Source: an uncultured Cryomorphaceae bacterium
GTDB lineage: Bacteria > Bacteroidota > Bacteroidia > Flavobacteriales > Schleiferiaceae
Direction of reading: 5' to 3'
Length of the DNA stretch: 64,000 bases
NCBI GenBank assembly: GCA_937120475.1
Contig: CAKZJV010000007.1
Span: forward strand, 2,062,068-2,126,067
Below the pieces are notes generated by a model that saw only the letters and a program-made list of their open reading frames with translations, made no database searches and had not been told where the DNA came from. Each line of letters begins with the position of its first letter. Position 1 is the stretch's first letter. A program made the position numbers and the translations under genes. Shown in pieces: positions 1-64,000 of this stretch.

Positions 1-3000
1 GACATTAACCGTTATGACAGGCGCAGCAATTCATGGGTGACCTACTTTAATGCCCCTTCCAACCGGGATGCCAATAGCGGGGTATCGGCCCTGGCCTTCG
101 CTCCCTCCGACCTTGATCGGGCCTATGTAGCCTACCAGGGAATTTCCTGGGGAGATCCCATAAGCCAACGTTTTTTCCGCACTTCCAACGGAGGCAGTTC
201 CTGGCTGGATATTACCGACCGGATTACCTACAACAACTCCACCACCATTTACACTTGGACCTGGATTAGCGATATTGTAGTTGACCCCCAGGATGCCAAC
301 CACCTTTTTGTGTCCATTAAAAACTACGGTAAAGATGGTGCCAACCCCAGCCAGGGGAAATTCCGGGTTATGGAGTCCACCGATGCCGGAAATACCTGGA
401 CCGATATATCCACCGGCTTAAAACCCATTCCGGTAAACGACCTGGAGTACATTGAAGGAACCGATGACCTTATTTTTGCCGCTACCGATGCCGGAGTATA
501 TTACTGGGACAAACCCAACCAAACCTGGCAGTGCTTCAGTAATAGCCTACCCAATGCCATTGCCATTAACCTGGAACACAACCGCTGCACCCAGGAGCTG
601 TACGTATCTACCCAGGGCCGGGGTATATGGAAAGTGGATATGAAAGGTTGGCTAAGACCCCAGCACCATATTTATGACTACACGGTATGGGACTACGACC
701 GCTTTATGGATGGCGATATCATCGTTCACCCCAATGCCGAACTGTACATCAGTGCCAAAATACACCTGGGCCATGATGCCCGTATCCTCATCGAACCCAA
801 CGGCAGGTTGGTTTTAAAGAATAAAGGCATACTCACCTCCGGCAACTGTAACGAAAACTGGAGCGGTATATGGATGGAAGGCCAGAGCAGCCAACCCCAA
901 CAGACTGCCTACCAGCCCAAACTCATCCTGGAGCCCGGCTCTGTAATTGAATATGCCGAACAGGCCATAAATACCACTGCACCGCCCACCGGCAGCAATT
1001 GGGTGGTTTGGGGAACCCAGGGAGGTATCATAGATGCGGAAGGAGCCGTTTTTCGCAACAACACCCGCGATGTTAACCTGCTTTCCTATACCTCACCCAC
1101 CAACCAGGCTTATAAAGCCAGCTTTAAAAACTGCGAGTTTGAACGCGATTCCAACTACCGCAACCCCTCACTGATGGCCCACATTAGTATGATGGGAGTA
1201 GAAGGGGTGCTTCTTCAAGGCAACCGGTTCAACTTCGATATAAGCAACCAGCCTGCTTTTAAAGATAACGGGGAAGGCATTTACGCCCTCAATGCTACCT
1301 TTATTTGCGACCGGAGCAGCACCAATAATGCTTCTTTTAGTGGCTACCGCGATGCCATCCGTGCCCGGAATGTATTATGCGCCAATACGGCCCGGCCCAT
1401 TGAAATTAACCGGACGGTTTTCAATGATAACACGCATAGCATTTACCTGAGCGAGGCCCAATACGCCAAAGTAAGCCACAACTCAGTACACGTGCCCAAT
1501 GTGGCCGTACACACCCACATCAACGCCCCGGCAGTGTTCCAGCCTGCCCTTTACGGTATCTACATGGACGGTTGCCAGGATTTCCAACTGTATGAGAACG
1601 TTTTGTTTACCGATGGGCAAAACGGGGCCATTGAAACCACCGGTTTGATTATCAAGAATTCCGGGCCGGTGGCCACCGAAGTCTATCGGAATATTATTGA
1701 CGGCTTTACCGTGGGCCTGGAAGCCATTGGTAGAAACCGTGATGCCGGGCTAACGGATGTTGGGCTGCGATTGAAGTGCAATGATATAGGCTACGTCAAA
1801 GGGAATGAATACGATGTGTTCATTGCCCAAGCTAATAGCCACCCGGAAAACGGAATACAGGTATTTCAAGGAAAGCCAAACATTTTCTCTGGAGCCGAAC
1901 TGCCTAATAACTTGTTTACCCCTAATGGCAAACCCTTTACTAGTAATTTCCAGAATGAAGAGAATAGTAGTGTGGCTTATTATTATGGACAGGGAAATAT
2001 CCGCTTGGAACCTCTTCAAGCAGTTGGTATATTGAAAAGTGGACTATCTGAGGCAGTTGATATGACAACTCATTGTCAGCCCCGCCCGCTGGCTCCACCT
2101 TCCAACATCACTACGCTCAACCAGGAATTAAGCCAGGCCGAAACCGACCTGGGCAATGACCTTGGCTTGCGGGCGCAATACATTGACGAAGGTGCAACTC
2201 CACAACTGGAGGCGCAAATACTCTTTGCCAGCAGCCAGCAGGAGTACCAGGATTTGTACATCGACCTGATGGAAATTGCCCCCTATGTATCAGACGAGAA
2301 CCTGATGAATGTAGCGCAAATTGAGGATTACCCCGAACTGGCCCTGCGTAACATCATGGTAGCCAACCCCCACGCCAGCCGCAACCCGGAGATCATGGAA
2401 ATACTATACCTGAAGGAACCACCCCTTTCACAGCAAACCCTGGACGATATTGAAGCTGGGGAGCAAACCATTACCGCCAAGGATGTTCTGGACATGGATA
2501 TTATGGAGGCCCAGGCTCGTAGTGAGGCCGCCACTTTGCAGATACTGGCGTATTACCGCGAACAGGAGCAATACGGTAGTATAAAACCTCATTTATTGAG
2601 CAGGGACGAACCCCATTTCCATTACAGCCTGGTGGACTACCACCTGTCAAGGGCTGAGCTGGCCGAAGCGCAACAAGTCCTGGACGATCTCCCCACTAAA
2701 TGCGTAATGGAAGACCAGGATTGGCTGGATTACCAGGAAATGACGGAATATTACGATGTGGTAAAGTACCTGGATTTAAGCGACCCCGAAGCCCTGGGGG
2801 GCGAAGCCGCTACCACTTTAAACACCATTGCGGCCTATGAAGGCGATGGTCCGGCTTCAGGCCGTGCCCGGAATACCCTGGCCCACTATGGGCAGCCCAC
2901 CACCTACTTTGAGCCGGTGTATATGCCGGGCGGGCAAGGCAAGAAAGCCAGCGACCCCCAACCCGAACGCCCGGAATCCGCAATCAGTGGCTTTAGTTTG

Positions 3001-3243
3001 AGCCCCAATCCTTCTGAAGGCCATGTAATCCTGCGTTGGGATTGGTTGAATTCCGGTTTGAACGAGGGTGAGATCACCATAAGAGTTTATGACCTGAAAG
3101 GAGCTTTAAGGGTAGAGAAAAGTGCCAGTGCGCAAAACAACACTCAATTGATCAATATGGAAGCTTTACCAGAGGGTGCTTATCTGGTGCAAGTGTACCA
3201 GGAAAACAGGCTCTTGCATAAAGAGAAACTGATCAAGGAATAA
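1..3243 (+). CDS. T9SS type A sorting-domain protein, 5' partial
   Basis: The reading frame is open from base 1, so the true start lies upstream; the GTG at 37 is probably internal. The first ~200 visible residues hold Asp-box-like motifs (TSNGGSSW near base 180, STDAGNTW near base 380) typical of BNR/sialidase-type beta-propellers. The middle (bases ~700-1800) alternates short hydrophobic strands with Asn/Gly turns, like a right-handed beta-helix. A more helical acidic stretch follows (bases ~2100-2900). The last ~85 residues (FSLSPNPSEG, YDLKGA, GAYLVQVY, then a basic end) match the type A sorting domain that sends proteins through T9SS to the cell surface. Probably a large secreted or surface protein; substrate or adhesion role unknown. 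Confidence 0.85.
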   Translation, partial: DINRYDRRSNSWVTYFNAPSNRDANSGVSALAFAPSDLDRAYVAYQGISWGDPISQRFFRTSNGGSSWLDITDRITYNNSTTIYTWTWISDIVVDPQDANHLFVSIKNYGKDGANPSQGKFRVMESTDAGNTWTDISTGLKPIPVNDLEYIEGTDDLIFAATDAGVYYWDKPNQTWQCFSNSLPNAIAINLEHNRCTQELYVSTQGRGIWKVDMKGWLRPQHHIYDYTVWDYDRFMDGDIIVHPNAELYISAKIHLGHDARILIEPNGRLVLKNKGILTSGNCNENWSGIWMEGQSSQPQQTAYQPKLILEPGSVIEYAEQAINTTAPPTGSNWVVWGTQGGIIDAEGAVFRNNTRDVNLLSYTSPTNQAYKASFKNCEFERDSNYRNPSLMAHISMMGVEGVLLQGNRFNFDISNQPAFKDNGEGIYALNATFICDRSSTNNASFSGYRDAIRARNVLCANTARPIEINRTVFNDNTHSIYLSEAQYAKVSHNSVHVPNVAVHTHINAPAVFQPALYGIYMDGCQDFQLYENVLFTDGQNGAIETTGLIIKNSGPVATEVYRNIIDGFTVGLEAIGRNRDAGLTDVGLRLKCNDIGYVKGNEYDVFIAQANSHPENGIQVFQGKPNIFSGAELPNNLFTPNGKPFTSNFQNEENSSVAYYYGQGNIRLEPLQAVGILKSGLSEAVDMTTHCQPRPLAPPSNITTLNQELSQAETDLGNDLGLRAQYIDEGATPQLEAQILFASSQQEYQDLYIDLMEIAPYVSDENLMNVAQIEDYPELALRNIMVANPHASRNPEIMEILYLKEPPLSQQTLDDIEAGEQTITAKDVLDMDIMEAQARSEAATLQILAYYREQEQYGSIKPHLLSRDEPHFHYSLVDYHLSRAELAEAQQVLDDLPTKCVMEDQDWLDYQEMTEYYDVVKYLDLSDPEALGGEAATTLNTIAAYEGDGPASGRARNTLAHYGQPTTYFEPVYMPGGQGKKASDPQPERPESAISGFSLSPNPSEGHVILRWDWLNSGLNEGEITIRVYDLKGALRVEKSASAQNNTQLINMEALPEGAYLVQVYQENRLLHKEKLIKE

Positions 3244-3262
3244 CATGATTTTAGGTTAGGGT

Positions 3263-3298
3263 AAGAGGGCTACTTGCATCAAAGTGAGTGGCCCTTTT
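3263..3298 (+). terminator. possible intrinsic terminator after the first T9SS gene
   Basis: Arms AAGAGGGC (3263-3270) and GCCCTTTT (3291-3298) pair with one G-T wobble; the loop can pair further (CTT with AAG). The T-run is only four bases, so strength is doubtful. It sits between two same-direction T9SS genes. Confidence 0.4.
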
Positions 3299-3306
3299 CA
3301 AAAACG

Positions 3307-3314
3307 TATCTTTG
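3307..3314 (+). promoter_or_regulatory. Bacteroidetes -7 box TATCTTTG
   Basis: TATCTTTG fits TAnnTTTG and ends six bases before the ATG at 3321, which would put transcription start at or next to the start codon. No clear -33 TTG at the expected ~20-base spacing. Confidence 0.4.
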
Positions 3315-3320
3315 AATATA

Positions 3321-4817
3321 ATGTATCTGGTCCGTACACTACTAATCCTGCTGTTGTTTCCCATTATCATGGGTGGACAGACAGTTTTTAATAATGCATT
3401 CAGTGTTGGAGGTAACCTGCTAACCGAACTACTAATTACAGATACCACCTATATCACAGCCGCAATTAACAATCAAGACAACAAGAAATTAGATTTTTCC
3501 ATATTCGATTTACAAGGGAATCTCATAGATACGATCAATTATCGTTTTGACAGTGTTCAGAATTTTCCAGGTAACTGCGGGAAGTGCTTTCAGAATAGGC
3601 ATAATGAAATCTACTACGCACAATATAATTCAATGGCATCTGACACTGGTTACGTTGCAATCCTAAAGCTTAGAAGCGATCTCAGCATTAAAAAAGTACG
3701 ATCCTACACTTTTAGAGATTCGTTGACGACTGTGTTCAAGGCCATGCAATTTGATACGGATTCTACTTTCATTGCAACCGGCTATATATTTCGAAGGAAA
3801 CCGCCCTTGCTCGGTAAATACGATCTTTTGGTAGCTAAGTTTGATACAGCTTTCAACCTTCTGTGGGAGAAGCGAATCGTAGATCATCGTCCCAACCAAG
3901 CGTTAGGTTATATAGGTCATGATATTTCTGTGGATGCCTACGGTAGTGTTTTGATATCAGGCTATGGTAGGTATGGTCCTAATACGGCTATCGCGGCCCG
4001 ATTCAGGCGTTCTGATGGCTATATGTATTGGTTTAATGAGTACTCGGATTCATTGGGAAATGCAGGGATGTTCGGTATTGATAACGGAGATGGTACCTAT
4101 CAATTTCATCGCCACGTTGCCACGCAAAATACTGTTACGATGGGCACCCGATTTAATAAAGTAGTGACCGGGACACTCGACACTGCCGGAAATATGATCA
4201 ATTTATCATCATTAGGTAAGGATAATCGGTTATATGCTGGCTATGATTTAATAAGAACCTCTGACGGCAACTATTATCTCGGGGGCTATACTTACATAAA
4301 TGGTAATAACGTAGGTCTCGGCTTTAAATTTGCTCCCAATGGCGATAGCCTTTGGATGCGCTACTATTGGCATGACGATCAACAGGATTTATCCGAGATT
4401 GAGATATTTTTTGAAACTCAGGACAGTGGATTTATACATGCCGGGTATTATGGTGACTTGTTTCAGCCAACGGTTTTCACGGTCCAGACCTGGCTGCTGA
4501 AAACCGATAAATTCGGTTGTGACAGTATAGGATGCCACACGATTGGAGTACCGGAAGTAATGATTCCTGGTCTGTTGGAGGTTTTCCCCAACCCCAGCCA
4601 GGGCCGGTTCCGTCTTAGCTGGACGTACGGCAACCCCGAAAGTTTTCATCTGACTATACAGGACTTAAACGGCAAAGTGTTGTACCGCGATGAAGAAGCC
4701 TTTTTAAGCGAAGAGGCCTACGCCATTGATCTCACTGGTCAGCCACAAGGCTTATACCTACTTAACCTGAGCATAGACGGTAAGCATGTATGCAGCCGCA
4801 AATTGGTGGTGGAGTAA
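3321..4817 (+). CDS. T9SS type A sorting-domain secreted protein
   Basis: 498 residues. The open frame reaches back to 3288, but the ATG at 3321 directly begins a signal peptide (MYLVRTLLILLLF..IMGGQ) and is preferred. The body has repeated strand-turn units with 'G.D....YG' and 'LLKTDKFG' patterns seen in secreted Bacteroidetes beta-propeller proteins. The end (VFPNPSQGRFRLSW, DLNGKVLY, GLYLLNLSIDG, CSRKLVVE) is a typical type A sorting domain for T9SS export and surface attachment. It follows another T9SS protein on the same strand. Function beyond secretion is not visible. Confidence 0.85.
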   Translation: MYLVRTLLILLLFPIIMGGQTVFNNAFSVGGNLLTELLITDTTYITAAINNQDNKKLDFSIFDLQGNLIDTINYRFDSVQNFPGNCGKCFQNRHNEIYYAQYNSMASDTGYVAILKLRSDLSIKKVRSYTFRDSLTTVFKAMQFDTDSTFIATGYIFRRKPPLLGKYDLLVAKFDTAFNLLWEKRIVDHRPNQALGYIGHDISVDAYGSVLISGYGRYGPNTAIAARFRRSDGYMYWFNEYSDSLGNAGMFGIDNGDGTYQFHRHVATQNTVTMGTRFNKVVTGTLDTAGNMINLSSLGKDNRLYAGYDLIRTSDGNYYLGGYTYINGNNVGLGFKFAPNGDSLWMRYYWHDDQQDLSEIEIFFETQDSGFIHAGYYGDLFQPTVFTVQTWLLKTDKFGCDSIGCHTIGVPEVMIPGLLEVFPNPSQGRFRLSWTYGNPESFHLTIQDLNGKVLYRDEEAFLSEEAYAIDLTGQPQGLYLLNLSIDGKHVCSRKLVVE

Positions 4818-4823
4818 CTTTTT

Positions 4824-5261
4824 TTAGTTTTTGGTCAACTCTTTTTGGTAAACATATTCAAAACCAAAAATTTGCAAGTGCATTTGTATTGTAAGTTCCT
4901 CACGTTGATCTAACAATTTAGCCACATCCTCCCAGGCTATTTTTGGTTTGGTGTAAAGAGCATTAAACTCCAGGCGATTGCTCTTTTGGCCTTCTAATCG
5001 CAGTTTCAGGTTGCGGTTACCGGTGAACAGGCGTTCTCCTTTTTGAAGTATATCCAGGCTTCGAACCTTGACCGGGATGTTGAACCAGAAGGGATTAAAC
5101 AGAGCCGCTTTTACCTCAATGCGCGGGCGTTTGGTGGATTGGTCTATCCGTATTTCGAGAATATCAAAACGCAGGTTTTTAAACTCTATCCAGAGGTAGG
5201 CTAAAGACAAGGCCAGCAGCCCGGCCAGCCAGTATGCCGCTATCTTAATCTTTCCGGCCAT
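4824..5261 (-). CDS. membrane-anchored LEA-2-like small protein
   Basis: 145 residues. One N-terminal membrane segment (residues ~7-25, AAYWLAGLLALSLAYLW), then a beta-rich domain with 'FDILEIRID..TKRPRIEVKAALFNPFWFNIPVKV', resembling the LEA type 2/WHy beta-sandwich, in which an N-P-[FT] turn is common. The start overlaps the end of the upstream 57-residue gene by 17 bases, so it is probably the last gene of the element operon. A second, duplicated LEA-like protein lies at 31645-32532 in the core genome. The role inside a mobile element is unknown. Confidence 0.6.
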   Translation of the reverse strand: MAGKIKIAAYWLAGLLALSLAYLWIEFKNLRFDILEIRIDQSTKRPRIEVKAALFNPFWFNIPVKVRSLDILQKGERLFTGNRNLKLRLEGQKSNRLEFNALYTKPKIAWEDVAKLLDQREELTIQMHLQIFGFEYVYQKELTKN

Positions 5262-5418
5262 AGTGTTCCATTATGATTTCAACCTGCCGGGGCGAAAACG
5301 AATATCCCGTACAGGTTCCCAGTTCTTCTTCGATCAGTTCCAGCCACTTCCGCAGTATATAATAGGATATACCGTAGTAATGGCATAGCTCTTTACGGTT
5401 CATTGTCTTCTTCTCCAT
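5245..5418 (-). CDS. small HTH-like protein, 57 aa
   Basis: ATG at 5418 to TAA at 5245 encodes 57 residues beginning MEKKTMNRKELCHYYGIS; an alternative ATG is at 5403. The pattern 'RKELCHYYGISYYILRKWL' looks like the helix-turn-helix of small Bacteroidetes MerR/excisionase-like proteins in which a conserved 'S..TLRRWL' helix reads DNA. It lies four bases downstream of the LPD1 gene and overlaps the following gene by 17 bases, which supports it as real and cotranscribed. Probably a DNA-binding regulator of the element; target unknown. Confidence 0.6.
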   Translation of the reverse strand: MEKKTMNRKELCHYYGISYYILRKWLELIEEELGTCTGYSFSPRQVEIIMEHYGRKD

Positions 5419-5422
5419 ACCC

Positions 5423-6334
5423 TTAGAAATAAGTACGTACCTGGGCCAGGAATTTGCGAAACAAAGGGCTTACCTCTTTGAGTTCAGCCGGGGTCAGGTA
5501 GTAGTTTGAATTGTACTTCTGCTCGGTCAAAAACAGGTTTTTAATACCCTTCTTTTGCAGCTCGTGGCCGATAAACTGTTCAAAGAGCCGGGCAAATACC
5601 TCGTTTCTACGGAACCAGTAATCCCGGCTGGCCTTTCGGGTAAGGCGTTTCATGTAGTTGGAACGCAACTTTTTTTCCGGGTCTTTCCAGTAGGCTTTTT
5701 CTAAAATATCCTCGGTGATATTGCGCAATATCCATTTATCCTCGTAGGGTATGCGCCTTGAATTAAGGCTTCGGCCTGCGGTCAGCGGAAACGCACTGCG
5801 TACCCGCTCATAATGCCCGCCTAAATAATAATCTATAAAGTGTGCGTACTCATGAGCAAAAGCCCCGATACCCCCGGTATTGACGAAGCGTATTTCTTTG
5901 GGTGCCGGGTAACGGTCAAAACGGGCGTAGCGGGTTATATTGATGATGTTCGAGTGGGATTCAAAGTGAGCCTGTGCGCGGCTTCGTCCACGCGCTCCAA
6001 AAGAAATCCCCAACTTATGATCTAACCCCAGGTTGTGGCCTTTAAATTGTAAAACCTGGTTAAAGTCCTGCAAACAGATGTAGAGGGCCGCCAGGTAGTT
6101 GAACCGGTCTTCCAGGGACAACCAATTACCGAACTGGAAACCCCTTAAATGGAACTTTTGCGATACCAGGGCCGTATTGTTAACCATCTTTTCGGCTTCT
6201 TTGGGCAGGCTGGCCCCTTCCCGGAACATCCGGTAAAAATCTTCCACCCCGTTGCGTGTCCAGTAGCGGTCTATACGGGAACCCCTGGTAAACCCGGTCA
6301 GGGTATCGTGTATCTTAATGCCCTGGTTGCTCAT
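5423..6334 (-). CDS. LPD1-type metallopeptidase-like protein
   Basis: 303 residues. Residues ~108-170 carry the diagnostic order of the large polyvalent-protein domain LPD1: 'LGISFGARGR', 'AQAHFESHSNIINITR', then 'GGIGAFAHEYAHFIDYYLG'. H161-E-x-x-H165 is a zincin-like metal site, and a possible third ligand is the Glu in 'RRNEVFARLFEQ' (~residue 250). LPD1 is usually part of very large polyvalent proteins of phages and conjugative elements; here it stands alone with its own N- and C-terminal extensions. The start overlaps the end of the preceding 51-residue gene by ATGA. Predicted to cleave or process a protein during entry or packaging of the element, but the substrate is unknown. Confidence 0.75.
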   Translation of the reverse strand: MSNQGIKIHDTLTGFTRGSRIDRYWTRNGVEDFYRMFREGASLPKEAEKMVNNTALVSQKFHLRGFQFGNWLSLEDRFNYLAALYICLQDFNQVLQFKGHNLGLDHKLGISFGARGRSRAQAHFESHSNIINITRYARFDRYPAPKEIRFVNTGGIGAFAHEYAHFIDYYLGGHYERVRSAFPLTAGRSLNSRRIPYEDKWILRNITEDILEKAYWKDPEKKLRSNYMKRLTRKASRDYWFRRNEVFARLFEQFIGHELQKKGIKNLFLTEQKYNSNYYLTPAELKEVSPLFRKFLAQVRTYF

Positions 6335-6486
6335 TTCTTCCTACGTTTTAGGGTTCTTTTTTTTCTTTTAATTCCTTTTTTCAGTCGTTTCATTCGCTTC
6401 TGGTTCAGGTCACCTTCCGGCACACCTTCGCCAATAATGCGTTCGCCCTTTTTCAGTCGTGCGAGTGGTGTTTTCGGTCTTTTCAT
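6331..6486 (-). CDS. small highly basic protein, 51 aa
   Basis: ATG at 6486, TGA at 6331; 51 residues, MKRPKTPLARLKKGERIIGEG..., with about 20 Lys/Arg, concentrated in the tail (KRLKKGIKRKKRTLKRRKK). It begins four bases after the ATPase stop, and its stop overlaps the next ATG as ATGA, so coupling with both neighbours is likely. The charge and size suggest binding to DNA, as in small packaging or condensation proteins of viruses, but there is no recognisable family. Confidence 0.55.
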   Translation of the reverse strand: MKRPKTPLARLKKGERIIGEGVPEGDLNQKRMKRLKKGIKRKKRTLKRRKK

Positions 6487-6489
6487 GTT

Positions 6490-7050
6490 TTAAGCTCCAA
6501 TGTTTAAGGTTTTGTGAATATGACGGTTGGGGTCTTCCTGCACCAGGGGCATCGCCCGGATAACCTTCTCGGGGTATTTGGTGCGCAATAGGGGATTGGT
6601 GGCCTGCTCCCCGGTCTTGAAGAGGGTGAGGGTGTCAGAGATGCGCACCAGGTCACGCGGAATATCGGTCAGGCTATGGAAAACAAAGAGGATATCCAGG
6701 TTTTTCTGCTTGCTGTCCAAAACGAATTTGCGCACATCATCGGTGAGTTTGCCGCCCACGTACTTGGTAGCATCTTCAAACACCAAAAGGGCGTTGTACA
6801 CATACCTTTCAATGTCGGCCATCACCTGCCCGGTGTCGCTGCTCCAATAGCGGTAAGTACCTTTTTGCCAACGAGGCAACAGCGCACTGTCCAAGGTGGG
6901 TACATCGGCCCATACCGGGTTGTCAAACGTATCGACCACCAGTATTTTTTTAGGGTGCCGCTGCATGACGTTTTCCCTTACAAAGGTGGTTTTACCGGTG
7001 TTGCGGGTGCCTGCAATCAGGCACACCATGTTAATTCTAAAGTCGCTCAT
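6490..7050 (-). CDS. HerA/FtsK-like P-loop ATPase, 186 aa
   Basis: Walker A is GTRNTGKT at residues 14-21, a beta-strand 'KKILVVDTFDNPVW' follows, and Walker B is 'NALLVFEDA' at 86-94. 'ILFVFHSLTDIPRDLVRISDTLTLFKTG' (119-147) resembles the sensor/arginine region of the HerA-FtsK superfamily. There is no membrane segment, unlike Zot/pI of filamentous phages. The length is close to the packaging ATPases of small tailless membrane-containing viruses (about 200 residues in PRD1 or STIV types). A plasmid ATPase that pumps or positions ssDNA is the alternative. Start codon overlaps the upstream gene by ATGA. Confidence 0.65.
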   Translation of the reverse strand: MSDFRINMVCLIAGTRNTGKTTFVRENVMQRHPKKILVVDTFDNPVWADVPTLDSALLPRWQKGTYRYWSSDTGQVMADIERYVYNALLVFEDATKYVGGKLTDDVRKFVLDSKQKNLDILFVFHSLTDIPRDLVRISDTLTLFKTGEQATNPLLRTKYPEKVIRAMPLVQEDPNRHIHKTLNIGA

Positions 7051-7601
7051 GCTTTGTAGGTTTTAAATGCCCTGGCCCCGAATACCATAAGCAGGTTGCC
7101 CAAAAGCATCATTTCGGGGGTGAGGCGGATGTTGTATTTGCGGATGACCTCGGCCAGACTGCGACTGAGTTGGTCACGTTCCCCTTCGGTATAGGGTATT
7201 TCGTCCAGTTCCCTTTGTAAACGCTGGACTTCCTGGTACAGCCAGCGTTCCCTTTCTTCCAGGTCTTCCAGTTCGGAAGGGTCGAGGGTTTCCATTTCGC
7301 GGAACCGCTGACGGTCTTCCGGTTTGAAGCGTTTTAAAAAGCGTTTCCGAAAGGAGTAGGAAAACAGGCTGGTTTGCCCCAAGTCGGAAAACAGGACGAG
7401 CAGTTCCGCGAGGTCTTTGGGGTCGGTACGCTGGTTTTCTTCTTCGGTTTCGTTTTCCGGCCCTTCGAAAGCAAATTCGCTTTCTTCGGAAAAGTCATCC
7501 GGGTCAATATCTATGGGTTCCCTTTCAGATTCGTTGCCCCGTTCCAGGGTGGGTTCCGAAAGGGTCTTTCCCAGGTCAATTTCATCGGTTTTGTCGCTCA
7601 T
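7047..7601 (-). CDS. acidic protein with C-terminal hydrophobic segment
   Basis: 184 residues. The N-terminal ~65 residues are very acidic and likely disordered (runs of E and D). Then comes a helical region with 'LLVLFSDLGQTSLFSYSFRKRFLKRFKPEDRQRF' and a coiled-coil-like stretch (~residues 105-150). The last ~25 residues contain 'MMLLGNLLMVFGARAF', a hydrophobic helix that could sit in a membrane. It overlaps both neighbours by ATGA, so it is made together with the ATPase. I do not recognise the family; a membrane partner of the ATPase is a reasonable guess. Confidence 0.6.
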   Translation of the reverse strand: MSDKTDEIDLGKTLSEPTLERGNESEREPIDIDPDDFSEESEFAFEGPENETEEENQRTDPKDLAELLVLFSDLGQTSLFSYSFRKRFLKRFKPEDRQRFREMETLDPSELEDLEERERWLYQEVQRLQRELDEIPYTEGERDQLSRSLAEVIRKYNIRLTPEMMLLGNLLMVFGARAFKTYKA

Positions 7602-7822
7602 AGCTGGTATTTTTCTTTCACGTTCACCACATCTTCGGCCAGGGCCGCAAACTGCCGGGGGTTGGCCATCACTTTTTGTAAGAGCCGGGGAAGACTGGAA
7701 AGGCCCGTATCGGTACCCATGAGTAGCCCCACGGTATCAAAGGCCGCCAATACCTTTTTGAGGTCGGCCTTCAACTCCCGGTTCTGGTGTTCAAGTTCTT
7801 CTATTCGTTGCTTTTCGTGCAT
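7598..7822 (-). CDS. small coiled-coil protein, 74 aa
   Basis: Starts MHEKQRIEELEHQNRELKADLKK, a clear leucine-heptad coiled coil over residues 5-30, followed by a helical tail. The start lies 22 bases inside the upstream gene and the stop overlaps the next start by ATGA. Family not recognised; it may serve as an oligomerisation or scaffold component of the element. Confidence 0.55.
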   Translation of the reverse strand: MHEKQRIEELEHQNRELKADLKKVLAAFDTVGLLMGTDTGLSSLPRLLQKVMANPRQFAALAEDVVNVKEKYQL

Positions 7823-8022
7823 ACGCCTTTTTTACGGCAGCGGAGGGTGGAAAAGAAATCCCCGTAAGGGTCACTTTTCAGGTAGTCCGCTACATTGGTG
7901 AGTAAATCGCCCAGGTTGTATTCTTCCTGGCCTGTTCTTTTCTGGCCTTTCTTCACCAGTTCCCGGAGCTTCTGACGGGTAGCCGGGTGTACGCGGGCCG
8001 ACAGCGTTACGGTCTTAACCAT
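7801..8022 (-). CDS. ribbon-helix-helix-like small protein, 73 aa
   Basis: The N-terminus 'MVKTVTLSARVHPATRQKLRELVKKG' has the strand-then-helix pattern of ribbon-helix-helix DNA-binding proteins (alternating V-T-L-S-A-R-V then an amphipathic helix). A second helix follows around 'YNLGDLLTNVADYLKS'. Such proteins accompany relaxases and Reps on Bacteroidetes plasmids as accessory factors or copy-number regulators. It sits directly after ssb and overlaps the next gene by 22 bases. Assignment is from sequence pattern only. Confidence 0.55.
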   Translation of the reverse strand: MVKTVTLSARVHPATRQKLRELVKKGQKRTGQEEYNLGDLLTNVADYLKSDPYGDFFSTLRCRKKGVCTKSNE

Positions 8023-8034
8023 AGCTTACGTTTT

Positions 8035-8376
8035 CTATTTTTCGTCCTGGTCATTTTTGGAAGAGGACACCAGGTCAATACCTCGGGCGATCAGTTTACG
8101 GTCAATAACCACCCCGCCTTCGGCATCGCGGTAATGATCAGGTTTGAGGGTACCCGATACAAAAACCTTTGTGCCTTTAGTCAGGTAGGGGGTAACCCCT
8201 ATTTTCTTATTCGACCACTTCGTACAGTTGTACCAGTTGGTAGATTCTATTTTTTGTCCCTCATTGTCGATATAGGAGTGATTGACGGCTACTGAAAAGT
8301 TCAGTACCCATCTTCCGTTGACTTCTTTTTGTTCGCCTTCCCTTCCGATGTTTCCAATGATTTCGGTTCTTTCCAT
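8035..8376 (-). CDS. ssb: single-stranded DNA-binding protein
   Basis: 113 residues with the OB-fold pattern of SSB: 'TEIIGNIGREGEQKEVNGRWVLNFSVAVNHSY', 'STNWYNCTKWSNK', 'YLTKGTKVFVSGTLKP'. It binds ssDNA during replication. The acidic end (SSSKNDQDEK) is short and lacks the D-x-I-P-F tip of chromosomal SSB, so recruitment of host repair partners may be absent. It begins two bases after the Rep stop, so it would coat the ssDNA that rolling-circle replication makes. Confidence 0.85.
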   Translation of the reverse strand: MERTEIIGNIGREGEQKEVNGRWVLNFSVAVNHSYIDNEGQKIESTNWYNCTKWSNKKIGVTPYLTKGTKVFVSGTLKPDHYRDAEGGVVIDRKLIARGIDLVSSSKNDQDEK

Positions 8377-8377
8377 G

Positions 8378-9982
8378 TCAGATGTATTGATTAAAGTGGT
8401 TTATATAATTTTTAAAGCGGGGGTAATCTTCAGCGGTAATGGCCTTGTAAAACTCCCCGGTAGCGATGTACTTCATGACCGTTTTCAGTTCCAGTTCCCG
8501 GCAAATCTGGAAGTAGTGAGCCGGAGCCTGTACTTTGGGTACGTTGGCCTGTTTACCGTGGCGGGGCTGGTGGGCCATGCGTTCCGGGAACGCCAGGTAC
8601 CGTTCGTACTCACTACGCCCGGCCGGTTCCCCTGTAAACGGGTTCACTAAGTTGCGTTCGGCAGCTTCCAGGTCAATATGGCGTTCTAGTTCTTCAGGGG
8701 GGCCGTCTGCCCAAAAAGGCCGGGCCTCCGGGTCTTCAATATCGGGCGGGATAAGGTTGTCACAGTCATCGAAGTAATGGGCATCTTCTTCATAAGACTG
8801 CTGCAAATACGCCATGTATTCTTCTTCACTCTCAAACTCACGGGGCTTGGAAACGGGTTCCTGTACACAGGGTTCTTCCGGCTCGGGAGGGTTGGAGTAG
8901 TTTAACCGCTTTTCCCCGTAAAAGGCACCGAACTTGGAGTACATTCTTAAATATTTGGAGTGTTCCAATACCTCGGCAATCAGCGGGATGTTGTAGGTGC
9001 CGTCCGCATTTTTCAGGGCATCGTTTTTAAAATGGTATTTGATCGCTTCCAGGATGGCTACCACGTACTGCTTGCGCTGCTCGGTTTCCGGCAATTCGTT
9101 AAACCAGGGTTCGTTCAGGTAGTACTTTTTGCGGTAGCGGGCGGGGTCTTTATAGGCCACCCCTTCCGGTTCGCTATCGGTGTACACATAGTCCTTGCGG
9201 GCTTCGTCCACTATCCAGCGGCCTTGCGCATCTTTGCGGTGGACGTAGAGGGTTTCAAAGTGGATGCTTTGCGCCCCGGTCTGCTCTTTCCAGAGTTCCT
9301 TAATCTTGCTGTACACGGGCTTTCTTCGAAACTCCTTACGCATGAACACCAGGCAATGAAGGTGAATGTGCAGCCCGTTTTCGCTGCCGTGGGCCTTGGA
9401 GACTTCCAGGCCGTATTCCCCGGCAAAAATGTAGCGTTTCCAGTGTTTGTTTTTGCGCATCTGGTTAAAGGCGGTCAGCATCTCACGGGCGTAAAAGGAT
9501 TTGCCGCGCCAACGTCCGCCCCGGTGGGGAACGGTCAATACCAGGTGCATCGGAGTAGTATGTTCATAAAGCCGGGTTTGTTCCAGGTATTCGGCCCATA
9601 CTTTCCGTATCAACCGGCTTTTGCGATACGCCCAAATGTGATCGAGGCGGTGGCGGCTGTACCAACAGGCCATCAGTTGTTGCCGGTGGGTGTCGCCCTG
9701 CTTAAAGAGCGCATAAATGCCTTTGGTACTCTGCCGGAGGTTGTAGTGGGCTAATCCGAGTTCGTAAAGGTCTTCGTGGTATTCCCCGGTGTCGCGGTCG
9801 GCCAGGTACCGTTCGGGCTGGTCACGGAACAGGGATTTGCTTTTGGGAAGGGAAAGGCCCAGGGAATGGAAATAGTCTTCGATCTGGCCGGATAGTTCCA
9901 GGTTTTGTTTGCGCTTGTAGGTGATCTTGCGCGAAAACTTGTTATTGGACTTCAGGCGTTGCTTAGCGGAGAGGGTTTGCAT
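8378..9982 (-). CDS. rep: HUH-type rolling-circle replication initiator
   Basis: 534 residues. Motif 1 is 'MHLVLTVPHRGG' (~145-156), motif 2 is H205-I-H-L-H209 (the metal-binding HUH), and motif 3 is Y316-H-F-K319 inside 'EAIKYHFKND', giving the single catalytic Tyr of YxxK Reps. The protein would nick a plus-strand origin and stay attached to the 5' end during rolling-circle replication. The C-terminal ~150 residues are acidic and Pro-rich with no recognised domain; no helicase motifs follow. A single tyrosine and lack of a MOB signature argue for Rep rather than relaxase. First large gene of the element operon; a 93-base gap precedes it. Confidence 0.8.
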   Translation of the reverse strand: MQTLSAKQRLKSNNKFSRKITYKRKQNLELSGQIEDYFHSLGLSLPKSKSLFRDQPERYLADRDTGEYHEDLYELGLAHYNLRQSTKGIYALFKQGDTHRQQLMACWYSRHRLDHIWAYRKSRLIRKVWAEYLEQTRLYEHTTPMHLVLTVPHRGGRWRGKSFYAREMLTAFNQMRKNKHWKRYIFAGEYGLEVSKAHGSENGLHIHLHCLVFMRKEFRRKPVYSKIKELWKEQTGAQSIHFETLYVHRKDAQGRWIVDEARKDYVYTDSEPEGVAYKDPARYRKKYYLNEPWFNELPETEQRKQYVVAILEAIKYHFKNDALKNADGTYNIPLIAEVLEHSKYLRMYSKFGAFYGEKRLNYSNPPEPEEPCVQEPVSKPREFESEEEYMAYLQQSYEEDAHYFDDCDNLIPPDIEDPEARPFWADGPPEELERHIDLEAAERNLVNPFTGEPAGRSEYERYLAFPERMAHQPRHGKQANVPKVQAPAHYFQICRELELKTVMKYIATGEFYKAITAEDYPRFKNYINHFNQYI

Positions 9983-10075
9983 AGTGTTTTTTTGAGGTGA
10001 GCCACATTCTTTTTATTCCAGATGTTTCTTTTATTATCAAGGGAGGGCTGGTCAAATCGACTTTCATTTTGATTT

Positions 10076-10528
10076 TCAGTTAAATAGGATTCGTTTTTCG
10101 TTCTGCAATCCAATACGGGCGAAGCGCAGGAAACGCAGAGCGGAACCAAAGCCATTACCGGTAATCCGTTCCAGGTCTTCCAGAATGGCCTCGATGGTTC
10201 GGGCCTCCGATTGACGGAAAGGGTTGGTGTCGTTCTGTAGGGCGGTTTGAAGGCCCTGGAAATACCCTTTCAGGTCTTCCAGTTCCGGGGCGGGTTCTTC
10301 CGAAGGCATATAGGTTTGATTGCGCCCGGCCTCGGCCTGAGGCATTAAGGATTGTAAGCCGCTCCCCAAACGGGATAGGTTACGGTAAAAGCTGTGCAGG
10401 GCGGTTAATTGGTCTAAAAGGCATTCCTGGGCCTGCCGATGCTTGTTTTCCACCTGGAACCCAATGGAACGCCTTAAGGTGCCGGTGCTGCCTTTCAGGT
10501 ATTTGATTTTTTGGTGGATGCTTACCAT
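10076..10528 (-). CDS. helical hypothetical protein, 150 aa
   Basis: Begins MVSIHQKIKYLKGSTGTLRR and is predicted helical over most of its length, with a Pro/Glu-rich hinge near residues 72-85 (MPSEEPAPELEDL). No known motif. It lies between the hairpin/terminator cluster (10552-10634) and rep, so it is the first gene of the replication operon and may be an accessory factor for Rep. Function unknown. Confidence 0.55.
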   Translation of the reverse strand: MVSIHQKIKYLKGSTGTLRRSIGFQVENKHRQAQECLLDQLTALHSFYRNLSRLGSGLQSLMPQAEAGRNQTYMPSEEPAPELEDLKGYFQGLQTALQNDTNPFRQSEARTIEAILEDLERITGNGFGSALRFLRFARIGLQNEKRILFN

Positions 10529-10551
10529 TGGTTTTAGATTTCAAAGGTGTT

Positions 10552-10567
10552 CCGCCCTTCCGGGCGG
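10552..10567. repeat. short GC-rich hairpin CCGCCC-TTCC-GGGCGG
   Basis: A perfect 6-bp stem with a 4-base loop in the 169-base gap upstream of the 150-residue gene. A second weak stem (GGGAAA / TTTCC, ~10566-10589) follows. Rolling-circle Reps nick at the loop of such hairpins, so this is one candidate origin. Confidence 0.45.
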
Positions 10568-10605
10568 GAAAACTCTGTCGCGGGTTTCCAGCAGAAACAA
10601 GTGGT

Positions 10606-10634
10606 AAAAAAAGGGGAGCGGCCAAGCCCCCCTT
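10606..10634 (-). terminator. intrinsic terminator inside the element
   Basis: On the minus strand, AAGGGG...CCCCTT with a GC-rich loop is followed by seven T. It lies after the two small HTH genes and before the 150-residue gene and rep, so it separates the regulatory pair from the replication genes or limits read-through. Confidence 0.6.
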
Positions 10635-10697
10635 CTGCCGTCAACCCCCGGTCAGCCCAGGTTTTCAATCACAGGCTGCCGGGATATTGTAATGGGT

Positions 10698-10976
10698 TTA
10701 GAGACTACAAAGGCGGTCAATTTCCAGGTCAACACTACTTTCCAGTACAGTTCCTTTAATGGCCCCTGGTATCAGTTCGGTATAGGGGTCATTCAGGAGT
10801 TCACGAAACTTGGAACCCTTGCAGTTCAGGCGTTCCATAGCCTCGGTGTAGGAAATAAGCTTTTTACGTTTTTCCTCCGTTCGGCTGGAAATCGCAACCC
10901 TTAGAATGTTTTTCAAGTCTCCGTAGGTGACCGTCAATACCTGGTTCTCGGGCATACCGGATAAATCGGTTTTCAT
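10698..10976 (-). CDS. excisionase-like HTH protein, 92 aa
   Basis: The C-terminal half reads 'KLISYTEAMERLNCKGSKFRELLNDPYTELIPGAIKGTVLESSVDLEIDRL'-like: a helix-turn-helix followed by a wing, the layout of HTH_17/excisionase proteins common on Bacteroidetes mobile elements. The start overlaps the stop of the preceding gene by ATGA. Probably regulates the element or directs recombination; no integrase partner is seen nearby. Confidence 0.6.
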   Translation of the reverse strand: MKTDLSGMPENQVLTVTYGDLKNILRVAISSRTEEKRKKLISYTEAMERLNCKGSKFRELLNDPYTELIPGAIKGTVLESSVDLEIDRLCSL

Positions 10977-11200
10977 TGGTCATCGGTATGAACGGGTACG
11001 GACTGCAAACGCTTGATCGGGTGTAGCAGGGCATAGATGGTTGAGGGCTTGCGGTTGTATTCCTTCGCCAGGTCATCTATAATATCGCTGGATGCTTGGC
11101 CTTCAGCAAAGCGCAGGCGGTATTCGGTGGATAATTGGGAACCTAGCCTGATCTTTTCTTTGGTACGTGCATTCAACTTGGCCGGGTTTTTAATCTTCAT
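10973..11200 (-). CDS. small HTH-like DNA-binding protein, 75 aa
   Basis: The frame is open to a TTG at 11242, but ATG at 11200 (MKIKNPAKLNARTKEK) is preferred. 'SSDIIDDLAKEYNRKPSTIYALLHPIK' has the shape of a helix-turn-helix that reads DNA with a 'KPSTIYALL' recognition helix. First gene of the leftward operon; palindrome CGCTAGAAAATAGCG (11219-11233) lies just upstream and could be its operator. Confidence 0.55.
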   Translation of the reverse strand: MKIKNPAKLNARTKEKIRLGSQLSTEYRLRFAEGQASSDIIDDLAKEYNRKPSTIYALLHPIKRLQSVPVHTDDQ

Positions 11201-11218
11201 TGTCAAATTTTTTTTTCT

Positions 11219-11233
11219 CGCTAGAAAATAGCG
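11219..11233. repeat. palindrome CGCTAGAAAATAGCG
   Basis: 5-bp arms CGCTA/TAGCG around GAAAA, 18 bases upstream of the ATG at 11200 on the minus strand. The CTAGAAAA core recurs at 11495-11502. Candidate operator or iteron. Confidence 0.45.
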
Positions 11234-11308
11234 GGGGTTCAACTTTATTTATTCGCTCTACCTGAATATAGAAAATGCTTAAACCCCTTGAAAACACTAG
11301 GCTTCTGC

Positions 11309-11322
11309 TACTAAAATTAGTA
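11309..11322. repeat. palindrome TACTAA-AA-TTAGTA
   Basis: 6-bp arms with a 2-base centre, the geometry of a dimeric repressor operator, ~110 bases upstream of the leftward operon start. Confidence 0.35.
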
Positions 11323-11492
11323 ACAAAGACCTGCTAAAATTCTCTTTACCAGAAAGTTTTTTGGCCGTTGAAATCAGGTTCGGTCGGTTTAATAATGAAA
11401 CCAGGAGGCTGGACAAAAAGGTGAATTAGCGGCTTTTTTTCTTGCTGGGCCTGTGGAAAGGCTTCAAACACGGTAGGGGCTTAGTAGAATTT

Positions 11493-11524
11493 CACTAGAA
11501 AAGCACTTGATGTAAATTCTAGTG
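11493..11524. repeat. inverted repeat CACTAGAA / TTCTAGTG
   Basis: Perfect 8-bp arms at 11493-11500 and 11517-11524 with a 16-base spacer. Shares the CTAGAA core with 11219-11233. Could be a Rep or regulator binding site, or a recombination core. Confidence 0.55.
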
Positions 11525-11582
11525 GGAAGCGTGGGGATTGCGTACTTTTACCCTTGAAGATATTAAGCGTTAGCTAATTCCC

Positions 11583-11709
11583 GTAGCCGAAAACTACGAC
11601 CTTTCAACTACACACGGGAATAGGTTTGGCGTCACCGTAAGCGTGGGCCTTGCTATTCTGTGTGTAGGGGTGTCGTAGCCCTCGGCTACAGATGGCTACT
11701 GGCCCACGC
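11583..11709. repeat. long imperfect hairpin with nested palindromic arms
   Basis: Outer arms 11583-11600 (GTAGCCGAAAACTACGAC) and 11672-11689 (GTCGTAGCCCTCGGCTAC) pair at 15 of 18 positions. Inner arms 11608-11623 (CTACACACGGGAATAG) and 11653-11667 (CTATTCTGTGTGTAG) pair over 8 + 5 bp around a small internal loop. Each outer arm is itself a small hairpin (CGTAG/CTACG; GTAGCC-CTC-GGCTAC). GGCTAC repeats at 11694-11699, and GCGTGGGCC (11641-11649) is complementary to GGCCCACGC (11701-11709), allowing an alternative fold. Could be an ssDNA origin/recombination site or a structured RNA. Confidence 0.75.
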
Positions 11710-11847
11710 GGTTTTTAAAGTAGTCCTTCGGGGGTCGGGAGGGACAATTGACCTTGAGCCGGAATATTGGCCATCGGTTGTTGTTGCAACCTTAAAGGGA
11801 GGGTTGGACAATGTGAAGTGCTCATGGGACGATGAGAACTCTACTTT

Positions 11848-11991
11848 ATGAAAAAGTTTGAAATTGTGGCTACCGACAAAGCCAGCGGTGAAAAATGCAC
11901 GAAAATTATTTATGCGGCTACCAGGGAGAAGGCCTTGGTCTATCTTGGTGAGTTGGGTTATGAAAAGCCAATTCAGATTAATGAAATTTAA
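11848..11991 (+). CDS. small hypothetical protein, 47 aa
   Basis: ATG at 11848 to TAA at 11991; MKKFEIVATDKASGEKCTKI... has alternating strand then an amphipathic helix (AATREKALVYLGELGYEK), so it looks protein-like rather than random. It lies ~140 bases right of the long hairpin and overlaps the next frame by 11 bases if that begins at 11981. No family recognised. Confidence 0.45.
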   Translation: MKKFEIVATDKASGEKCTKIIYAATREKALVYLGELGYEKPIQINEI

Positions 11992-12283
11992 AAATAGAAT
12001 GTATAAACGACTGTCAACTCTGCTTTTAGTTTTCTTTTTGGGTTGTTCTTGCACACACCCTCTTGACAGAAAAATTAGCGATGATAATGCGCATGAATAC
12101 CTAGATGAGATATGTGAGAAAATGAATAAGCCCCAATATGTTTGTCTAAGACTTCGAGAGGATTACATCTTGGTTTTGGCTTCAAAAGAGCGTGGCAAGG
12201 ATGGTAGGGTAGCTATAGTTCATCAGTATGGCAAAACCTTCGAGCAACTCACTTTTCGAGATTTAAAAGATAATCCACTCTAG
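11981..12283 (+). CDS. small putative lipoprotein
   Basis: MKFKNRMYKRLSTLLLVFFLGCSC: a basic start, hydrophobic core and a Cys after L-G form a lipobox. ATG at 11981 overlaps the 47-residue gene; ATG at 11999 (MYKRLS) is an equally good start. The mature part (~77 residues) is charged and soluble, with 'EYLDEICEKMNKPQYVCLRLREDYILVLASK'. Probably cell-envelope anchored; no known domain. The longer open frame back to 11858 is unlikely because it lacks a signal-peptide layout. Confidence 0.55.
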   Translation: MKFKNRMYKRLSTLLLVFFLGCSCTHPLDRKISDDNAHEYLDEICEKMNKPQYVCLRLREDYILVLASKERGKDGRVAIVHQYGKTFEQLTFRDLKDNPL

Positions 12284-12406
12284 GAGTTCGCAGGTGTATG
12301 ATCAAAGCTAAAAGGGTCTTGATGTTTTTGAATTGTTTTTAACTCTTCTATATACTCCTTCTTAAATCTCAAACAATCAGACAGTTGCAGAGCTATAGGT
12401 GTTTTC

Positions 12407-12982
12407 CTAACGGTAAAAGTTGCTCCCTTCCAGGTAATCCCAAACTTTAGGAGGAAGCATGAAGCTTACATCTTTCCCATCCTTAATAGCCTGGCGGATG
12501 TCAGTAGAAGCAATTTGCATAATGGGAGCTTCGGTAAGGTGAACCCCCGGGTGATTTTTCAGTTCTCCGCCATCAGATTCTATGCGCGGATAAACATACA
12601 GGGAGTGGTGTTCCAGTATCCATTCGTAATTACGCCAGCGCGAAAAACTCTCCAGGTTGTCAGCTCCCATAATCAGCGCAAACTCGCGGTCCGGCCACTT
12701 TTCGCTAGCGTGCGCCAGGGTAGTGGCGGTATAGGAAGGTTGCGGTAAACCAAACTCCATATCGCTAACCCGTAATTTGTAATGATCATCAATCGCCAAT
12801 TGCACCATATGCAGGCGCTGGCGGTCGTCCAGCAGGGTGTTTTTCTTTTTATGCGGATTATGGGGAGTAACCACAAACCACACTTCGTCCAGGTCTGTAT
12901 ATTCCAGCATGTGCTGGGCAATTACACAATGCCCGATGTGAATAGGGTTAAAAGTGCCGAAGTATAATCCCGTTTTTTTCAT
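12407..12982 (-). CDS. nadD: nicotinate-nucleotide adenylyltransferase
   Basis: 191 residues. 'GLYFGTFNPIHIGHCVIAQ' holds the nucleotidyltransferase G-x-F-[ND]-P-x-H-x-G-H signature, and 'ASTDIRQAIKDGKDVSFMLPPKVWDYL' holds the C-terminal S-T-x-[IV]-R motif. It joins ATP and nicotinate mononucleotide to make deamido-NAD in NAD synthesis. Length is normal. The start overlaps the end of gmk by ATGA, so the two are cotranslated in a leftward gmk-nadD unit. Confidence 0.95.
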   Translation of the reverse strand: MKKTGLYFGTFNPIHIGHCVIAQHMLEYTDLDEVWFVVTPHNPHKKKNTLLDDRQRLHMVQLAIDDHYKLRVSDMEFGLPQPSYTATTLAHASEKWPDREFALIMGADNLESFSRWRNYEWILEHHSLYVYPRIESDGGELKNHPGVHLTEAPIMQIASTDIRQAIKDGKDVSFMLPPKVWDYLEGSNFYR

Positions 12983-13551
12983 TTCCCTAAAAATTGGCGC
13001 ACCCGCTCTTCCGCTTCTTTTTTGGCCATTTCCAATTCGTTGTTCAGCAAAATATGATCAAAACGGTCGGAACGGCCAAGTTCCTTGCGGGCTTTGGCCA
13101 GTCTTTGGCGGATTTTGTCTTCATCGTCCGTTTTACGGCCGCGTAATCTTCTTTCCAGCTCTTCCATACTGGGTGGCATTACAAATATGGCCAATGCATC
13201 TTCCTGGTAAAGGCTTTTAAGGTTAAGTCCGCCCACCACATCCATATCGAAGATCACGGTTTTTCCCTCACTCCAAATACGTTCTACTTCCGCCCTAAGT
13301 GTGCCGTACATACTGCCGGAATACACCTCTTCCCATTCAATGAAATCACCCTTGAGCACGCGCTCCCGAAACTCTTCACTGCTTAAAAAGTAATAATCGC
13401 GGCCATCCTGCTCATCGCCCCTGGGCGCCCGGCTGGTAGCCGAAATGCTGAACTCCAGGCCTAAATCACACCCCAGCAGGTGCTTTACCAGGGTGGTTTT
13501 CCCGGAACCGCTCGGTGCTGAAAATATGATCACTTTGCCGGATTGACCCAT
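12979..13551 (-). CDS. gmk: guanylate kinase
   Basis: 190 residues. P-loop 'FSAPSGSGKTTLVKHLL' at the N-terminus, then 'SATSRAPRGDEQDGRDYYFLS' of the GMP-binding domain. It phosphorylates GMP to GDP with ATP. Standard length. It lies 21 bases after yicC and overlaps nadD by four bases; the yicC-gmk-nadD order is common in Bacteroidetes. Confidence 0.95.
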   Translation of the reverse strand: MGQSGKVIIFSAPSGSGKTTLVKHLLGCDLGLEFSISATSRAPRGDEQDGRDYYFLSSEEFRERVLKGDFIEWEEVYSGSMYGTLRAEVERIWSEGKTVIFDMDVVGGLNLKSLYQEDALAIFVMPPSMEELERRLRGRKTDDEDKIRQRLAKARKELGRSDRFDHILLNNELEMAKKEAEERVRQFLGK

Positions 13552-13572
13552 AATATGTAGTGCTTTGCAGGT

Positions 13573-14442
13573 TTAAAGGATATTCAGTACCTGCTCCTTA
13601 ATCTTTTCGAGTTCATCCTTCATCTCCACCACTAGTTTTTGCATGTTGGCGTGGTTGGCCTTGGAACCCATGGTGTTGATCTCCCGGCCCATCTCCTGGC
13701 CGATAAAACCCAACTTTTTCCCCACCGGGCCCCCTTCGTTCAGCAAGGCTTCAAAATAATCGAGGTGACTTTTCAAACGAACCCTTTCTTCGGTAATGTC
13801 CAGTTTTTCCAGATAGTAAATGAGCTCCTGCTCAAAACGGTTCTCGTCCGGGCTCTCTTTTAATTCGGAAAGGCTCCTCTGCAATTTATCCTTAATGCGC
13901 TGGGTGCGCTCTTCATCGTATTGCGTGGATTCTTCCATTTTCGCACTAATGCTTTCCAGGCGTTCGCGCAGGTCGGTTTCCAGTTTTTTACCCTCTATGC
14001 TCCTGAAATCGGCAAGTTGTTCCAGTGCGGCATGGCATACTTTCTGAACCGCCTGCCAGTCTTCGGCACTCATCGTATCATCGGCCGGCTGAAGCACATC
14101 GGGCAGGCTCATTACGGCTCCCAAAAGGTCGCCCTGGGTTCCGGTGAGCTGTGAAATTTCCTTGAGTTGCTGAATATAGGCCGTAACCAGGTCACGGTTA
14201 ATACTCGGAGCCTCTTCCACACCGGTTACTTCACAATAAATATTGATATCAATTTTTCCCCTTTGCAGGGCTTCAGCCGTCATTTGCCGCAAGTCACCTT
14301 CCTTTTCACGAAAAAGGGTAGGCATACGCATATTGATGTCGGTTTGCTTGCTGTTGAGGCTTTTAACCTCAATAGTGATTTTTTTGGCAGGCAGTTGCGC
14401 AACGGCCTTACCAAAGCCGGTCATGGAATAGATAGCACTCAT
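13573..14442 (-). CDS. yicC: YicC/YloC family endoribonuclease
   Basis: 289 residues. 'SMTGFGKA' at the start and 'GFIGQEMGREINTMGSKANHA' near the end are the two hallmarks of the YicC family (N-terminal YicC and C-terminal DUF1732). Members are RNA-cleaving enzymes. It heads the leftward yicC-gmk-nadD operon. A -7 box TACTTTTG on the minus strand (14457-14450) ends seven bases before the ATG. Confidence 0.92.
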   Translation of the reverse strand: MSAIYSMTGFGKAVAQLPAKKITIEVKSLNSKQTDINMRMPTLFREKEGDLRQMTAEALQRGKIDINIYCEVTGVEEAPSINRDLVTAYIQQLKEISQLTGTQGDLLGAVMSLPDVLQPADDTMSAEDWQAVQKVCHAALEQLADFRSIEGKKLETDLRERLESISAKMEESTQYDEERTQRIKDKLQRSLSELKESPDENRFEQELIYYLEKLDITEERVRLKSHLDYFEALLNEGGPVGKKLGFIGQEMGREINTMGSKANHANMQKLVVEMKDELEKIKEQVLNIL

Positions 14443-14449
14443 AAGCCGA

Positions 14450-14457
14450 CAAAAGTA
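14450..14457 (-). promoter_or_regulatory. -7 box TACTTTTG upstream of yicC
   Basis: Fits TAnnTTTG on the minus strand and stands seven bases before the yicC ATG, so the transcript would have almost no leader. No matching -33 TTG at the usual distance. Confidence 0.45.
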
Positions 14458-14463
14458 TAAAAG

Positions 14464-15357
14464 TCAACGTTTGTAGAACGAAACCAAATACACTCCGGCA
14501 AATAAAAGCAGGGCCGAAAGCAACAGGGTTACGGTAATTTCATCCCTACCCAGGGCAATAGCGGTTAAAGCTGCAAAGAGTGGCTGCAGGTAAATGTAAA
14601 AACTTACCGTGGTAGAACTTACCGTTTTAAGGGCGTACACATTAAAGAGGTAAGCCAGGTAGGTAGTGCACACCACCACAAAAACCACACTCCAGGCGAT
14701 GGAGGGCGGCATGGCCATCCAGTCGATCTCACCCAACCGGGGTAAACCAAAAGGCAATACCATTAACAGCCCGAAAAGGAACACCCAGCGTATTACCGTT
14801 ATGGCTTTATACTTTCTCATTAAAGGTTTTACCAAAACCAGGTAAATACCATAGGACAGGGCATTGAGCAATACCAGCAGGTTGCCCAGCGATTTATCGG
14901 AGCTGAGTATATCACCCACCTGGCCACCGCGTGTAATCAAAAACAAGGCTCCGGCTATGCCTAAAACAATACCTACTATCCTGCCCAGGCGCAGTGATTC
15001 CTTGAGGATTATTGCAGACATCACTAAAACGAGGATGGGGTTTACCGTCATCATTACCGCGGCACTGATGGGTGTGGTTAAGTTGAGACCTTCAAAGAAA
15101 AGCATTTGGTTGCAGGCTACTCCGAATACGCCACAAACCGCCATGCGGCCCAAATCCTTCCGCGCTACTTTTTCCCAATGAAAAAGGCGGGCGGTAAGCC
15201 AGAACAAAGCCGTAGCCCCGATAGCCCTCACCAGTATAAAAGACAAGGGTGTGATATAATGCGGCATTACTCCCTTGGCAAAAGTGTAATTAAGCCCGTA
15301 GATAAGGGCCACTGCCAGCAAAGCTAAGTGGGCGGTTAATTTTTCACTTTGAAACAA
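14464..15357 (-). CDS. EamA/DMT-family transporter
   Basis: 297 residues with ten hydrophobic helices in two repeated halves (EamA domains), beginning 'LLAVALIYGLNYTFAKGVMP' and 'NLLVLLNALSYGIYLVLVKPLM'. Drug/metabolite transporter superfamily in the inner membrane; substrate not predictable. The only usable start is TTG at 15357 (MFQSEKLTAHLAL), as no ATG precedes the first helix. Two tandem TAGCTTTG boxes lie upstream on the minus strand. Divergent from the PLP enzyme at 15481. Confidence 0.85.
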   Translation of the reverse strand: MFQSEKLTAHLALLAVALIYGLNYTFAKGVMPHYITPLSFILVRAIGATALFWLTARLFHWEKVARKDLGRMAVCGVFGVACNQMLFFEGLNLTTPISAAVMMTVNPILVLVMSAIILKESLRLGRIVGIVLGIAGALFLITRGGQVGDILSSDKSLGNLLVLLNALSYGIYLVLVKPLMRKYKAITVIRWVFLFGLLMVLPFGLPRLGEIDWMAMPPSIAWSVVFVVVCTTYLAYLFNVYALKTVSSTTVSFYIYLQPLFAALTAIALGRDEITVTLLLSALLLFAGVYLVSFYKR

Positions 15358-15379
15358 AGGACCTGTTTTTTGGAAGTTG

Positions 15380-15405
15380 CAAAGCTAAGTCAATACCCAA
15401 AGCTA
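15380..15405 (-). promoter_or_regulatory. tandem -7 boxes TAGCTTTG
   Basis: CAAAGCTA occurs at 15380-15387 and 15398-15405 on the plus strand, i.e. two TAGCTTTG boxes 18 bases apart reading left toward the EamA gene. Confidence 0.4.
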
Positions 15406-15449
15406 ATTCAGCCATAAACAGAAGTTCTTTCACAGCTCTTTACTATTCA

Positions 15450-15457
15450 TACCTTTG
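15450..15457 (+). promoter_or_regulatory. -7 box TACCTTTG
   Basis: Fits TAnnTTTG and lies 23 bases before the ATG at 15481, a good distance for the PLP-enzyme promoter. The -33 element is weak. Confidence 0.5.
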
Positions 15458-15480
15458 GCATTCTTTAAAAAGATAAATCT

Positions 15481-16644
15481 ATGTCTGAGCATTCAAAAAA
15501 TCTGAATTTCAACACTTTAACTATACACGGAGGTCAAAAGCCTGATGCAGCCTACGGCTCGGTTATGCCTCCTATTTACCAAACCTCCACCTACGCGCAA
15601 ACCGAACCTGGTGGCCATAAGGGATTTGAATACTCCCGCTCCGGTAATCCAACGCGTACTGCCCTTGAAAACAGCATTGCCGCTATTGAAGGCGGAAACT
15701 ACGGAATGGCTTTCGGCAGTGGGCTGGCCGCCATAGATGCCGTGATTAAAATGCTGAAACCTGGTGATGAAGTGGTTTCTACCAACGACCTTTACGGTGG
15801 CACCTACCGCCTCTTTCGCACCATCTTTGAACCTCTGGGTATCAAATTTCACTTTATGGCTATGGAAGATGCCGATTCCATAGCGGAGATGGTGAACGAG
15901 CGTACCCGCCTGATATGGGTAGAAACCCCTACCAACCCCATGATGAACATCAATGATATAGAGCGCATCAGTGGTATTGCCAGGAAACATAATGCTCTTT
16001 TGGTAGTGGATAACACCTTTGCCACGCCCTACCTGCAACGTCCGCTCGATATGGGAGCCGACATTGTAATGCATTCCGCCACTAAATACCTGGGCGGACA
16101 TTCCGATGTAGTTCTCGGGCTACTGGCCGTTAAAGATAAAGCCCTGGCCGACAAGCTATATTACATTCAGAATTCCAGCGGAGCCGTATGTGGCCCCATG
16201 GATTCTTTCCTGGTTTTGCGAGGCATCAAAACCCTGCACGTACGCATGCAACGCCACTGTGAGAATGGCCGTGAAATAGCCCATTTCCTGAAAAACCACC
16301 CTAAAGTGGATAAAGTGTATTGGCCGGGCTTTGAAGACCACCCCAACCATGCCATTGCCAAAAAACAAATGAAGGATTTTGGTGGCATGATTTCCTTCAC
16401 TGTAAAAAGTGGCACCCTGGCCGAAACGGTAAAGGTGGTTTCCAAACTGCGCGTATTTACCCTGGCGGAATCCTTGGGTGGCGTGGAATCATTGGCCGGG
16501 CACCCCGCCAGTATGACTCATGCTTCCATACCTAAAGAGGAGCGTGAAAAAACCGGAGTGGTAGATTCCCTTATCCGTTTAAGCGTAGGTATTGAAGATA
16601 TTGACGATCTTAAAAATGACCTGGACCAGGCACTGAATGCTTAA
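15481..16644 (+). CDS. Cys/Met metabolism PLP-dependent enzyme (cystathionine gamma-synthase/lyase type)
   Basis: 387 residues. 'TIHGGQKPD', 'EYSRSGNPTRTALE', 'VVDNTFATPYLQRPLDMGADIVMHSATKYLGGHSD' (the Lys in SATKY binds PLP) and 'SLGGVESLAGHPASMTHASIP' are the complete signature set of this fold-type I family. It makes or breaks cystathionine in sulfur amino acid metabolism. Synthase and lyase are not separable by eye, so no symbol is given. The start ATG follows a TACCTTTG box. The SDR gene starts 10 bases downstream. Confidence 0.92.
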   Translation: MSEHSKNLNFNTLTIHGGQKPDAAYGSVMPPIYQTSTYAQTEPGGHKGFEYSRSGNPTRTALENSIAAIEGGNYGMAFGSGLAAIDAVIKMLKPGDEVVSTNDLYGGTYRLFRTIFEPLGIKFHFMAMEDADSIAEMVNERTRLIWVETPTNPMMNINDIERISGIARKHNALLVVDNTFATPYLQRPLDMGADIVMHSATKYLGGHSDVVLGLLAVKDKALADKLYYIQNSSGAVCGPMDSFLVLRGIKTLHVRMQRHCENGREIAHFLKNHPKVDKVYWPGFEDHPNHAIAKKQMKDFGGMISFTVKSGTLAETVKVVSKLRVFTLAESLGGVESLAGHPASMTHASIPKEEREKTGVVDSLIRLSVGIEDIDDLKNDLDQALNA

Positions 16645-16653
16645 CTTTATAGA

Positions 16654-17358
16654 ATGATACAGTTCTTTATAAGCGGCACCAGCTCCGGCATAGGTAAGGC
16701 GCTGGCGGAAAAGGCCCTGGCCGAAGGTCATAAGGTTACCGGTATTAGTCGCAGGCATGTGATAGATCATGAAAATTATCACCACCTGAGCTACGACCTG
16801 GCCAATATGGACAGTTACCTGAAAATGAACTTTAACCGGAACCGGCAGGCAGAGCTGTTGGTTCTGGTAAATAATGCCGGTTGGTTAGGTGAGGTAAAGC
16901 CGGTGGCCCAGGTTTCTCCCGATAGCTTTAAGAGAGCTTACGAGATCAACCTTTTGGCACCCTCCGTACTCAGTAAAATGTTTGTGGAACAAACCCAGAC
17001 CACCGGACAAAAGAGAATGGTGATCAACATCAGTTCGGGGGCCGGGGCTTATCCCGTACCGAGCTGGAGTTCCTATTGCGCTTCCAAGGCCGGCATTGAC
17101 CTGTTTACCAGGGTATTGCAAGCCGATCATCCCGATGTGCAATGCTGCGCCATTGCACCCGGCATAGTGGATACCGAAATGCAGGGTGAAATAAGGCGGG
17201 TTGAGGGTAAATACTTTCCCGATAAACAGCGTTTTGTAGATTACAAAAACCAAGGGGACCTTTCCCGGCCTTCGGATGTGGCCCAAAAAATCTATCACTT
17301 TATTGAGCACCCCGAAGAAATTCCTGACGTGGTTTTTTCATTGAGAGATGTATCTTAG
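16654..17358 (+). CDS. SDR-family oxidoreductase
   Basis: 234 residues. 'ISGTSSGIGKALAEKAL' is the TGxxxGxG cofactor loop, 'VNNAG' is present, the catalytic Ser is in 'NISSGAGAYPVPSW', and Tyr/Lys are in 'SSYCASKAG' (YxxxK). Reduces or oxidises a carbonyl/alcohol with NAD(P); substrate unknown. Ten bases after the PLP enzyme and likely cotranscribed. Confidence 0.88.
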   Translation: MIQFFISGTSSGIGKALAEKALAEGHKVTGISRRHVIDHENYHHLSYDLANMDSYLKMNFNRNRQAELLVLVNNAGWLGEVKPVAQVSPDSFKRAYEINLLAPSVLSKMFVEQTQTTGQKRMVINISSGAGAYPVPSWSSYCASKAGIDLFTRVLQADHPDVQCCAIAPGIVDTEMQGEIRRVEGKYFPDKQRFVDYKNQGDLSRPSDVAQKIYHFIEHPEEIPDVVFSLRDVS

Positions 17359-17386
17359 CCTCAATAACTTAAAGCAAGGTCTAAAA

Positions 17387-17905
17387 ATGAAGAAATTGGT
17401 GATTTTAAGCTTGGCTATAATAGCATGGTCAGGTTGTAGAAAGGAAAAAAATAATACCACTAACCCTAATACACCCCTTACTTACGAGGAGAAATTGGTG
17501 GGTAACTGGGACCTGGACAGCATTTACTACGAAACGGAAATACCTTCCTTAACGGGTGGACCGGCCACCCCGGTTGAAGACAGCGGTGAAAATGTGAGTG
17601 GTGAATTCATAATTACCAAAGGCCCTAACGAGCTTTCCTATAATTACACTTTTACGGCCAATGTTCCCACCCCAGTAGGTGGCAATATAAATGTTCCGGT
17701 TAGCCAGGAGGGCGATGCTACCTGGACGGTGGCCTCGGATAATTCGGAGATCTATCTGAAGTCCCCAGAGGATGAATCTACCGTGTATGAAGTGGTGCGA
17801 AACGAAGATAACCTGCAGGAGTTCAAAACGGTAATTGACTATAACCTGCAGGGCTTTATCAATATTGAAGTAACGGCCTACATAACTCTTAAACGTGCCA
17901 ATTAA
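17387..17905 (+). CDS. putative lipoprotein (lipocalin-like)
   Basis: 172 residues from the ATG at 17387, chosen because 'MKKLVILSLAIIAWSGCRKEKN' is a clean lipoprotein signal with the lipobox Cys at residue 17. The mature part begins 'TYEEKLVGNWDLDSI' and continues in beta-strands, like the lipocalin-like (DUF4923/DUF5004-type) small lipoproteins of Bacteroidetes, where 'L.G.W....' is the first strand. Likely exposed at the envelope; ligand unknown. Confidence 0.7.
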   Translation: MKKLVILSLAIIAWSGCRKEKNNTTNPNTPLTYEEKLVGNWDLDSIYYETEIPSLTGGPATPVEDSGENVSGEFIITKGPNELSYNYTFTANVPTPVGGNINVPVSQEGDATWTVASDNSEIYLKSPEDESTVYEVVRNEDNLQEFKTVIDYNLQGFINIEVTAYITLKRAN

Positions 17906-17955
17906 ACCTTTTTACAAGGTCTTAGTCACAGAGTTATAAATTCAATTGAGAAAAA

Positions 17956-18333
17956 ATGAAAATGAAGTTTTTATTGAGCCTGTTGTTGGTAGCAGCTATC
18001 GGCAGTGGTGCCTGGGCACAGGAAAAAGAAAAAAGAGGCCAGCAAAAAAACCCGGAAGAGATGGCCACCAAAATGACCGATAAGATGGCGGACAAGCTGG
18101 GCCTCACCGAAGAGCAACGCCAGCAGGTTTATGAAAGCCACCTGGCATTGGTAAGTACTAAAAAGGCCAACCGCGAGGAAATGAAAGAAGCGGCCGAGCA
18201 ACATGACAATCGTATGAAGGATATCCTGACGGAGGAACAGTACCATGAATTTCAGCAGATGCGTGAAAAAATGAAAGACCGCATGAAGCACCATCGAAAA
18301 CAGGACAGCAGACGTCAGCAGGACGATCGTTAA
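17956..18333 (+). CDS. secreted Spy/CpxP-like helical protein
   Basis: 125 residues. Signal peptide 'MKMKFLLSLLLVAAIGSGAWAQ'. The mature part is helical and rich in Lys, Glu and Met, with two 'LTxEQ' repeats (KLGLTEEQRQQVYE, DILTEEQYHEFQQM) as in LTXXQ/Spy-type periplasmic chaperones. Probably helps periplasmic protein folding or stress response. Followed by an intrinsic terminator at 18361. Confidence 0.7.
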   Translation: MKMKFLLSLLLVAAIGSGAWAQEKEKRGQQKNPEEMATKMTDKMADKLGLTEEQRQQVYESHLALVSTKKANREEMKEAAEQHDNRMKDILTEEQYHEFQQMREKMKDRMKHHRKQDSRRQQDDR

Positions 18334-18360
18334 TATTCAACCCTTTCTTTTGAGTTAGAA

Positions 18361-18387
18361 AAGTCGCTTTTACAGCGGCTTTTTTTA
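18361..18387 (+). terminator. intrinsic terminator
   Basis: AAGTCGCT / AGCGGCTT stem (one G-T pair), 5-base loop, then a T7 run; 27 bases after the Spy-like gene stop. Confidence 0.7.
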
Positions 18388-18435
18388 TAGGCTTGCCTAA
18401 ATCCTTATTTTGCGGTTAATCCTAAAATCAAATGC

Positions 18436-19203
18436 ATGGCAGGCCATAGCAAATGGGCAAATATTAAACACCGCAAGGGCGCGCAGGACAAAAAGAGAGC
18501 AAAAATCTTTACCCGCATACTCAAGGAAATACATATAGCCGTTAAAGAAACCGGTGATTCCAGCCCCGAAACCAACCCCAAACTTCGCCTGGCCGTACAA
18601 AATGCCAAAGGGGCCAATATCCCCAAAGACACCATTGAACGGGCTATTCACAAAGCCTCGGGAGCCGATTCGGGGAATTATGAAAATGTAACTTACGAGG
18701 GTTACCTACCCCATGGGGTAGCCGTTTTTATAGAAGCCTCTACTGATAACATCCAGCGCACCGTGGCCAACGTACGCTCTATTTTCAACAAATCAGGCGG
18801 TAGCCTGGGTACCAATGGATCGCTGGAATTTATTTTTGACCGTAAAGGTATTTTCACCCTAAGTCGCAAACAGTTGGGTGAAAAAAACCGGGAACAACTG
18901 GAGCTGCAATTAATAGAAGCCGGAGCGGAGGAACTGGAAAAAACCGATGACCTGTGGATTATTACCACCGCTTTTGAAGACTTCGGGCCTTTTCAAAATA
19001 AACTGGAGGAGCTGGGCATAGAAGCCCGCAGTTCCCAGCCCGAACGCATCCCCAATAGCACGGTTACCCTCAAGCTGGAGGAAGCCCAAAAAACCGTACA
19101 GGCCCTGGATCGTTTTGAAGAAGATGACGATGTACAGAACGTTTTTCACAACCTCGAAATGACCGATGAACTGGAAGCTGCTTTACAGGCAGAAGATAAC
19201 TGA
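18436..19203 (+). CDS. yebC: YebC/PmpR family protein
   Basis: 255 residues. 'MAGHSKWANIKHRKGAQDKKRAKIF' at the start and 'YEGYLPHGVAVFIEASTDNIQRT' with 'KSGGSLGTNGSLEFIF' are the family hallmarks. YebC proteins help translation of difficult peptide stretches and were earlier described as transcription regulators. Slightly longer than the usual ~240 residues because of an acidic tail. Stands alone between a terminator and the carboxyltransferase gene. Confidence 0.93.
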   Translation: MAGHSKWANIKHRKGAQDKKRAKIFTRILKEIHIAVKETGDSSPETNPKLRLAVQNAKGANIPKDTIERAIHKASGADSGNYENVTYEGYLPHGVAVFIEASTDNIQRTVANVRSIFNKSGGSLGTNGSLEFIFDRKGIFTLSRKQLGEKNREQLELQLIEAGAEELEKTDDLWIITTAFEDFGPFQNKLEELGIEARSSQPERIPNSTVTLKLEEAQKTVQALDRFEEDDDVQNVFHNLEMTDELEAALQAEDN

Positions 19204-19270
19204 GCATTATACCCTAAATTGGCTGCCTGAAAATCCAAAGGCGAAGCCTGACACAATCTAAATCCGCCCG

Positions 19271-20812
19271 ATGCAGGAAAAAATCAAAAAACTCGAAGAA
19301 AAAATGGCCCAGGCCCTTAAGGGCGGTGGCGAAAAACGCATTGAAGCACAGCACAATAAAGGCAAACTCACCGCGCGTGAGCGCATTCATTTTTTAATGG
19401 ATGAAGGCAGCTTTGAAGAAATCGGGATGCTGGTAACCCACCGCAGTACTGACTTCGGTCTGGATAAACAAAAAATACTGGGTGACGGAGTAGTTACCGG
19501 TTACGGCACCGTAAATGGCCGGCTTACCTACGTTTTTGCCCAGGATTTTACCGTATTGGGCGGTTCACTGGCCGAAGCCCATGCTGAGAAGATTTGTAAA
19601 CTGATGGATCATGCCATGAAAAATGGGGCACCGGTTATCGGGCTGAACGACTCCGGGGGTGCACGCATTCAGGAAGGTGTGGTTTCATTGGGTGGTTACG
19701 CAGATATCTTTTACCGCAACACCCTTTCCAGCGGTGTTATTCCCCAAATATCAGCCATTATGGGGCCTTGTGCCGGGGGTGCCGTGTATTCACCGGCCCT
19801 GACCGATTTTATTATGATGGTGGAAAAAACCTCCTACATGTTTGTAACCGGGCCCAACGTGGTAAAAACGGTTACCCATGAGGAAGTAAGCTCTGAAGAG
19901 TTGGGTGGGGCTTCTACCCACGCCACCAAATCCGGGGTTACCCATTTTACCTACGAAAATGAGATTGCCTGTATTGAGGGTATTAAGAAACTACTGAGCT
20001 ACGTACCGCAAAACTGCGAAGAGGAAACCCCTCAACTGGATTACTCCAGCGGTGAAGAATCACGGGCCCAGTTGAACGATATTATTCCCGACAACCCTAA
20101 CCAGCCCTATGACATCCGCGAGGTAATTGAAGGTACCGTGGATACCAACAGCTTTTTTGAAGTTCACAAGGATTTTGCGGAAAACATCGTGGTGGGATTT
20201 GCCCGCATCGGTGGGCGCTCCATCGGTATTGTGGCTAACCAACCCGCATTTTTAGCCGGGGTATTGGATATTGACTCTTCCACCAAGGGAGCGCGCTTTG
20301 TGCGCTTCTGCGACTGTTTTAACATTCCGCTTTTGGTATTTGAAGATGTACCCGGCTTTTTACCCGGTACCGACCAAGAGTGGAACGCCATTATTACTAA
20401 CGGGGCTAAATTACTGTACGCTTTCAGCGAGGCCACCGTACCCCGAATTACGGTGATTACCCGCAAGGCCTACGGTGGGGCTTATGATGTAATGAACTCC
20501 AAACACATCGGTGCCGATATGAACTACGCCTGGCCATCGGCTGAAATTGCGGTGATGGGAGCCAAGGGAGCGGCCGAGATCATCTTTAAAAAAGAAATCA
20601 AGGAAGCCGATGACCACGAGGCCAAACTCAAGGAAAAAGAAGAGGAGTACAGCCGTATTTTTGCCAACCCCTACCGGGCGGCCGCACGTGGGTACATTGA
20701 TGAGGTGATACGCCCCGACCAAACCCGCGAAAAATTGATTCGTGCCTTTAAAATGCTGGAGAATAAAGCCGATAAACTGCCGAAGAAGAAGCATGGGAAT
20801 ATTCCATTGTAA
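19271..20812 (+). CDS. acyl-CoA carboxylase beta subunit (propionyl-CoA carboxylase type)
   Basis: 513 residues, the usual size of PccB-type carboxyltransferases. '[22 protein letters not shown]' near the start, '[14 protein letters not shown]' and '[16 protein letters not shown]' in the N-terminal half and '[42 protein letters not shown]' in the C-terminal half form the two crotonase-like oxyanion sites. It transfers a carboxyl group from biotin to an acyl-CoA. No alpha subunit is adjacent; accB/accC lie 33 kb away in the window and could partner it, or a separate alpha subunit exists elsewhere. Confidence 0.9.
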
Positions 20813-20835
20813 GCCTTAATAACCTGATTTAAATT

Positions 20836-22389
20836 ATGAAATCAAGCATCATTTTTAGCATACTTACCTTTTGCCTAACCAATCAATTAACAGCTCAATC
20901 CTTTTTCGAAGGAGAGCAGGAGTCTGCTGACAAATCTTATTTTGGAGACTTTATCGCAGCAGATGGAAGCTCATTCTATACCTTTGGAGCTCAATTTTTT
21001 GGGCCGGAACTTCCAACTTCCTCAGGAGCTTATCAAATCCGAAAGTATAATATTGCCTCACTTCAGCTTGAAGGAAAGAAGAGCATTAGCGAGTTTAAAT
21101 TTCAAGGTCAGAAAACTTGGTTTCGTGAGATCATTCGTAACAAATCAGGGATTCATGTCTTTTTTGAGTCTTACAATCGATCTGGCAACACTAAGCATCT
21201 ATTACATAGAAAAATAGACGTATCAGGCTTTCTGACCGAACCTAAAATAATTGCTGCCCAAAGCGTCAGGAATATAGACAATAATGTTTTTTCAATAGCT
21301 CTTTCCAGAGACTCTTCCAAGGTAATGGTATATGCTGATAAAGAAAGCAACTCCTCTGATGCAATACCGGAAATAACCGTGCTAGATAATGAGCTTGAAG
21401 CTTTGTGGAGCACTCCTCTCAAACTCTCTTCCCAAAAGGAACGAATTAAACCAATGAGCTATACCGTTTCAAATACAGGGAACGTTTTCCTGCTCGGGTT
21501 AACTGAAGACGGGCGCATTGATGAACGTGACTTTAAAAACAACAACTACCTGATTTATAAAATTTCTGCGGGCAATAGTCAGGTAATTCAGGATTTAAGT
21601 CAGAATTCCCAATTAATCTTTAGCGGTTGCCTTCAGGCCGATATACAAGGTCAGTTGCTATTTTTTGCCTTTGTTGGAGAGCCTTCTAATGATGATATAA
21701 AAAAGGCAACTGTTATGTACATCAACCAAAATGATGGCTCCTTAAAAACTCAAGAGAACCTAAACCTAAGCTCTCAGGGTAGTGCATTACTAGAAAACAA
21801 AAACAATCTTTTTGCATCTATTGCCAATGCACGAGGCCTACAAAGAATGTCTTTTGACTATTTTTTTGAATGGAGTGATGGGAGCGTTACAATATTGGCC
21901 GAACAGTACTATCAACACGGTTTTTCCTCAGATCAACAATCAAGCTTGGAAGCTCAGAATTTACTGGCTATTACTATAGGCAAGGAAGGAAATCTAATTT
22001 CATCATACCTTCTGCCTAAAAGTGCTGACGTGGTAGCTGGTGCTCTTTCTAACCCCCGGTATTATTCATATTTGGCAATCAAGAAAAATAACAGAATACA
22101 CGTACTGTATAATACTCATGGAGACAATGTAGAAAAATTAACCACCGGTGAAAAAATAGAACATGGATTTGGAACTTTTAAGATGGATATTGCTTTGATA
22201 GAAGCCGCTTTAAGTCCTTCATCTGGCATAGAGTATAGTGTGATTAACCATGTGAAGACGATGAATATTAAGAAGGTGCGCTTTTTAGACACTAAGAGTT
22301 TTTTACAAATAAATCCCGGGGAACTCATCGGGTTATACATGCCTGCGTTATATACCGTAGGTTTCTCCAGAATATCTTTAACAAATTAG
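20836..22389 (+). CDS. secreted protein of unknown function, 517 aa
   Basis: Signal peptide 'MKSSIIFSILTFCLTNQLTAQS'. The mature 495 residues are strand-rich with many Ser/Asn/Gln and scattered 'D..G....F' turns suggestive of a beta-propeller, but there is no repeat I can phase and no T9SS sorting tail. It is noticeably richer in AT than its neighbours. It lies between the carboxyltransferase and menB. Likely periplasmic or outer-membrane; function unknown. Confidence 0.65.
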   Translation: MKSSIIFSILTFCLTNQLTAQSFFEGEQESADKSYFGDFIAADGSSFYTFGAQFFGPELPTSSGAYQIRKYNIASLQLEGKKSISEFKFQGQKTWFREIIRNKSGIHVFFESYNRSGNTKHLLHRKIDVSGFLTEPKIIAAQSVRNIDNNVFSIALSRDSSKVMVYADKESNSSDAIPEITVLDNELEALWSTPLKLSSQKERIKPMSYTVSNTGNVFLLGLTEDGRIDERDFKNNNYLIYKISAGNSQVIQDLSQNSQLIFSGCLQADIQGQLLFFAFVGEPSNDDIKKATVMYINQNDGSLKTQENLNLSSQGSALLENKNNLFASIANARGLQRMSFDYFFEWSDGSVTILAEQYYQHGFSSDQQSSLEAQNLLAITIGKEGNLISSYLLPKSADVVAGALSNPRYYSYLAIKKNNRIHVLYNTHGDNVEKLTTGEKIEHGFGTFKMDIALIEAALSPSSGIEYSVINHVKTMNIKKVRFLDTKSFLQINPGELIGLYMPALYTVGFSRISLTN

Positions 22390-22399
22390 TCCTGAACTC

Positions 22400-23239
22400 A
22401 TGAGCATCAACTGGACCACTGTCAAAGACTACGAAGACATTACCTATAAAAAATGTGATGGCGTGGCACGAATTGCCTTTAACCGTCCCAACGTGCGCAA
22501 TGCTTTCCGCCCCAAAACCGTGGGCGAACTGTTCGAAGCTTTTGTAGATGCCCGTGAAGACACTTCCATCGGTGTAGTGCTTCTATCAGCCGAAGGGCCT
22601 TCCACCAAGGACGGGGTATATTCCTTTTGCAGCGGGGGTGACCAAAATGCACGTGGTCACCAGGGTTATGTAGATGAAGGCGGAATGCCCCGCCTCAACA
22701 TACTGGAGGTACAACGCCTGATCCGTTTTATGAGCAAGGCCGTGATTGCCGTAGTACCAGGCTGGGCCGTAGGTGGCGGGCACAGCCTGCACGTGGTTTG
22801 TGATCTTACCTTAGCCAGTAAAGAGCACGCTATCTTTAAACAAACCGATGCCGATGTAACCAGTTTTGACGGTGGCTATGGTTCTGCCTACCTTGCCAAA
22901 ATGGTTGGGCAAAAACGGGCCCGTGAAATCTTTTTCCTGGGGCGCAACTACTCGGCACAGGAAGCCTATGAAATGGGTATGGTAAACGCGGTAATTCCTC
23001 ATGATGAACTGGAAGATACTGCCTACCAATGGGCCCAGGAAATACTGGCCAAATCACCCACCTCCATTAAAATGCTGAAGTTTGCCTTCAACCTCACCGA
23101 TGACGGTATGGTGGGCCAACAGGTGTTTGCGGGTGAGGCTACCCGCCTGGCTTACATGACCGATGAGGCCAAGGAAGGGCGCAACGCCTTCCTGGAAAAA
23201 CGCAAACCCAATTTTAAAGACATTAAATACCTGCCGTAA
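22400..23239 (+). CDS. menB: 1,4-dihydroxy-2-naphthoyl-CoA synthase
   Basis: 279 residues of crotonase fold. 'RIAFNRPNVRNAFRPKTVGEL', 'YSFCSGGDQNARGHQGYVDEGG', 'VPGWAVGGGHSLHVVCDLT' and 'KQTDADVTSFDGGYGSAYLAKMVGQKRAREIFFLGR' are MenB-specific and distinguish it from enoyl-CoA hydratases. It closes the second ring in menaquinone synthesis. No other men genes are nearby. The start ATG lies 10 bases after the preceding stop. Confidence 0.95.
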   Translation: MSINWTTVKDYEDITYKKCDGVARIAFNRPNVRNAFRPKTVGELFEAFVDAREDTSIGVVLLSAEGPSTKDGVYSFCSGGDQNARGHQGYVDEGGMPRLNILEVQRLIRFMSKAVIAVVPGWAVGGGHSLHVVCDLTLASKEHAIFKQTDADVTSFDGGYGSAYLAKMVGQKRAREIFFLGRNYSAQEAYEMGMVNAVIPHDELEDTAYQWAQEILAKSPTSIKMLKFAFNLTDDGMVGQQVFAGEATRLAYMTDEAKEGRNAFLEKRKPNFKDIKYLP

Positions 23240-23564
23240 ATTTTAAACGTGGCTACCAAAAATTGATGGTTGTGCCGTCTTCTAAGCTCCCACGGCTATG
23301 TAATCAATAAGGCGCTATTTTAATAGCCGCACCTCTACCTTTTCAGCTCTTTTTTGAATCCCGCTGAGGCTTTCACCAAATTTTTTTCTCCTTTTTTGGT
23401 TCGGGGATACAAATAACTTATCCGCCTGTTTAACAAGTTTTTCCTGACATCATTTTATAAAAAATCCAATAATGTAATCCCACTGAGCAAAAAAATCGCA
23501 TAAACATTTAGAACGTTTTTTCCATTGTATAGAACTGATGTTTAACCCTTTATAATTAATCACA
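23240..23564. other. AT-rich intergenic region upstream of sdpC
   Basis: 325 bases with no supported gene. It contains a 14-base palindrome GCTATT-TT-AATAGC (23314-23327) and AT-rich sequence toward the sdpC ATG, probably promoter and leader of the toxin operon. No clear TAnnTTTG box with proper spacing was found. Confidence 0.4.
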
Positions 23565-24335
23565 ATGAAACACGTTCGAAAATTACTCAAAAACAGATTA
23601 GTCAATGCCTTTTTGGTTATGGTATTCCTGAACATCGGGTGCGCCAAAGATCAAGTGGCGAGTGACGCTGTAAAAAAGTCGATCAGTATCTCCTCCGTGG
23701 ACCTTTTTAAAGGGGTTTATTTTGCTGAAGGAGTAGTGGCTGATCAAGTACCGGAACTGAAGTCTATTCAGTCCAACATTGCTGCCTCTACATCATCTCT
23801 CGATCAGAATAAGTTGAATGATGTTAAGAGAGATATCATTGATGAGATTGCAACAGTGCACGGGCCTCGTTATTTTGACGATTTCAAGGCCACTGTGCAA
23901 AGCGGTGATGTAGCCGCCATTAATGATGCCCTGGTAGATGGTAGTGCTAAGGTTTATGAGGCTATCATGTCAATAACCTCGCAAATTTCCGGTGCATCGC
24001 AGGATGAGTTGGCCGCGGCCGGATTTATGGACATCGCGAAAAACATCGATGCCAATTCTTCCGCGTACATCAAGGCTGACGGTTCTTTGGACGAGAACGC
24101 CTTGCAGGCCGATCTTGACCAGTTAGGACTGGAAGATGAGATTGAAATGCTGGCAGGTGTATGGCTGGCTTTTGCCGTGGTAGGTGTAGTAGCTGCCGTA
24201 ACTGTTTTTGTAGCGGTAGTAAACTATGTTGTGGAGTTTGAGGATGCAGAAGAACCCTATGCTGCAACCATCCAGACAGAAGTTTTAAGTAACTCTATTG
24301 CTACGAACCTGAGCCCGTCTCTTGCTGCTGACTAA
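23565..24335 (+). CDS. sdpC: SdpC-family antimicrobial peptide precursor (lipoprotein-type)
   Basis: 256 residues. The signal is of lipoprotein type, 'VFLNIGC' with Cys26. 'VDLFKGVYFAEGVVADQVPEL' (~45-65) matches the conserved 'LF.G.fF..G.vA' block of SdpC-family precursors, and residues ~196-223 form a Gly/Ala/Val-rich hydrophobic hairpin (GVWLAFAVVGVVAAV...), the position of the mature toxin in Bacillus SdpC. Apart from Cys26 there is no Cys, so the disulfide of Bacillus SDP cannot form. It is followed by a terminator, then SdpA- and SdpB-like genes. Expected role: a secreted killing peptide that collapses membrane potential of neighbours or siblings. Assignment rests mainly on the block motif plus neighbours. 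Confidence 0.75.
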   Translation: MKHVRKLLKNRLVNAFLVMVFLNIGCAKDQVASDAVKKSISISSVDLFKGVYFAEGVVADQVPELKSIQSNIAASTSSLDQNKLNDVKRDIIDEIATVHGPRYFDDFKATVQSGDVAAINDALVDGSAKVYEAIMSITSQISGASQDELAAAGFMDIAKNIDANSSAYIKADGSLDENALQADLDQLGLEDEIEMLAGVWLAFAVVGVVAAVTVFVAVVNYVVEFEDAEEPYAATIQTEVLSNSIATNLSPSLAAD

Positions 24336-24348
24336 TAGTTATTTTATA

Positions 24349-24373
24349 CCCCCGCGTTTAAGCGGGGGTTTTT
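24349..24373 (+). terminator. intrinsic terminator between sdpC and sdpA
   Basis: CCCCCGC (24349-24355), loop GTTTAA, GCGGGGG (24362-24368), then TTTTT. A strong 7-bp all-GC stem only 13 bases after the sdpC stop; partial read-through would give more toxin than maturation proteins. Confidence 0.85.
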
Positions 24374-24389
24374 CCCTTAAAACCAATCA

Positions 24390-24959
24390 ATGATGAAATC
24401 TTTTTTTCAAATAGTATGTGCTGCATTTTTTGGCATATTTTGGTTCGTGGTTTTAACAACTTATATTGAAGAACACACCTTTACTTTTCATAAAAAATAT
24501 GAAAGAAATGTGAAGAATATAATGCCTGAAGGCTGGCGTTTTTTCACCAAAAGTCCACGTGATTTTCGCTATGAAGCCTACGTGGTTTCCGGTCAGGCTC
24601 AAAATGGTTTGGTGGCCGAAAAACACCCGCGCTCCCGTAACGCGAGCCCTGCCAACTGGATGGGAGCTAATCGGGGAGCCCGCGCCATGGGTGGCGAAAT
24701 AGGGCTGCTCATGCAGGAATTGCCTGAAGATAATTGGCTGGCTTTGAAAAGCAAACCTCAGCAGCTCGATCAATCCTTAAGCCAACACCTTTCTAATGAC
24801 ACGGCCTTTTTTCCACGTATAATAAACCTTACTCCGGGTGCTTACCTGCAGGATTCAGTAGTTATTGTTCGCAGCCGGGCTATACCCTGGGCATGGATAC
24901 GCTCGCAAAAGCAGGTTGAATACGAATACTTTCCTCTACGTGTAATTGCTAAAAAATGA
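24390..24959 (+). CDS. sdpA: SdpA-family toxin maturation protein
   Basis: 189 residues. One N-terminal membrane helix (~5-25, FFQIVCAAFFGIFWFVVLTTY) then a soluble domain. 'MPEGWRFFTKSPRDFRYEAYVV' is the typical SdpA block ('P..W.FF...PR'). In Bacillus subtilis SdpA is needed with SdpB to turn SdpC into active toxin. The stop overlaps the sdpB start by ATGA. A second ATG at 24393 is equally possible. Confidence 0.75.
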   Translation: MMKSFFQIVCAAFFGIFWFVVLTTYIEEHTFTFHKKYERNVKNIMPEGWRFFTKSPRDFRYEAYVVSGQAQNGLVAEKHPRSRNASPANWMGANRGARAMGGEIGLLMQELPEDNWLALKSKPQQLDQSLSQHLSNDTAFFPRIINLTPGAYLQDSVVIVRSRAIPWAWIRSQKQVEYEYFPLRVIAKK

Positions 24960-25885
24960 AACCTCTCAATCTCTTTCATACTTCAAAACCCATTTGGACT
25001 CCCTTGCTCGGAACGGCACGTACTTTTTTTGCCCTGAGCAGCTTAATTACCCTTCTTTTCAACTCTTCCAATGACCTTTTCAGGCCCGCCTCGGGAATAG
25101 CTGATTTTCCACTCTGCGTGGGTTGGGGTGAATACAGTATTTTTTGCCTTCTCAGCCCTATGCTGGGCCTGGAAGTGCTGCGCTGGATATGTATTGCGGT
25201 TTTACTGATTATAATTTCAGGAGTGTACCCCCGCATAACCGCTTTCTTTCAATTTTGGATCGCCTTTAGCCTATTCAATTCTTCCATAGTGGTGGATGGT
25301 GGTGACCAGGTAACCCTGGTGGCAAGCTTCCTGCTTTTACCAATGTGCCTCACCGATCCACGTAAAAATCACTGGCACCAACCCAATTGGCATTTGGAAG
25401 AACAATCTTACTACCGAAAATCAATCGCCAACGTAGCTTGGATCAGTTTACAGATACAAGCCTGTATCATATACCTGGAAGCCTTTTTTGTGAAGTTTGC
25501 CGTGCCTGAATGGGCGAACGGTACTGCATTGTATTATTGGCTGAGTGACCCTATTGTAGGACTTGGCTTGTATAACGACTCTTTTATATATCAAAACTTT
25601 TTGTCCAACACTTTTGTCATCAGCCTATTAACGTGGTCCGTATTAGCCCTTGAAATGTTATTGTTCATGGGGCTATTGGCCTCGTCTAAAAACAAAACCC
25701 GACTGTTTGTAGCCGGGGTGGCCTTTCACTTTATGATCATTCTGGCACATGGCCTCATCAGTTTTTTCATGGCCATGACCGGAATACTTATGTTATACCT
25801 GTTGGATTATAAACGATTTGAAAATGTCAAAAGCTGGTTTAAAATCAGGGAGAAGCAAAAGTCACCGGTGGTATTACCGGATTAA
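24956..25885 (+). CDS. sdpB: SdpB-family membrane protein (HTTM domain)
   Basis: 309 residues with about seven membrane helices. 'GTARTFFALSSLITLLFN' near the start, 'WISLQIQACIIYLEAFFVKFAVPEWANGTALYYWLSDP' in the middle and 'FHFMIILAHGLISFFMAMTGILMLYL' near the end follow the HTTM fold shared by SdpB and vitamin K-dependent carboxylase relatives. With SdpA it would mature or export the SdpC-like peptide. Translationally coupled to sdpA. Confidence 0.78.
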   Translation: MKPLNLFHTSKPIWTPLLGTARTFFALSSLITLLFNSSNDLFRPASGIADFPLCVGWGEYSIFCLLSPMLGLEVLRWICIAVLLIIISGVYPRITAFFQFWIAFSLFNSSIVVDGGDQVTLVASFLLLPMCLTDPRKNHWHQPNWHLEEQSYYRKSIANVAWISLQIQACIIYLEAFFVKFAVPEWANGTALYYWLSDPIVGLGLYNDSFIYQNFLSNTFVISLLTWSVLALEMLLFMGLLASSKNKTRLFVAGVAFHFMIILAHGLISFFMAMTGILMLYLLDYKRFENVKSWFKIREKQKSPVVLPD

Positions 25886-26342
25886 CCTCCGTCCCTGGGG
25901 ATTTATTCCCCTGGTGGTGGCTTTAACCTGGCTAGCCTGGGAAGGGGCCTTTACTAAGGCTCATTACTCCGCTACTTTCGGAAGTATCCCATTTTGGATA
26001 CTGTTGTTTATACTACTGTTGCCTATCGTTACACAGTTGGAGGTGAAAAGCCATTCCGAATACCTGGCTTATCGTTTTATTCCTTTCATACCAATATGGA
26101 AACGACTGAAGTGGAAGGAAGTGGAGTCTGCACGGATTATTGAAAGAATAAATCTATCCGGCTTTGGTGGCTGGGGTTTGCGTTTTCTCGGAGGTGATGA
26201 TAAGGGCCTTATTTTACCCTTTTATTCCCGCGTGCTGGAAATTAAAACCCGAAAAGGTCATACTCTTTATTTGAGCTATAAAACCCGGCCTGAGATTGAA
26301 ACCGCCCTGAACGGGCTGAACAACCTCCAAAACCATGAATAA
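25824..26342 (+). CDS. membrane protein with PH-like domain; candidate immunity protein
   Basis: 172 residues from ATG at 25824 (the frame also has TTG at 25818). The start lies 62 bases inside the end of sdpB, an unusually long overlap. Two membrane helices (~29-45 and ~55-75) precede a beta-rich domain with 'GGWGLRFLGGDDKGLILPFYSRVLEIKTRKGHTLYLSYKTRPE', the pattern of small bacterial PH-like membrane proteins. No SdpI-like immunity gene is present, so its place in the toxin operon makes it the best immunity candidate. That role is inference. Confidence 0.6.
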   Translation: MSKAGLKSGRSKSHRWYYRINLRPWGFIPLVVALTWLAWEGAFTKAHYSATFGSIPFWILLFILLLPIVTQLEVKSHSEYLAYRFIPFIPIWKRLKWKEVESARIIERINLSGFGGWGLRFLGGDDKGLILPFYSRVLEIKTRKGHTLYLSYKTRPEIETALNGLNNLQNHE

Positions 26343-26736
26343 AGGCGAAGATATTATTGTATTTGACGGAGATTGTATGGTCTGTCATTTCTTTATACGG
26401 TATGTTCTTGAAAATGATGGCGGTAAATTTTGCTTCGTAGCGGCACAATCCATTGAGGGAAGAGCCCTCGCTCAACAACACCAACTTCCCGGTTTTTCAA
26501 ATAATGAATCGGTTTATTACATTCATCAGCGAAAGGTATATACCCACTCTACCGCCATAGCACGCGTATTGCGTTATTGTGGACGTAGTGGTACCTTTCT
26601 CTCCAAATTATTATTGCTATGCCCACGCTTTTTACGAGACTTTCTCTACCGTGCTTTTGCGCGTATCCGCAAAAAAATAATACCCCCGGCCTGCATGCTA
26701 CTCGGCCCGGCCGAAAAGAAACGGGTGATTTTGTAA
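26335..26736 (+). CDS. DCC-family thiol-disulfide oxidoreductase (DUF393)
   Basis: 133 residues. 'IVFDGDCMVCHFFIRYVLEND' holds the D-G-x-C-x-x-C signature that names the DCC family, with a thioredoxin-like fold; 'LLLCPRFLRDFLYRAFARIRKKI' is the usual tail. DCC genes often accompany HTTM genes. The start overlaps the previous stop by eight bases. The mature toxin has no cysteines, so the target may be SdpA/SdpB or another envelope protein. Confidence 0.85.
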   Translation: MNKGEDIIVFDGDCMVCHFFIRYVLENDGGKFCFVAAQSIEGRALAQQHQLPGFSNNESVYYIHQRKVYTHSTAIARVLRYCGRSGTFLSKLLLLCPRFLRDFLYRAFARIRKKIIPPACMLLGPAEKKRVIL

Positions 26737-26756
26737 ACTCCCTGAGGCTTGGCCTC

Positions 26757-27944
26757 ATGGGACTTTTTTTGCTTTCCTCGGCCTTAGTCTCCGCTCAATC
26801 GGTTACCTCGGTAAGCTTTACTTCCGATTCGCTTAGCCTGAATGGAAGCTTTTACCTGCCGGCCGGTCAGGGGCCTTTTCCGGCCGTAGTGTTGGTTCAT
26901 GGCTCGGGCCCTAATGATCGCTACCAAACCCTGCCGCTCAATAGCGGAAACGCCCAATGCTTGTATCCGGGCCTTTACCCCGGTACGGTAAAAAATTTCG
27001 AAGATATTGCCATTGGCTTGCAGGATAGCGGTATTGCCGTTTTTACCTATGATAAGCGCACCTTCACCCACGGATCTACCCTGGACGCCCAAAAAATTGT
27101 AATCGAAGACTTTATAAGGGATGGCTCGGCTGCGCTGAATTACCTGGCTTCGCGTACGGAAGTGGATACCTCTTTATTGTACATAGTAGGTCACAGCCAG
27201 GGAGCAACCCTGGCTCCCTACATCGCTTTACAAAATACGCATGCCGATGGTATTATATCATTGGCCGGGCCTGCTATTCCGCTGGACACCATATTACCCG
27301 ACCAGGTGCGCTACATTTATCGCAACTGTGCAGACTCTACGCAAGGCGAACAAATTGCTCAGCAGTTTTACCAGGCCTTTCAAAGCATCAGGGCGGGCAC
27401 GTGGCCCGCAAACCAGGCTCTTTCCGGAGCCTATGCTCCCTTCTGGTTATCGTGGTTGCAAAAAACCGATTCCGTGGTGGATGCTTTTCAAAGAGCCGGG
27501 CTACCGTACCACTTTGTGCAGGGCAGTGACGATTTCAACGTGCCCGTGGAAAATGCCAACCGCTTTGGGAAGGCCCTGAACCTGGCCGCTGAAGACCTCG
27601 CCATTTATCCCGGCATTAATCATTACCTCACTACGGCCAGCAACATCAATGTTAGCCAGGCCATTATCGATACCATGGTGTATTGGATCAAAAAAGCTCC
27701 CCGGGTGGGCCTGGTTGAAGCCGCTGATCCTAATTATTACTACTACACCAAAAATGGCCGCCTTTTTGTTGAAACGGATGATGATGCCGAGGTTTTCCAG
27801 TTGAGGTTATACAGCCTGGATGGCCGGGAAATATACAATACGTCCTTCAAGGGAAGGCAAAGCTGGGCTCTTCCAAGGCCGGGTATATACATCGGGCGGC
27901 TGGAAAATGATCGCTACAGTTTACCGCTTAAAATACAATGGTAA
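26757..27944 (+). CDS. secreted alpha/beta hydrolase with probable T9SS tail
   Basis: 395 residues from ATG at 26757. The longer frame (to 26619) overlaps the DCC gene and lacks sense as a signal, while 'MGLFLLSSALVSAQ' is a signal core; a CTG 15 bases upstream would add the missing basic residue. Oxyanion 'VLVHGSGPND', nucleophile elbow 'VGHSQGA', acid 'QGSDDFNVP' and His in 'YPGINHYLT' complete the serine hydrolase triad. The last ~75 residues ('FQLRLYSLDGREIY...RPGIYIGRL') resemble a sorting domain. Probably an esterase or peptidase outside the cell. Starts 20 bases after the DCC gene. Confidence 0.8.
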   Translation: MGLFLLSSALVSAQSVTSVSFTSDSLSLNGSFYLPAGQGPFPAVVLVHGSGPNDRYQTLPLNSGNAQCLYPGLYPGTVKNFEDIAIGLQDSGIAVFTYDKRTFTHGSTLDAQKIVIEDFIRDGSAALNYLASRTEVDTSLLYIVGHSQGATLAPYIALQNTHADGIISLAGPAIPLDTILPDQVRYIYRNCADSTQGEQIAQQFYQAFQSIRAGTWPANQALSGAYAPFWLSWLQKTDSVVDAFQRAGLPYHFVQGSDDFNVPVENANRFGKALNLAAEDLAIYPGINHYLTTASNINVSQAIIDTMVYWIKKAPRVGLVEAADPNYYYYTKNGRLFVETDDDAEVFQLRLYSLDGREIYNTSFKGRQSWALPRPGIYIGRLENDRYSLPLKIQW

Positions 27945-27986
27945 CCCGGTATCAATTAAGTATATTTAACAACAAATACTAAAATC

Positions 27987-28604
27987 ATGAAAAAGAGAAC
28001 AATGGGCTTTTTCGCCCTGGCTTTGGCAACAGCTCTGTCGTTTGCCTTTAAGGGTGATGATATGCTTGGAATCGGGAAAAAAGCACCCCTGAGCGATGTT
28101 AAGATGGAAGATGTTTCCGGAAATACCTATTCCCTTAAAGATTTGAAAAAGGAAAACGGTTTGCTGGTGATCTTTTCCTGCAATACCTGCCCCTTTGTGA
28201 TAAAGTGGGAAGACACTTACCCGGGTTTAGGTGAGCTTACCAAAGAGAATAAAATAGGCATGGTACTGGTGAATAGCAATGAGGCCAAGCGCAACGGTGA
28301 CGACTCTATGGCGGCCATGAAAGAGCACTATGAGGAAGCAGGGTACAACACGCCTTACGTACTGGACACCGACCATAAGCTGGCTGATGCCTTCGGGGCC
28401 AAAACCACTCCCCACGTTTACCTTTTTGATAAGGAGATGAAGCTGGTTTACCGCGGTTCCATCAATGATAAATTTGAGGAGCGCGGCAAAGAGGCCAGCA
28501 AAATGTACCTGGAAGATGCTATGGATGCTTTGATAAATGGTGAAAAGATAGACCCGGCAGAAACACGCCAGATCGGGTGTTCCATCAAAAGGGTAAAAGC
28601 TTAA
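27987..28604 (+). CDS. secreted thioredoxin-like redoxin (TlpA/ResA type)
   Basis: 205 residues. Signal 'MKKRTMGFFALALATALSFA'. 'LVIFSCNTCPFVIKWED' carries the C-x-x-C site (CNTC), and 'GAKTTPHVYLFD' holds the cis-proline threonine-proline. Thioredoxin fold of the AhpC/TSA-redoxin group, acting on thiols in the periplasm. A separate Cys near the end ('IGCSIK') is typical of this subgroup. Followed by a strong terminator. Confidence 0.85.
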   Translation: MKKRTMGFFALALATALSFAFKGDDMLGIGKKAPLSDVKMEDVSGNTYSLKDLKKENGLLVIFSCNTCPFVIKWEDTYPGLGELTKENKIGMVLVNSNEAKRNGDDSMAAMKEHYEEAGYNTPYVLDTDHKLADAFGAKTTPHVYLFDKEMKLVYRGSINDKFEERGKEASKMYLEDAMDALINGEKIDPAETRQIGCSIKRVKA

Positions 28605-28652
28605 ACCAAGCCCTTTTCTTCCTGCGCAGTTGGCGTATTAAATTCTTACTAA

Positions 28653-28707
28653 AAAGCTTAAATGCAGAATAAAACTTTGACTTTCTGCGTTTAAGCTTTG
28701 TTTTTTT
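28653..28707 (+). terminator. strong intrinsic terminator, 17-bp stem
   Basis: AAAGCTTAAATGCAGAA (28653-28669) pairs with TTCTGCGTTTAAGCTTT (28683-28699) at 16 of 17 positions; a 13-base loop and T7 run follow. Lies between the redoxin gene and the DUF4173 gene. Confidence 0.8.
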
Positions 28708-28730
28708 ATTCACCTAACCATTCTGCTGGC

Positions 28731-30203
28731 ATGCGTTCCATCTTACTTTTCCTCACCCTGCTTTGGGGCTATCACATCCTTTTTTGGCACGAGCTTATGG
28801 GTCTCAACCTTTTTGTATTTGGCCTGGCCGTAATTGCCATCGGGTTTTTTAAGAATCGTCCCTTTAAACTGCTCCCCGTACATTGGTTTTTACTGGTACT
28901 GAGCCTGGCCAATGGAGTAGCAGTTTTATGGGTCAACACTTCCTTTAGCATGGTTCTTTTTGTGCTGTTGAGCATTACCACTTACGGCAGCTTTCAGCTA
29001 AGTACAAATGCCGCCCTGGAAGCTTTTGCCAATTCACTGTTTAATATTTTCAACCCGAGGCAGGGTTTGATTCCCGGCCTGGCGGGTAGCATAGCCACTC
29101 CCAAAATTAAGGGTGTGCTTTACCTGCGGTTGAGCATTATCCCCTTGCTAATCTTCTTTATTTACATCCTGCTTTTTTCGGCAGGCAATTCCATTTTTCA
29201 TTCCTGGAGTGGCCGTTTTATGGAGCGTTTCATGGGTTTTTTCGAAGGACTTTCGCTGGAATACTTCTTCTTTATCCTCCTGGGAATTATCATAGTCAGA
29301 TGGGTGATGAGAACCGGGTGGGCTAAGTTCATCAGCCTGGTGCCCAACAATAATTTGCAGCGTAAAGTGCGCGTCCGCTATTTTAAGAATATGGCCCTTA
29401 AGCACGAGTACCTTTCTGCCTTCATCCTGCTGGTGTTGCTCAACCTATTATTCCTGGCCGTTAACGTTATTGATATACGCTGGGTGTGGTTCCAGTTTTA
29501 CGTGCCTGCCGATTTCAGCCTTAAGGAGTTTGTACATGACGGGGTATTTTGGCTTATCTGTACTCTGCTGATTTCCATGGGTTTGATCCTGCACTATTTC
29601 AGGGGAAACCTCAACTTTTACAAGGATAACAACCGCCTCAAAACCCTGGCTTATTTCTGGATATTCCAAAATGCCATACTGACCTTTTCTGTGGTATTAC
29701 GCACCTTGTACTACGTTGATTTTCATGGCCTAGCCTCCGGCCGTATTGGCTTATTACTATTTTTGGGGATGGTACTTTTCGGCCTGTTTACCCTGGCCTG
29801 GAAAATCAAAAGGCGTTACAACACCTCCTTTGTGCTTCGTGTAAATACTCTTTTCGTGATCGGGTTATTGGGCATTTCCGCACTCTTTCCCTGGAATCAC
29901 ATAATGGTTCGTTACAACCTGTCGCATGGTAATGTGAACGAAATTGATGTGGACTATTACCTTCAACTGGACCCGCAGGTATTTCCCGTAGTTTATGAGA
30001 ACCTGGATTTGATAGGCAACCAAATTGAAGGCCACCAAAAAAACGAGGTTACCTGGATCAGTTATGCTTCCATTGAGGCGTTTGAAAAACAACTGGAGTT
30101 GAAAAGCCGTGATTATCTTCACCATCGTTCTGAAAAAGGATGGGCTTCATGGAGCCGGGCCGATCAAAAAGCGGTAACTGCGCTGGAAGACCTTATCGAT
30201 TAG
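28731..30203 (+). CDS. DUF4173 (DUF4153-like) membrane protein
   Basis: 490 residues. The frame opens at TTG 28698, but ATG at 28731 starts the first membrane helix (MRSILLFLTLLWGYHILF). About 11 helices. 'NVIDIRWVWFQFYVP', 'FVHDGVFWLICTLLISMGLILHYFRGNLNFY' and 'KTLAYFWIFQNAILTFSVVLRTLYYVDFHGLASGRIG' are typical of DUF4173 proteins of Bacteroidetes. The C-terminal ~100 residues are soluble. Function unknown. Convergent with the next gene, overlapping by four bases. Confidence 0.8.
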   Translation: MRSILLFLTLLWGYHILFWHELMGLNLFVFGLAVIAIGFFKNRPFKLLPVHWFLLVLSLANGVAVLWVNTSFSMVLFVLLSITTYGSFQLSTNAALEAFANSLFNIFNPRQGLIPGLAGSIATPKIKGVLYLRLSIIPLLIFFIYILLFSAGNSIFHSWSGRFMERFMGFFEGLSLEYFFFILLGIIIVRWVMRTGWAKFISLVPNNNLQRKVRVRYFKNMALKHEYLSAFILLVLLNLLFLAVNVIDIRWVWFQFYVPADFSLKEFVHDGVFWLICTLLISMGLILHYFRGNLNFYKDNNRLKTLAYFWIFQNAILTFSVVLRTLYYVDFHGLASGRIGLLLFLGMVLFGLFTLAWKIKRRYNTSFVLRVNTLFVIGLLGISALFPWNHIMVRYNLSHGNVNEIDVDYYLQLDPQVFPVVYENLDLIGNQIEGHQKNEVTWISYASIEAFEKQLELKSRDYLHHRSEKGWASWSRADQKAVTALEDLID

Positions 30204-31639
30204 TGAAACAATAAACGCAGCAGTTTTTGGATGGTGGGTGAAATAGTACCGCTGAACTTTTTCACCAAAGCTATTTTATGCGCTCGCGTTCGGGTGGGGT
30301 AGGGATATATTTTATTGAACATAGCTCCAGCCCCCAGGCCTTGCTGTTTGGCCATAATCAGTTCCTGAACCATTTCGCCTGCCTCAGGTGCTACAATAGT
30401 TCCGCCCAGTACTTTTCCATCCCTCGGTTTCCAGGGATTTTTCTTCAGGAAGAGAATAAGCCGTCCGTAGCGGTAATCCGAGGCAACGGCCCGGTCATCA
30501 CCCGCCAGGCTAAAATCAACGGTTTCATAAGAGATCCCCCGTTTTTCAATTTCCCCTTTAGAAAGGCCGAAAGTAGCCACTTCAGGATCGGTAAAGGTGC
30601 ACCAACTGAAATCGTCCAGCGTAAACTTCTTTTTAAAGGGCCAGGGCGTAAAAAAATTGGTCAATAGTACGGTAGTATGCAGCTCGGCCGCGTGACTAAA
30701 CAAAACGTTGTGTGCTGCATCGCCCGCAAAAACCACCTTCTTATTTCCCTTTGCCCGCAGGTAATTATCAAGGATCGGCCAGCCCTTACCGTCCATTTGT
30801 ATCCCGGCTTTTTCAAGTTTTAAGGCATTGTAGGTTATTTCACGACCGATAGCCATCAGTAGGGCATTGCAGCTAATTTTTTCTTCACCGGTGTGGTTTT
30901 TCAGAACGGCTTTATTCCCTTCCTCAAAGCGAAGTAATTCATAGCCCAGCTTAAATTGTATTCCCTCCTTTTCCAATTGCTGTTGCAGCAAGGCAGACAT
31001 TTCGGGCAGCTCCTTTTTCATTATCCGGTTTCCCTTATCCAGCACCGTTACTTTAGAGCCCATGCGGGCAAAACACTGCCCCATTTCTAAACCAATGGGG
31101 CCGCCTCCAACTACCAGAAAATGCTCCGGTATAAAATCGATATGAAAGAGATTTTCATTGGTAAACACCGGCATTTCCTTAATACCCTCAACCGTAATCC
31201 TTCGCGGCTGGCTACCGGTGGCTACTACTATTTTTCTTGCGGTAAACGTTTGGCCGTTTACGGAAAGGGCGTTTTTACCGGTAAAGGAGGCTTCCCCGAT
31301 TTCAATGTCCAGGCCTTCCTCCTTTTGCAGGTATTCCGCGCTTTCATGTTGGCGTATTATATCCTGGCGGCTGCGTACATAGTCCCATATTTTTTGAATA
31401 TCCGCTTTCCCGGAAACCTTTAAACCGTATGCTTCACTGGATTTTGCGTTTTCGAGGATGCGCGTAACATGAATAAGAGCTTTACTGGGAATACAGCCGG
31501 AATTCAGGCATTCTCCGCCAAAGTTATCACGGTTTTTCTCTACCATTAAAACCCGGAAGCCAAACTGTGCCATACCGATGCCTACACCCAAGCCCCCTGA
31601 TCCGGCTCCAATAACAATTACGTCATAATGGCTTTTCAT
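30200..31639 (-). CDS. pyridine nucleotide-disulfide oxidoreductase (MerA/Lpd-like)
   Basis: 479 residues. FAD site 'VIVIGAGSGGLGVGIGMAQFG', redox pair 'GGECLNSGCIPSKALIH' (C-x4-C), NAD site 'VVGGGPIGLEMGQCFARMGSKV', 'VFAGDAAH' and the dimerisation domain with 'FTDPEVATFGLS'. The usual catalytic His-Glu pair of Lpd near the end is not obvious ('MVQELIMAKQQGLGAGAMFNKIYPYPTRTR'), which points to the mercuric-reductase-like group of unknown substrate. No mer genes nearby. The downstream LEA-like gene is five bases upstream in the same direction. Confidence 0.82.
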   Translation of the reverse strand: MKSHYDVIVIGAGSGGLGVGIGMAQFGFRVLMVEKNRDNFGGECLNSGCIPSKALIHVTRILENAKSSEAYGLKVSGKADIQKIWDYVRSRQDIIRQHESAEYLQKEEGLDIEIGEASFTGKNALSVNGQTFTARKIVVATGSQPRRITVEGIKEMPVFTNENLFHIDFIPEHFLVVGGGPIGLEMGQCFARMGSKVTVLDKGNRIMKKELPEMSALLQQQLEKEGIQFKLGYELLRFEEGNKAVLKNHTGEEKISCNALLMAIGREITYNALKLEKAGIQMDGKGWPILDNYLRAKGNKKVVFAGDAAHNVLFSHAAELHTTVLLTNFFTPWPFKKKFTLDDFSWCTFTDPEVATFGLSKGEIEKRGISYETVDFSLAGDDRAVASDYRYGRLILFLKKNPWKPRDGKVLGGTIVAPEAGEMVQELIMAKQQGLGAGAMFNKIYPYPTRTRAHKIALVKKFSGTISPTIQKLLRLLFH

Positions 31640-31644
31640 ACGGT

Positions 31645-32532
31645 TTATGGTTCTTTGAGTTCGGAAAGGTTACCCTCCGCTTTAATGATTAAAGGGCTGT
31701 CGCGAATGGTGTTGTTTTTACTGATATGCTGAAGGCGCGACCAGAATTTGTAATCAATATCATCCCCTTTCCGGATGTAATCCCAAAGCGCGCTCAGTAA
31801 CTCGGAATTGTCCACTTCAACCGGCAGGGCAATGGTCAGCGAGTCCTGAGCTTCCACGATGATTTCCTGCTTTACCGCTCCCTCAAAAACCATTTCGTTG
31901 CCCAGGTCAATTTTGTATTCCAGGTTTTTGAATTCATAAGGAAATACATTGCGGTTATGGATGAACAGGTCGAAAACAATCCGGCTTTCGTTAAACTTCA
32001 GTTTCTCCAGTTTCCAGTCGCGTATTTGGGTAACCGGTACTTTATAAAGTGGAGCCTTGAAGCCATGGTCGTATGCAAACTTGCGTTTTTCTACCAGGGG
32101 CACATTCGCATAAAAATATCCTCTAAATCCATAATCGGCTGAATCGGCTTCGGACATGTCCAGACTATCCAGAACACGTTTAAGTTTTTTGAGGTAGATG
32201 GTAACCGGCAGTTCTACCAGGCTGCTGTCGTTTCCCTTAAATTCGATGCTTTTGGGATAGGTTTCTGTAAATAAAACCTCGCTGGCGATGGTAAAATCGT
32301 AAGTAAAGCTGTCCACCTTAAAGCCGGTAGGCATAGGATTGTCCAGTATCATTTCAAAGTCCAACGCGATTTTTTGAGGATCTATTTCCTTTACCACAAA
32401 GCGGCTCCACTCCAATCGTGGTAATATAAAAGTTCCGTAGGGCTCTTTTTTGGATTGCAGGTATTTAACCAACAGGTAAATTCCCAGGGTGAGTACGATT
32501 ACCGCAAGGATAATCCCAATGACTTTTTTCAT
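31645..32532 (-). CDS. LEA type 2-like membrane-anchored protein
   Basis: 295 residues. One N-terminal membrane helix ('VIGIILAVIVLTLGIYLLVKYL') then two LEA-2/WHy-like beta-sandwich domains, each with the 'D..L.NP....F.....Y.' style ('FEMILDNPMPTGFKVDSFTYDF', 'FDLFIHNRNVFPYEFKNLEYKI'). Proteins of this type are thought to bind or shield envelope components. Five bases before the oxidoreductase gene, so cotranscribed. Confidence 0.7.
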   Translation of the reverse strand: MKKVIGIILAVIVLTLGIYLLVKYLQSKKEPYGTFILPRLEWSRFVVKEIDPQKIALDFEMILDNPMPTGFKVDSFTYDFTIASEVLFTETYPKSIEFKGNDSSLVELPVTIYLKKLKRVLDSLDMSEADSADYGFRGYFYANVPLVEKRKFAYDHGFKAPLYKVPVTQIRDWKLEKLKFNESRIVFDLFIHNRNVFPYEFKNLEYKIDLGNEMVFEGAVKQEIIVEAQDSLTIALPVEVDNSELLSALWDYIRKGDDIDYKFWSRLQHISKNNTIRDSPLIIKAEGNLSELKEP

Positions 32533-32559
32533 AATGGAGGTCTTCAGGACCCCACATCA

Positions 32560-33372
32560 CTAAAGTTCACTCATTAATTGTACGAAGAGATTGCTCAGCC
32601 TGTCGTCTGCCTTACCAGCCACTTCAATGATCTCTTCAATATTAATGGGTTGTAGATTTTCGGGGTCACATTCGTCTGTAATTACAGACACCGCCAGGCA
32701 GGGAAGGTTCATGTGGTTGGCAATAATCACTTCAGGTACCGTACTCATCCCCACCATATCGGCCCCGATAATTTTCAGGTAGCGATACTCGGCACGGGTT
32801 TCCAGGTTGGGCCCGGTTACCGATACATAAACCCCTTCTTTAATATCGGTTTGTTGCTCTTTGGCAATTTCCTTCAACTTTTGAATGAGCTCCTTTTTAT
32901 AGGGCTCACTCATATCCGGAAAGCGCGGCCCCAGCACTTCGAGGTTAGGCCCGGTTAAGGGGTTAAAGGGCTGTAGGTTGATGTGATCTTCAATAATGAC
33001 CAGGTCACCTTTTTTATAATCAAGATTAATACCCCCGGCCGCGTTGGAAAGCAGCAGGGTTTTAATCCCCAGCATTTTCATTACCCGGATGGGGAAAGTA
33101 ATTTCCGGCATGGAGTAGCCTTCGTAAAAGTGAAAGCGCCCTCGCATGGCCACTACTTTTTTACCGTTCACTTTTCCACATATCAGGTTACCGGAATGGT
33201 ATTCCATAGTAGCTACCGGAAAATGGGGAATATTTTTATACGGCAGGCTATGTTCCACTTCCATTTTCTGGATGAGCTTTCCAAGCCCCGTACCCAGAAC
33301 AATGCCCACATCAGGGTTATTATAACCTCTGCGATTTAAAAAGGCGGTTGCTTCTTCTAATTTATGGATCAT
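32560..33372 (-). CDS. punA: purine nucleoside phosphorylase
   Basis: 270 residues. 'DVGIVLGTGLGKL', 'GNLICGKVNGKKVVAMRGRFHFYEGY', 'LSNAAGGIN', 'VSVTGPNLETRAEYR' and 'GADMVGMSTVPEVIIANH' are the full trimeric-PNP (PNP-I) signature. It splits guanosine/inosine with phosphate to base and ribose-1-phosphate. The start overlaps the arsenosugar-type transferase end by four bases, so the three genes to 34680 form one leftward unit. Confidence 0.93.
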   Translation of the reverse strand: MIHKLEEATAFLNRRGYNNPDVGIVLGTGLGKLIQKMEVEHSLPYKNIPHFPVATMEYHSGNLICGKVNGKKVVAMRGRFHFYEGYSMPEITFPIRVMKMLGIKTLLLSNAAGGINLDYKKGDLVIIEDHINLQPFNPLTGPNLEVLGPRFPDMSEPYKKELIQKLKEIAKEQQTDIKEGVYVSVTGPNLETRAEYRYLKIIGADMVGMSTVPEVIIANHMNLPCLAVSVITDECDPENLQPINIEEIIEVAGKADDRLSNLFVQLMSEL

Positions 33373-33968
33373 AGCCAGGGGAATTTTTTAAGGTCGTCAA
33401 CGGTATCGAGGTCGGTTTTCTCTTCCATCACCTGGTAAGAGAGTTTTAGTTTTTCCATTTGTTTTAAAGTTTCATGGAAAACACTTTTGGTACTCCACTC
33501 AATATCTGCAAATATATTCACCGGCCGGGAGAGCCCCAACAAATAGTAGCCCCCGTCATTAGCCGGGCCAATTACCGCTTCTTTCTCATTCAGCACTTCA
33601 AAGGCTTCCTCCAGCAGGCGGGCATTCATTTCGGGGCAATCACTGCCTATAATCACCACTTTTTTATAACCACTTTCAAAGCCCTGGCTGAAAGCGCGAT
33701 GCATACGTTCACCCAGGCTATCGCCACTTTGCAATTTCTTTTCAAAACTCTGTGGAAGCCAGTCATCTTCGGTATTGACAAAGTCTCCATACCAAAGCTG
33801 CCGCTGTGCCTCCACTTCCAGAGCCGCTGAACGGGTAATGGCCAGCAACTTTTTATATACCTCAACCGCCTGAGGATGCCCCAGGTCTTTTCCGAGTCGT
33901 GTTTTCACCTGTCCCGCTATGGGGTTCTTTATAAAGATCAGTAGTAAGCGGTCTGATAATGGTGGCAT
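33369..33968 (-). CDS. TIGR04282-type (DUF2064) nucleotidyl/glycosyl transferase
   Basis: 199 residues. 'LLIFIKNPIAGQVKTRLGKDLG' is the opening motif of the family, and 'VIIGSDCPEMNARLLEEAF' and 'VIGPANDGGYYLLGL' are the conserved D-x-P and G-x-x-x-D-G-G-Y-x-L-x-G blocks. TIGRFAM calls this rSAM/selenodomain-associated transferase 1, linked to arsenosugar synthesis in some bacteria. It overlaps the upstream GT2 gene by 107 bases and punA by four. Confidence 0.85.
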   Translation of the reverse strand: MPPLSDRLLLIFIKNPIAGQVKTRLGKDLGHPQAVEVYKKLLAITRSAALEVEAQRQLWYGDFVNTEDDWLPQSFEKKLQSGDSLGERMHRAFSQGFESGYKKVVIIGSDCPEMNARLLEEAFEVLNEKEAVIGPANDGGYYLLGLSRPVNIFADIEWSTKSVFHETLKQMEKLKLSYQVMEEKTDLDTVDDLKKFPWL

Positions 33969-34680
33969 CGTCCTTCTCTAGTTTATGATCGTTTATTTTT
34001 TGCTTGTAAAATTCGAGCAGCTCCGCCTGGCTTTTGCCCGACTTATACTTCAGCCATACCCGCAAAAAAATCCATTGCAACCTAAGCGGGCCATTCTCCC
34101 GGTACTTACGCGCTGAAGTTACTACCGCTCTTGGTATTATGGCAAAGGAACACCGTTTTTTAATACGGTGAATAATCTCCTGGTCTTCCAGCATCAGGTA
34201 GTCATCGCGGTAGCCACCTGCTCTTTCAAAACTATCCCGTTGTATGAATAAACTTTGGTCGCCAAACCGGAAATAGTTGACATTAAAGCGGGTTAGCCAG
34301 GCATTAGCTCTTAAAAACCAGTGATTCCAGTCGAATGAAAGGCGGAAGCATCCGGCCGGGTAACCTTCATTGAGTTTCCTGGTAATATCGTGCAGAAACC
34401 CAGTGGGTGGAAAAGTATCAGCATGTAAAAAATAGAGTACTTCGCCCTTGGAAGAACGGGCTCCTAAATTCAATTGACTGCCCCGCCCTTTTTGCGCGGA
34501 TTGCAACAAGCGCACTCCCCTCCGCTCCACTTCATAAAGCGTAAGGTCTGTACTACCTCCATCACATACCACAATATCCGTCCGGTAATCCCGGGTTTCT
34601 TCGAGCAGGAAATCCAGCAGTGGTCCGATAAACTCCTCCTCGTTAAAGGTGGGTATGATAATGGAAAAAGAATACGTCAT
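33862..34680 (-). CDS. TIGR04283-type GT2 glycosyltransferase
   Basis: 272 residues. 'SIIIPTFNEEEFIGPLLDFL', 'DIVVCDGGSTDLT', 'VRLLQSAQKGRGSQLNLGA', 'VLYFLHADTFPP' and 'YFRFGDQSLFIQRDSFERAGGY' are typical of rSAM/selenodomain-associated transferase 2, a GT-A fold sugar transferase. The last ~35 residues run into the next gene in another frame and look extra. No arsM or arsS lies in the window, so a link to arsenosugars is family knowledge only. Confidence 0.85.
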   Translation of the reverse strand: MTYSFSIIIPTFNEEEFIGPLLDFLLEETRDYRTDIVVCDGGSTDLTLYEVERRGVRLLQSAQKGRGSQLNLGARSSKGEVLYFLHADTFPPTGFLHDITRKLNEGYPAGCFRLSFDWNHWFLRANAWLTRFNVNYFRFGDQSLFIQRDSFERAGGYRDDYLMLEDQEIIHRIKKRCSFAIIPRAVVTSARKYRENGPLRLQWIFLRVWLKYKSGKSQAELLEFYKQKINDHKLEKDDATIIRPLTTDLYKEPHSGTGENTTRKRPGASSGG

Positions 34681-34722
34681 AATTGCGTTACCTTGATAGT
34701 ACCGATGGGCAGGCCAAAAGTT

Positions 34723-35826
34723 CTAGCGCAGGGAATAGGTTTTTCCGGGGTGGCTTTGCACTACTCCCTTTAATTCCAAACCCATTAAAACGGTAAGTAC
34801 TTTACCGATGGGCCATTCGGCACGGTAGCCAAGCTGGTCCAGCTCCACTTTTTTACCGGCCTCGCTCAATAGGCGGTGTAATTTTTTCTCAGCCTCATCC
34901 ATTTCAACGAATAAGGCCTGCTGCAACTGGGGTTTCGGGCGTTTTTCCTCCCAGCCCAAAATATACTTTAAGTCTTCTGCACCGCTTATTAAAGCTGCTT
35001 TATTGGTTTTGATGAGGTAGTTACATCCTTCCGAAAAGGTGTCGCCCAGGCGGCCGGGTACGGCAAAAACATCACGGTTGTAGGTGTTGGCAATTTCAGC
35101 CGTGATCAGGGCCCCGCCCCTGCGGGCCGCTTCCACCACTATAATGGCTTCTGACATTCCGGCAATAATGCGGTTGCGCTTGGGAAAGTTTTCGCGATCC
35201 GGGCCGGTTCCACTTATAAATTCACTGATGAGGCTGCCTCCACTGGCCAGAATTTGGGAGGCTACTTTTTTATGGAGAGCGGGGTAAACCGTATGAAGGC
35301 CATTCCCCAAAATGGCCACGGTGGGTAAATCCTTTTCCACGGCTTCTTTATGAGCGCAAACATCTATTCCATAAGCTAAACCACTCACAATAATGGGCTG
35401 AAAAACCTGCAGGTCCGAAATGAAATCGCGGCAAAAAGCTTTGCCATAGTCCGTAGCATTGCGGGTACCCACCATAGCCAGGCAGCGCTGCCGGTTCAGG
35501 TTGGTTTTACCTTTTTGATAAAGCATCACTGGGCCATCTTCGCATAACTTCAGCCGTTTGGGGTAGGCTTCATCCAGGTAAAACAAGGGCGCTATTCCCT
35601 CTTTTTGCAGAAAGGCCAGCTCTTCTTCTGCCCGGCTTAGAACACTTTGTTCCGAAATACTTTGGGCTGACTTTTTGCCGATACCCGGTATTTTCTGGAG
35701 CATTTTACTTTTCTCCCGGAAAACGGCTTCAGCACTGCCGCAATGGGCTATGAGGCTTTTGGCACTAACGGCCCCGATACCCGGGATAAGGGTAAGGCCG
35801 ATACGATATAAAAGATCGCTATTCAC
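34723..35826 (-). CDS. dprA: DNA-processing protein DprA
   Basis: 367 residues. N-terminal helix-hairpin-helix pair ('LTLIPGIGAVSAKSLI', 'LQKIPGIGKKSAQSI'), Rossmann-like core 'CLAMVGTRNATDYGKAFC', 'VSGLAYGIDVCAHKEAV', 'PTVAILGNGLHTVYPALHK', 'ISEFISGTGPDRENFPKRNRIIAGMSEAIIVVEAARRGGALITAEIA' and a C-terminal winged helix. Loads RecA on incoming ssDNA during natural transformation. Start is GTG at 35826. The presence of dprA fits a naturally competent lineage. Confidence 0.93.
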   Translation of the reverse strand: MNSDLLYRIGLTLIPGIGAVSAKSLIAHCGSAEAVFREKSKMLQKIPGIGKKSAQSISEQSVLSRAEEELAFLQKEGIAPLFYLDEAYPKRLKLCEDGPVMLYQKGKTNLNRQRCLAMVGTRNATDYGKAFCRDFISDLQVFQPIIVSGLAYGIDVCAHKEAVEKDLPTVAILGNGLHTVYPALHKKVASQILASGGSLISEFISGTGPDRENFPKRNRIIAGMSEAIIVVEAARRGGALITAEIANTYNRDVFAVPGRLGDTFSEGCNYLIKTNKAALISGAEDLKYILGWEEKRPKPQLQQALFVEMDEAEKKLHRLLSEAGKKVELDQLGYRAEWPIGKVLTVLMGLELKGVVQSHPGKTYSLR

Positions 35827-35881
35827 CAGGAGAATTTACAAAACTCCGGTAAATAGCGATCACAAACTGATATAGAGAGGT

Positions 35882-37738
35882 TTAGCGGGCTATAACCAGC
35901 TTTTTCTCCAGCACACCGGCATCGGTATGTACGGTTAATACGTGTGTCCCGGCTGCCAGCGATGAAACATCAATGGAATAGCGGCCCTGGCCTTCTTCCT
36001 GGTAGGGTATTCTCAAAGACTGGCCGGTAATACTGCTCAATTGCATGGCTTCTACCTCCACCGGATTGTCGAAGCTCAGCTCTACTTTTTGAGAGGCAGG
36101 GTTCGGAAAAAGCTTGGTTTGAACCTTCAGGGGATCTTCAACGGAAAAGAGTTGGATAATATCCACTTTGGTGATGTGGTTGAGGAACATCATTCCGGCA
36201 ATACCAAAGGCATGGTTAAAATCACCTCCCAGGTACAGCTCACCCGAAGGCGTGTAATTCAATGCATTTACCGAAGCGTCCAGAATACCGAAACCTTCGA
36301 TATAGCCATTGTGATAGCGCAAAATATTCTGGCCGTAGGTACCGAAGTTAGGGTAACTGATTTTGCCGCCTGCAAATAATCCGAAGGGGGTAGTTTGCAG
36401 GCACTTAATGGCTACTTCGTGCAAATTGGTTTGCGTGGTAAACTGCCAGGGCTCTCCAATAAGGCGAGTCCATTGGCTACCGTCAAAATAACCCATAGCA
36501 AAGGTGTCCTGCTGACTGGAGCTTAAAAGATCGCAACCCACGTAGAGATTTCCCTGGTACTCCTCCATGGCATTTACAGAGGTAGGGACCCCATTACCCA
36601 GGCTGCCGAAAACGGTTCCGTCAAAGGTGGCAATGTGGTTGTAGGTAACCCCATCGATATCGGTAAAATCGCCTCCTAATACCAGTTCACCATTATGTAC
36701 AAAAAGCTCTTTTACTGTGCCGTTTGGAGAACCCAGGGCTACCCATTGGCTACCATCCCATTTGGCAAAATTTCGAAAAGTTGTTGGAGCCGTTACTTCA
36801 CTTCTGAAAAAACCGGCTGCATATAACTCATTGTTGTACACTTCTACATCATATACAATGTTAGGCAGGGCTCCAACGTAAAAACTACCCAGGGCATTCC
36901 ATTGGGTACCGTCCCATTCTACAACTCCCGCTCCCACACTAGTGGTTCCTGCAGCCCATATATCTCCGGCAATAATCAGATTGGAATTCATTTCCTCCAT
37001 ATCCATCACCTGGCCACTAACCCCGTTGGGGCTTCCAAAAGGTATCCAGTCATAACCCGCTATACCTGCAATGTAAGTAGATATATTGTTGGCCTGTACC
37101 ACACCGGCTGTATCAAAGTTACCGGCTGCCACCACTTCCCAGCTACCATAGGCATGAATAGCATTTACGGGGCCGTTAACACCTTCCTCCATGGTTTCAA
37201 AAGCCTGAAGGGCGGGATAGCCGGGCTGTATCCAGGCCAGTTCTTCGGGAGTAAAACCACTTTGGGCTACCCAATTATCCAGCTTATCCATTTTCATGTC
37301 CAATAGGTAGGCATAATTCATTTCACGGCTGATGGAGCGTGCCAACGGGTCATTCCCACTTTCTTTAATGAGATGACCTACGGCACAATATGTATTAAAG
37401 GGATCAATAAATACCGGTTGCCGCTGGGGGTGATACAGGTTTTTCGGAAACACTCCGGCCTTAGCATATTCAGCGAGGTGCTGCAGGGAGTTGTTGCGAT
37501 TTTTAAGTTGTTCAGGGTTGAGGTGATCGGTTGATCTTTCACTCAATATCCGGTGCACCCAAAAAAGGTGGGCCTGGATAGGGTTCTCTTCAGCCGGCAG
37601 TTCATACAGAACTTCGGGAATGTCGTGTTCAAATGCCCATCGTGTATTAACGCCCTTAAGCGATTCGTAAAGATTCTGAGCGTTGGCCTGGCCCATAGCC
37701 ACAACCAAAATAACGAGGGATAGTAATCGTGTTTTCAT
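35882..37738 (-). CDS. T9SS type A sorting-domain protein with propeller repeats
   Basis: 618 residues. Signal 'MKTRLLSLVILVVAMGQANAQ'. The first ~170 residues form a helical domain with 'NPIQAHLFWVHRILSER' and a 'YCAVGHLIKESG' motif. The middle is a series of ~45-residue repeats with 'W.ALGS', 'LVLGGDFTDIDG', 'LYAAGFF' and 'LYLGGDFNHAFG', as in secreted beta-propellers. The tail ('LFPNPASQKVELSF', 'GTHVLTVHTDAGVLEKKLVIAR') is a type A sorting domain. Divergent from the ECF sigma gene. Confidence 0.87.
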   Translation of the reverse strand: MKTRLLSLVILVVAMGQANAQNLYESLKGVNTRWAFEHDIPEVLYELPAEENPIQAHLFWVHRILSERSTDHLNPEQLKNRNNSLQHLAEYAKAGVFPKNLYHPQRQPVFIDPFNTYCAVGHLIKESGNDPLARSISREMNYAYLLDMKMDKLDNWVAQSGFTPEELAWIQPGYPALQAFETMEEGVNGPVNAIHAYGSWEVVAAGNFDTAGVVQANNISTYIAGIAGYDWIPFGSPNGVSGQVMDMEEMNSNLIIAGDIWAAGTTSVGAGVVEWDGTQWNALGSFYVGALPNIVYDVEVYNNELYAAGFFRSEVTAPTTFRNFAKWDGSQWVALGSPNGTVKELFVHNGELVLGGDFTDIDGVTYNHIATFDGTVFGSLGNGVPTSVNAMEEYQGNLYVGCDLLSSSQQDTFAMGYFDGSQWTRLIGEPWQFTTQTNLHEVAIKCLQTTPFGLFAGGKISYPNFGTYGQNILRYHNGYIEGFGILDASVNALNYTPSGELYLGGDFNHAFGIAGMMFLNHITKVDIIQLFSVEDPLKVQTKLFPNPASQKVELSFDNPVEVEAMQLSSITGQSLRIPYQEEGQGRYSIDVSSLAAGTHVLTVHTDAGVLEKKLVIAR

Positions 37739-37863
37739 AATTCTCGGGTTTTCAAGTTAAGATGGCAGGGAGTTGTAAAAGGTTGCGTTAAAAATAATTA
37801 ATTCTAGCGGGCAACCTTATTTACCTTTAATGCATCTTACTTACAAATTACGGATTGTAGAAA

Positions 37864-38427
37864 TTGGTTCCTGAAGAACTTATAAAGGCCTGCCAAAAAG
37901 GAAAACCTGAAGCTCAAAGTGAGCTTTACCGGCATTTTTACCGGAAGATGTATGGCGTTTGCCTGTATTATGCCAAGGATGAAACCGAGGCTATGGATCA
38001 TTTGCAGGATGGCTTTATCCACCTCTTTCAAAAAATAAAGAAGTACTCTTTTGAAGGTTCTTTTGAAGGCTGGATGCGCAGGTTATTCGTAAACCTTATT
38101 CTGCAAAAATACCGTAGTAAAAAGCTCTTGTACCCTACCGGCCTGGAATCACTGAGTACCGAGGACAATGGCTACGAGAGTATAATTGAAAATATAACTG
38201 CCCAGGATTTACTGGATATTATAAGGGAGTTATCCCCTCAGTACCACCTCGTTTTTAACCTTTATGCTATTGAGGGTTATTCGCATCGCGAAATTGCCGG
38301 GCAACTGAATATAAGCGAAGGAACTTCCAAAAGTAACCTCTCCCGGGCAAGAAGCTTATTGCAGGAAAAGGTGCGGGAGCGATTCCCCGATAGTTATGAA
38401 CACAGGATGAAAAGCAATGGGAAATAA
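37864..38427 (+). CDS. ECF-type RNA polymerase sigma factor
   Basis: 187 residues. Region 2 'MDHLQDGFIHLFQKIKKYSFEGSFEGWMRRLF' and region 4 'LSPQYHLVFNLYAIEGYSHREIAGQLNISEGTSKSNLSRAR' are complete. A stop (TAG 37858-37860) sits two codons upstream, so the only possible full-length start is TTG at 37864. This gives a weak start for a regulator. The last 11 bases overlap the membrane/beta-barrel protein, its likely anti-sigma partner. Confidence 0.88.
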   Translation: MVPEELIKACQKGKPEAQSELYRHFYRKMYGVCLYYAKDETEAMDHLQDGFIHLFQKIKKYSFEGSFEGWMRRLFVNLILQKYRSKKLLYPTGLESLSTEDNGYESIIENITAQDLLDIIRELSPQYHLVFNLYAIEGYSHREIAGQLNISEGTSKSNLSRARSLLQEKVRERFPDSYEHRMKSNGK

Positions 38428-39877
38428 GAAACCGATAGATGAGCTTTTCAGAACGAAATTGAACGATCTGGAAGCAGATACCCCTTATGATGCCTGGCCC
38501 GAGCTGAGGGAGCGCATCGACAGGAAAAATAGCCGCAAGAGAGCGGCCTGGTGGCGCTACAGCAGTGTTGCGGCAGCTGTACTGCTGGCTTTTTTCAGTG
38601 GGTACTATTTTAATCATTGGGAAATAAGCCCTCAAAGGCCTGTAAAACAGGATGGGCAGCCCGGCTGGGTTGTTGATGAGCCTGCTGAGCGTAACCAACC
38701 AGAAAATACTGCCCCACTTTTAGAAGAAGGTGTAAATCCCCGTGAAGAGCGTGAGAATACCGTGGCCGGTTCAGACCACCCAGGTGCTGCCGGAACTACA
38801 CCAAACTCCACTGAAAGCACCCTCCCTCCTAACCGTAAGAACAACGGCCGCGAACCGGGTGGGCATACCACCAGTATTGAACCTGCCAAAAATGATGTTG
38901 CCGTTGAAGCAGAAAGTATAGCTCTGTTGGAACCGGACCATAAAGTGACGGAAACCCCGGACACAGAGGTATCGGAGGAGGAACAGCAGGTACTCCCTGA
39001 ACTTTCCAATGCCAGAACCTACCTGGCTGAAAGAAATTCATCGGATGAAAAGCCTTCTTCAAGTTCAGAAACCATTTTTTCTCAAAAGGTAAAACCCATT
39101 GCTGACGATGCCACACGTAAGCGTTCCCGCAATTCATCCGGGGTAGAGTTATCCTTACTGGCAGGGCCCACCGTTCCTTTTATGGATGTACATGTAAAAG
39201 ATGAAAGCACCATTACCCAAAACAATGTCCGCAATGAAAACCTGGACAATACCTACGCCACCGGTTTAAAGGTTTTGGTAAGGAATGATAACAACTGGGA
39301 GTGGCAGGCCGGTGTTATGGTTAACAATTGGGTGCAGAACAGCAACAACGTTTTGCTGAGCCGTGCTCCATCTGAATCGGTGGGTACTTCCACTGACCCT
39401 AACGCTACGGTTAATAGTGAGGTGAACGGTTTCACATCGGTAGGCAACGTTGCTTTTGACCAGAATGCAAACCGCGAAGTTTCGGTAACCAACGACCTTA
39501 ACCAGTATTACCTGGTGCCTAATATTTCGCAGCAATACCAGTTTGTTGAAGTTCCCGTTGGAGCGGCCTATTATCTGGTCAACGGACGCTTTGAGCTGAA
39601 GCTGCAGGCCGGTGTCAATACCCGTATTCTTTCCAACAGCACCGTTTACCTTGAATACCCCGATGGCACTACCAGTGATTTTGAAGGATTGAAGCCCAAT
39701 GATCTTTCGCTGCAATTAAGTACCGGCCCCGGCTTTGCTTATCGCCTGGCTCCACGGTTAAAGCTGAGGATAGACCCCATGCTTTATTATGGTATTACCC
39801 CTGTAAACCGGGGTGATGATGTGGAGACCTATTACCACCAACTGCTGTTTTTCTCTGGTATTTCGTACCGGTTTTAA
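38417..39877 (+). CDS. anti-sigma-like membrane protein with outer-membrane beta-barrel domain
   Basis: 486 residues. The N-terminal ~45 residues ('IDELFRTKLNDLEADTPYDAWPELRERID') resemble anti-sigma cytoplasmic tails. One membrane helix follows ('SVAAAVLLAFFSGYYF', ~50-65), then a ~170-residue Glu/Pro/Thr-rich disordered linker. The C-terminal ~230 residues have alternating strands beginning 'VELSLLAGPTVPF' and ending 'LLFFSGISYRF', i.e. a PorT/OMP_b-brl type barrel with terminal aromatic. It thus seems to connect inner and outer membranes. Overlaps the sigma gene by 11 bases. Confidence 0.75.
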   Translation: MGNKKPIDELFRTKLNDLEADTPYDAWPELRERIDRKNSRKRAAWWRYSSVAAAVLLAFFSGYYFNHWEISPQRPVKQDGQPGWVVDEPAERNQPENTAPLLEEGVNPREERENTVAGSDHPGAAGTTPNSTESTLPPNRKNNGREPGGHTTSIEPAKNDVAVEAESIALLEPDHKVTETPDTEVSEEEQQVLPELSNARTYLAERNSSDEKPSSSSETIFSQKVKPIADDATRKRSRNSSGVELSLLAGPTVPFMDVHVKDESTITQNNVRNENLDNTYATGLKVLVRNDNNWEWQAGVMVNNWVQNSNNVLLSRAPSESVGTSTDPNATVNSEVNGFTSVGNVAFDQNANREVSVTNDLNQYYLVPNISQQYQFVEVPVGAAYYLVNGRFELKLQAGVNTRILSNSTVYLEYPDGTTSDFEGLKPNDLSLQLSTGPGFAYRLAPRLKLRIDPMLYYGITPVNRGDDVETYYHQLLFFSGISYRF

Positions 39878-39897
39878 ACGTTTTTAGGGCGTTTTTG

Positions 39898-39905
39898 TAT
39901 ATTTG
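39898..39905 (+). promoter_or_regulatory. -7 box TATATTTG
   Basis: TAnnTTTG match ending eight bases before the ATG at 39914, so the transcript leader would be nearly absent. Confidence 0.4.
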
Positions 39906-39913
39906 GTGGTTGT

Positions 39914-40951
39914 ATGGAGCCAACCATTGATAAACATATAGGTCGCTTACTTTTCGATCACGAATGTGTGGTAGTTCCCGGTTTTGGTGCTTTTCTTACG
40001 CGCCATTACCCGGCTGAAATCAATAGTGCTACGCACATGATGCGCCCCCCTTCGAGAAGGGTTTCCTTTAATTCGCGCATCAAGGAAAACGATGGCCTGC
40101 TGGCCAAGTACATCAGCATTTATGAAAATCGCTCCTACAATGAAGCACTGGATAGCATCAGTATTTTTGTGCGCAGCTGGAAGCGAATTCTCAAGACCGG
40201 TAAAAAAGTAAACCTGCCCGGTATCGGAAGGCTTTACCTGGACAAGGAAGAAAAAATACAATTCAACCCGGCTATCGATGTGAACTATGATAAGTCTTCC
40301 TTTGGTCTTTCCATATTCCGATCCCCGGCCGTACACCGTGAAGCTGAAATCAAAAAATCCGTTCAGCGCGCTATCGACCTTCATATTCCACCACGTACTG
40401 ACCAGGAAAGGCAGAGAAGAGCTCTTCCTTTTTTGAGGTGGGCGGCAGTTTTAGCTCCCTTTTTGGCTTTAGGTGTAACCGCAGCTGTTTACCTGAGTAA
40501 TAACCCGGGGCCTTACCATGTTATTTCCGGCTTCAACCCTTTTAATACCAATGAAGCCCCCCAGGAGCAAACTCTTCCTGAACCCGCGCTTAAAGAAGTT
40601 ACTGAAACGGAATTGAGTACCCCGATTATATCGGATGAAGCACCATACCAGGCGGATGAAAGCTCAATCCCGGTTGAAGAAAAAGAGGTTCCTGTAAAGG
40701 CCGGGGTAACACCAAAGGCAACTCAACCGGGGTCTCACCACATTATAGTGGGCTCTTTTAAAGAAGCTATTAACGCTCAAAATTACGTTGCTGAATTACA
40801 GTCCAGAGGTTATGATGCCTACCTGGCCGCTGGCGATGCTCGCTTTAACCGTGTAGCCATCGGTAATTATAGAACGGCCGAAAGTGCCCATGCAGAACTT
40901 TCTTCCATTAAAAGCCAGGTAAATGCTGGTGCCTGGGTTTATTCTAATTGA
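39914..40951 (+). CDS. HU-CCDC81 and SPOR domain protein
   Basis: 345 residues. The N-terminal ~130 residues form two HU-like domains of the CCDC81 type ('IGRLLFDHECVVVPGFGAFLTRHYPAEI', 'ILKTGKKVNLPGIGRLYLDKEEKIQFNP'). One membrane helix at ~175-190 ('AVLAPFLALGVTAAVYLS'), an acidic linker, and a C-terminal SPOR domain ('HHIIVGSFKEAINAQNYVAELQSRGYDAYL...RVAIGNYRTAESAHAEL') that binds denuded peptidoglycan. Probably links the cell wall/division site to a cytoplasmic partner. Confidence 0.88.
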   Translation: MEPTIDKHIGRLLFDHECVVVPGFGAFLTRHYPAEINSATHMMRPPSRRVSFNSRIKENDGLLAKYISIYENRSYNEALDSISIFVRSWKRILKTGKKVNLPGIGRLYLDKEEKIQFNPAIDVNYDKSSFGLSIFRSPAVHREAEIKKSVQRAIDLHIPPRTDQERQRRALPFLRWAAVLAPFLALGVTAAVYLSNNPGPYHVISGFNPFNTNEAPQEQTLPEPALKEVTETELSTPIISDEAPYQADESSIPVEEKEVPVKAGVTPKATQPGSHHIIVGSFKEAINAQNYVAELQSRGYDAYLAAGDARFNRVAIGNYRTAESAHAELSSIKSQVNAGAWVYSN

Positions 40952-40953
40952 GT

Positions 40954-40961
40954 TAATTTTG
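40954..40961 (+). promoter_or_regulatory. -7 box TAATTTTG
   Basis: TAnnTTTG match 16 bases before the thioesterase ATG; starts just after the stop of the previous gene. Confidence 0.4.
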
Positions 40962-40977
40962 CCGGAAATTTATCCGG

Positions 40978-41547
40978 ATGAAAGCCAGAACCCCTAAAGA
41001 ATCCCTTACCATACTTACGGAAATCGTTTTACCCAACGATACCAACAACCTCAAGAATCTTTTTGGTGGCCGCCTGTTAAGCTGGATGGACCGCGCATCA
41101 GCGATTTCGGCTCATCGCCACTGCAAACGAATTGTAGTAACCAGCTCGGTAAACAACGTATCGTTTAACCAACCGGTGCCCCAAGGTAGTATTGTAACCA
41201 TTGAAGCCAAGGTTTCAAGGGCCTTTACCTCCAGTATTGAAGTTTTCGTGGACGTGTATATCGAGGACCAGACGGTGGCCGGTAAAAAAACCAAGGCCAA
41301 TGAAGCCATTTATACTTTTGTGGCGGTAGATCAACTGGGGAACCCTATTAATGTACCGCCATTGATCCCCGAAACCGACCAGGAGAAAAAACGTTACGAA
41401 GGTGCTCTCCGCAGAAAACAGTTGGCGTTGATCCTTGCCGGTAAAATGAAGCCCAAGGATGCCACCGAATTAAAGGCACTCTTCTTTTCGCCTGAAGAAA
41501 TTGTGAACTTAGAGAATCACGAAAAGGAAAGTAAGGATCAGGGATAG
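40978..41547 (+). CDS. acyl-CoA thioesterase (hotdog fold)
   Basis: 189 residues. 'EIVLPNDTNNLKNLFGGRLLSWMDRASAISAHRHCKR' is the YciA/BACH-type hotdog signature, with the N-x-x-G-G-x-x-L-x-x-x-D catalytic stretch. 'ASVNNVSF'-like and 'FVAVDQLGNPINVPPLIPET' follow. It hydrolyses acyl-CoA. The C-terminal ~40 residues are an extra helical tail that overlaps the convergent DUF6427 gene by 39 bases. Confidence 0.88.
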   Translation: MKARTPKESLTILTEIVLPNDTNNLKNLFGGRLLSWMDRASAISAHRHCKRIVVTSSVNNVSFNQPVPQGSIVTIEAKVSRAFTSSIEVFVDVYIEDQTVAGKKTKANEAIYTFVAVDQLGNPINVPPLIPETDQEKKRYEGALRRKQLALILAGKMKPKDATELKALFFSPEEIVNLENHEKESKDQG

Positions 41548-42459
41548 GTAAACCAGATCTTTAAGCCACCACCTGGAGACATACTGAACCAGGTTGCTCA
41601 AAAAAACAGATACCCCAAAAGCGGTGATTATCATGCTGGCCCAGGGGCCTTTCCATATAATGGCCAGCAGGCAGCCCAGTACAATAAGCACCATGTTAAA
41701 ATTCAGGAATTGCCTCTTCTGGATTTTCGCATAATTAAGGGCTTTGGCATATTCGGCTATGGCCATTAGCATAACCAGTAGCAGAAAGCCAAATGGCCAA
41801 AGACTGTTCCAATCCCAGTCAAAGCCTCGCCAGGAGTAAAGGCTCAGCAAATTCCAGAATTCTTCGATAAAAGAAAAAGGAGTGAAAAAGAAATACAGGC
41901 TAAACACCAGAAAGTAAAAAGCAAACAACCCGATAACCGGCACCAAAAAAGTTCGAAGGTTAAAATGTCCGAAAAGCAAAGCCGCGGCCCAGCAAAGCAG
42001 TATAAAGATCAGGGCCGGGGGGAAATAAAAGGACAACAACCCGGCCAGGAAACTGATGTTGAAGAGGATGTGTAGCACCCCGGCCGTTGCCTTGATCATG
42101 GCAAAAAAGTGCTGGAAAATCACAATAATGAGCGGAGTGGCCAACAGCATAGCCGGTTGGTTACTGTAAGCCGCAAACAAATAAATACAAACCGAAAGTA
42201 TGGGTACCAGGTAATGGCTGCCCTTTAAATGTCCATTGCTGATAAGAACACTGTTGAACCATGCGCTAAAAACGGGAATGAGTATTAAAGAGGAGTACTG
42301 GAATATTACCGGGGCCACCTGAATGGTGAAGCCGGGCAACTTCATGGTGGTATAGTGAAAATCGTTAAAAAACACACCTACCCCTATCAGCAGGAATGAT
42401 ACGATCAAAGAAGCGGCAAGTGACTGTACACTTAAGTTGTTAAATAGTCTTGCCAGCAT
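41509..42459 (-). CDS. DUF6427 family membrane protein
   Basis: 316 residues with about ten membrane helices, starting 'MLARLFNNLSVQSLAASLIVSFLLIGVGVFFN' and with 'FNISFLAGLLSFYFPPALIFILLCWAALLF'-like features and 'RTFLVPVIGLFAFYFLVFSLYFF'. This arrangement next to DUF6341 and purD is the one I know from Flavobacteriales. Function unknown. Confidence 0.75.
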   Translation of the reverse strand: MLARLFNNLSVQSLAASLIVSFLLIGVGVFFNDFHYTTMKLPGFTIQVAPVIFQYSSLILIPVFSAWFNSVLISNGHLKGSHYLVPILSVCIYLFAAYSNQPAMLLATPLIIVIFQHFFAMIKATAGVLHILFNISFLAGLLSFYFPPALIFILLCWAAALLFGHFNLRTFLVPVIGLFAFYFLVFSLYFFFTPFSFIEEFWNLLSLYSWRGFDWDWNSLWPFGFLLLVMLMAIAEYAKALNYAKIQKRQFLNFNMVLIVLGCLLAIIWKGPWASMIITAFGVSVFLSNLVQYVSRWWLKDLVYLSLILTFLFVIL

Positions 42460-42480
42460 ACGGCTTTTTATCTAATTTTG
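42450..42480 (+). promoter_or_regulatory. Bacteroidetes promoter TTG-N20-TAATTTTG
   Basis: TTG at 42450-42452 and TAATTTTG at 42473-42480 with a 20-base spacer, the canonical flavobacterial layout, 17 bases before the ATG at 42498. It overlaps the start of the divergent DUF6427 gene. Confidence 0.7.
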
Positions 42481-42497
42481 GCGGCAAATTACAGAAA

Positions 42498-42668
42498 ATG
42501 CAATTCAAGGATATCGTTTACGCTTTAGGAGATTTTTTTGAGTGGACCTTTCAGATTCTTCCTTTTCTGGGTAACATCCCCAATATCCTTTTCCTGGCCA
42601 TTGGCAGCGTTCTTTTCATCTACTGGATGATGGAGATGCGCAAGCACGCCCAGGCCGGAGAAAATTAA
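42498..42668 (+). CDS. DUF6341-like small membrane protein
   Basis: 56 residues from ATG at 42498, chosen over the longer frame at 42450 because a perfect promoter lies between. 'MQFKDIVYALGDFFEWTFQILP' then one membrane helix ('NILFLAIGSVLFIYWMMEM'). Found next to DUF6427 and purD in flavobacteria. The stop overlaps the convergent purD stop by four bases. Function unknown. Confidence 0.7.
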   Translation: MQFKDIVYALGDFFEWTFQILPFLGNIPNILFLAIGSVLFIYWMMEMRKHAQAGEN

Positions 42669-43933
42669 AGATCATAACCTATATCCTTGCGGAAAGTGAT
42701 GCCTTCAAAGCATACCTTGGCAATGGACCGGTAGCTCTTTCCCAGAGCCTCTTCTTTAGTATTGCCAAAGGAGGTAAAAGCCATTACCCGGCCGCCACTG
42801 GTCACTACATGATTATCTTTTATACGGGTGCCCGCATGAAACACCAGGCTTTCTGAAACATTTTCAAGACCGCTAATTTCCTTACCCTTGGGGTAAGAGC
42901 CGGGATAGCCACCCGAAACGGTCATCACGGTAGTAGCCAATCGTTCGTCCTCTTCAATCACTACTTCATTCAGCCGGCCTTCGGCAGTAGCCTTCAAAAC
43001 CGTCAATAAATCGTTTTTTATACGGGGTATCACCACTTCCGTTTCAGGGTCACCCATGCGCACGTTGTATTCAATTACAAAAGGATCATCCTTCACTTTG
43101 ATGAGGCCCAGAAAGATAAAGCCCTTGTAATCCATTTTACGGCTCATGATACCCTCAATAGTGGGCTTTACAATCCGTTGCTCCACCTTGGTGCGCAGCT
43201 CTTCATCCACAAAAGAAACGGGTGATACCGCTCCCATACCACCGGTATTCAGCCCGGTATCTCCTTCTCCAATCCGTTTATAATCCTTGGCTACAGGCAG
43301 CCATTGATAGTTTTGCCCATCAGTGAGGATAAATACCGAAAATTCAATGCCCTCTAAAAATTCTTCAATCACCACTTTGTGGCTGGCCGCTCCAAACTTT
43401 CCTGAAAACATTTCCTCCAGTTCTGTTTTGGCCTCTTCCAGGTCATTAATGATCAACACCCCTTTGCCTGCGGCTAACCCGTCCGCCTTTAATACAAAGG
43501 GTGGTTGCAGATTCTCCAGGTATTGCTGAGCATCCTTAAGTTGACTGGCGGTAAATGAGCGATAAGCCGCAGTGGGAATGTTGAATTCCTCCATAAAGTT
43601 TTTGGAAAAGGCTTTGCTCCCCTCCAATTGTGCGGCCTCTTTTCCCGGACCGATCAGGCTTATGTGTCTGAGCTTTTCGTGCGCTTTAAAGTAATCCACT
43701 ATCCCCTTTACCAGGGGATCTTCCGGGCCAACAATCACGATATCGATTGCCTCGCGAAGGCAGAATTCGGCTATTTGCTCGAAATCATCCACCTTAATGG
43801 CTATGTTTTCAGCTACTTCCGCGGTTCCTGCATTACCGGGTGCCACAAAAAGGCGCTGGCATTGCTTACTTTGGGCGACCTTCCAACTGAGGGCATGTTC
43901 ACGCCCTCCGCTTCCTAAAATCAGCACATTCAT
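42665..43933 (-). CDS. purD: phosphoribosylamine-glycine ligase
   Basis: 422 residues from ATG at 43933 (the frame extends to a TTG at 43954, but 'MNVLILGSGGREHALSW' is the canonical start). 'FVLKADGLAAGKGVLI', 'EEFLEGIEFSVFIL', 'GDTGLNTGGMGAVSP' and 'EYNVRMGDPETEVV' are the ATP-grasp GARS signature. It makes GAR in purine synthesis. A TACTTTTG box lies 18 bases upstream on the minus strand. Confidence 0.95.
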   Translation of the reverse strand: MNVLILGSGGREHALSWKVAQSKQCQRLFVAPGNAGTAEVAENIAIKVDDFEQIAEFCLREAIDIVIVGPEDPLVKGIVDYFKAHEKLRHISLIGPGKEAAQLEGSKAFSKNFMEEFNIPTAAYRSFTASQLKDAQQYLENLQPPFVLKADGLAAGKGVLIINDLEEAKTELEEMFSGKFGAASHKVVIEEFLEGIEFSVFILTDGQNYQWLPVAKDYKRIGEGDTGLNTGGMGAVSPVSFVDEELRTKVEQRIVKPTIEGIMSRKMDYKGFIFLGLIKVKDDPFVIEYNVRMGDPETEVVIPRIKNDLLTVLKATAEGRLNEVVIEEDERLATTVMTVSGGYPGSYPKGKEISGLENVSESLVFHAGTRIKDNHVVTSGGRVMAFTSFGNTKEEALGKSYRSIAKVCFEGITFRKDIGYDL

Positions 43934-43951
43934 GGTTATCACAATTTGGGG

Positions 43952-43959
43952 CAAAAGTA
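43952..43959 (-). promoter_or_regulatory. -7 box TACTTTTG upstream of purD
   Basis: Fits TAnnTTTG on the minus strand, 18 bases before the purD ATG; no clear -33 TTG. Confidence 0.45.
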
Positions 43960-44090
43960 AAACTTAGCCATTGTTTTTAAGCCAGCTTACTTGAGATATC
44001 GGTGGGTAAAACCTGTTTAGGGTAGATCAACTAACGGCCGGTGAAACATTACAGAATCAACATTTTGGGCCTTAGAGGGTTTAAGGGCTT

Positions 44091-45395
44091 ATGTTTGAGT
44101 GGCTGTGGAATCGTTATTTACAGGCTATTAATTCAATAGCCTTTTACCCCTTCATCATTTCCTCGCTTTTTGTAAGCGTTAGCATTACCATAGTAACCAT
44201 AGGTACCGGTACCACCGATGAGTGGTTGAGAAACCTTGTGCCCATTTTCGATAAATCCAATCCGGAAACAGCACGCACCCTTTTGAGTGTTTTAATCACC
44301 GGTATGTTTACCCTTACGGTGTTTAGTTTTTCCATGGTAATGGTAGTGCTGAACCAGGCAGCCAATAATTATTCGCCCAAGGTGCTGGATGGCCTTCTTA
44401 AGGATAAACGCCCCCAATTCATTCTGGGTTTTTACATCGGCAGCCTATTGTTTTGCCTCCCTTTATTGTTAAACCTAACCGATTCGCAGGCAGAAAAATC
44501 AGTTTCGGTAACCGGTGTTTTTTTAGCTCTGCTCTGCGCTATTATCGACCTCTTTGTTTTTATCCGCTTTATAGATTATGTATCGCGTAGTGTAAAGCCT
44601 GCCGAAATAAGCCGCTCCATTTACAAACGCACTTTTGAACGTTGGAAAGAGCGCAATTCCTCCAAGCGACAAGCCTCCTACCTTGACGAGGAAGGAGAGT
44701 ATAAAGAATCCTTTACCCACTATTTTGCCGTAAAGTCGGGTTACTACCAGGGGCTGGACGAGGCAAAACTGCTGGACTGGTGTACTGAAAAGGATTGGAT
44801 GTTAAAAGTTGAAGTTCGGGTTGGTGATTACGTGCTGGAAGGAACCCCCTTCTTTTCCATTTCGGGTGGCAAACCAAATGATAGTGAGCTGAAAAAACTG
44901 CACCAGCTTTTCTTTTTTTACAATATCGAAGACATTGAGAATAACCTCTTTTACGGATACCGGCAATTGACCGAGGTAGCCGCCAAAGCCCTCAGCCCGG
45001 GAATTAATGACATAGGTACCGCCCGTATTTGCATCGACTTTCTCACCGATTTAATAAGCCTGTTTGCCCAAAACCCCATGCCGTATGGCATGAAAGATAA
45101 AGAGGGGCAGCCCCGGGTCATTTATCAACCCATCGACTTGCACGATATCTTTGAGCTTTGCCTGGACGAAATCCGCCTTTGCGGGCGGGGCGATAAGAAT
45201 ATAATGGATGCGCTTCTCCACACCTGCGCCCTGCTTTTTCAACATTGTGAAGAAAATAGCTCTCTTAAAAAAGAAGTGGTCCGTTTTAGCCAGAAGCTAT
45301 ATGATGATTTGCAAAGTGGCACCTACCTGGATGATACTGCCTACCTTTTGAATTTTTACCGGCAAAATTTAAAACCACACCTGGGGAACGTTTAA
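44091..45395 (+). CDS. DUF2254 membrane protein
   Basis: 434 residues. 'FYPFIISSLFVSVSITIV', 'LITGMFTLTVFSFSMVMVVLNQAANNYSP' and 'FILGFYIGSLLFCLPLLL' are the four-helix N-terminal half; the C-terminal half is soluble with 'LSPGINDIGTARICIDFL' as in DUF2254 proteins. Function unknown; sometimes linked to ion transport. Stand-alone gene. Confidence 0.88.
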   Translation: MFEWLWNRYLQAINSIAFYPFIISSLFVSVSITIVTIGTGTTDEWLRNLVPIFDKSNPETARTLLSVLITGMFTLTVFSFSMVMVVLNQAANNYSPKVLDGLLKDKRPQFILGFYIGSLLFCLPLLLNLTDSQAEKSVSVTGVFLALLCAIIDLFVFIRFIDYVSRSVKPAEISRSIYKRTFERWKERNSSKRQASYLDEEGEYKESFTHYFAVKSGYYQGLDEAKLLDWCTEKDWMLKVEVRVGDYVLEGTPFFSISGGKPNDSELKKLHQLFFFYNIEDIENNLFYGYRQLTEVAAKALSPGINDIGTARICIDFLTDLISLFAQNPMPYGMKDKEGQPRVIYQPIDLHDIFELCLDEIRLCGRGDKNIMDALLHTCALLFQHCEENSSLKKEVVRFSQKLYDDLQSGTYLDDTAYLLNFYRQNLKPHLGNV

Positions 45396-45433
45396 AACTG
45401 AGGATAGCTTTTTTTGAACAAGTTGGAAGCTAA

Positions 45434-46864
<1,431 letters not shown>

Positions 46865-46890
46865 TCGAACACCTGATTAGATATAAAAGA

Positions 46891-46919
46891 AAAACCGCGC
46901 TATGAGCGCGGTTTTTCTT
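46891..46919. terminator. bidirectional intrinsic terminator
   Basis: AAAACCGCGC-TATGA-GCGCGGTTTT: 10-bp perfect stem flanked by A- and T-runs, between convergent gdhA and gatC, so it can serve both. Confidence 0.9.
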
Positions 46920-46936
46920 GTTATGTAAAGTTGGTA

Positions 46937-47233
46937 TTATTCTTTCCGTTGCACCACTTTAGGTACCCTGAAGTAATCCGTATCGCGGTCCGGGGCATTT
47001 TTCAAGGCTTCCTCCTTGGTGGCCTGCTCTACAACCTCATCTTCCCTCAGCGTATTTTCCTCTTCATTCATGTAAACCAAAGGCTTTACATCTTCTAGCT
47101 CCAACTCATTGATCTTTTCTACAAAGCCCAGTATTTTATCCATATCGGATACCATGCTCTCTTTTTCCTCCTCGGTGAATTCAAGGCGGGCCAGGTGAGC
47201 CAGCTTTTCTACTTCTTTCTTATCGATCTTCAT
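46937..47233 (-). CDS. gatC: Asp/Glu-tRNA amidotransferase subunit C
   Basis: 98 residues. 'KEVEKLAHLARLEFTEEEKESMVSDMDKILGFVEKINELELEDVKPLVY' and 'LREDEVVEQATKEEALKNAPDRDTDYFRVPKVV' are the full GatC pattern. It holds GatA and GatB together for transamidation of misacylated tRNA. gatA and gatB are not in the window. A TATTTTTG box ends four bases before the ATG. Confidence 0.92.
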   Translation of the reverse strand: MKIDKKEVEKLAHLARLEFTEEEKESMVSDMDKILGFVEKINELELEDVKPLVYMNEEENTLREDEVVEQATKEEALKNAPDRDTDYFRVPKVVQRKE

Positions 47234-47237
47234 GCGG

Positions 47238-47245
47238 CAAAAATA
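47238..47245 (-). promoter_or_regulatory. -7 box TATTTTTG upstream of gatC
   Basis: TAnnTTTG on the minus strand, only four bases before the gatC ATG; lies in the 18-base gap after plsC. Confidence 0.4.
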
Positions 47246-47251
47246 ATGGAT

Positions 47252-48010
47252 TCAGCTCTTAAAAGCCATCTTAACTTCCTCCCCTTCCTGCAGGCTTTGC
47301 AGCAAGGTATCGTAACAGCTCTCTTTTAGTCGGAATATTTCCGCCTCCGTTTTTTCACGCGGTACCAGGAAGGGGTGTACTATCGCACGGCAAACACCAG
47401 GGTAACCCTTGGTAAACGAAAACGGGAAATGCCTTTTATTATCCGGGTAGGCCACCGGTATAATGGGTACTGATTTTTCAACTGACAATTTAAAAGCCCC
47501 GTTTTTAAAAGGTGCCAGCAGCACATCTTCCTTAGGCACACCACCTTCGGGATAAATGCACAAGCCAAGCCCTTCATCCACTTTTCGAGCGGCCCGGTCA
47601 AATACATCCCTGCGACTTCTCAAGCTACTGCGATCTACCAATAAGTTGGTTTTACGATAAAAATACCCGAACAGGGGTAATTTGGTGAGCTCCTTTTTAC
47701 CGATAAACAAAAAGCAGTTGGGGAATACGGCCAGGGTCATCATAATATCCATCATACTGGTGTGATTGGCACATATTATATATACGCGGTCGGGATCAGG
47801 CCTTTCTTCCCACCGCACCTTCGGCCAAAGGCCGGACCATATCAAAACCATCCAGGCCCATATCCGCGCAAAAACAAAAAATCGAGGATACCACTCGGTT
47901 TTTAAAGAAGTGATAAAAATGAAGGGGTATAGCACTAAAATGACTACGGCTACACCCATGTAAAACCATAGCCTCCATATTATTACAAAAGGTACACCGA
48001 TCCATTTCAC
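47252..48010 (-). CDS. plsC: 1-acyl-glycerol-3-phosphate acyltransferase
   Basis: 252 residues. 'CANHTSMMDIMMTLA' is the catalytic H-x4-D, 'FPEGG'-like 'IYPEGGVPKEDVLLAPFKNGAFKL' the second block, and the N-terminus has two membrane helices. It adds the second acyl chain to make phosphatidic acid. The start is GTG at 48010 ('MKWIGVPFV'); no in-frame ATG is near. A -7 box ends five bases upstream. Confidence 0.88.
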   Translation of the reverse strand: MKWIGVPFVIIWRLWFYMGVAVVILVLYPFIFITSLKTEWYPRFFVFARIWAWMVLIWSGLWPKVRWEERPDPDRVYIICANHTSMMDIMMTLAVFPNCFLFIGKKELTKLPLFGYFYRKTNLLVDRSSLRSRRDVFDRAARKVDEGLGLCIYPEGGVPKEDVLLAPFKNGAFKLSVEKSVPIIPVAYPDNKRHFPFSFTKGYPGVCRAIVHPFLVPREKTEAEIFRLKESCYDTLLQSLQEGEEVKMAFKS

Positions 48011-48014
48011 CCGA

Positions 48015-48049
48015 CAAAAGTAAAATTTTGATCAGGCTTCTTACTTTTG
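48015..48049. promoter_or_regulatory. divergent -7 boxes for plsC and trpS
   Basis: Minus-strand TACTTTTG at 48022-48015 faces plsC (GTG start at 48010); plus-strand TACTTTTG at 48042-48049 faces trpS (ATG at 48069). The 58-base gap holds both promoters. Confidence 0.5.
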
Positions 48050-48068
48050 GCGTCTATAATTTACAAGC

Positions 48069-49055
48069 ATGGCACGTATTCTTACCGGGATTCAAAGTAG
48101 TGGGAAACCCCATTTAGGCAATGTTTTGGGGGCCATTATACCGGCTATCGAGCTCTCCCAAAAAAAGGATAATGAATCCTATTTTTTTATTGCCGACCTG
48201 CATTCTTTAACCACTATTAAGGACGGTGATACCCGCAAAAACAATGTTTATGAGGTTGCTGCTGCCTGGCTTGCCTTTGGTTTCAATACCGACCAAAATG
48301 TTTTTTACCGTCAAAGCGATTTGCCACAGGTTACCGAATTAACCTGGTACCTCAACTGCTTTACGCCTTACCCCATGTTGGCCAATGCCCACTCTTTTAA
48401 AGATAAAAGCGACCGGCTCTCGGATGTAAACGCGGGGCTTTTTGATTACCCGGTTTTAATGGCAGCCGACATTCTTCTGTACGATGCTAACCTGGTTCCA
48501 GTGGGTAAAGACCAGCAGCAACACCTGGAAATGACCCGGGATATTGCGGGTGCGGTCAACCATCAAGCCGGTAAAGAGTTGTTAATTGTTCCCGAGGCAC
48601 ACATTCAGGAAAATGTGATGACCGTACCGGGTACGGACGGGCAAAAAATGAGCAAATCTTACGGCAACACCCTTGATCTTTTCGCTCCTAAAAACACCTT
48701 GAAGAAACAAGTGATGGGTATTACCACAGACAGCACTCCCCTGGAGGAGCCTAAAAATCCGGATACCTGTAATGTTTTTGCCCTTTACGAACTAATTGCC
48801 AATGAAAAGCAGGTAGCTGTAATGCGAAGCAATTATCTGGCCGGTGGCTACGGCTACGGCCACGCCAAAAAGGAGCTCTTAAACCTTTTACTGGAAAAAT
48901 TTGCGGAACAACGCGAACGCTTTGATTACTATATGTCCGACACGGCACTTATTGAGCAGGAGCTCAGCAAAGGTGCCCAAAAAGCCCAAAAGGTAGCTAA
49001 TGAAGTGATTGCCCGTATGCGTGAAGCCCTGGGCTTCGGGGTAATTAATCGTTGA
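48069..49055 (+). CDS. trpS: tryptophanyl-tRNA synthetase
   Basis: 328 residues. '[20 protein letters not shown]' contains the HIGH-like site (PHLGN), '[29 protein letters not shown]'-type block is present, and '[10 protein letters not shown]' is the KMSKS loop. It charges tRNA-Trp. Standard length. Convergent with lepA, overlapping by 11 bases. Confidence 0.96.
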
Positions 49056-50841
49056 GCTTTAGTACGGCCAGGAAAGCCTGTTGGGGAATTTCAACGTTAC
49101 CCACCTGTCGCATACGCTTTTTACCTGCTTTTTGCTTTTCCAGCAGTTTACGCTTCCGGGAAATATCACCCCCGTAACATTTAGCGGTAACATCTTTGCG
49201 CAAGGCACTGAGCGTTTCACGGGCAATGATCTTAGCACCGATGGCGGCCTGTATAGCAATCATAAACTGCTGGCGGGGGATCAGTTCACGTAACTTTTCG
49301 CACATCTTTTTACCCAGGTCATAGGCATTATCACGATGAACCAGTGCGGAAAGTGCATCCACCGGATCACCGTTCAGCATAATATCCACCTTCACCATTT
49401 CTGTTTCACGGTAACCCGTAGGGTAATAATCCAGAGAGGCATATCCCCGTGAAAGGGTTTTTAAACGATCGTAAAAATCAAATACTATTTCGGTAAGGGG
49501 TAAATCGAACGTGAGTTCTACCCGCTCTGAAGTGAGGTACACCTGGTTGGTGAGTATGCCGCGTTTTTCAATGCAAAGGTTCATAATGCCCCCTACATAA
49601 TCCGATTTACTGATGATCTGTGCCTTGATGAAAGGTTCTTCCATACGTTCCAGGCGACTTGGATCGGGAAACTCAGTAGGGTTATTCACCACAAATGCCT
49701 TATCGGGGTCCTTTTTCAGGTAGGCTTTATACGATACGTTGGGAACGGTGGTGATCACCGTCATGTCAAACTCCCGCTCCAGCCTTTCCTGGATAATTTC
49801 CATGTGCAGCATACCCAGGAAACCACAGCGAAAACCAAAACCCAGGGCTACCGATGATTCGGGCTCGAAGGTAAGTGAGGCATCATTGAGCTGCAGTTTT
49901 TCCAGCGATGCCCTTAACTCTTCAAAATCTTCGGTATCTACCGGGTAAATTCCGGCAAACACCATGGGTTTCACGTTTTCAAAACCCGCTATAGGTTCTG
50001 AGGCAGGTCTCTCCATGGTGGTTATGGTATCCCCCACTTTAACCTCCTTAGCTTGCTTAATACCTGAAATAATGTAGCCTACATTACCGGCACTGATTTC
50101 TTTTCGGGGCTCCTGTTTGAGGCGTAATACGCCAATTTCATCCGCGTTATAGCGATGGCCGGTAGCCATAAATTTTACAGCTTCTCCACTGCGGATTTTG
50201 CCGTTTACCACTTTAAAAAAAGCCTCGATACCACGGTAGGGATTGAAAACCGAGTCAAATATCAAAGCTTGCAGAGGAGCGTCCGGATCACCCACCGGGT
50301 GAGGAATACGCTTTATGACCGCCTCCAATATTTCAGTAATGCCAATGCCGGTTTTGGCACTGGCCGGAATAATATCTTCCGCCTCACAACCGATGAGGTC
50401 TATGATCTGGTCTTTTACCTCCTCAGGATTGGCGCTGGGGAGGTCAATTTTATTGAGTACCGGAATAATCTCCAGATCATGCTCCAGGGCCAGGTACAGA
50501 TTCGAAATAGTTTGAGCCTGAATACCCTGGGCCGCATCTACCACCAGCAATGCTCCCTCGCAGGCGGCAATGGCCCGCGAAACTTCATAGGAAAAGTCAA
50601 CGTGCCCCGGGGTGTCAATAAGGTTTAGGATAAATTCCCCTTCCTCGTTCTTATACACCATTTGAATGGCATGGCTTTTTATGGTAATCCCACGTTCGCG
50701 TTCCAGGTCCATATCATCGAGCAACTGGTCTTTTTTGTCCCGGTCTGAAATGGTTTGGGTAGATTCCAAAAGCCGGTCGGCCAGGGTGCTTTTTCCGTGG
50801 TCAATGTGGGCGATGATGCAAAAATTCCGGATATTCTTCAT
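49045..50841 (-). CDS. lepA: elongation factor 4 (LepA)
   Basis: 598 residues. '[16 protein letters not shown]' is the GTP P-loop, '[14 protein letters not shown]' switch I, '[16 protein letters not shown]' switch II, and '[13 protein letters not shown]' gives base specificity; the C-terminal '[41 protein letters not shown]' is LepA-specific. It acts on stalled or mistranslocated ribosomes. No neighbour in the same direction overlaps it. Confidence 0.97.
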
Positions 50842-51079
50842 TCTTTCCTCTTATCAAACTGCAATTAGGAGATGCGAAATTAAGGGAAAAACACTACAGT
50901 GCACCGATAAATCAATGACTCCTCCCATACTGGCCCCAGCGACACTTATCAACATTTCCGAAAAAACGGATAAGGCCCACCTTCACTAATTCCCTTTGAA
51001 GTTTTAGGGGATATCATTTGTGGTTTATTAACAATAAGGTAATTTTAACATCCCATACAGAAATAATATTCTAGCTGAC

Positions 51080-53461
51080 ATGAAAAAACTAATATTCCTC
51101 TTAACCGTACTTTTTTCCCTGGGAGCATTGAATGATGCTGAGGCTTCTCACATTGCCGGGGGAGATATCACTTATCGCTACATCGGTGATGTGACCGGTA
51201 TTCCTTTCGATTACGAGGTTACGGTGCGCGTTTACCGGGACACCGAGGGTATCCCCTTTGATTCTCCAAATATTACCCTTAAAGTAACTTCTTCCTGTTT
51301 TAACGAACAAAACTTCCCGCTAAATCGAATACCTTTCCCTGCTAACCCTAATGACGCCAACGGTGGGGGTTATGTAGAGGGGTATGAGAATTGTGGCGAT
51401 ACGAATAGTGTAGATAGTCTTCGTTTCGTGCAATTCCTGTATAAAGATACCATCACTTTACCCGGTTTATGCACGGATTACGTTTTTTCTTACGAGACCC
51501 CTTGTTGTCGAAACAGCGAGATTGATAATTTATCCAACCTGGGAACCAGTATTCTTATCCGGGCCAAATTAAATAACACTTTAGGACCTAATAACTCTGC
51601 CCAGTTCAATACCGGTGCGGTAAAATTATTTTGTAAAAACCGAAGGTTTCAATGGTCTCAGGGTGCGGGAGATCCGGATATTAATGATTTATTGATATTT
51701 AGCCTCGCCAACCCCCTGGATGGACCGGCCCCGGATGGTACCCCTATTGGTTATAATGCAGGTTACTCAGTTGATCAACCTATGACCACTGTAAACGGCT
51801 TTAATCTGGATAGCCTCACCGGTGTAGTTACCTTCACCCCGGCCAAGGAGGAATTTATTGTGTTTAAAATGATTGTTCAAGACTTTCGCTATGACCCCAA
51901 CCTCAACGATACCGTTACCGTGGGCGAGGTGATGCGTGAAATTCAAATTCCCGTTGTTAACGAATGTGGCTCGGAGCAATCTTTTGAAACCGGCCCCAGG
52001 GTTAACCTAAATGTACCCGGGCAAAGTGTATCCAATGAGCCGGTTGGGAACCTCTTCAACTTCCTGAATGGTTTCAACATTGACACCATTGGAAACCCTC
52101 CACCCACTGTTAATGGTGTTGTGGATCTTACCACCCGTAAAGTGCCGGTAATTACTAGTTATAGTTGTTTCGACTCTACTATTGTAATACAATTTGATCC
52201 TAAGTTTCAGCCGCAGTGCTCCAGTATTCACCCTACAGATTTCCGCGTAATTGGTCCTGACTCTGTACTGCGACCCGTAGTTAGTGTCGAGAAGTTTTGT
52301 GATGATTTTGTAGGTCAAACCTCCACGGAAAAGGTAGAATTGATTTTGGAGAAGCCTTTCGATGAGAATGGTCGCTACATTCTTTACACCAAAAGGGGTA
52401 ACGATGGAAATATCCTGATTGATGAATGTGGCTTTGAGCTGGGTGAATTCTTCGTTTATTTTATTGATGTAAATAACTGTCCTCCCCTTATTTACAACAT
52501 GGAAAATGTTTCGGTGGAGTATGATAAAGAAATTCACATCGACTGGACTGTAAACCCCGATTACTTTGCGGCCGGAGCCCGGAGGGTTTTTGATTCATGG
52601 GGAATCCTGAAAAGAAACGTTTCGGCCAACGGTGACTACTATCCGCAGGAATACCTGGAGGATTACACCTTGCGCAGTTGGATAGATACCGTGGTTAACC
52701 CTGAAGATGTGGACGCTACCGTATATGAGTATGCGGTTCAGATGATCCGTAACGGAGAAGCCCTGTCTCCTACTCCGAATGGAACCAATAGCGTATTGCT
52801 TGAAAATGAGCTGATCAATCCCGACCAGTTGCAATTTGACTGGAACAACTATAATGGCTGGCCTAATGCCGAGTTTGATTTTTACTATGGTCAATATGAT
52901 TCTGCAGGACAGTCTTTCGATTGGGTAAAGATTGACTCCAATAACGTAACATTCACTTACACCTTTACAATAAGTGACTTTATAGGGGCCAATGACTCCA
53001 GTTTGTTTGCCTTTAAAGTTGAGGCAGTGAGTAATGATCCCACTATCATTTATACTTCCGAGTCCAACTGGTTGTACATTGATTACAGGCCCGAGGTTGA
53101 AGAGCCCGTTGAGGAGCCCGTAGTTTTAGGAACGCCTTATATCCCCAATGTTTTCACTCCTAATAGTGACGGTTTTGGCGATACCTTCTGGATATCACTG
53201 GAAGAAAAAGGCGACCCCGGTTACAGGCTACACGATCAGATTTCAGTAGAGGTGTATAACCGCTGGGGGCACCTGGTATTCGAAAATGCCAACTTTGATG
53301 AGGTGAACACTCCTGATGAAGGATGGGACGGTACCGATATAAATTCAGGGCAGAAGCTTGCTGATGGTGTTTACTATTACATTATCAACATGAAAGACGC
53401 TGAGTACTTCACTGAAAGTAATTACAAGGGACACATTACCATTTTTAAGAATGGTCAATAA
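51080..53461 (+). CDS. gliding-motility-associated C-terminal domain (CHU_C) protein
   Basis: 793 residues. Signal 'MKKLIFLLTVLFSLGALNDAEA' and then 'SHIAGGDITYRYIGDVTGIPFDYEVTVRVYRD', an opening shared with the second CHU_C protein in this window ('THNRAGEITYQWLGGT'). The body is beta-rich, probably Ig-like repeats. The tail 'YIPNVFTPNSDGFGDTFWI...VYNRWGHLVFE...GWDGTDINSGQKLADGVYYYII...YKGHITIFKNGQ' is the CHU_C type B sorting domain. A T9SS-exported surface adhesin-like protein. Followed by an intrinsic terminator. Confidence 0.92.
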   Translation: MKKLIFLLTVLFSLGALNDAEASHIAGGDITYRYIGDVTGIPFDYEVTVRVYRDTEGIPFDSPNITLKVTSSCFNEQNFPLNRIPFPANPNDANGGGYVEGYENCGDTNSVDSLRFVQFLYKDTITLPGLCTDYVFSYETPCCRNSEIDNLSNLGTSILIRAKLNNTLGPNNSAQFNTGAVKLFCKNRRFQWSQGAGDPDINDLLIFSLANPLDGPAPDGTPIGYNAGYSVDQPMTTVNGFNLDSLTGVVTFTPAKEEFIVFKMIVQDFRYDPNLNDTVTVGEVMREIQIPVVNECGSEQSFETGPRVNLNVPGQSVSNEPVGNLFNFLNGFNIDTIGNPPPTVNGVVDLTTRKVPVITSYSCFDSTIVIQFDPKFQPQCSSIHPTDFRVIGPDSVLRPVVSVEKFCDDFVGQTSTEKVELILEKPFDENGRYILYTKRGNDGNILIDECGFELGEFFVYFIDVNNCPPLIYNMENVSVEYDKEIHIDWTVNPDYFAAGARRVFDSWGILKRNVSANGDYYPQEYLEDYTLRSWIDTVVNPEDVDATVYEYAVQMIRNGEALSPTPNGTNSVLLENELINPDQLQFDWNNYNGWPNAEFDFYYGQYDSAGQSFDWVKIDSNNVTFTYTFTISDFIGANDSSLFAFKVEAVSNDPTIIYTSESNWLYIDYRPEVEEPVEEPVVLGTPYIPNVFTPNSDGFGDTFWISLEEKGDPGYRLHDQISVEVYNRWGHLVFENANFDEVNTPDEGWDGTDINSGQKLADGVYYYIINMKDAEYFTESNYKGHITIFKNGQ

Positions 53462-53484
53462 AACAACCCTTCGATGAATACATA

Positions 53485-53516
53485 AAAAATCCCGCTTATA
53501 GCGGGATTTTTTTATT
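53485..53516 (+). terminator. intrinsic terminator
   Basis: AAAAATCCCGC-TTATA-GCGGGATTTTT, 11-bp stem plus T-run, 24 bases after the CHU_C gene and before the convergent accC end; may act on both strands. Confidence 0.85.
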
Positions 53517-53552
53517 TACTACAGTAAAATTATAAAGGCTCAAAGAGTACTT

Positions 53553-54887
53553 CTACATCTTAAAGTCTTCCATAAACTTGGTGGTATAATTTCCGGCAAT
53601 GTAGTCCTCATGATCCATTAAAGCACGGTGGAAGGGAATGGTTGTTTTTACTCCCTCAATAACAAACTCATCCAGTGCTCTGCGCATTTTATCAATGGCC
53701 TCTTCACGGGTTTGAGCGGTGGTAATAAGCTTCGCAATCATTGAGTCATAATAAGGAGGAATGGTGTAGCCTGCATATACGTGAGTGTCCAAACGTACAC
53801 CGTGCCCACCGGGGGCATGAAAAGTGGTTATAGTTCCTGGTGAGGGACGGAAACCATTTTCCGGATCTTCAGCGTTAATACGGCACTCTATAGAATGTAA
53901 CTGTGGTTCGTAATTTTTACCACTAATAGGAATTCCTGCGGCCACCTTTATCTGTTCGCGAATGAGGTCATAATCTATCACCTGCTCGGTAATGGGGTGT
54001 TCCACCTGAATACGGGTATTCATTTCCATAAAGTAGAAATTACGGTGTTTATCTACCAGGAACTCTACCGTACCGGCACCTTCATAGTTTATGAATTCAG
54101 CGGCCTTGATGGCTGCCTTTCCCATTTTATCACGCAATTCCTTGGTCATAAAAGGAGAGGGGGTTTCCTCCGTAAGCTTTTGGTGCCTACGCTGTATGGA
54201 ACAATCTCTTTCGGATAAATGACATGCCTTACCATTGGAGTCACCCACCACTTGGATTTCAATATGGCGGGGTTCTTCAATGAGTTTTTCCATATACATA
54301 CCATCATTGCCGAAGGCAGCTCCCGCTTCCTGTTTGGCAGAGTCCCAAGCTTTACGCAGGTCTTCTTTTTTCCAAACGGCACGCATCCCTTTGCCACCAC
54401 CCCCCGCGGTAGCTTTCAACATTACGGGATAGCCTATTTCACCGGCCAGTTTCTCAGCCTGCTCGTAGGAATCCAAAAGACCTTCTGAACCGGGAATACA
54501 AGGAACCCCTGCCTGAATCATAGTTGCCTTGGCAGTGGCCTTGTCGCCCATCTTCTCGATCATTTCCGGTGCCGGACCAATAAACTTGATCCCATTCTCG
54601 GCACAGATCTTTGAAAATTTGGCGTTTTCCGAAAGAAAACCATAACCGGGATGAATAGCATCGGCATTGGTTATTTCGGCTGCCGCAATAATATTGGGAA
54701 TATTAAGGTACGAAGCACTACCAGAGGGAGGTCCAATACATACTGCTTCATCCGCAAAGCGGACGTGAAGGCTGTCCTTATCGGCTGTGCTATACACGGC
54801 CACGGTTTTAATGCCCATCTCTTTACAGGTACGTATTACCCGCAGGGCAATCTCACCGCGGTTGGCAATCAATATTTTCTTGAACAT
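53553..54887 (-). CDS. accC: acetyl-CoA carboxylase biotin carboxylase subunit
   Basis: 444 residues from ATG at 54887 ('[21 protein letters not shown]'); a TTG at 54893 is less likely. '[17 protein letters not shown]', '[19 protein letters not shown]', '[19 protein letters not shown]' and '[18 protein letters not shown]' are complete ATP-grasp/biotin carboxylase blocks. It carboxylates biotin on AccB. Last gene of the lipid cluster, 36 bases after accB. Confidence 0.96.
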
Positions 54888-54923
54888 GTTCAAAAGTTTA
54901 ATTATAAGACTGCTTCCCGAAAT

Positions 54924-55439
54924 TTAAGACGGGTCCACCAAAAACAAAGGCTGGTCGTATTCAACCGGAGTTTGGTCATCAGCAAGGATTTTTACCACCT
55001 TACCCGAGATTTCGCTTTCAATTTCATTGAAGAGCTTCATAGCCTCGATAATGCAAACTACATCTCCGGTTTTGATTTCGTCACCCACATTAACAAACAG
55101 TTCCTTATCGGGTGAGGGCCTGCGGTAAAAAGTACCAATCATGGGAGATTTTATGGCAATATACCTGGAGTCATCTTCTTCCTGAGATTTAGAGCCCGAG
55201 GTACCGGCACTTTCATTAGTTGCAACGGGTGCGGCCGAAGGCTGAGATGCTGGTGCAGGGCTTGGCGCTGCAGCAGGCATTTGGGGCATGGATATTACCT
55301 GTGGTACCTGCCCTTCATTGTGCTTATAGGCCGCATCGGTTTTAATGTTGATTTTAAAATCTTCGGTTTCGAGATTTACTTCAGCGGCACCGGAGCGGGC
55401 CACAAACTTTATTAGGTTTTGTATTTCTTTAATATCCAT
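54924..55439 (-). CDS. accB: biotin carboxyl carrier protein
   Basis: 171 residues. The N-terminal 'KEIQNLIKFVARSGAAEVNLETEDFKI' and Ala/Pro-rich linker (~45-85) are followed by the biotinyl domain 'KSPMIGTFYRRPSPDKELFVNVGDEIKTGDVVCIIEAMKLFNEIESE', in which the Lys of EAMK is biotinylated. Partner of AccC directly downstream. Confidence 0.95.
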   Translation of the reverse strand: MDIKEIQNLIKFVARSGAAEVNLETEDFKINIKTDAAYKHNEGQVPQVISMPQMPAAAPSPAPASQPSAAPVATNESAGTSGSKSQEEDDSRYIAIKSPMIGTFYRRPSPDKELFVNVGDEIKTGDVVCIIEAMKLFNEIESEISGKVVKILADDQTPVEYDQPLFLVDPS

Positions 55440-55480
55440 TGCTGGTTGTTTAAAGGTTGCTTAACAAATCTATTAAAATA

Positions 55481-56476
55481 TCAAGAGGGGTCGTATGCCC
55501 ATTTCAGGTAAACGGAACCCCAGGTAAAGCCACCGCCAAATGCGGAGAAAATAAGGTTATCTCCCTTTTTGAGTTCATTTTCATAATCCCATAAACAGAG
55601 GGGGAGGGTGCCGTTGGTAGTGTTGCCGTAACGATGAATATTCAACATCACCTTATCAGGTCCGATACCCATACGGTTGGCCGTAGCATCTATAATTCTT
55701 TTATTGGCCTGATGCGGTACCAAAAAGGCTACGTCCTCGGCCGAAAGGTTGTTCCTATCCATAATGCGGGCTGAAACATCGGCCATATTGTTTACCGCAA
55801 ATTTAAAAACCTGCTGCCCTTCCTGGTGCACATAATGCTCCCTGTTGTCCACTGTTTCGTGGCTGGGCGGCCTCATGGAACCACCGGACTTTATATACAG
55901 GAACTCACGGCCGGCACCATCACTCCGCAATATTGAATCCTGCACACCGTAACCTTCATCATTGGGTTCCAAAAGCACGGCACCGGCTCCATCGCCAAAA
56001 ATAACACAGGTAGTACGGTCGGTATAATCAATAATGGATGACATTTTATCGCCTCCTACTACGATCACCTTTTTGTGTTTGCCGGTTTCTATAAACTGGG
56101 AACCGGTAACCAAACCGTATAAAAAGCCTGAACAGGCAGATTGCAAATCAAAACTAAAGGCATTTTTAGCACCAATTTTTGTGGCTATGTAGGCAGCAGT
56201 TGATGCCACCGGCATATCAGGGGTGGTGGTGGAGCAAATTACCAGGTCTATTTCGCTGCCCTTGATTCCTCTTTTTTCAAGCAGCTCTTCCACGGCTTTT
56301 ATGGCCATAAAAGAAGTGCCTGCACCCTCTTCCTTTAAGATGCGCCTTTCTTTAATCCCGGTTCGTGTGGTGATCCATTCATCGGTGGTATCCACCATAG
56401 TTTCCAGGATCTTATTAGTAAGCCTGAACTCGGGAATATAACCTCCTATTGAAGTGATTGCTGCTTTTACTGCCAT
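55481..56476 (-). CDS. fabH: beta-ketoacyl-ACP synthase III
   Basis: 331 residues. Catalytic Cys in '[14 protein letters not shown]', His in '[22 protein letters not shown]' and Asn in '[13 protein letters not shown]' form the triad of FabH. It condenses a starter acyl-CoA with malonyl-ACP. Its start overlaps the plsX stop by one base; same operon as accB/accC. Confidence 0.96.
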
Positions 56477-57417
56477 TATTGAAATGCTTTCTTAATATGC
56501 CCGGCCAAATCGGCTTGTGCTATTTTTTCCGCAGCCAGAATCATATTGGTAATTGCTTTTGCACTGGAAACTCCGTGACCTAAAACAACGTTACCATTCA
56601 CACCTAAAACCGGTGTTCCACCATACTGTTCGTAATTCAACAAGCTAAGGTAATCATCCTGAACTTTCCTTTCTTCCAAAAGGCCGTAAAAACCTTCCGT
56701 GTGCTTCAAAAAAATATTGCCGGTAAAACCGTCACAAACGGTAACATTGGCCTGGCCATCGAAAAAATCACGGGCTTCAATATTGCCGATAAAATTTAGT
56801 GAACCATCCTGCTCGAGCAATTCATGGGCTCTTTGGTAAAGTTGATTTCCCTTTCCTTTTTCAGTTCCGGTATTCAAAAGGCCTACCCGGGTATCTTTTA
56901 TGCCCAACACACTTTGTGCGTAAACCACACCCAGGTGCGCAAACTGCACCATTAATTCCGGTTTGCAGTCAATATTAATGCCCACATCCAGTAACACATT
57001 TTTATCCCCATTTGGCAAGGGAAAGGCGGTGGCTACACAGGGCCTGGTAACCCCTGCAATAGGTTTAAGCAATTGCATGGCTCCCACCATAACAGCACCC
57101 GAGTGGCCGGCACTGGCCAACACATTGGCCTGACCCTGGGCCAGCATACCAAAACCCTTAACCAACGAAGAATCCGGCTTTTGCTGAAAAGCTTTGATGG
57201 CGTTTTCGTTCATTGCAATGTTTTGGGAGCAATGAACCACCGCCAGGCGCTCATCGGAAATCGAATGTTCGTTTATAAATTCATGGATGACCGATTGGTT
57301 TCCCAATAACAATAAGGAAGACTCCTGATGAAGCGAGGAAAGAACATTCCTCACCCCTTCTAAAGTAGTAAGGGGAGCATAATCTCCCCCCATAATGTCT
57401 ATAGCGATTTTAACCAT
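56476..57417 (-). CDS. plsX: phosphate acyltransferase
   Basis: 313 residues. '[19 protein letters not shown]' at the start, '[30 protein letters not shown]', '[26 protein letters not shown]' and '[18 protein letters not shown]' are the PlsX blocks. It makes acyl-phosphate from acyl-ACP for phospholipid synthesis. Sits between rpmF and fabH as in many bacteria. Confidence 0.96.
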
Positions 57418-57455
57418 AAAAAGCGAAAGGCCCGGAGGGCTATTCTTCAGCTTTC

Positions 57456-57644
57456 TTAGGCTACCTCTTTTTCCATAACCACTTTACCCTTGTAGTAAAG
57501 CTTTCCTTCGTGCCAGTAAGCACGGTGATAGAGGTGCGGCTCACCGGTAGTAGGACAAACGGCTACAGTAGGCACTTCGGCCTTGTAGTGTGTTCTTCTT
57601 TTGTCTCTTCTCGTTTTGGACTGCTTGCGTTTAGGATGTGCCAT
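57456..57644 (-). CDS. rpmF: 50S ribosomal protein L32
   Basis: 62 residues. '[27 protein letters not shown]' is the L32 start; the zinc-ribbon Cys pairs of some L32 are partly lost (one Cys, '[29 protein letters not shown]'), as in other Bacteroidetes. Located between yceD and plsX, the classic arrangement. Confidence 0.95.
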
Positions 57645-57663
57645 TTCCTTATATTTCTAAAAA

Positions 57664-58185
57664 TTAATTTAACAGTGATTTTAGCTTATCCCACCGGGGA
57701 TCAGTTTCATTTTCATTTTTCTCCTGACTATTTCCGGGACTCATCTCCTCCAGCTTTTTAAGTACGTCCTTTCCCTTTTTGCCTTTGGCAACATCGGGAT
57801 GCACTTTTTTAAGCGGAACGGCCAAAACAGCCAGTTCATAAAGGTATTGAGCAACGTTTAGCTTATGCTCTGCCTGAGGAATGATTAAAATATCTTCCTG
57901 GGTATCATCGTAGGCCTCTCCAAACTTTACCACCAGCTCAATCTCATTTTTTAAATCAAGATCGAACCACTCATTGGTAATGTCGCATGGCACTTCAACG
58001 GTACCGTTTAGCGCAAAAACAAACTCAAGAGCGTTATTTTTCTTTTCCATCAAGGCCTTTACAAAAAGGTTAACCTTGCCGAATTCGTTATAGTCAAAAG
58101 CATCAAAGAACTCTTCACGAAGCTGAAAATCAAACTCGTGCTTCCCTAACTTCAACCCGGAAAATTGAATGTCAAATTCCTTCAT
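57664..58185 (-). CDS. yceD: YceD family protein (DUF177)
   Basis: 173 residues. 'IQFSGLKLGKHEFDFQLREEFFDAF', 'ALNGTVEVPCDITNEWFDLDLKNEIELVVKFGE' and 'LNVAQYLYELAVLAVPLKKVHP' followed by 'DPRWDKLKSL' are the DUF177 pattern (position of rRNA-synthesis-linked YceD). Directly upstream of rpmF, so it may help coordinate ribosome and lipid genes. Confidence 0.88.
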   Translation of the reverse strand: MKEFDIQFSGLKLGKHEFDFQLREEFFDAFDYNEFGKVNLFVKALMEKKNNALEFVFALNGTVEVPCDITNEWFDLDLKNEIELVVKFGEAYDDTQEDILIIPQAEHKLNVAQYLYELAVLAVPLKKVHPDVAKGKKGKDVLKKLEEMSPGNSQEKNENETDPRWDKLKSLLN

Positions 58186-58248
58186 CGTGCTCGTTATCCC
58201 TCAAAAAGTTAGAGCCCGCAAAGGTAAAAAATATTTTGATTGAACAAG

Positions 58249-59304
58249 TTAATCTTCTTTCTTTCCCCGATTGGTTTTCAAAGGATTGCTATTAATCTCC
58301 TTACTCACCTTTCTTTTAGCGATAAGATCGCAGGCCAGAAGCACAGCTTCGCGGAATGAAGATTCATTGGCCATCCCTTTTCCGGCAATGTCAAAACCGG
58401 TTCCGTGGTCGGGACTGGTGCGTATAATACTAAGGCCAGCCGTATAATTAATGCCTTTGCCAAAAGAAAGACCCTTGAAGGGGATCAATCCCTGGTCATG
58501 ATACATGGCGAGTACCGCATCAAACTTTTTATGGCTTTGCCCACCAAAAAAGCTGTCGGCAGGATAGGGACCGAAAGCCGGGATGCCCTGATCCAAGGCT
58601 TTTTGCACTGCCGGGGCCACTATTCGATCGTCTTCATCACCAATTAAACCATGATCACCGGCATGAGGATTTACGGCCAAAACCGCAATCCTGCCTTTAG
58701 TGATATGAAAATCTTGTTTAAGGCATTGGTAAACATCGCGAAGTTTATTCAAAATAAGTTCGCTGCTTAGTTTTTGAGCTACTTCCACCAAAGGAATATG
58801 CACCGTGGCCAGTGCCATTCGCATTTCTTCACTCACCATCAGCATAGTAGCCTTTCCTTTGAAACGGTCTTCCAGGTAATCCGTATGACCGGAAAATTTA
58901 AACTCTTCACCTTGAATAGTAGCTTTATGAATAGGAGCGGTTACCAGCGCATCAATGCTCCCGACATCCAACTCGTTGCAAGCCGCCTGTAAAGACAGGA
59001 AGGCATACCGACCCACCTCTTTATTTTCCTGCCCTAACTCCAGGTTCACATTATCCTTCCAGCAGTTTAAAAGATTAATCTTCCCCGGAATTACCTTATC
59101 CATATGGTGAATAGCCTGAAAATTAAACTGGTTTATCCCGAGTGCATTTCGGTGGTAGGACATGGTTTTTGAAGAGCCGAAGATTACCGGGGTACAAAAT
59201 TCCAGCATCTCGGGTTCGCTGAAAGTTTTCATGATCACTTCCGGGCCAATACCATTCAGGTCGCCCACCGAAATTCCAATAAGGGGTTTCCTGCCCTCTT
59301 CCAT
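58249..59304 (-). CDS. pdxA: 4-hydroxythreonine-4-phosphate dehydrogenase
   Basis: 351 residues. 'IGISVGDLNGIGPEVIMKTF', 'LVTAPIHKATIQGEEFKFSGHTDYLEDRF', 'LAVNPHAGDHGLIGDEDDRIV' and 'AMYHDQGLIPFKGLSFGKGINYTAGLSIIRTSPDHGTGFDIAGKG' form the complete PdxA set with metal-binding His residues. It acts in the DXP-independent... four-carbon branch of vitamin B6 synthesis, oxidising 4-phosphohydroxythreonine. The start overlaps the pepA stop by one base. Confidence 0.95.
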   Translation of the reverse strand: MEEGRKPLIGISVGDLNGIGPEVIMKTFSEPEMLEFCTPVIFGSSKTMSYHRNALGINQFNFQAIHHMDKVIPGKINLLNCWKDNVNLELGQENKEVGRYAFLSLQAACNELDVGSIDALVTAPIHKATIQGEEFKFSGHTDYLEDRFKGKATMLMVSEEMRMALATVHIPLVEVAQKLSSELILNKLRDVYQCLKQDFHITKGRIAVLAVNPHAGDHGLIGDEDDRIVAPAVQKALDQGIPAFGPYPADSFFGGQSHKKFDAVLAMYHDQGLIPFKGLSFGKGINYTAGLSIIRTSPDHGTGFDIAGKGMANESSFREAVLLACDLIAKRKVSKEINSNPLKTNRGKKED

Positions 59305-60731
59305 TAACTGCGTTGTTTTAAAAATTGGTAGAGCAAACGAACGCCAACCCCGGTTCCTCCCTGCGGGCGGTACTCATGATCAGCCTTCAAAAAGGCCGGA
59401 CCGGCAATATCAAGGTGGATGTACGGGTAATCGGTAAACCGCTCCAGGAACTTTCCGGCTGTAATCGCTCCCGCTTCACGCCCTCCTATATTTTTTACAT
59501 CGGCAATGCTGGATTTGAGTAATTCGCTGTACTCATCCCAAAAGGGAAAACGGGCAATGCGCTCATAGCTTTCTTCGCCCGCCTTTTGCATCTGCATAAA
59601 ATAATCATCATCGGCATTACCCATAGCTACAATACCGTACTTACCGATAGCTACTGCTGCCGCCCCGGTTAAAGTTGCCACGTCAATTACGAGTTCGGGC
59701 TTGTATTTTTTGGCATAGGCGAGGGCATCGGCCAATAGCATACGTCCTTCAGCATCAGTATTCAGCACCTCTACGGTGGAGCCATCATACATTTTTATAA
59801 CATCGCCAGGTGTATAGGCCTTTTCGCCCGGGCGATTGTCGGTAGCAGGCACCAGGCCAATAATATGTAAGGGCAGTTTGGCCCTGGCAGCGGCAATCAT
59901 GGTTCCTATTACAGCTGCCGCCCCACCCATATCGCTTTTCATGGAATCCATAGAGTCAGCCGTAGGTTTAAGACTCAGTCCTCCGGTATCATACACCACC
60001 CCTTTACCCACCAGGATAATGGGTTTTTTGTTGTAGGGTTCAGAGGGTTGATGCTCCATAATGGTGAAAGTGGGTGGGTCCTGGCTACCTTTATTCACGG
60101 CCAGCAAACCTCCCATTTTCAGGGTTTCAATCTTTTTCTTGTTCAGCACCTCAACCTTAAACCCATACTTCTGCCCAGCCTTTTGGGCTTCTTTGGCCAG
60201 TTGCAATGCCGTAAGGTGGATAACGGGTTCATTGACCAGGTCACGAGCGGTAAATACTCCTTCAGTGATGGCTTCCAAATCATTCAGCACCTCTTGATTC
60301 ACACCTACCAGTTTCAATTCTTTCAAGGAGTTTTCCCGCGCCTTTTTATCGGAAAAGTATTTGTGAAAAGTGTAGCTGGCCAAGGTTAAGCCCTCGCTGA
60401 AAGCCACTACATTCAGGTTACTGGAAAGGCTTTCAATGGTAGTGCTTTTGGCCTTTTCTTTACTCAGTTCTTTAAATACCCGTACCCCGGCAATGCGTTG
60501 TTGCTCTCTTAAAGTGGAGGCAGCCTTATCAGTTTTTGGGAGGTGTACCAAAATCCATTGGGCAGAGTAACGGTTTAAGCGGACCACTGAAAAGCTTTCA
60601 TCCTTACGGAATTTTTGCAGGTAAGCCCCTTCCTCTTTGTTCAGTTGGAGCGAACTTAATTCTTCGGGTTTCGAATAGAGATAGACCGCAAATTCTGCCT
60701 TGCCGGATGACTTTACCTTGCTAAACTTCAT
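59304..60731 (-). CDS. pepA: M17 leucyl aminopeptidase
   Basis: 475 residues from ATG at 60731 (a GTG at 60758 is farther out and coincides with the -7 box). 'VGKGVVYDTGGLSLKPTADSMDSMKSDMGGAAAVIG' (metal Lys and Asp), and 'NTDAEGRMLLADALAYA' (the NTDAEGR signature) show an active M17 cytosolic metallopeptidase. Removes N-terminal residues from peptides. Heads the leftward pepA-pdxA-yceD-rpmF-plsX-fabH-accB-accC cluster. Confidence 0.93.
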   Translation of the reverse strand: MKFSKVKSSGKAEFAVYLYSKPEELSSLQLNKEEGAYLQKFRKDESFSVVRLNRYSAQWILVHLPKTDKAASTLREQQRIAGVRVFKELSKEKAKSTTIESLSSNLNVVAFSEGLTLASYTFHKYFSDKKARENSLKELKLVGVNQEVLNDLEAITEGVFTARDLVNEPVIHLTALQLAKEAQKAGQKYGFKVEVLNKKKIETLKMGGLLAVNKGSQDPPTFTIMEHQPSEPYNKKPIILVGKGVVYDTGGLSLKPTADSMDSMKSDMGGAAAVIGTMIAAARAKLPLHIIGLVPATDNRPGEKAYTPGDVIKMYDGSTVEVLNTDAEGRMLLADALAYAKKYKPELVIDVATLTGAAAVAIGKYGIVAMGNADDDYFMQMQKAGEESYERIARFPFWDEYSELLKSSIADVKNIGGREAGAITAGKFLERFTDYPYIHLDIAGPAFLKADHEYRPQGGTGVGVRLLYQFLKQRS

Positions 60732-60757
60732 CAGTGTTAATTTGTTAAATTTGAGCA

Positions 60758-60765
60758 CAAAAGTA
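60758..60765 (-). promoter_or_regulatory. -7 box TACTTTTG upstream of pepA
   Basis: TAnnTTTG on the minus strand, 26 bases before the pepA ATG. Confidence 0.45.
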
Positions 60766-60878
60766 TTACTATTTGAAGCAACCTTTTAATTGGCTTGGCA
60801 TCCAACAAAATAAGCGCTTCGTATTTGAGTTATAAACTCGTAATGCATAAAAACGTTTGACTGGACTAACCCTTTTCA

Positions 60879-63578
60879 ATGAAGAAACTCCTACTGTCTT
60901 TTTTATTCTTCTGGTTGTCTTTTCAGCTTTACGCTACCCATAACCGGGCAGGCGAAATTACCTATCAATGGCTGGGAGGTACAACTTACAAGGCTATTAT
61001 TACAACGTACACTAAAGAGTCTGTTACCGCAGACCGTTGTGACCTGGAGCTCTTTTGGGGTGACGGCAACAGTTCCATATTACCGCGAATTAACGGCCCT
61101 ACCGGAGGTTGCGGGCCGGATAGGCGTATGGGTGAGTCGCTGGGCAATGATATCCAAAAGAACATTTATGAAGGTACCCATACCTACGCTACGGCCTCAG
61201 GGCCGGAAGGCTATATCCTCCATTTTGAGGACCCCAACCGAAACGCAGGTGTCAACAACATTGTACAATCCATCAACGTACCCTTTTACGTTCAAACGGA
61301 ACTTTTTATAGCACCCAGCTTAGGGGGTAACAACTCGCCACAACTTTTAAATCCTCCCATAGACGATGGTTGTGTAAACCAAGTTTTTGAGCATAACCCC
61401 GGGGCGTTTGATATTGACGGGGACAGCCTCTCTTATCGTCTGGTACTTTGCCGAACCACGGATGGACGCGAAATTCCAACCATTTACGATCCCCAATATG
61501 TAATGGATAGCCTGGAGATTGATCCGGCCACCGGAGACATGCGCTGGGAGGTTCCCCGCAGTGCCGGGCAATTCAATTTTGCGATACAGATTGAGGAGTT
61601 TCGGAAAACCGCCAATGGCGGCTATTTTAAAATAGGTTACGTTACCCGCGACCTACAGGTGGATATCCTTAGCTGCAACAACCAACCTCCGCAAATTCAG
61701 CCGGTGGGGCCCTTTTGTGTGGAGGCAGGAACTTCGCTTGACTTTACCGTAACAGCCACTGATCCGGATAATGACCCGGTATCACTCACGGCTTTTGGTG
61801 GACCTTTTGTTACCACAAGTCCCGCGCAATTTACCGGTAATAATTCCACCTCACCCGCCCCGGTGCCCCGTGTAGAAGCTTTTCGTTGGAATACCGTTTG
61901 CGCACACGTAAGAAGCCAGCCTTACTACGTTACTTTTGAAGCCAGGGATAATCCACGAAATTCAAATCAAATTCCTTTGGTCGATATCTACACGACTGAA
62001 ATAACCGTGGTGGCCCCTGCACCCCGTAATCCACAGGCGGTAGCGCAAAGTTCCTTTATTGATTTAAGTTGGGACCAAAGCATTTGTCAGCAAGCCATTG
62101 GTTACCGCCTTTACAGGCGAGAGGACAGTTTTGGATTTGTTCCGGCTGAATGTGAAACCGGTGTTCCTGAATATACGGGCTATAAGCTGATTGCCGATAT
62201 CGAAGGACTGGCAAACTCTACTTATCAGGATAGTGAAGACCTGAAACGTGGAGTGCGGTATTGTTATATGGTTATTGCTTATTTTGAGGATGGCTCCGAG
62301 AGTTATGCCTCAATAGAGTTTTGTGCCGCACTGCCTCTTTCCTTGCCCTTAATGACCAATGCCGATGTGTTGACCACCGATGCCTCCAATGGTAAAATTG
62401 ATGTAAGCTGGACTCCACCACCCGTGATCGATTCAAACAACTTTCCTCCTCCTTACGGCTATGTGCTGTACCGCGCAACCGGCCTGGACGGCACCGACTT
62501 TCAGTCCCTTGGAACATTTAATGGCCTGCTGGATACCAATTATACCGACTCCATCCTGAATACCCGTGATACCTCCTATCGCTATACGGTAGATTTTCTT
62601 TTCGGCCCCAATCAGGATACAGCCGGACGTGCTGACCCCGGAAGCTCCGTGTACCTGGAGGCTACCGGTTTTGATGAAGGCGTTCTGCTGGACTTTACCC
62701 ATAATACCCCCTGGTTAAATTTCCTATATGAGATTTACCGGGAAGACTCGCCCGGAAGTGGGAACTTTATTTTAATCGACTCCTCTAATACGGACAGTTA
62801 CAGCGATACCGGACTGGTTAACGGTGACACCTACTGCTACAAGGTTCAGGCATACGGCCGTTACACCGCCAGCAATATGCTACCTATGCCCTTGCTGAAT
62901 TTTTCGCAGGAAATATGTGCCATGCCCAGGGACACCAATGCTCCCTGTGCCCCGCAGGTTACAGCTACCTATAATTGTGTGGAAGACTCTTTGTTGCTGG
63001 AATGGCGAAATCCTGCAAACCCGGAATGCAAAAACGACATTGCTCAATACCGGATCTATTATAAACCCAGCCCGGAAGACGATTTTCCCGAAGAGCCTTT
63101 TCTGGTTTTATCGGCTAGCGACACCACTTACCTGATTACACGCTCGAATGACGGGCCGCCTATTACAGGATGTTACGCCATTACGGCCGTGGATGATGCG
63201 GACCAGGATGCGGGGGGTACCGCCAATGAAAGTTTGTTCAGTGAAGTTACGTGTGCAGAGTCCTGCCCATTGATCGAGTTTCCCAATGTATTTACACCCA
63301 ACGGGGATGGCTCCAACGATGTTTTTACCGCTATTTCCTCCAAAGATATCCGGGAGTTGCGCATCTCCATCTATAACCGCTGGGGTACGCGTGTTTATCA
63401 AACCAATAATGCCCAGGAGTTTCTGAACAATGGTTGGGATGGTTCCGATGCCAGCACGGGCGGCCAATGTGCGGATGGGGTTTATTACTACATCTGTAAA
63501 TACACTCCTTTCAGTATAGGCGAGGTTCGCGAGCAACAAGCTACCGGCTTTGTACATTTGTTCCGTAACAGTAATTAA
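60879..63578 (+). CDS. gliding-motility-associated C-terminal domain (CHU_C) protein
   Basis: 899 residues. Signal 'MKKLLLSFLFFWLSFQLYA', then 'THNRAGEITYQWLGGTTYKAIITTYT', similar to the start of the 51080 protein. The middle has 'VTATDPDNDPVSLTA' (cadherin-like) and at least three fibronectin-III-like repeats ('IDLSWDQS', 'IDVSWTPP', 'LLLEWRNP'). The tail 'EFPNVFTPNGDGSNDVFTAI...IYNRWGTRVYQ...GWDGSDASTGGQCADGVYYYICKY..GFVHLFRNSN' is a CHU_C T9SS sorting domain. Probably a large surface adhesin or filament. Confidence 0.92.
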   Translation: MKKLLLSFLFFWLSFQLYATHNRAGEITYQWLGGTTYKAIITTYTKESVTADRCDLELFWGDGNSSILPRINGPTGGCGPDRRMGESLGNDIQKNIYEGTHTYATASGPEGYILHFEDPNRNAGVNNIVQSINVPFYVQTELFIAPSLGGNNSPQLLNPPIDDGCVNQVFEHNPGAFDIDGDSLSYRLVLCRTTDGREIPTIYDPQYVMDSLEIDPATGDMRWEVPRSAGQFNFAIQIEEFRKTANGGYFKIGYVTRDLQVDILSCNNQPPQIQPVGPFCVEAGTSLDFTVTATDPDNDPVSLTAFGGPFVTTSPAQFTGNNSTSPAPVPRVEAFRWNTVCAHVRSQPYYVTFEARDNPRNSNQIPLVDIYTTEITVVAPAPRNPQAVAQSSFIDLSWDQSICQQAIGYRLYRREDSFGFVPAECETGVPEYTGYKLIADIEGLANSTYQDSEDLKRGVRYCYMVIAYFEDGSESYASIEFCAALPLSLPLMTNADVLTTDASNGKIDVSWTPPPVIDSNNFPPPYGYVLYRATGLDGTDFQSLGTFNGLLDTNYTDSILNTRDTSYRYTVDFLFGPNQDTAGRADPGSSVYLEATGFDEGVLLDFTHNTPWLNFLYEIYREDSPGSGNFILIDSSNTDSYSDTGLVNGDTYCYKVQAYGRYTASNMLPMPLLNFSQEICAMPRDTNAPCAPQVTATYNCVEDSLLLEWRNPANPECKNDIAQYRIYYKPSPEDDFPEEPFLVLSASDTTYLITRSNDGPPITGCYAITAVDDADQDAGGTANESLFSEVTCAESCPLIEFPNVFTPNGDGSNDVFTAISSKDIRELRISIYNRWGTRVYQTNNAQEFLNNGWDGSDASTGGQCADGVYYYICKYTPFSIGEVREQQATGFVHLFRNSN

Positions 63579-63583
63579 GCGCA

Positions 63584-64000
63584 ATGTTTACCGGTATTAT
63601 TGAAACGATGGGCGAGGTGCGTCACATTGAAAAAGAAGGTGGCAACGTTCACTTTACCCTTTCATCCTCCATCAGTCACGAATTAAAAATCGATCAGAGC
63701 GTTGCTCATAACGGGGCTTGTCTTACGGTGGTGAGTATGGCCGGAGATACCTATACGGTGACGGCCATAGATGAAACCCTATCCAAAACCAACCTCAGCG
63801 ATCTGGAAGTAGGCCATTTTGTAAACCTGGAGCGATGTACTCAAATCGGTAGCCGGCTGGACGGCCACATTGTGCAGGGACACGTTGATCAAACCGGGCT
63901 TTGCACCCGCGTTGAAAAACTGGACGGTAGTTGGAAATATCACTTTAAATACCAGCCCGACCCGCAGCACGTAACGGTTGAGAAGGGATCGGTTTGCATT
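63584..64000 (+). CDS. ribE: riboflavin synthase alpha subunit, 3' partial
   Basis: 139 codons to the window edge. 'MFTGIIETMGEVRHIE' is the invariant MFTGI start; 'VAHNGACLTVVSM' and 'NLERCTQIGSRLDGHIVQGHVDQTG' are the first lumazine-binding repeat, and the second repeat is cut off. It dismutates two 6,7-dimethyl-8-ribityllumazine to riboflavin. Starts five bases after the CHU_C gene stop; the following part lies outside the window. Confidence 0.95.
   Translation, partial: MFTGIIETMGEVRHIEKEGGNVHFTLSSSISHELKIDQSVAHNGACLTVVSMAGDTYTVTAIDETLSKTNLSDLEVGHFVNLERCTQIGSRLDGHIVQGHVDQTGLCTRVEKLDGSWKYHFKYQPDPQHVTVEKGSVCI

Follow-up and report, generated by a model that had tools for sequence, protein, structure and literature searches.

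A structured RNA family of Bacteroidota with the predicted anatomy of a transcription attenuator

A stretch of 64,000 nucleotides from an uncultured Cryomorphaceae bacterium (the window) contains a long nested hairpin at 11583-11709. We infer with moderate confidence that this hairpin is the core of an RNA of ~150 nt from an uncatalogued Bacteroidota family, that the RNA lies near the 5' end of a + strand transcript and that it would act there as an attenuator. Comparison of sequences shows the fold, the strand, the promoter motif upstream and the same-strand gene downstream. It also shows that the pairings P4 and T are both conserved and share one strand.

The hairpin in the window

The hairpin observed in the preliminary description was confirmed. 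The outer arms were found at 11583-11600 and 11672-11689 with 15 of 18 positions matched (83%), as had been claimed. The second pair of arms has an exact core at 11608-11615 and 11660-11667. A third complementary pair, proposed to allow an alternative fold, was located as GCGTGGGCC (11641-11649) and GGCCCACGC (11701-11709). The RNA fold of the 166-nt stretch 11560-11725 had an energy of -65.2 kcal/mol on the + strand (z -3.99) and -65.3 kcal/mol on the - strand (z -5.27), and none of 200 shuffles reached this stability for either strand. Folded as single stranded DNA, the hairpin stood out less than as RNA (z -2.58, with 3 of 200 shuffles equally stable). All 64 kb were then scanned on both strands in folding windows of 130 nt, moved in steps of 65, with 20 shuffles per test. 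The hairpin had the lowest energy of the 1966 tests and the second lowest z, the z values being rough. Very low folding z values were also obtained at 35751-35945, 46801-46995, 53431-53560, 55316-55445 and 3186-3445. These are not copies of the RNA because the covariance model R3, described below, matches the window only once.

The match to the covariance model covers 11565-11714 on the + strand, so the functional unit exceeds the hairpin first described. The true 5' end of the leader RNA is probably a few nt upstream of 11565. The features of this copy are listed in Table 1. Helix P0 is formed by the 5' strand paired back to the middle of the hairpin and crosses P1 and P2. The 3' strand of P4 is common to helix T, which is terminator-like and excludes P4. 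The 47-aa ORF starts 139 nt after position 11709, and the lipoprotein-like ORF behind it is probably on the same transcript as the leader. A Por_Secre_tail domain is also encoded within the window; with the named host of a plasmid copy described below, it points to the phylum Bacteroidota, and the order searched below is probably Flavobacteriales.

Table 1. Features of the window copy of the RNA and its surroundings, in window positions
Feature	Span	Strand	Remarks
Promoter-like TACCCTTG	11549..11556	+	one letter off TAnnTTTG
Putative structured leader RNA	11565..11714	+	R3 match 135.6 bits, E 9.4e-33
Helix P0, 11577-11584 with 11614-11621	11577..11621	+	8/8 pairs; own partner stronger in 55/59 loci
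Helix P1, 11583-11590 with 11682-11689	11583..11689	+	two-sided changes at 8/8 pairs, 32 rows
Helix P2, 11594-11600 with 11672-11678	11594..11678	+	two-sided changes at 7/7 pairs
Helix P2b, 11608-11615 with 11660-11667	11608..11667	+	conserved elsewhere by eye only
Helix P3, 11620-11623 with 11653-11656	11620..11656	+	covaries in structure-fitted alignment; alignment-free p 0.07
Apical hairpin P4, 11628-11630 with 11647-11649 and 11633-11635 with 11643-11645	11628..11649	+	
Helix T, 11641-11649 with 11701-11709	11641..11709	+	9/9 pairs; own partner stronger in 56/59 loci
U-run after helix T	11712..11716	+	sequence; family T-rich directly behind tail
ORF, 47 aa, downstream of leader	11848..11991	+	paralog in same genome
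Second ORF, lipoprotein-like (LGCSC)	11999..12283	+	start and signal by eye; frame open from 11858

Relatives and distribution of the RNA

Plain DNA similarity returned only the window itself, both in its own genome and in one of 88 genomes of the family. The proposed search for further copies in the window's own genome by this means recovered the window alone. Relatives were detected only through the small ORF and through covariance models. A second site in the genome encodes a paralog of the 47-aa ORF (47% identical, E 0.0014). The DNA in front of this paralog can be aligned with the hairpin region, and the changes preserve pairs; of the 36 predicted pairs, 5 differ on both sides between the two copies. 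Model R1 was built from these two copies, the window and the leader of the paralog. It matched 2 of the 88 family genomes at E<=1 and identified two further copies in a sister genome (E 1.2e-19 and 2.7e-15). Both of these have a homologous small ORF downstream on the same strand, which is thus present behind all four genus copies. The small ORF starts 134, 140 and 148 nt behind the model match in three of the copies. In the fourth it is contained within a longer ORF and starts ~143 nt behind the match by hand count. The small ORFs of the three copies compared gave dN values of 0.14-0.23 and dS values of 0.99-3.1. As dN is well below dS, the small ORF is a real gene. No convincing match was obtained when its assignment to a protein family was attempted.

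Model R2, built without the window copy, recovered that copy at E 4.3e-18. Model R3 was built from all four genus copies and matched 80 of 395 genomes of the window's order at E<=1. The best E was above 0.001 in 6 of the 80, leaving 74 of 395. In a phylum-wide draw, which overlaps the order draw, 33 of 395 genomes had matches at E<=0.01, including 17 that do not belong to the order; E-values in both draws are per genome and rough. Up to six R3 matches were found in one genome, and such copy numbers are lower bounds (up to 7 candidates scored per genome). Two of the R3 order matches were reverse-strand shadows of the hairpin in the two starting genomes. The model is strand-specific, the window copy scoring 119.5 bits forward versus 25.2 reverse. 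The covariance search advised in the preliminary description has yielded copies and covariation, rather than the lack of both that was named there as speaking against the hairpin.

A mobilizable Rhizosphaericola mali plasmid carries one copy, which is followed after 65 nt by a same-strand gene, and another copy is on a viral-collection contig with a relaxase-like ORF (by-eye reading). The rteR sRNA (RF04181) was found near RNA copies in two loci, L094 and L096, in which a RibD_C-like or similar 172-aa gene follows the RNA. rteR is a regulator of CTnDOT-type conjugative elements. The L094 and L096 copies appear to sit on conjugative-element-like DNA. The 18-base arm pattern was found in one viral contig (L016), which gave no R3 match, and was taken as chance.

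Conservation of structure

In an alignment of 32 rows made with R3, 96.0% of cells pair and all 24 modelled pairs have two-sided changes. The covariation score was 0.79, while shuffles gave 0.23 and sliding gave no more than 0.10, in an alignment that is fitted to the structure and with shuffles that ignore relatedness. For this reason an alignment of 30 sequences was made with MAFFT only. RNAalifold recovered P1, P2 and P4 from it. Both sides were changed in at least one sequence in 17 of its 28 predicted pairs, 15 of the 17 being in P1 and P2. P4 is kept in the family mostly by one-sided G-U changes in this alignment.

Helices were also assessed free of any alignment, each strand being paired with its own partner and with partners from 25 other loci. 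The 59 loci used here and below are the best matches returned by the searches and not a random draw (60 matches minus one reverse-strand shadow). For P0 the own partner gave the stronger pairing in 55 of 59 loci (p 8e-11), and for T in 56 (p 1e-10). The pair first described as an alternative fold is thus real and conserved. P3 was stronger with its own partner in 36 of 59 loci and was not significant (p 0.07). A pairing of the 3' tail with a partner beyond the U-run was weakly supported (39 of 59, p 3e-4). The control pairings gave p 0.16 (upstream with tail), p 0.31 (loop with downstream) and p 0.036 (5' segment with downstream). Since one control reaches p 0.036, part of such signals is due to base composition. 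In two outliers, L095 and L098, the apical strand reads GGACGC and not GCGUGG, and the 3' tail reads GCGUCC (by eye). This is an apparent replacement of the whole helix that would preserve the pairing.

Promoter motif, U-run and neighbouring genes

The longest ORF within 900 nt was on the RNA strand downstream in 55 of 59 loci (p 2e-12) and upstream in 17. When the nearest ORF was counted instead, the numbers were 52 and 21. TAnnTTTG is the -7 promoter motif of Bacteroidota. An exact copy of it occurs in the 110 nt ahead of the RNA in 44 of 59 loci, whereas two control stretches contained one in 4 and 5 of 59 loci and the opposite strand in 9 of 59. The RNA is therefore placed as a leader would be, upstream of a same-strand gene and behind a promoter motif. 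The window copy is among the 15 loci with no exact motif within 110 nt upstream; the three nearest copies have TAACTTTG/TAAATTTG aligned to its TACCCTTG. At the eight positions around the match end, T outnumbers every other base (37 to 52 of 59 loci).

The downstream ORF begins 200-500 nt after the RNA in many loci, which leaves room for another promoter. The RNA could accordingly be a free-standing small RNA with its own promoter, ending at the U-run with T as its terminator, while the gene behind it is promoted separately. The promoter motif and U-run do bracket a unit of ~150 nt, and the downstream ORFs are unrelated and often at this distance. Such an RNA needs no same-strand ORF, yet ORFs are strongly biased to its downstream side as counted above, and the same small ORF follows all four genus copies. 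A free-standing small RNA is therefore considered rather doubtful. Control by the leader of translation, and not of transcription, would also fit the leader position, and in a number of loci ORFs start 30-70 nt past the U-run. Elsewhere the ORF is hundreds of nt away and the conserved U-run would be given no role, and this explanation is highly improbable.

Eighteen downstream proteins were scanned against Pfam. Five passed the cut-off, 3 matched below it only and 10 were without match. The families were TonB-receptor Plug (twice), thioredoxin, RibD_C and sortilin/BNR repeats. No shared pathway was evident among the 18 proteins, 13 of which had no Pfam match above cut-off. None of 10 downstream proteins matched NCBIfam. 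Defence genes were considered for 10 downstream proteins and rejected, the PADLOC matches (DndG-like 16.7 bits, Cas6-like 18.6 bits) being too weak as evidence. A protein family of ~180 aa (MKKIK..DF...L..SGLQLMETFF..N) follows the RNA in L062 (2122-2655), L063, L067 and L073, and its L062 member has no Pfam or NCBIfam match.

In 23 of 59 loci (e.g., L054, L061-L067, L069, L071-L073, L077-L079, L081, L084, L087 and L091) the RNA is preceded, at a distance of 105-140 nt, by the start of a divergent ORF of 73-142 aa. Eight upstream proteins were scanned, from 7 of these 23 loci and from L089 (at 157 nt). Five were above the cut-off of a helix-turn-helix family, one matched below it only and two were unmatched. 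The divergent helix-turn-helix ORFs belong to different families.

Mechanism

The order of promoter, two exclusive folds, helix with U-run and then a gene amounts to the anatomy of a transcription attenuator, from which we infer termination itself. As in an attenuator, two mutually exclusive helices are conserved and one of them, the covarying helix T, is followed by a U-run; P4, the other, shows mostly one-sided changes. Across the 59 loci helix T comprises 21 pairs in the median, with a loop of 26 nt. In 48 of the 59 the local hairpin also engages at least half of the 5' strand of T. The mean energy was -47.3 kcal/mol for the hairpin without tail and -49.8 kcal/mol with T enforced, values that are not like for like because the tail was left out of one. 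The two energies, again not like for like, were within 5 kcal/mol in 25 of 59 loci.

Under the proposed mechanism two states would alternate. In the first, P1-P4 of the nested hairpin would sequester the apical strand GCGUGGG and allow RNA polymerase to read on. In the second, GCGUGGG would pair with the 3' tail CCCACGC in a helix of ~20 pairs with the U-run at once behind it, and transcription would stop. A ligand, a protein or the 5' strand of P0 might trigger the switch.

The folded RNA might instead load onto RNA polymerase and allow it to read long, foreign operons, as a leader for processive antitermination or elongation. One fold stands before unrelated, often accessory genes, including TonB-receptor operon genes, and copies occur on the mobilizable plasmid, on the viral-collection contig with the relaxase-like ORF and in the two rteR loci. 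A conserved terminator-like helix right behind the RNA would be unexpected for such a leader and the downstream genes are not always long operons. This reading is judged unlikely.

The attenuator reading may be extended, as a tentative possibility, to an orphan switch RNA found across the phylum: multi-copy, partly on mobile DNA, placed before unrelated accessory genes and answering to a common signal or factor. If this is true, incoming genes (surface receptors, lipoproteins, tiny proteins) would gain shared control.

Rolling-circle element and the origin or recombination reading

A - strand element with ORFs between 5423 and 11242 encodes Rep-like, SSB, ATPase-like and LPD1-domain proteins. 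The Rep-like protein has a GLHIHLH motif, as in HUH enzymes, and a Rep_1 match below cut-off. The preliminary description had offered origin, recombination site and structured RNA as readings of the hairpin. Structured RNA was borne out, while origin and recombination site were left unsupported.

An origin of replication or a folded single stranded DNA recombination site of the element would agree with the distance of ~320 bp between the hairpin and the outermost ORF of the element, and one plasmid copy of the RNA is 3' of a replication-initiation gene. A rolling-circle origin (dso/sso) would be expected to travel with its Rep, which is not the case here. Rep was found in one of 198 genomes, the window's own, and in 0 of the other 197; phylum-wide it was found in one of 395 genomes, again the window's own. 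The RNA was matched in many other genomes, and the suggested tie between hairpin and element is not upheld. The sole other relative of Rep that was found, at 39% identity, was on L015, a public genome contig of a Bacteroidales MAG. R3 gave no match on L015, where a run of about 100 N leaves a gap. The DNA fold is also the less unusual of the two on the + strand, the model is strand-specific, and the promoter motif, U-run and downstream ORF are conserved. These last three features would not be expected of an integron attC or a CTX-type attP, sites that an integrase or XerCD binds and recombines in the form of folded DNA. The origin or recombination reading is largely refuted and hardly credible. 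A REP/BIME palindrome, a kind marked by a GTAG foot and a RAYT (Y1) transposase in the genome, was considered as a further candidate.

No relatives of Rep were found in viral contigs, phages or plasmids. The ATPase of the element had no phage match, and its LPD1 protein matched 19 phage records at under 60% identity. The ORFs beside the Rep relative in L015 look virus-like by eye. The Rep/SSB/ATPase/LPD1 element (window 4824-11242) is rare and the sister genomes are without Rep. Similarity to the sister genomes ends at the nadD stop (window 12407 onward), and in the sister genomes G001 and G002 a comEC-like gene region follows nadD instead. This indicates a rearrangement or insertion border, and because similarity ends there the empty insertion site was not found. 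A palindrome, CACTAGAA...TTCTAGTG, is present just upstream of the leader at window 11493-11524 with CTTGAT in its loop. It could represent an operator or, alternatively, the place where Rep of the element would nick. The CTTG/AT nick is that of pC194-type plasmids and phiX174.

Comparison with known RNAs

No matches to Rfam 15 were obtained in the window at the curators' cut-offs. The 58 loci L043-L100 together with L101 and L102 gave 8 matches (6 tRNA, 2 rteR), none of them on the RNA. With permissive settings, Rfam models matched the window stretch and 5 loci at chance level only, and at places other than the RNA.

Attenuators and riboswitches with an intrinsic-terminator platform have a 5' leader, a structured domain, exclusive pairings and a terminator with a U-run. 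The RNA described here resembles them in its leader position, its structured domain, its two exclusive pairings and its terminator-like helix with U-run. It differs from the known ones in that its fold is not in Rfam 15 and combines a nested hairpin, the crossing P0 and a shared apical strand. The genes downstream of the RNA are, in addition, unrelated to one another. The put RNA, EAR and RfaH/ops are processive antitermination leaders found before many unrelated, often acquired operons. The RNA has in common with them one element before many unrelated genes, but here the terminator-like helix belongs to the conserved unit. It is probably a new RNA family to be grouped with cis-regulatory leaders, and attenuation is its probable mechanism. 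A multi-copy leader present in many Bacteroidota and absent from Rfam 15 would be a new class of regulatory RNA. One leader common to unrelated genes, including TonB-dependent receptors, is a puzzle.

No description of the RNA was found in searches of the open-access literature, and an earlier description under another name is possible. Flavo-1 (RF01705) and 6S-Flavo (RF01685) are given as structured RNAs of Bacteroidetes in a table of PMC2864571. The present RNA is likewise a structured RNA of this group, but neither model matches the window or the RNA in the scanned loci. PMC9723704 reports conserved structured 5' elements without Rfam hit in Flavobacterium psychrophilum, which precede genes such as pheA, hisG, ftsY, alaS and rimP. 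These are likewise unexplained flavobacterial 5' leaders. They may be distinct from the RNA, as the downstream genes scanned here matched none of the families named there.

6S RNA was considered and rejected, as RF01685 does not match the RNA of the window and the genome has another candidate. This is the only 6S-Flavo match of the genome and is on another contig (G000:C9:250162-250271, L026), below cut-off. At E<=0.001, 21 of the 88 genomes of the family had a match to 6S-Flavo, but none of them exceeded the Rfam cut-off, and the RF01685 model therefore seems too strict for this bacterial family.
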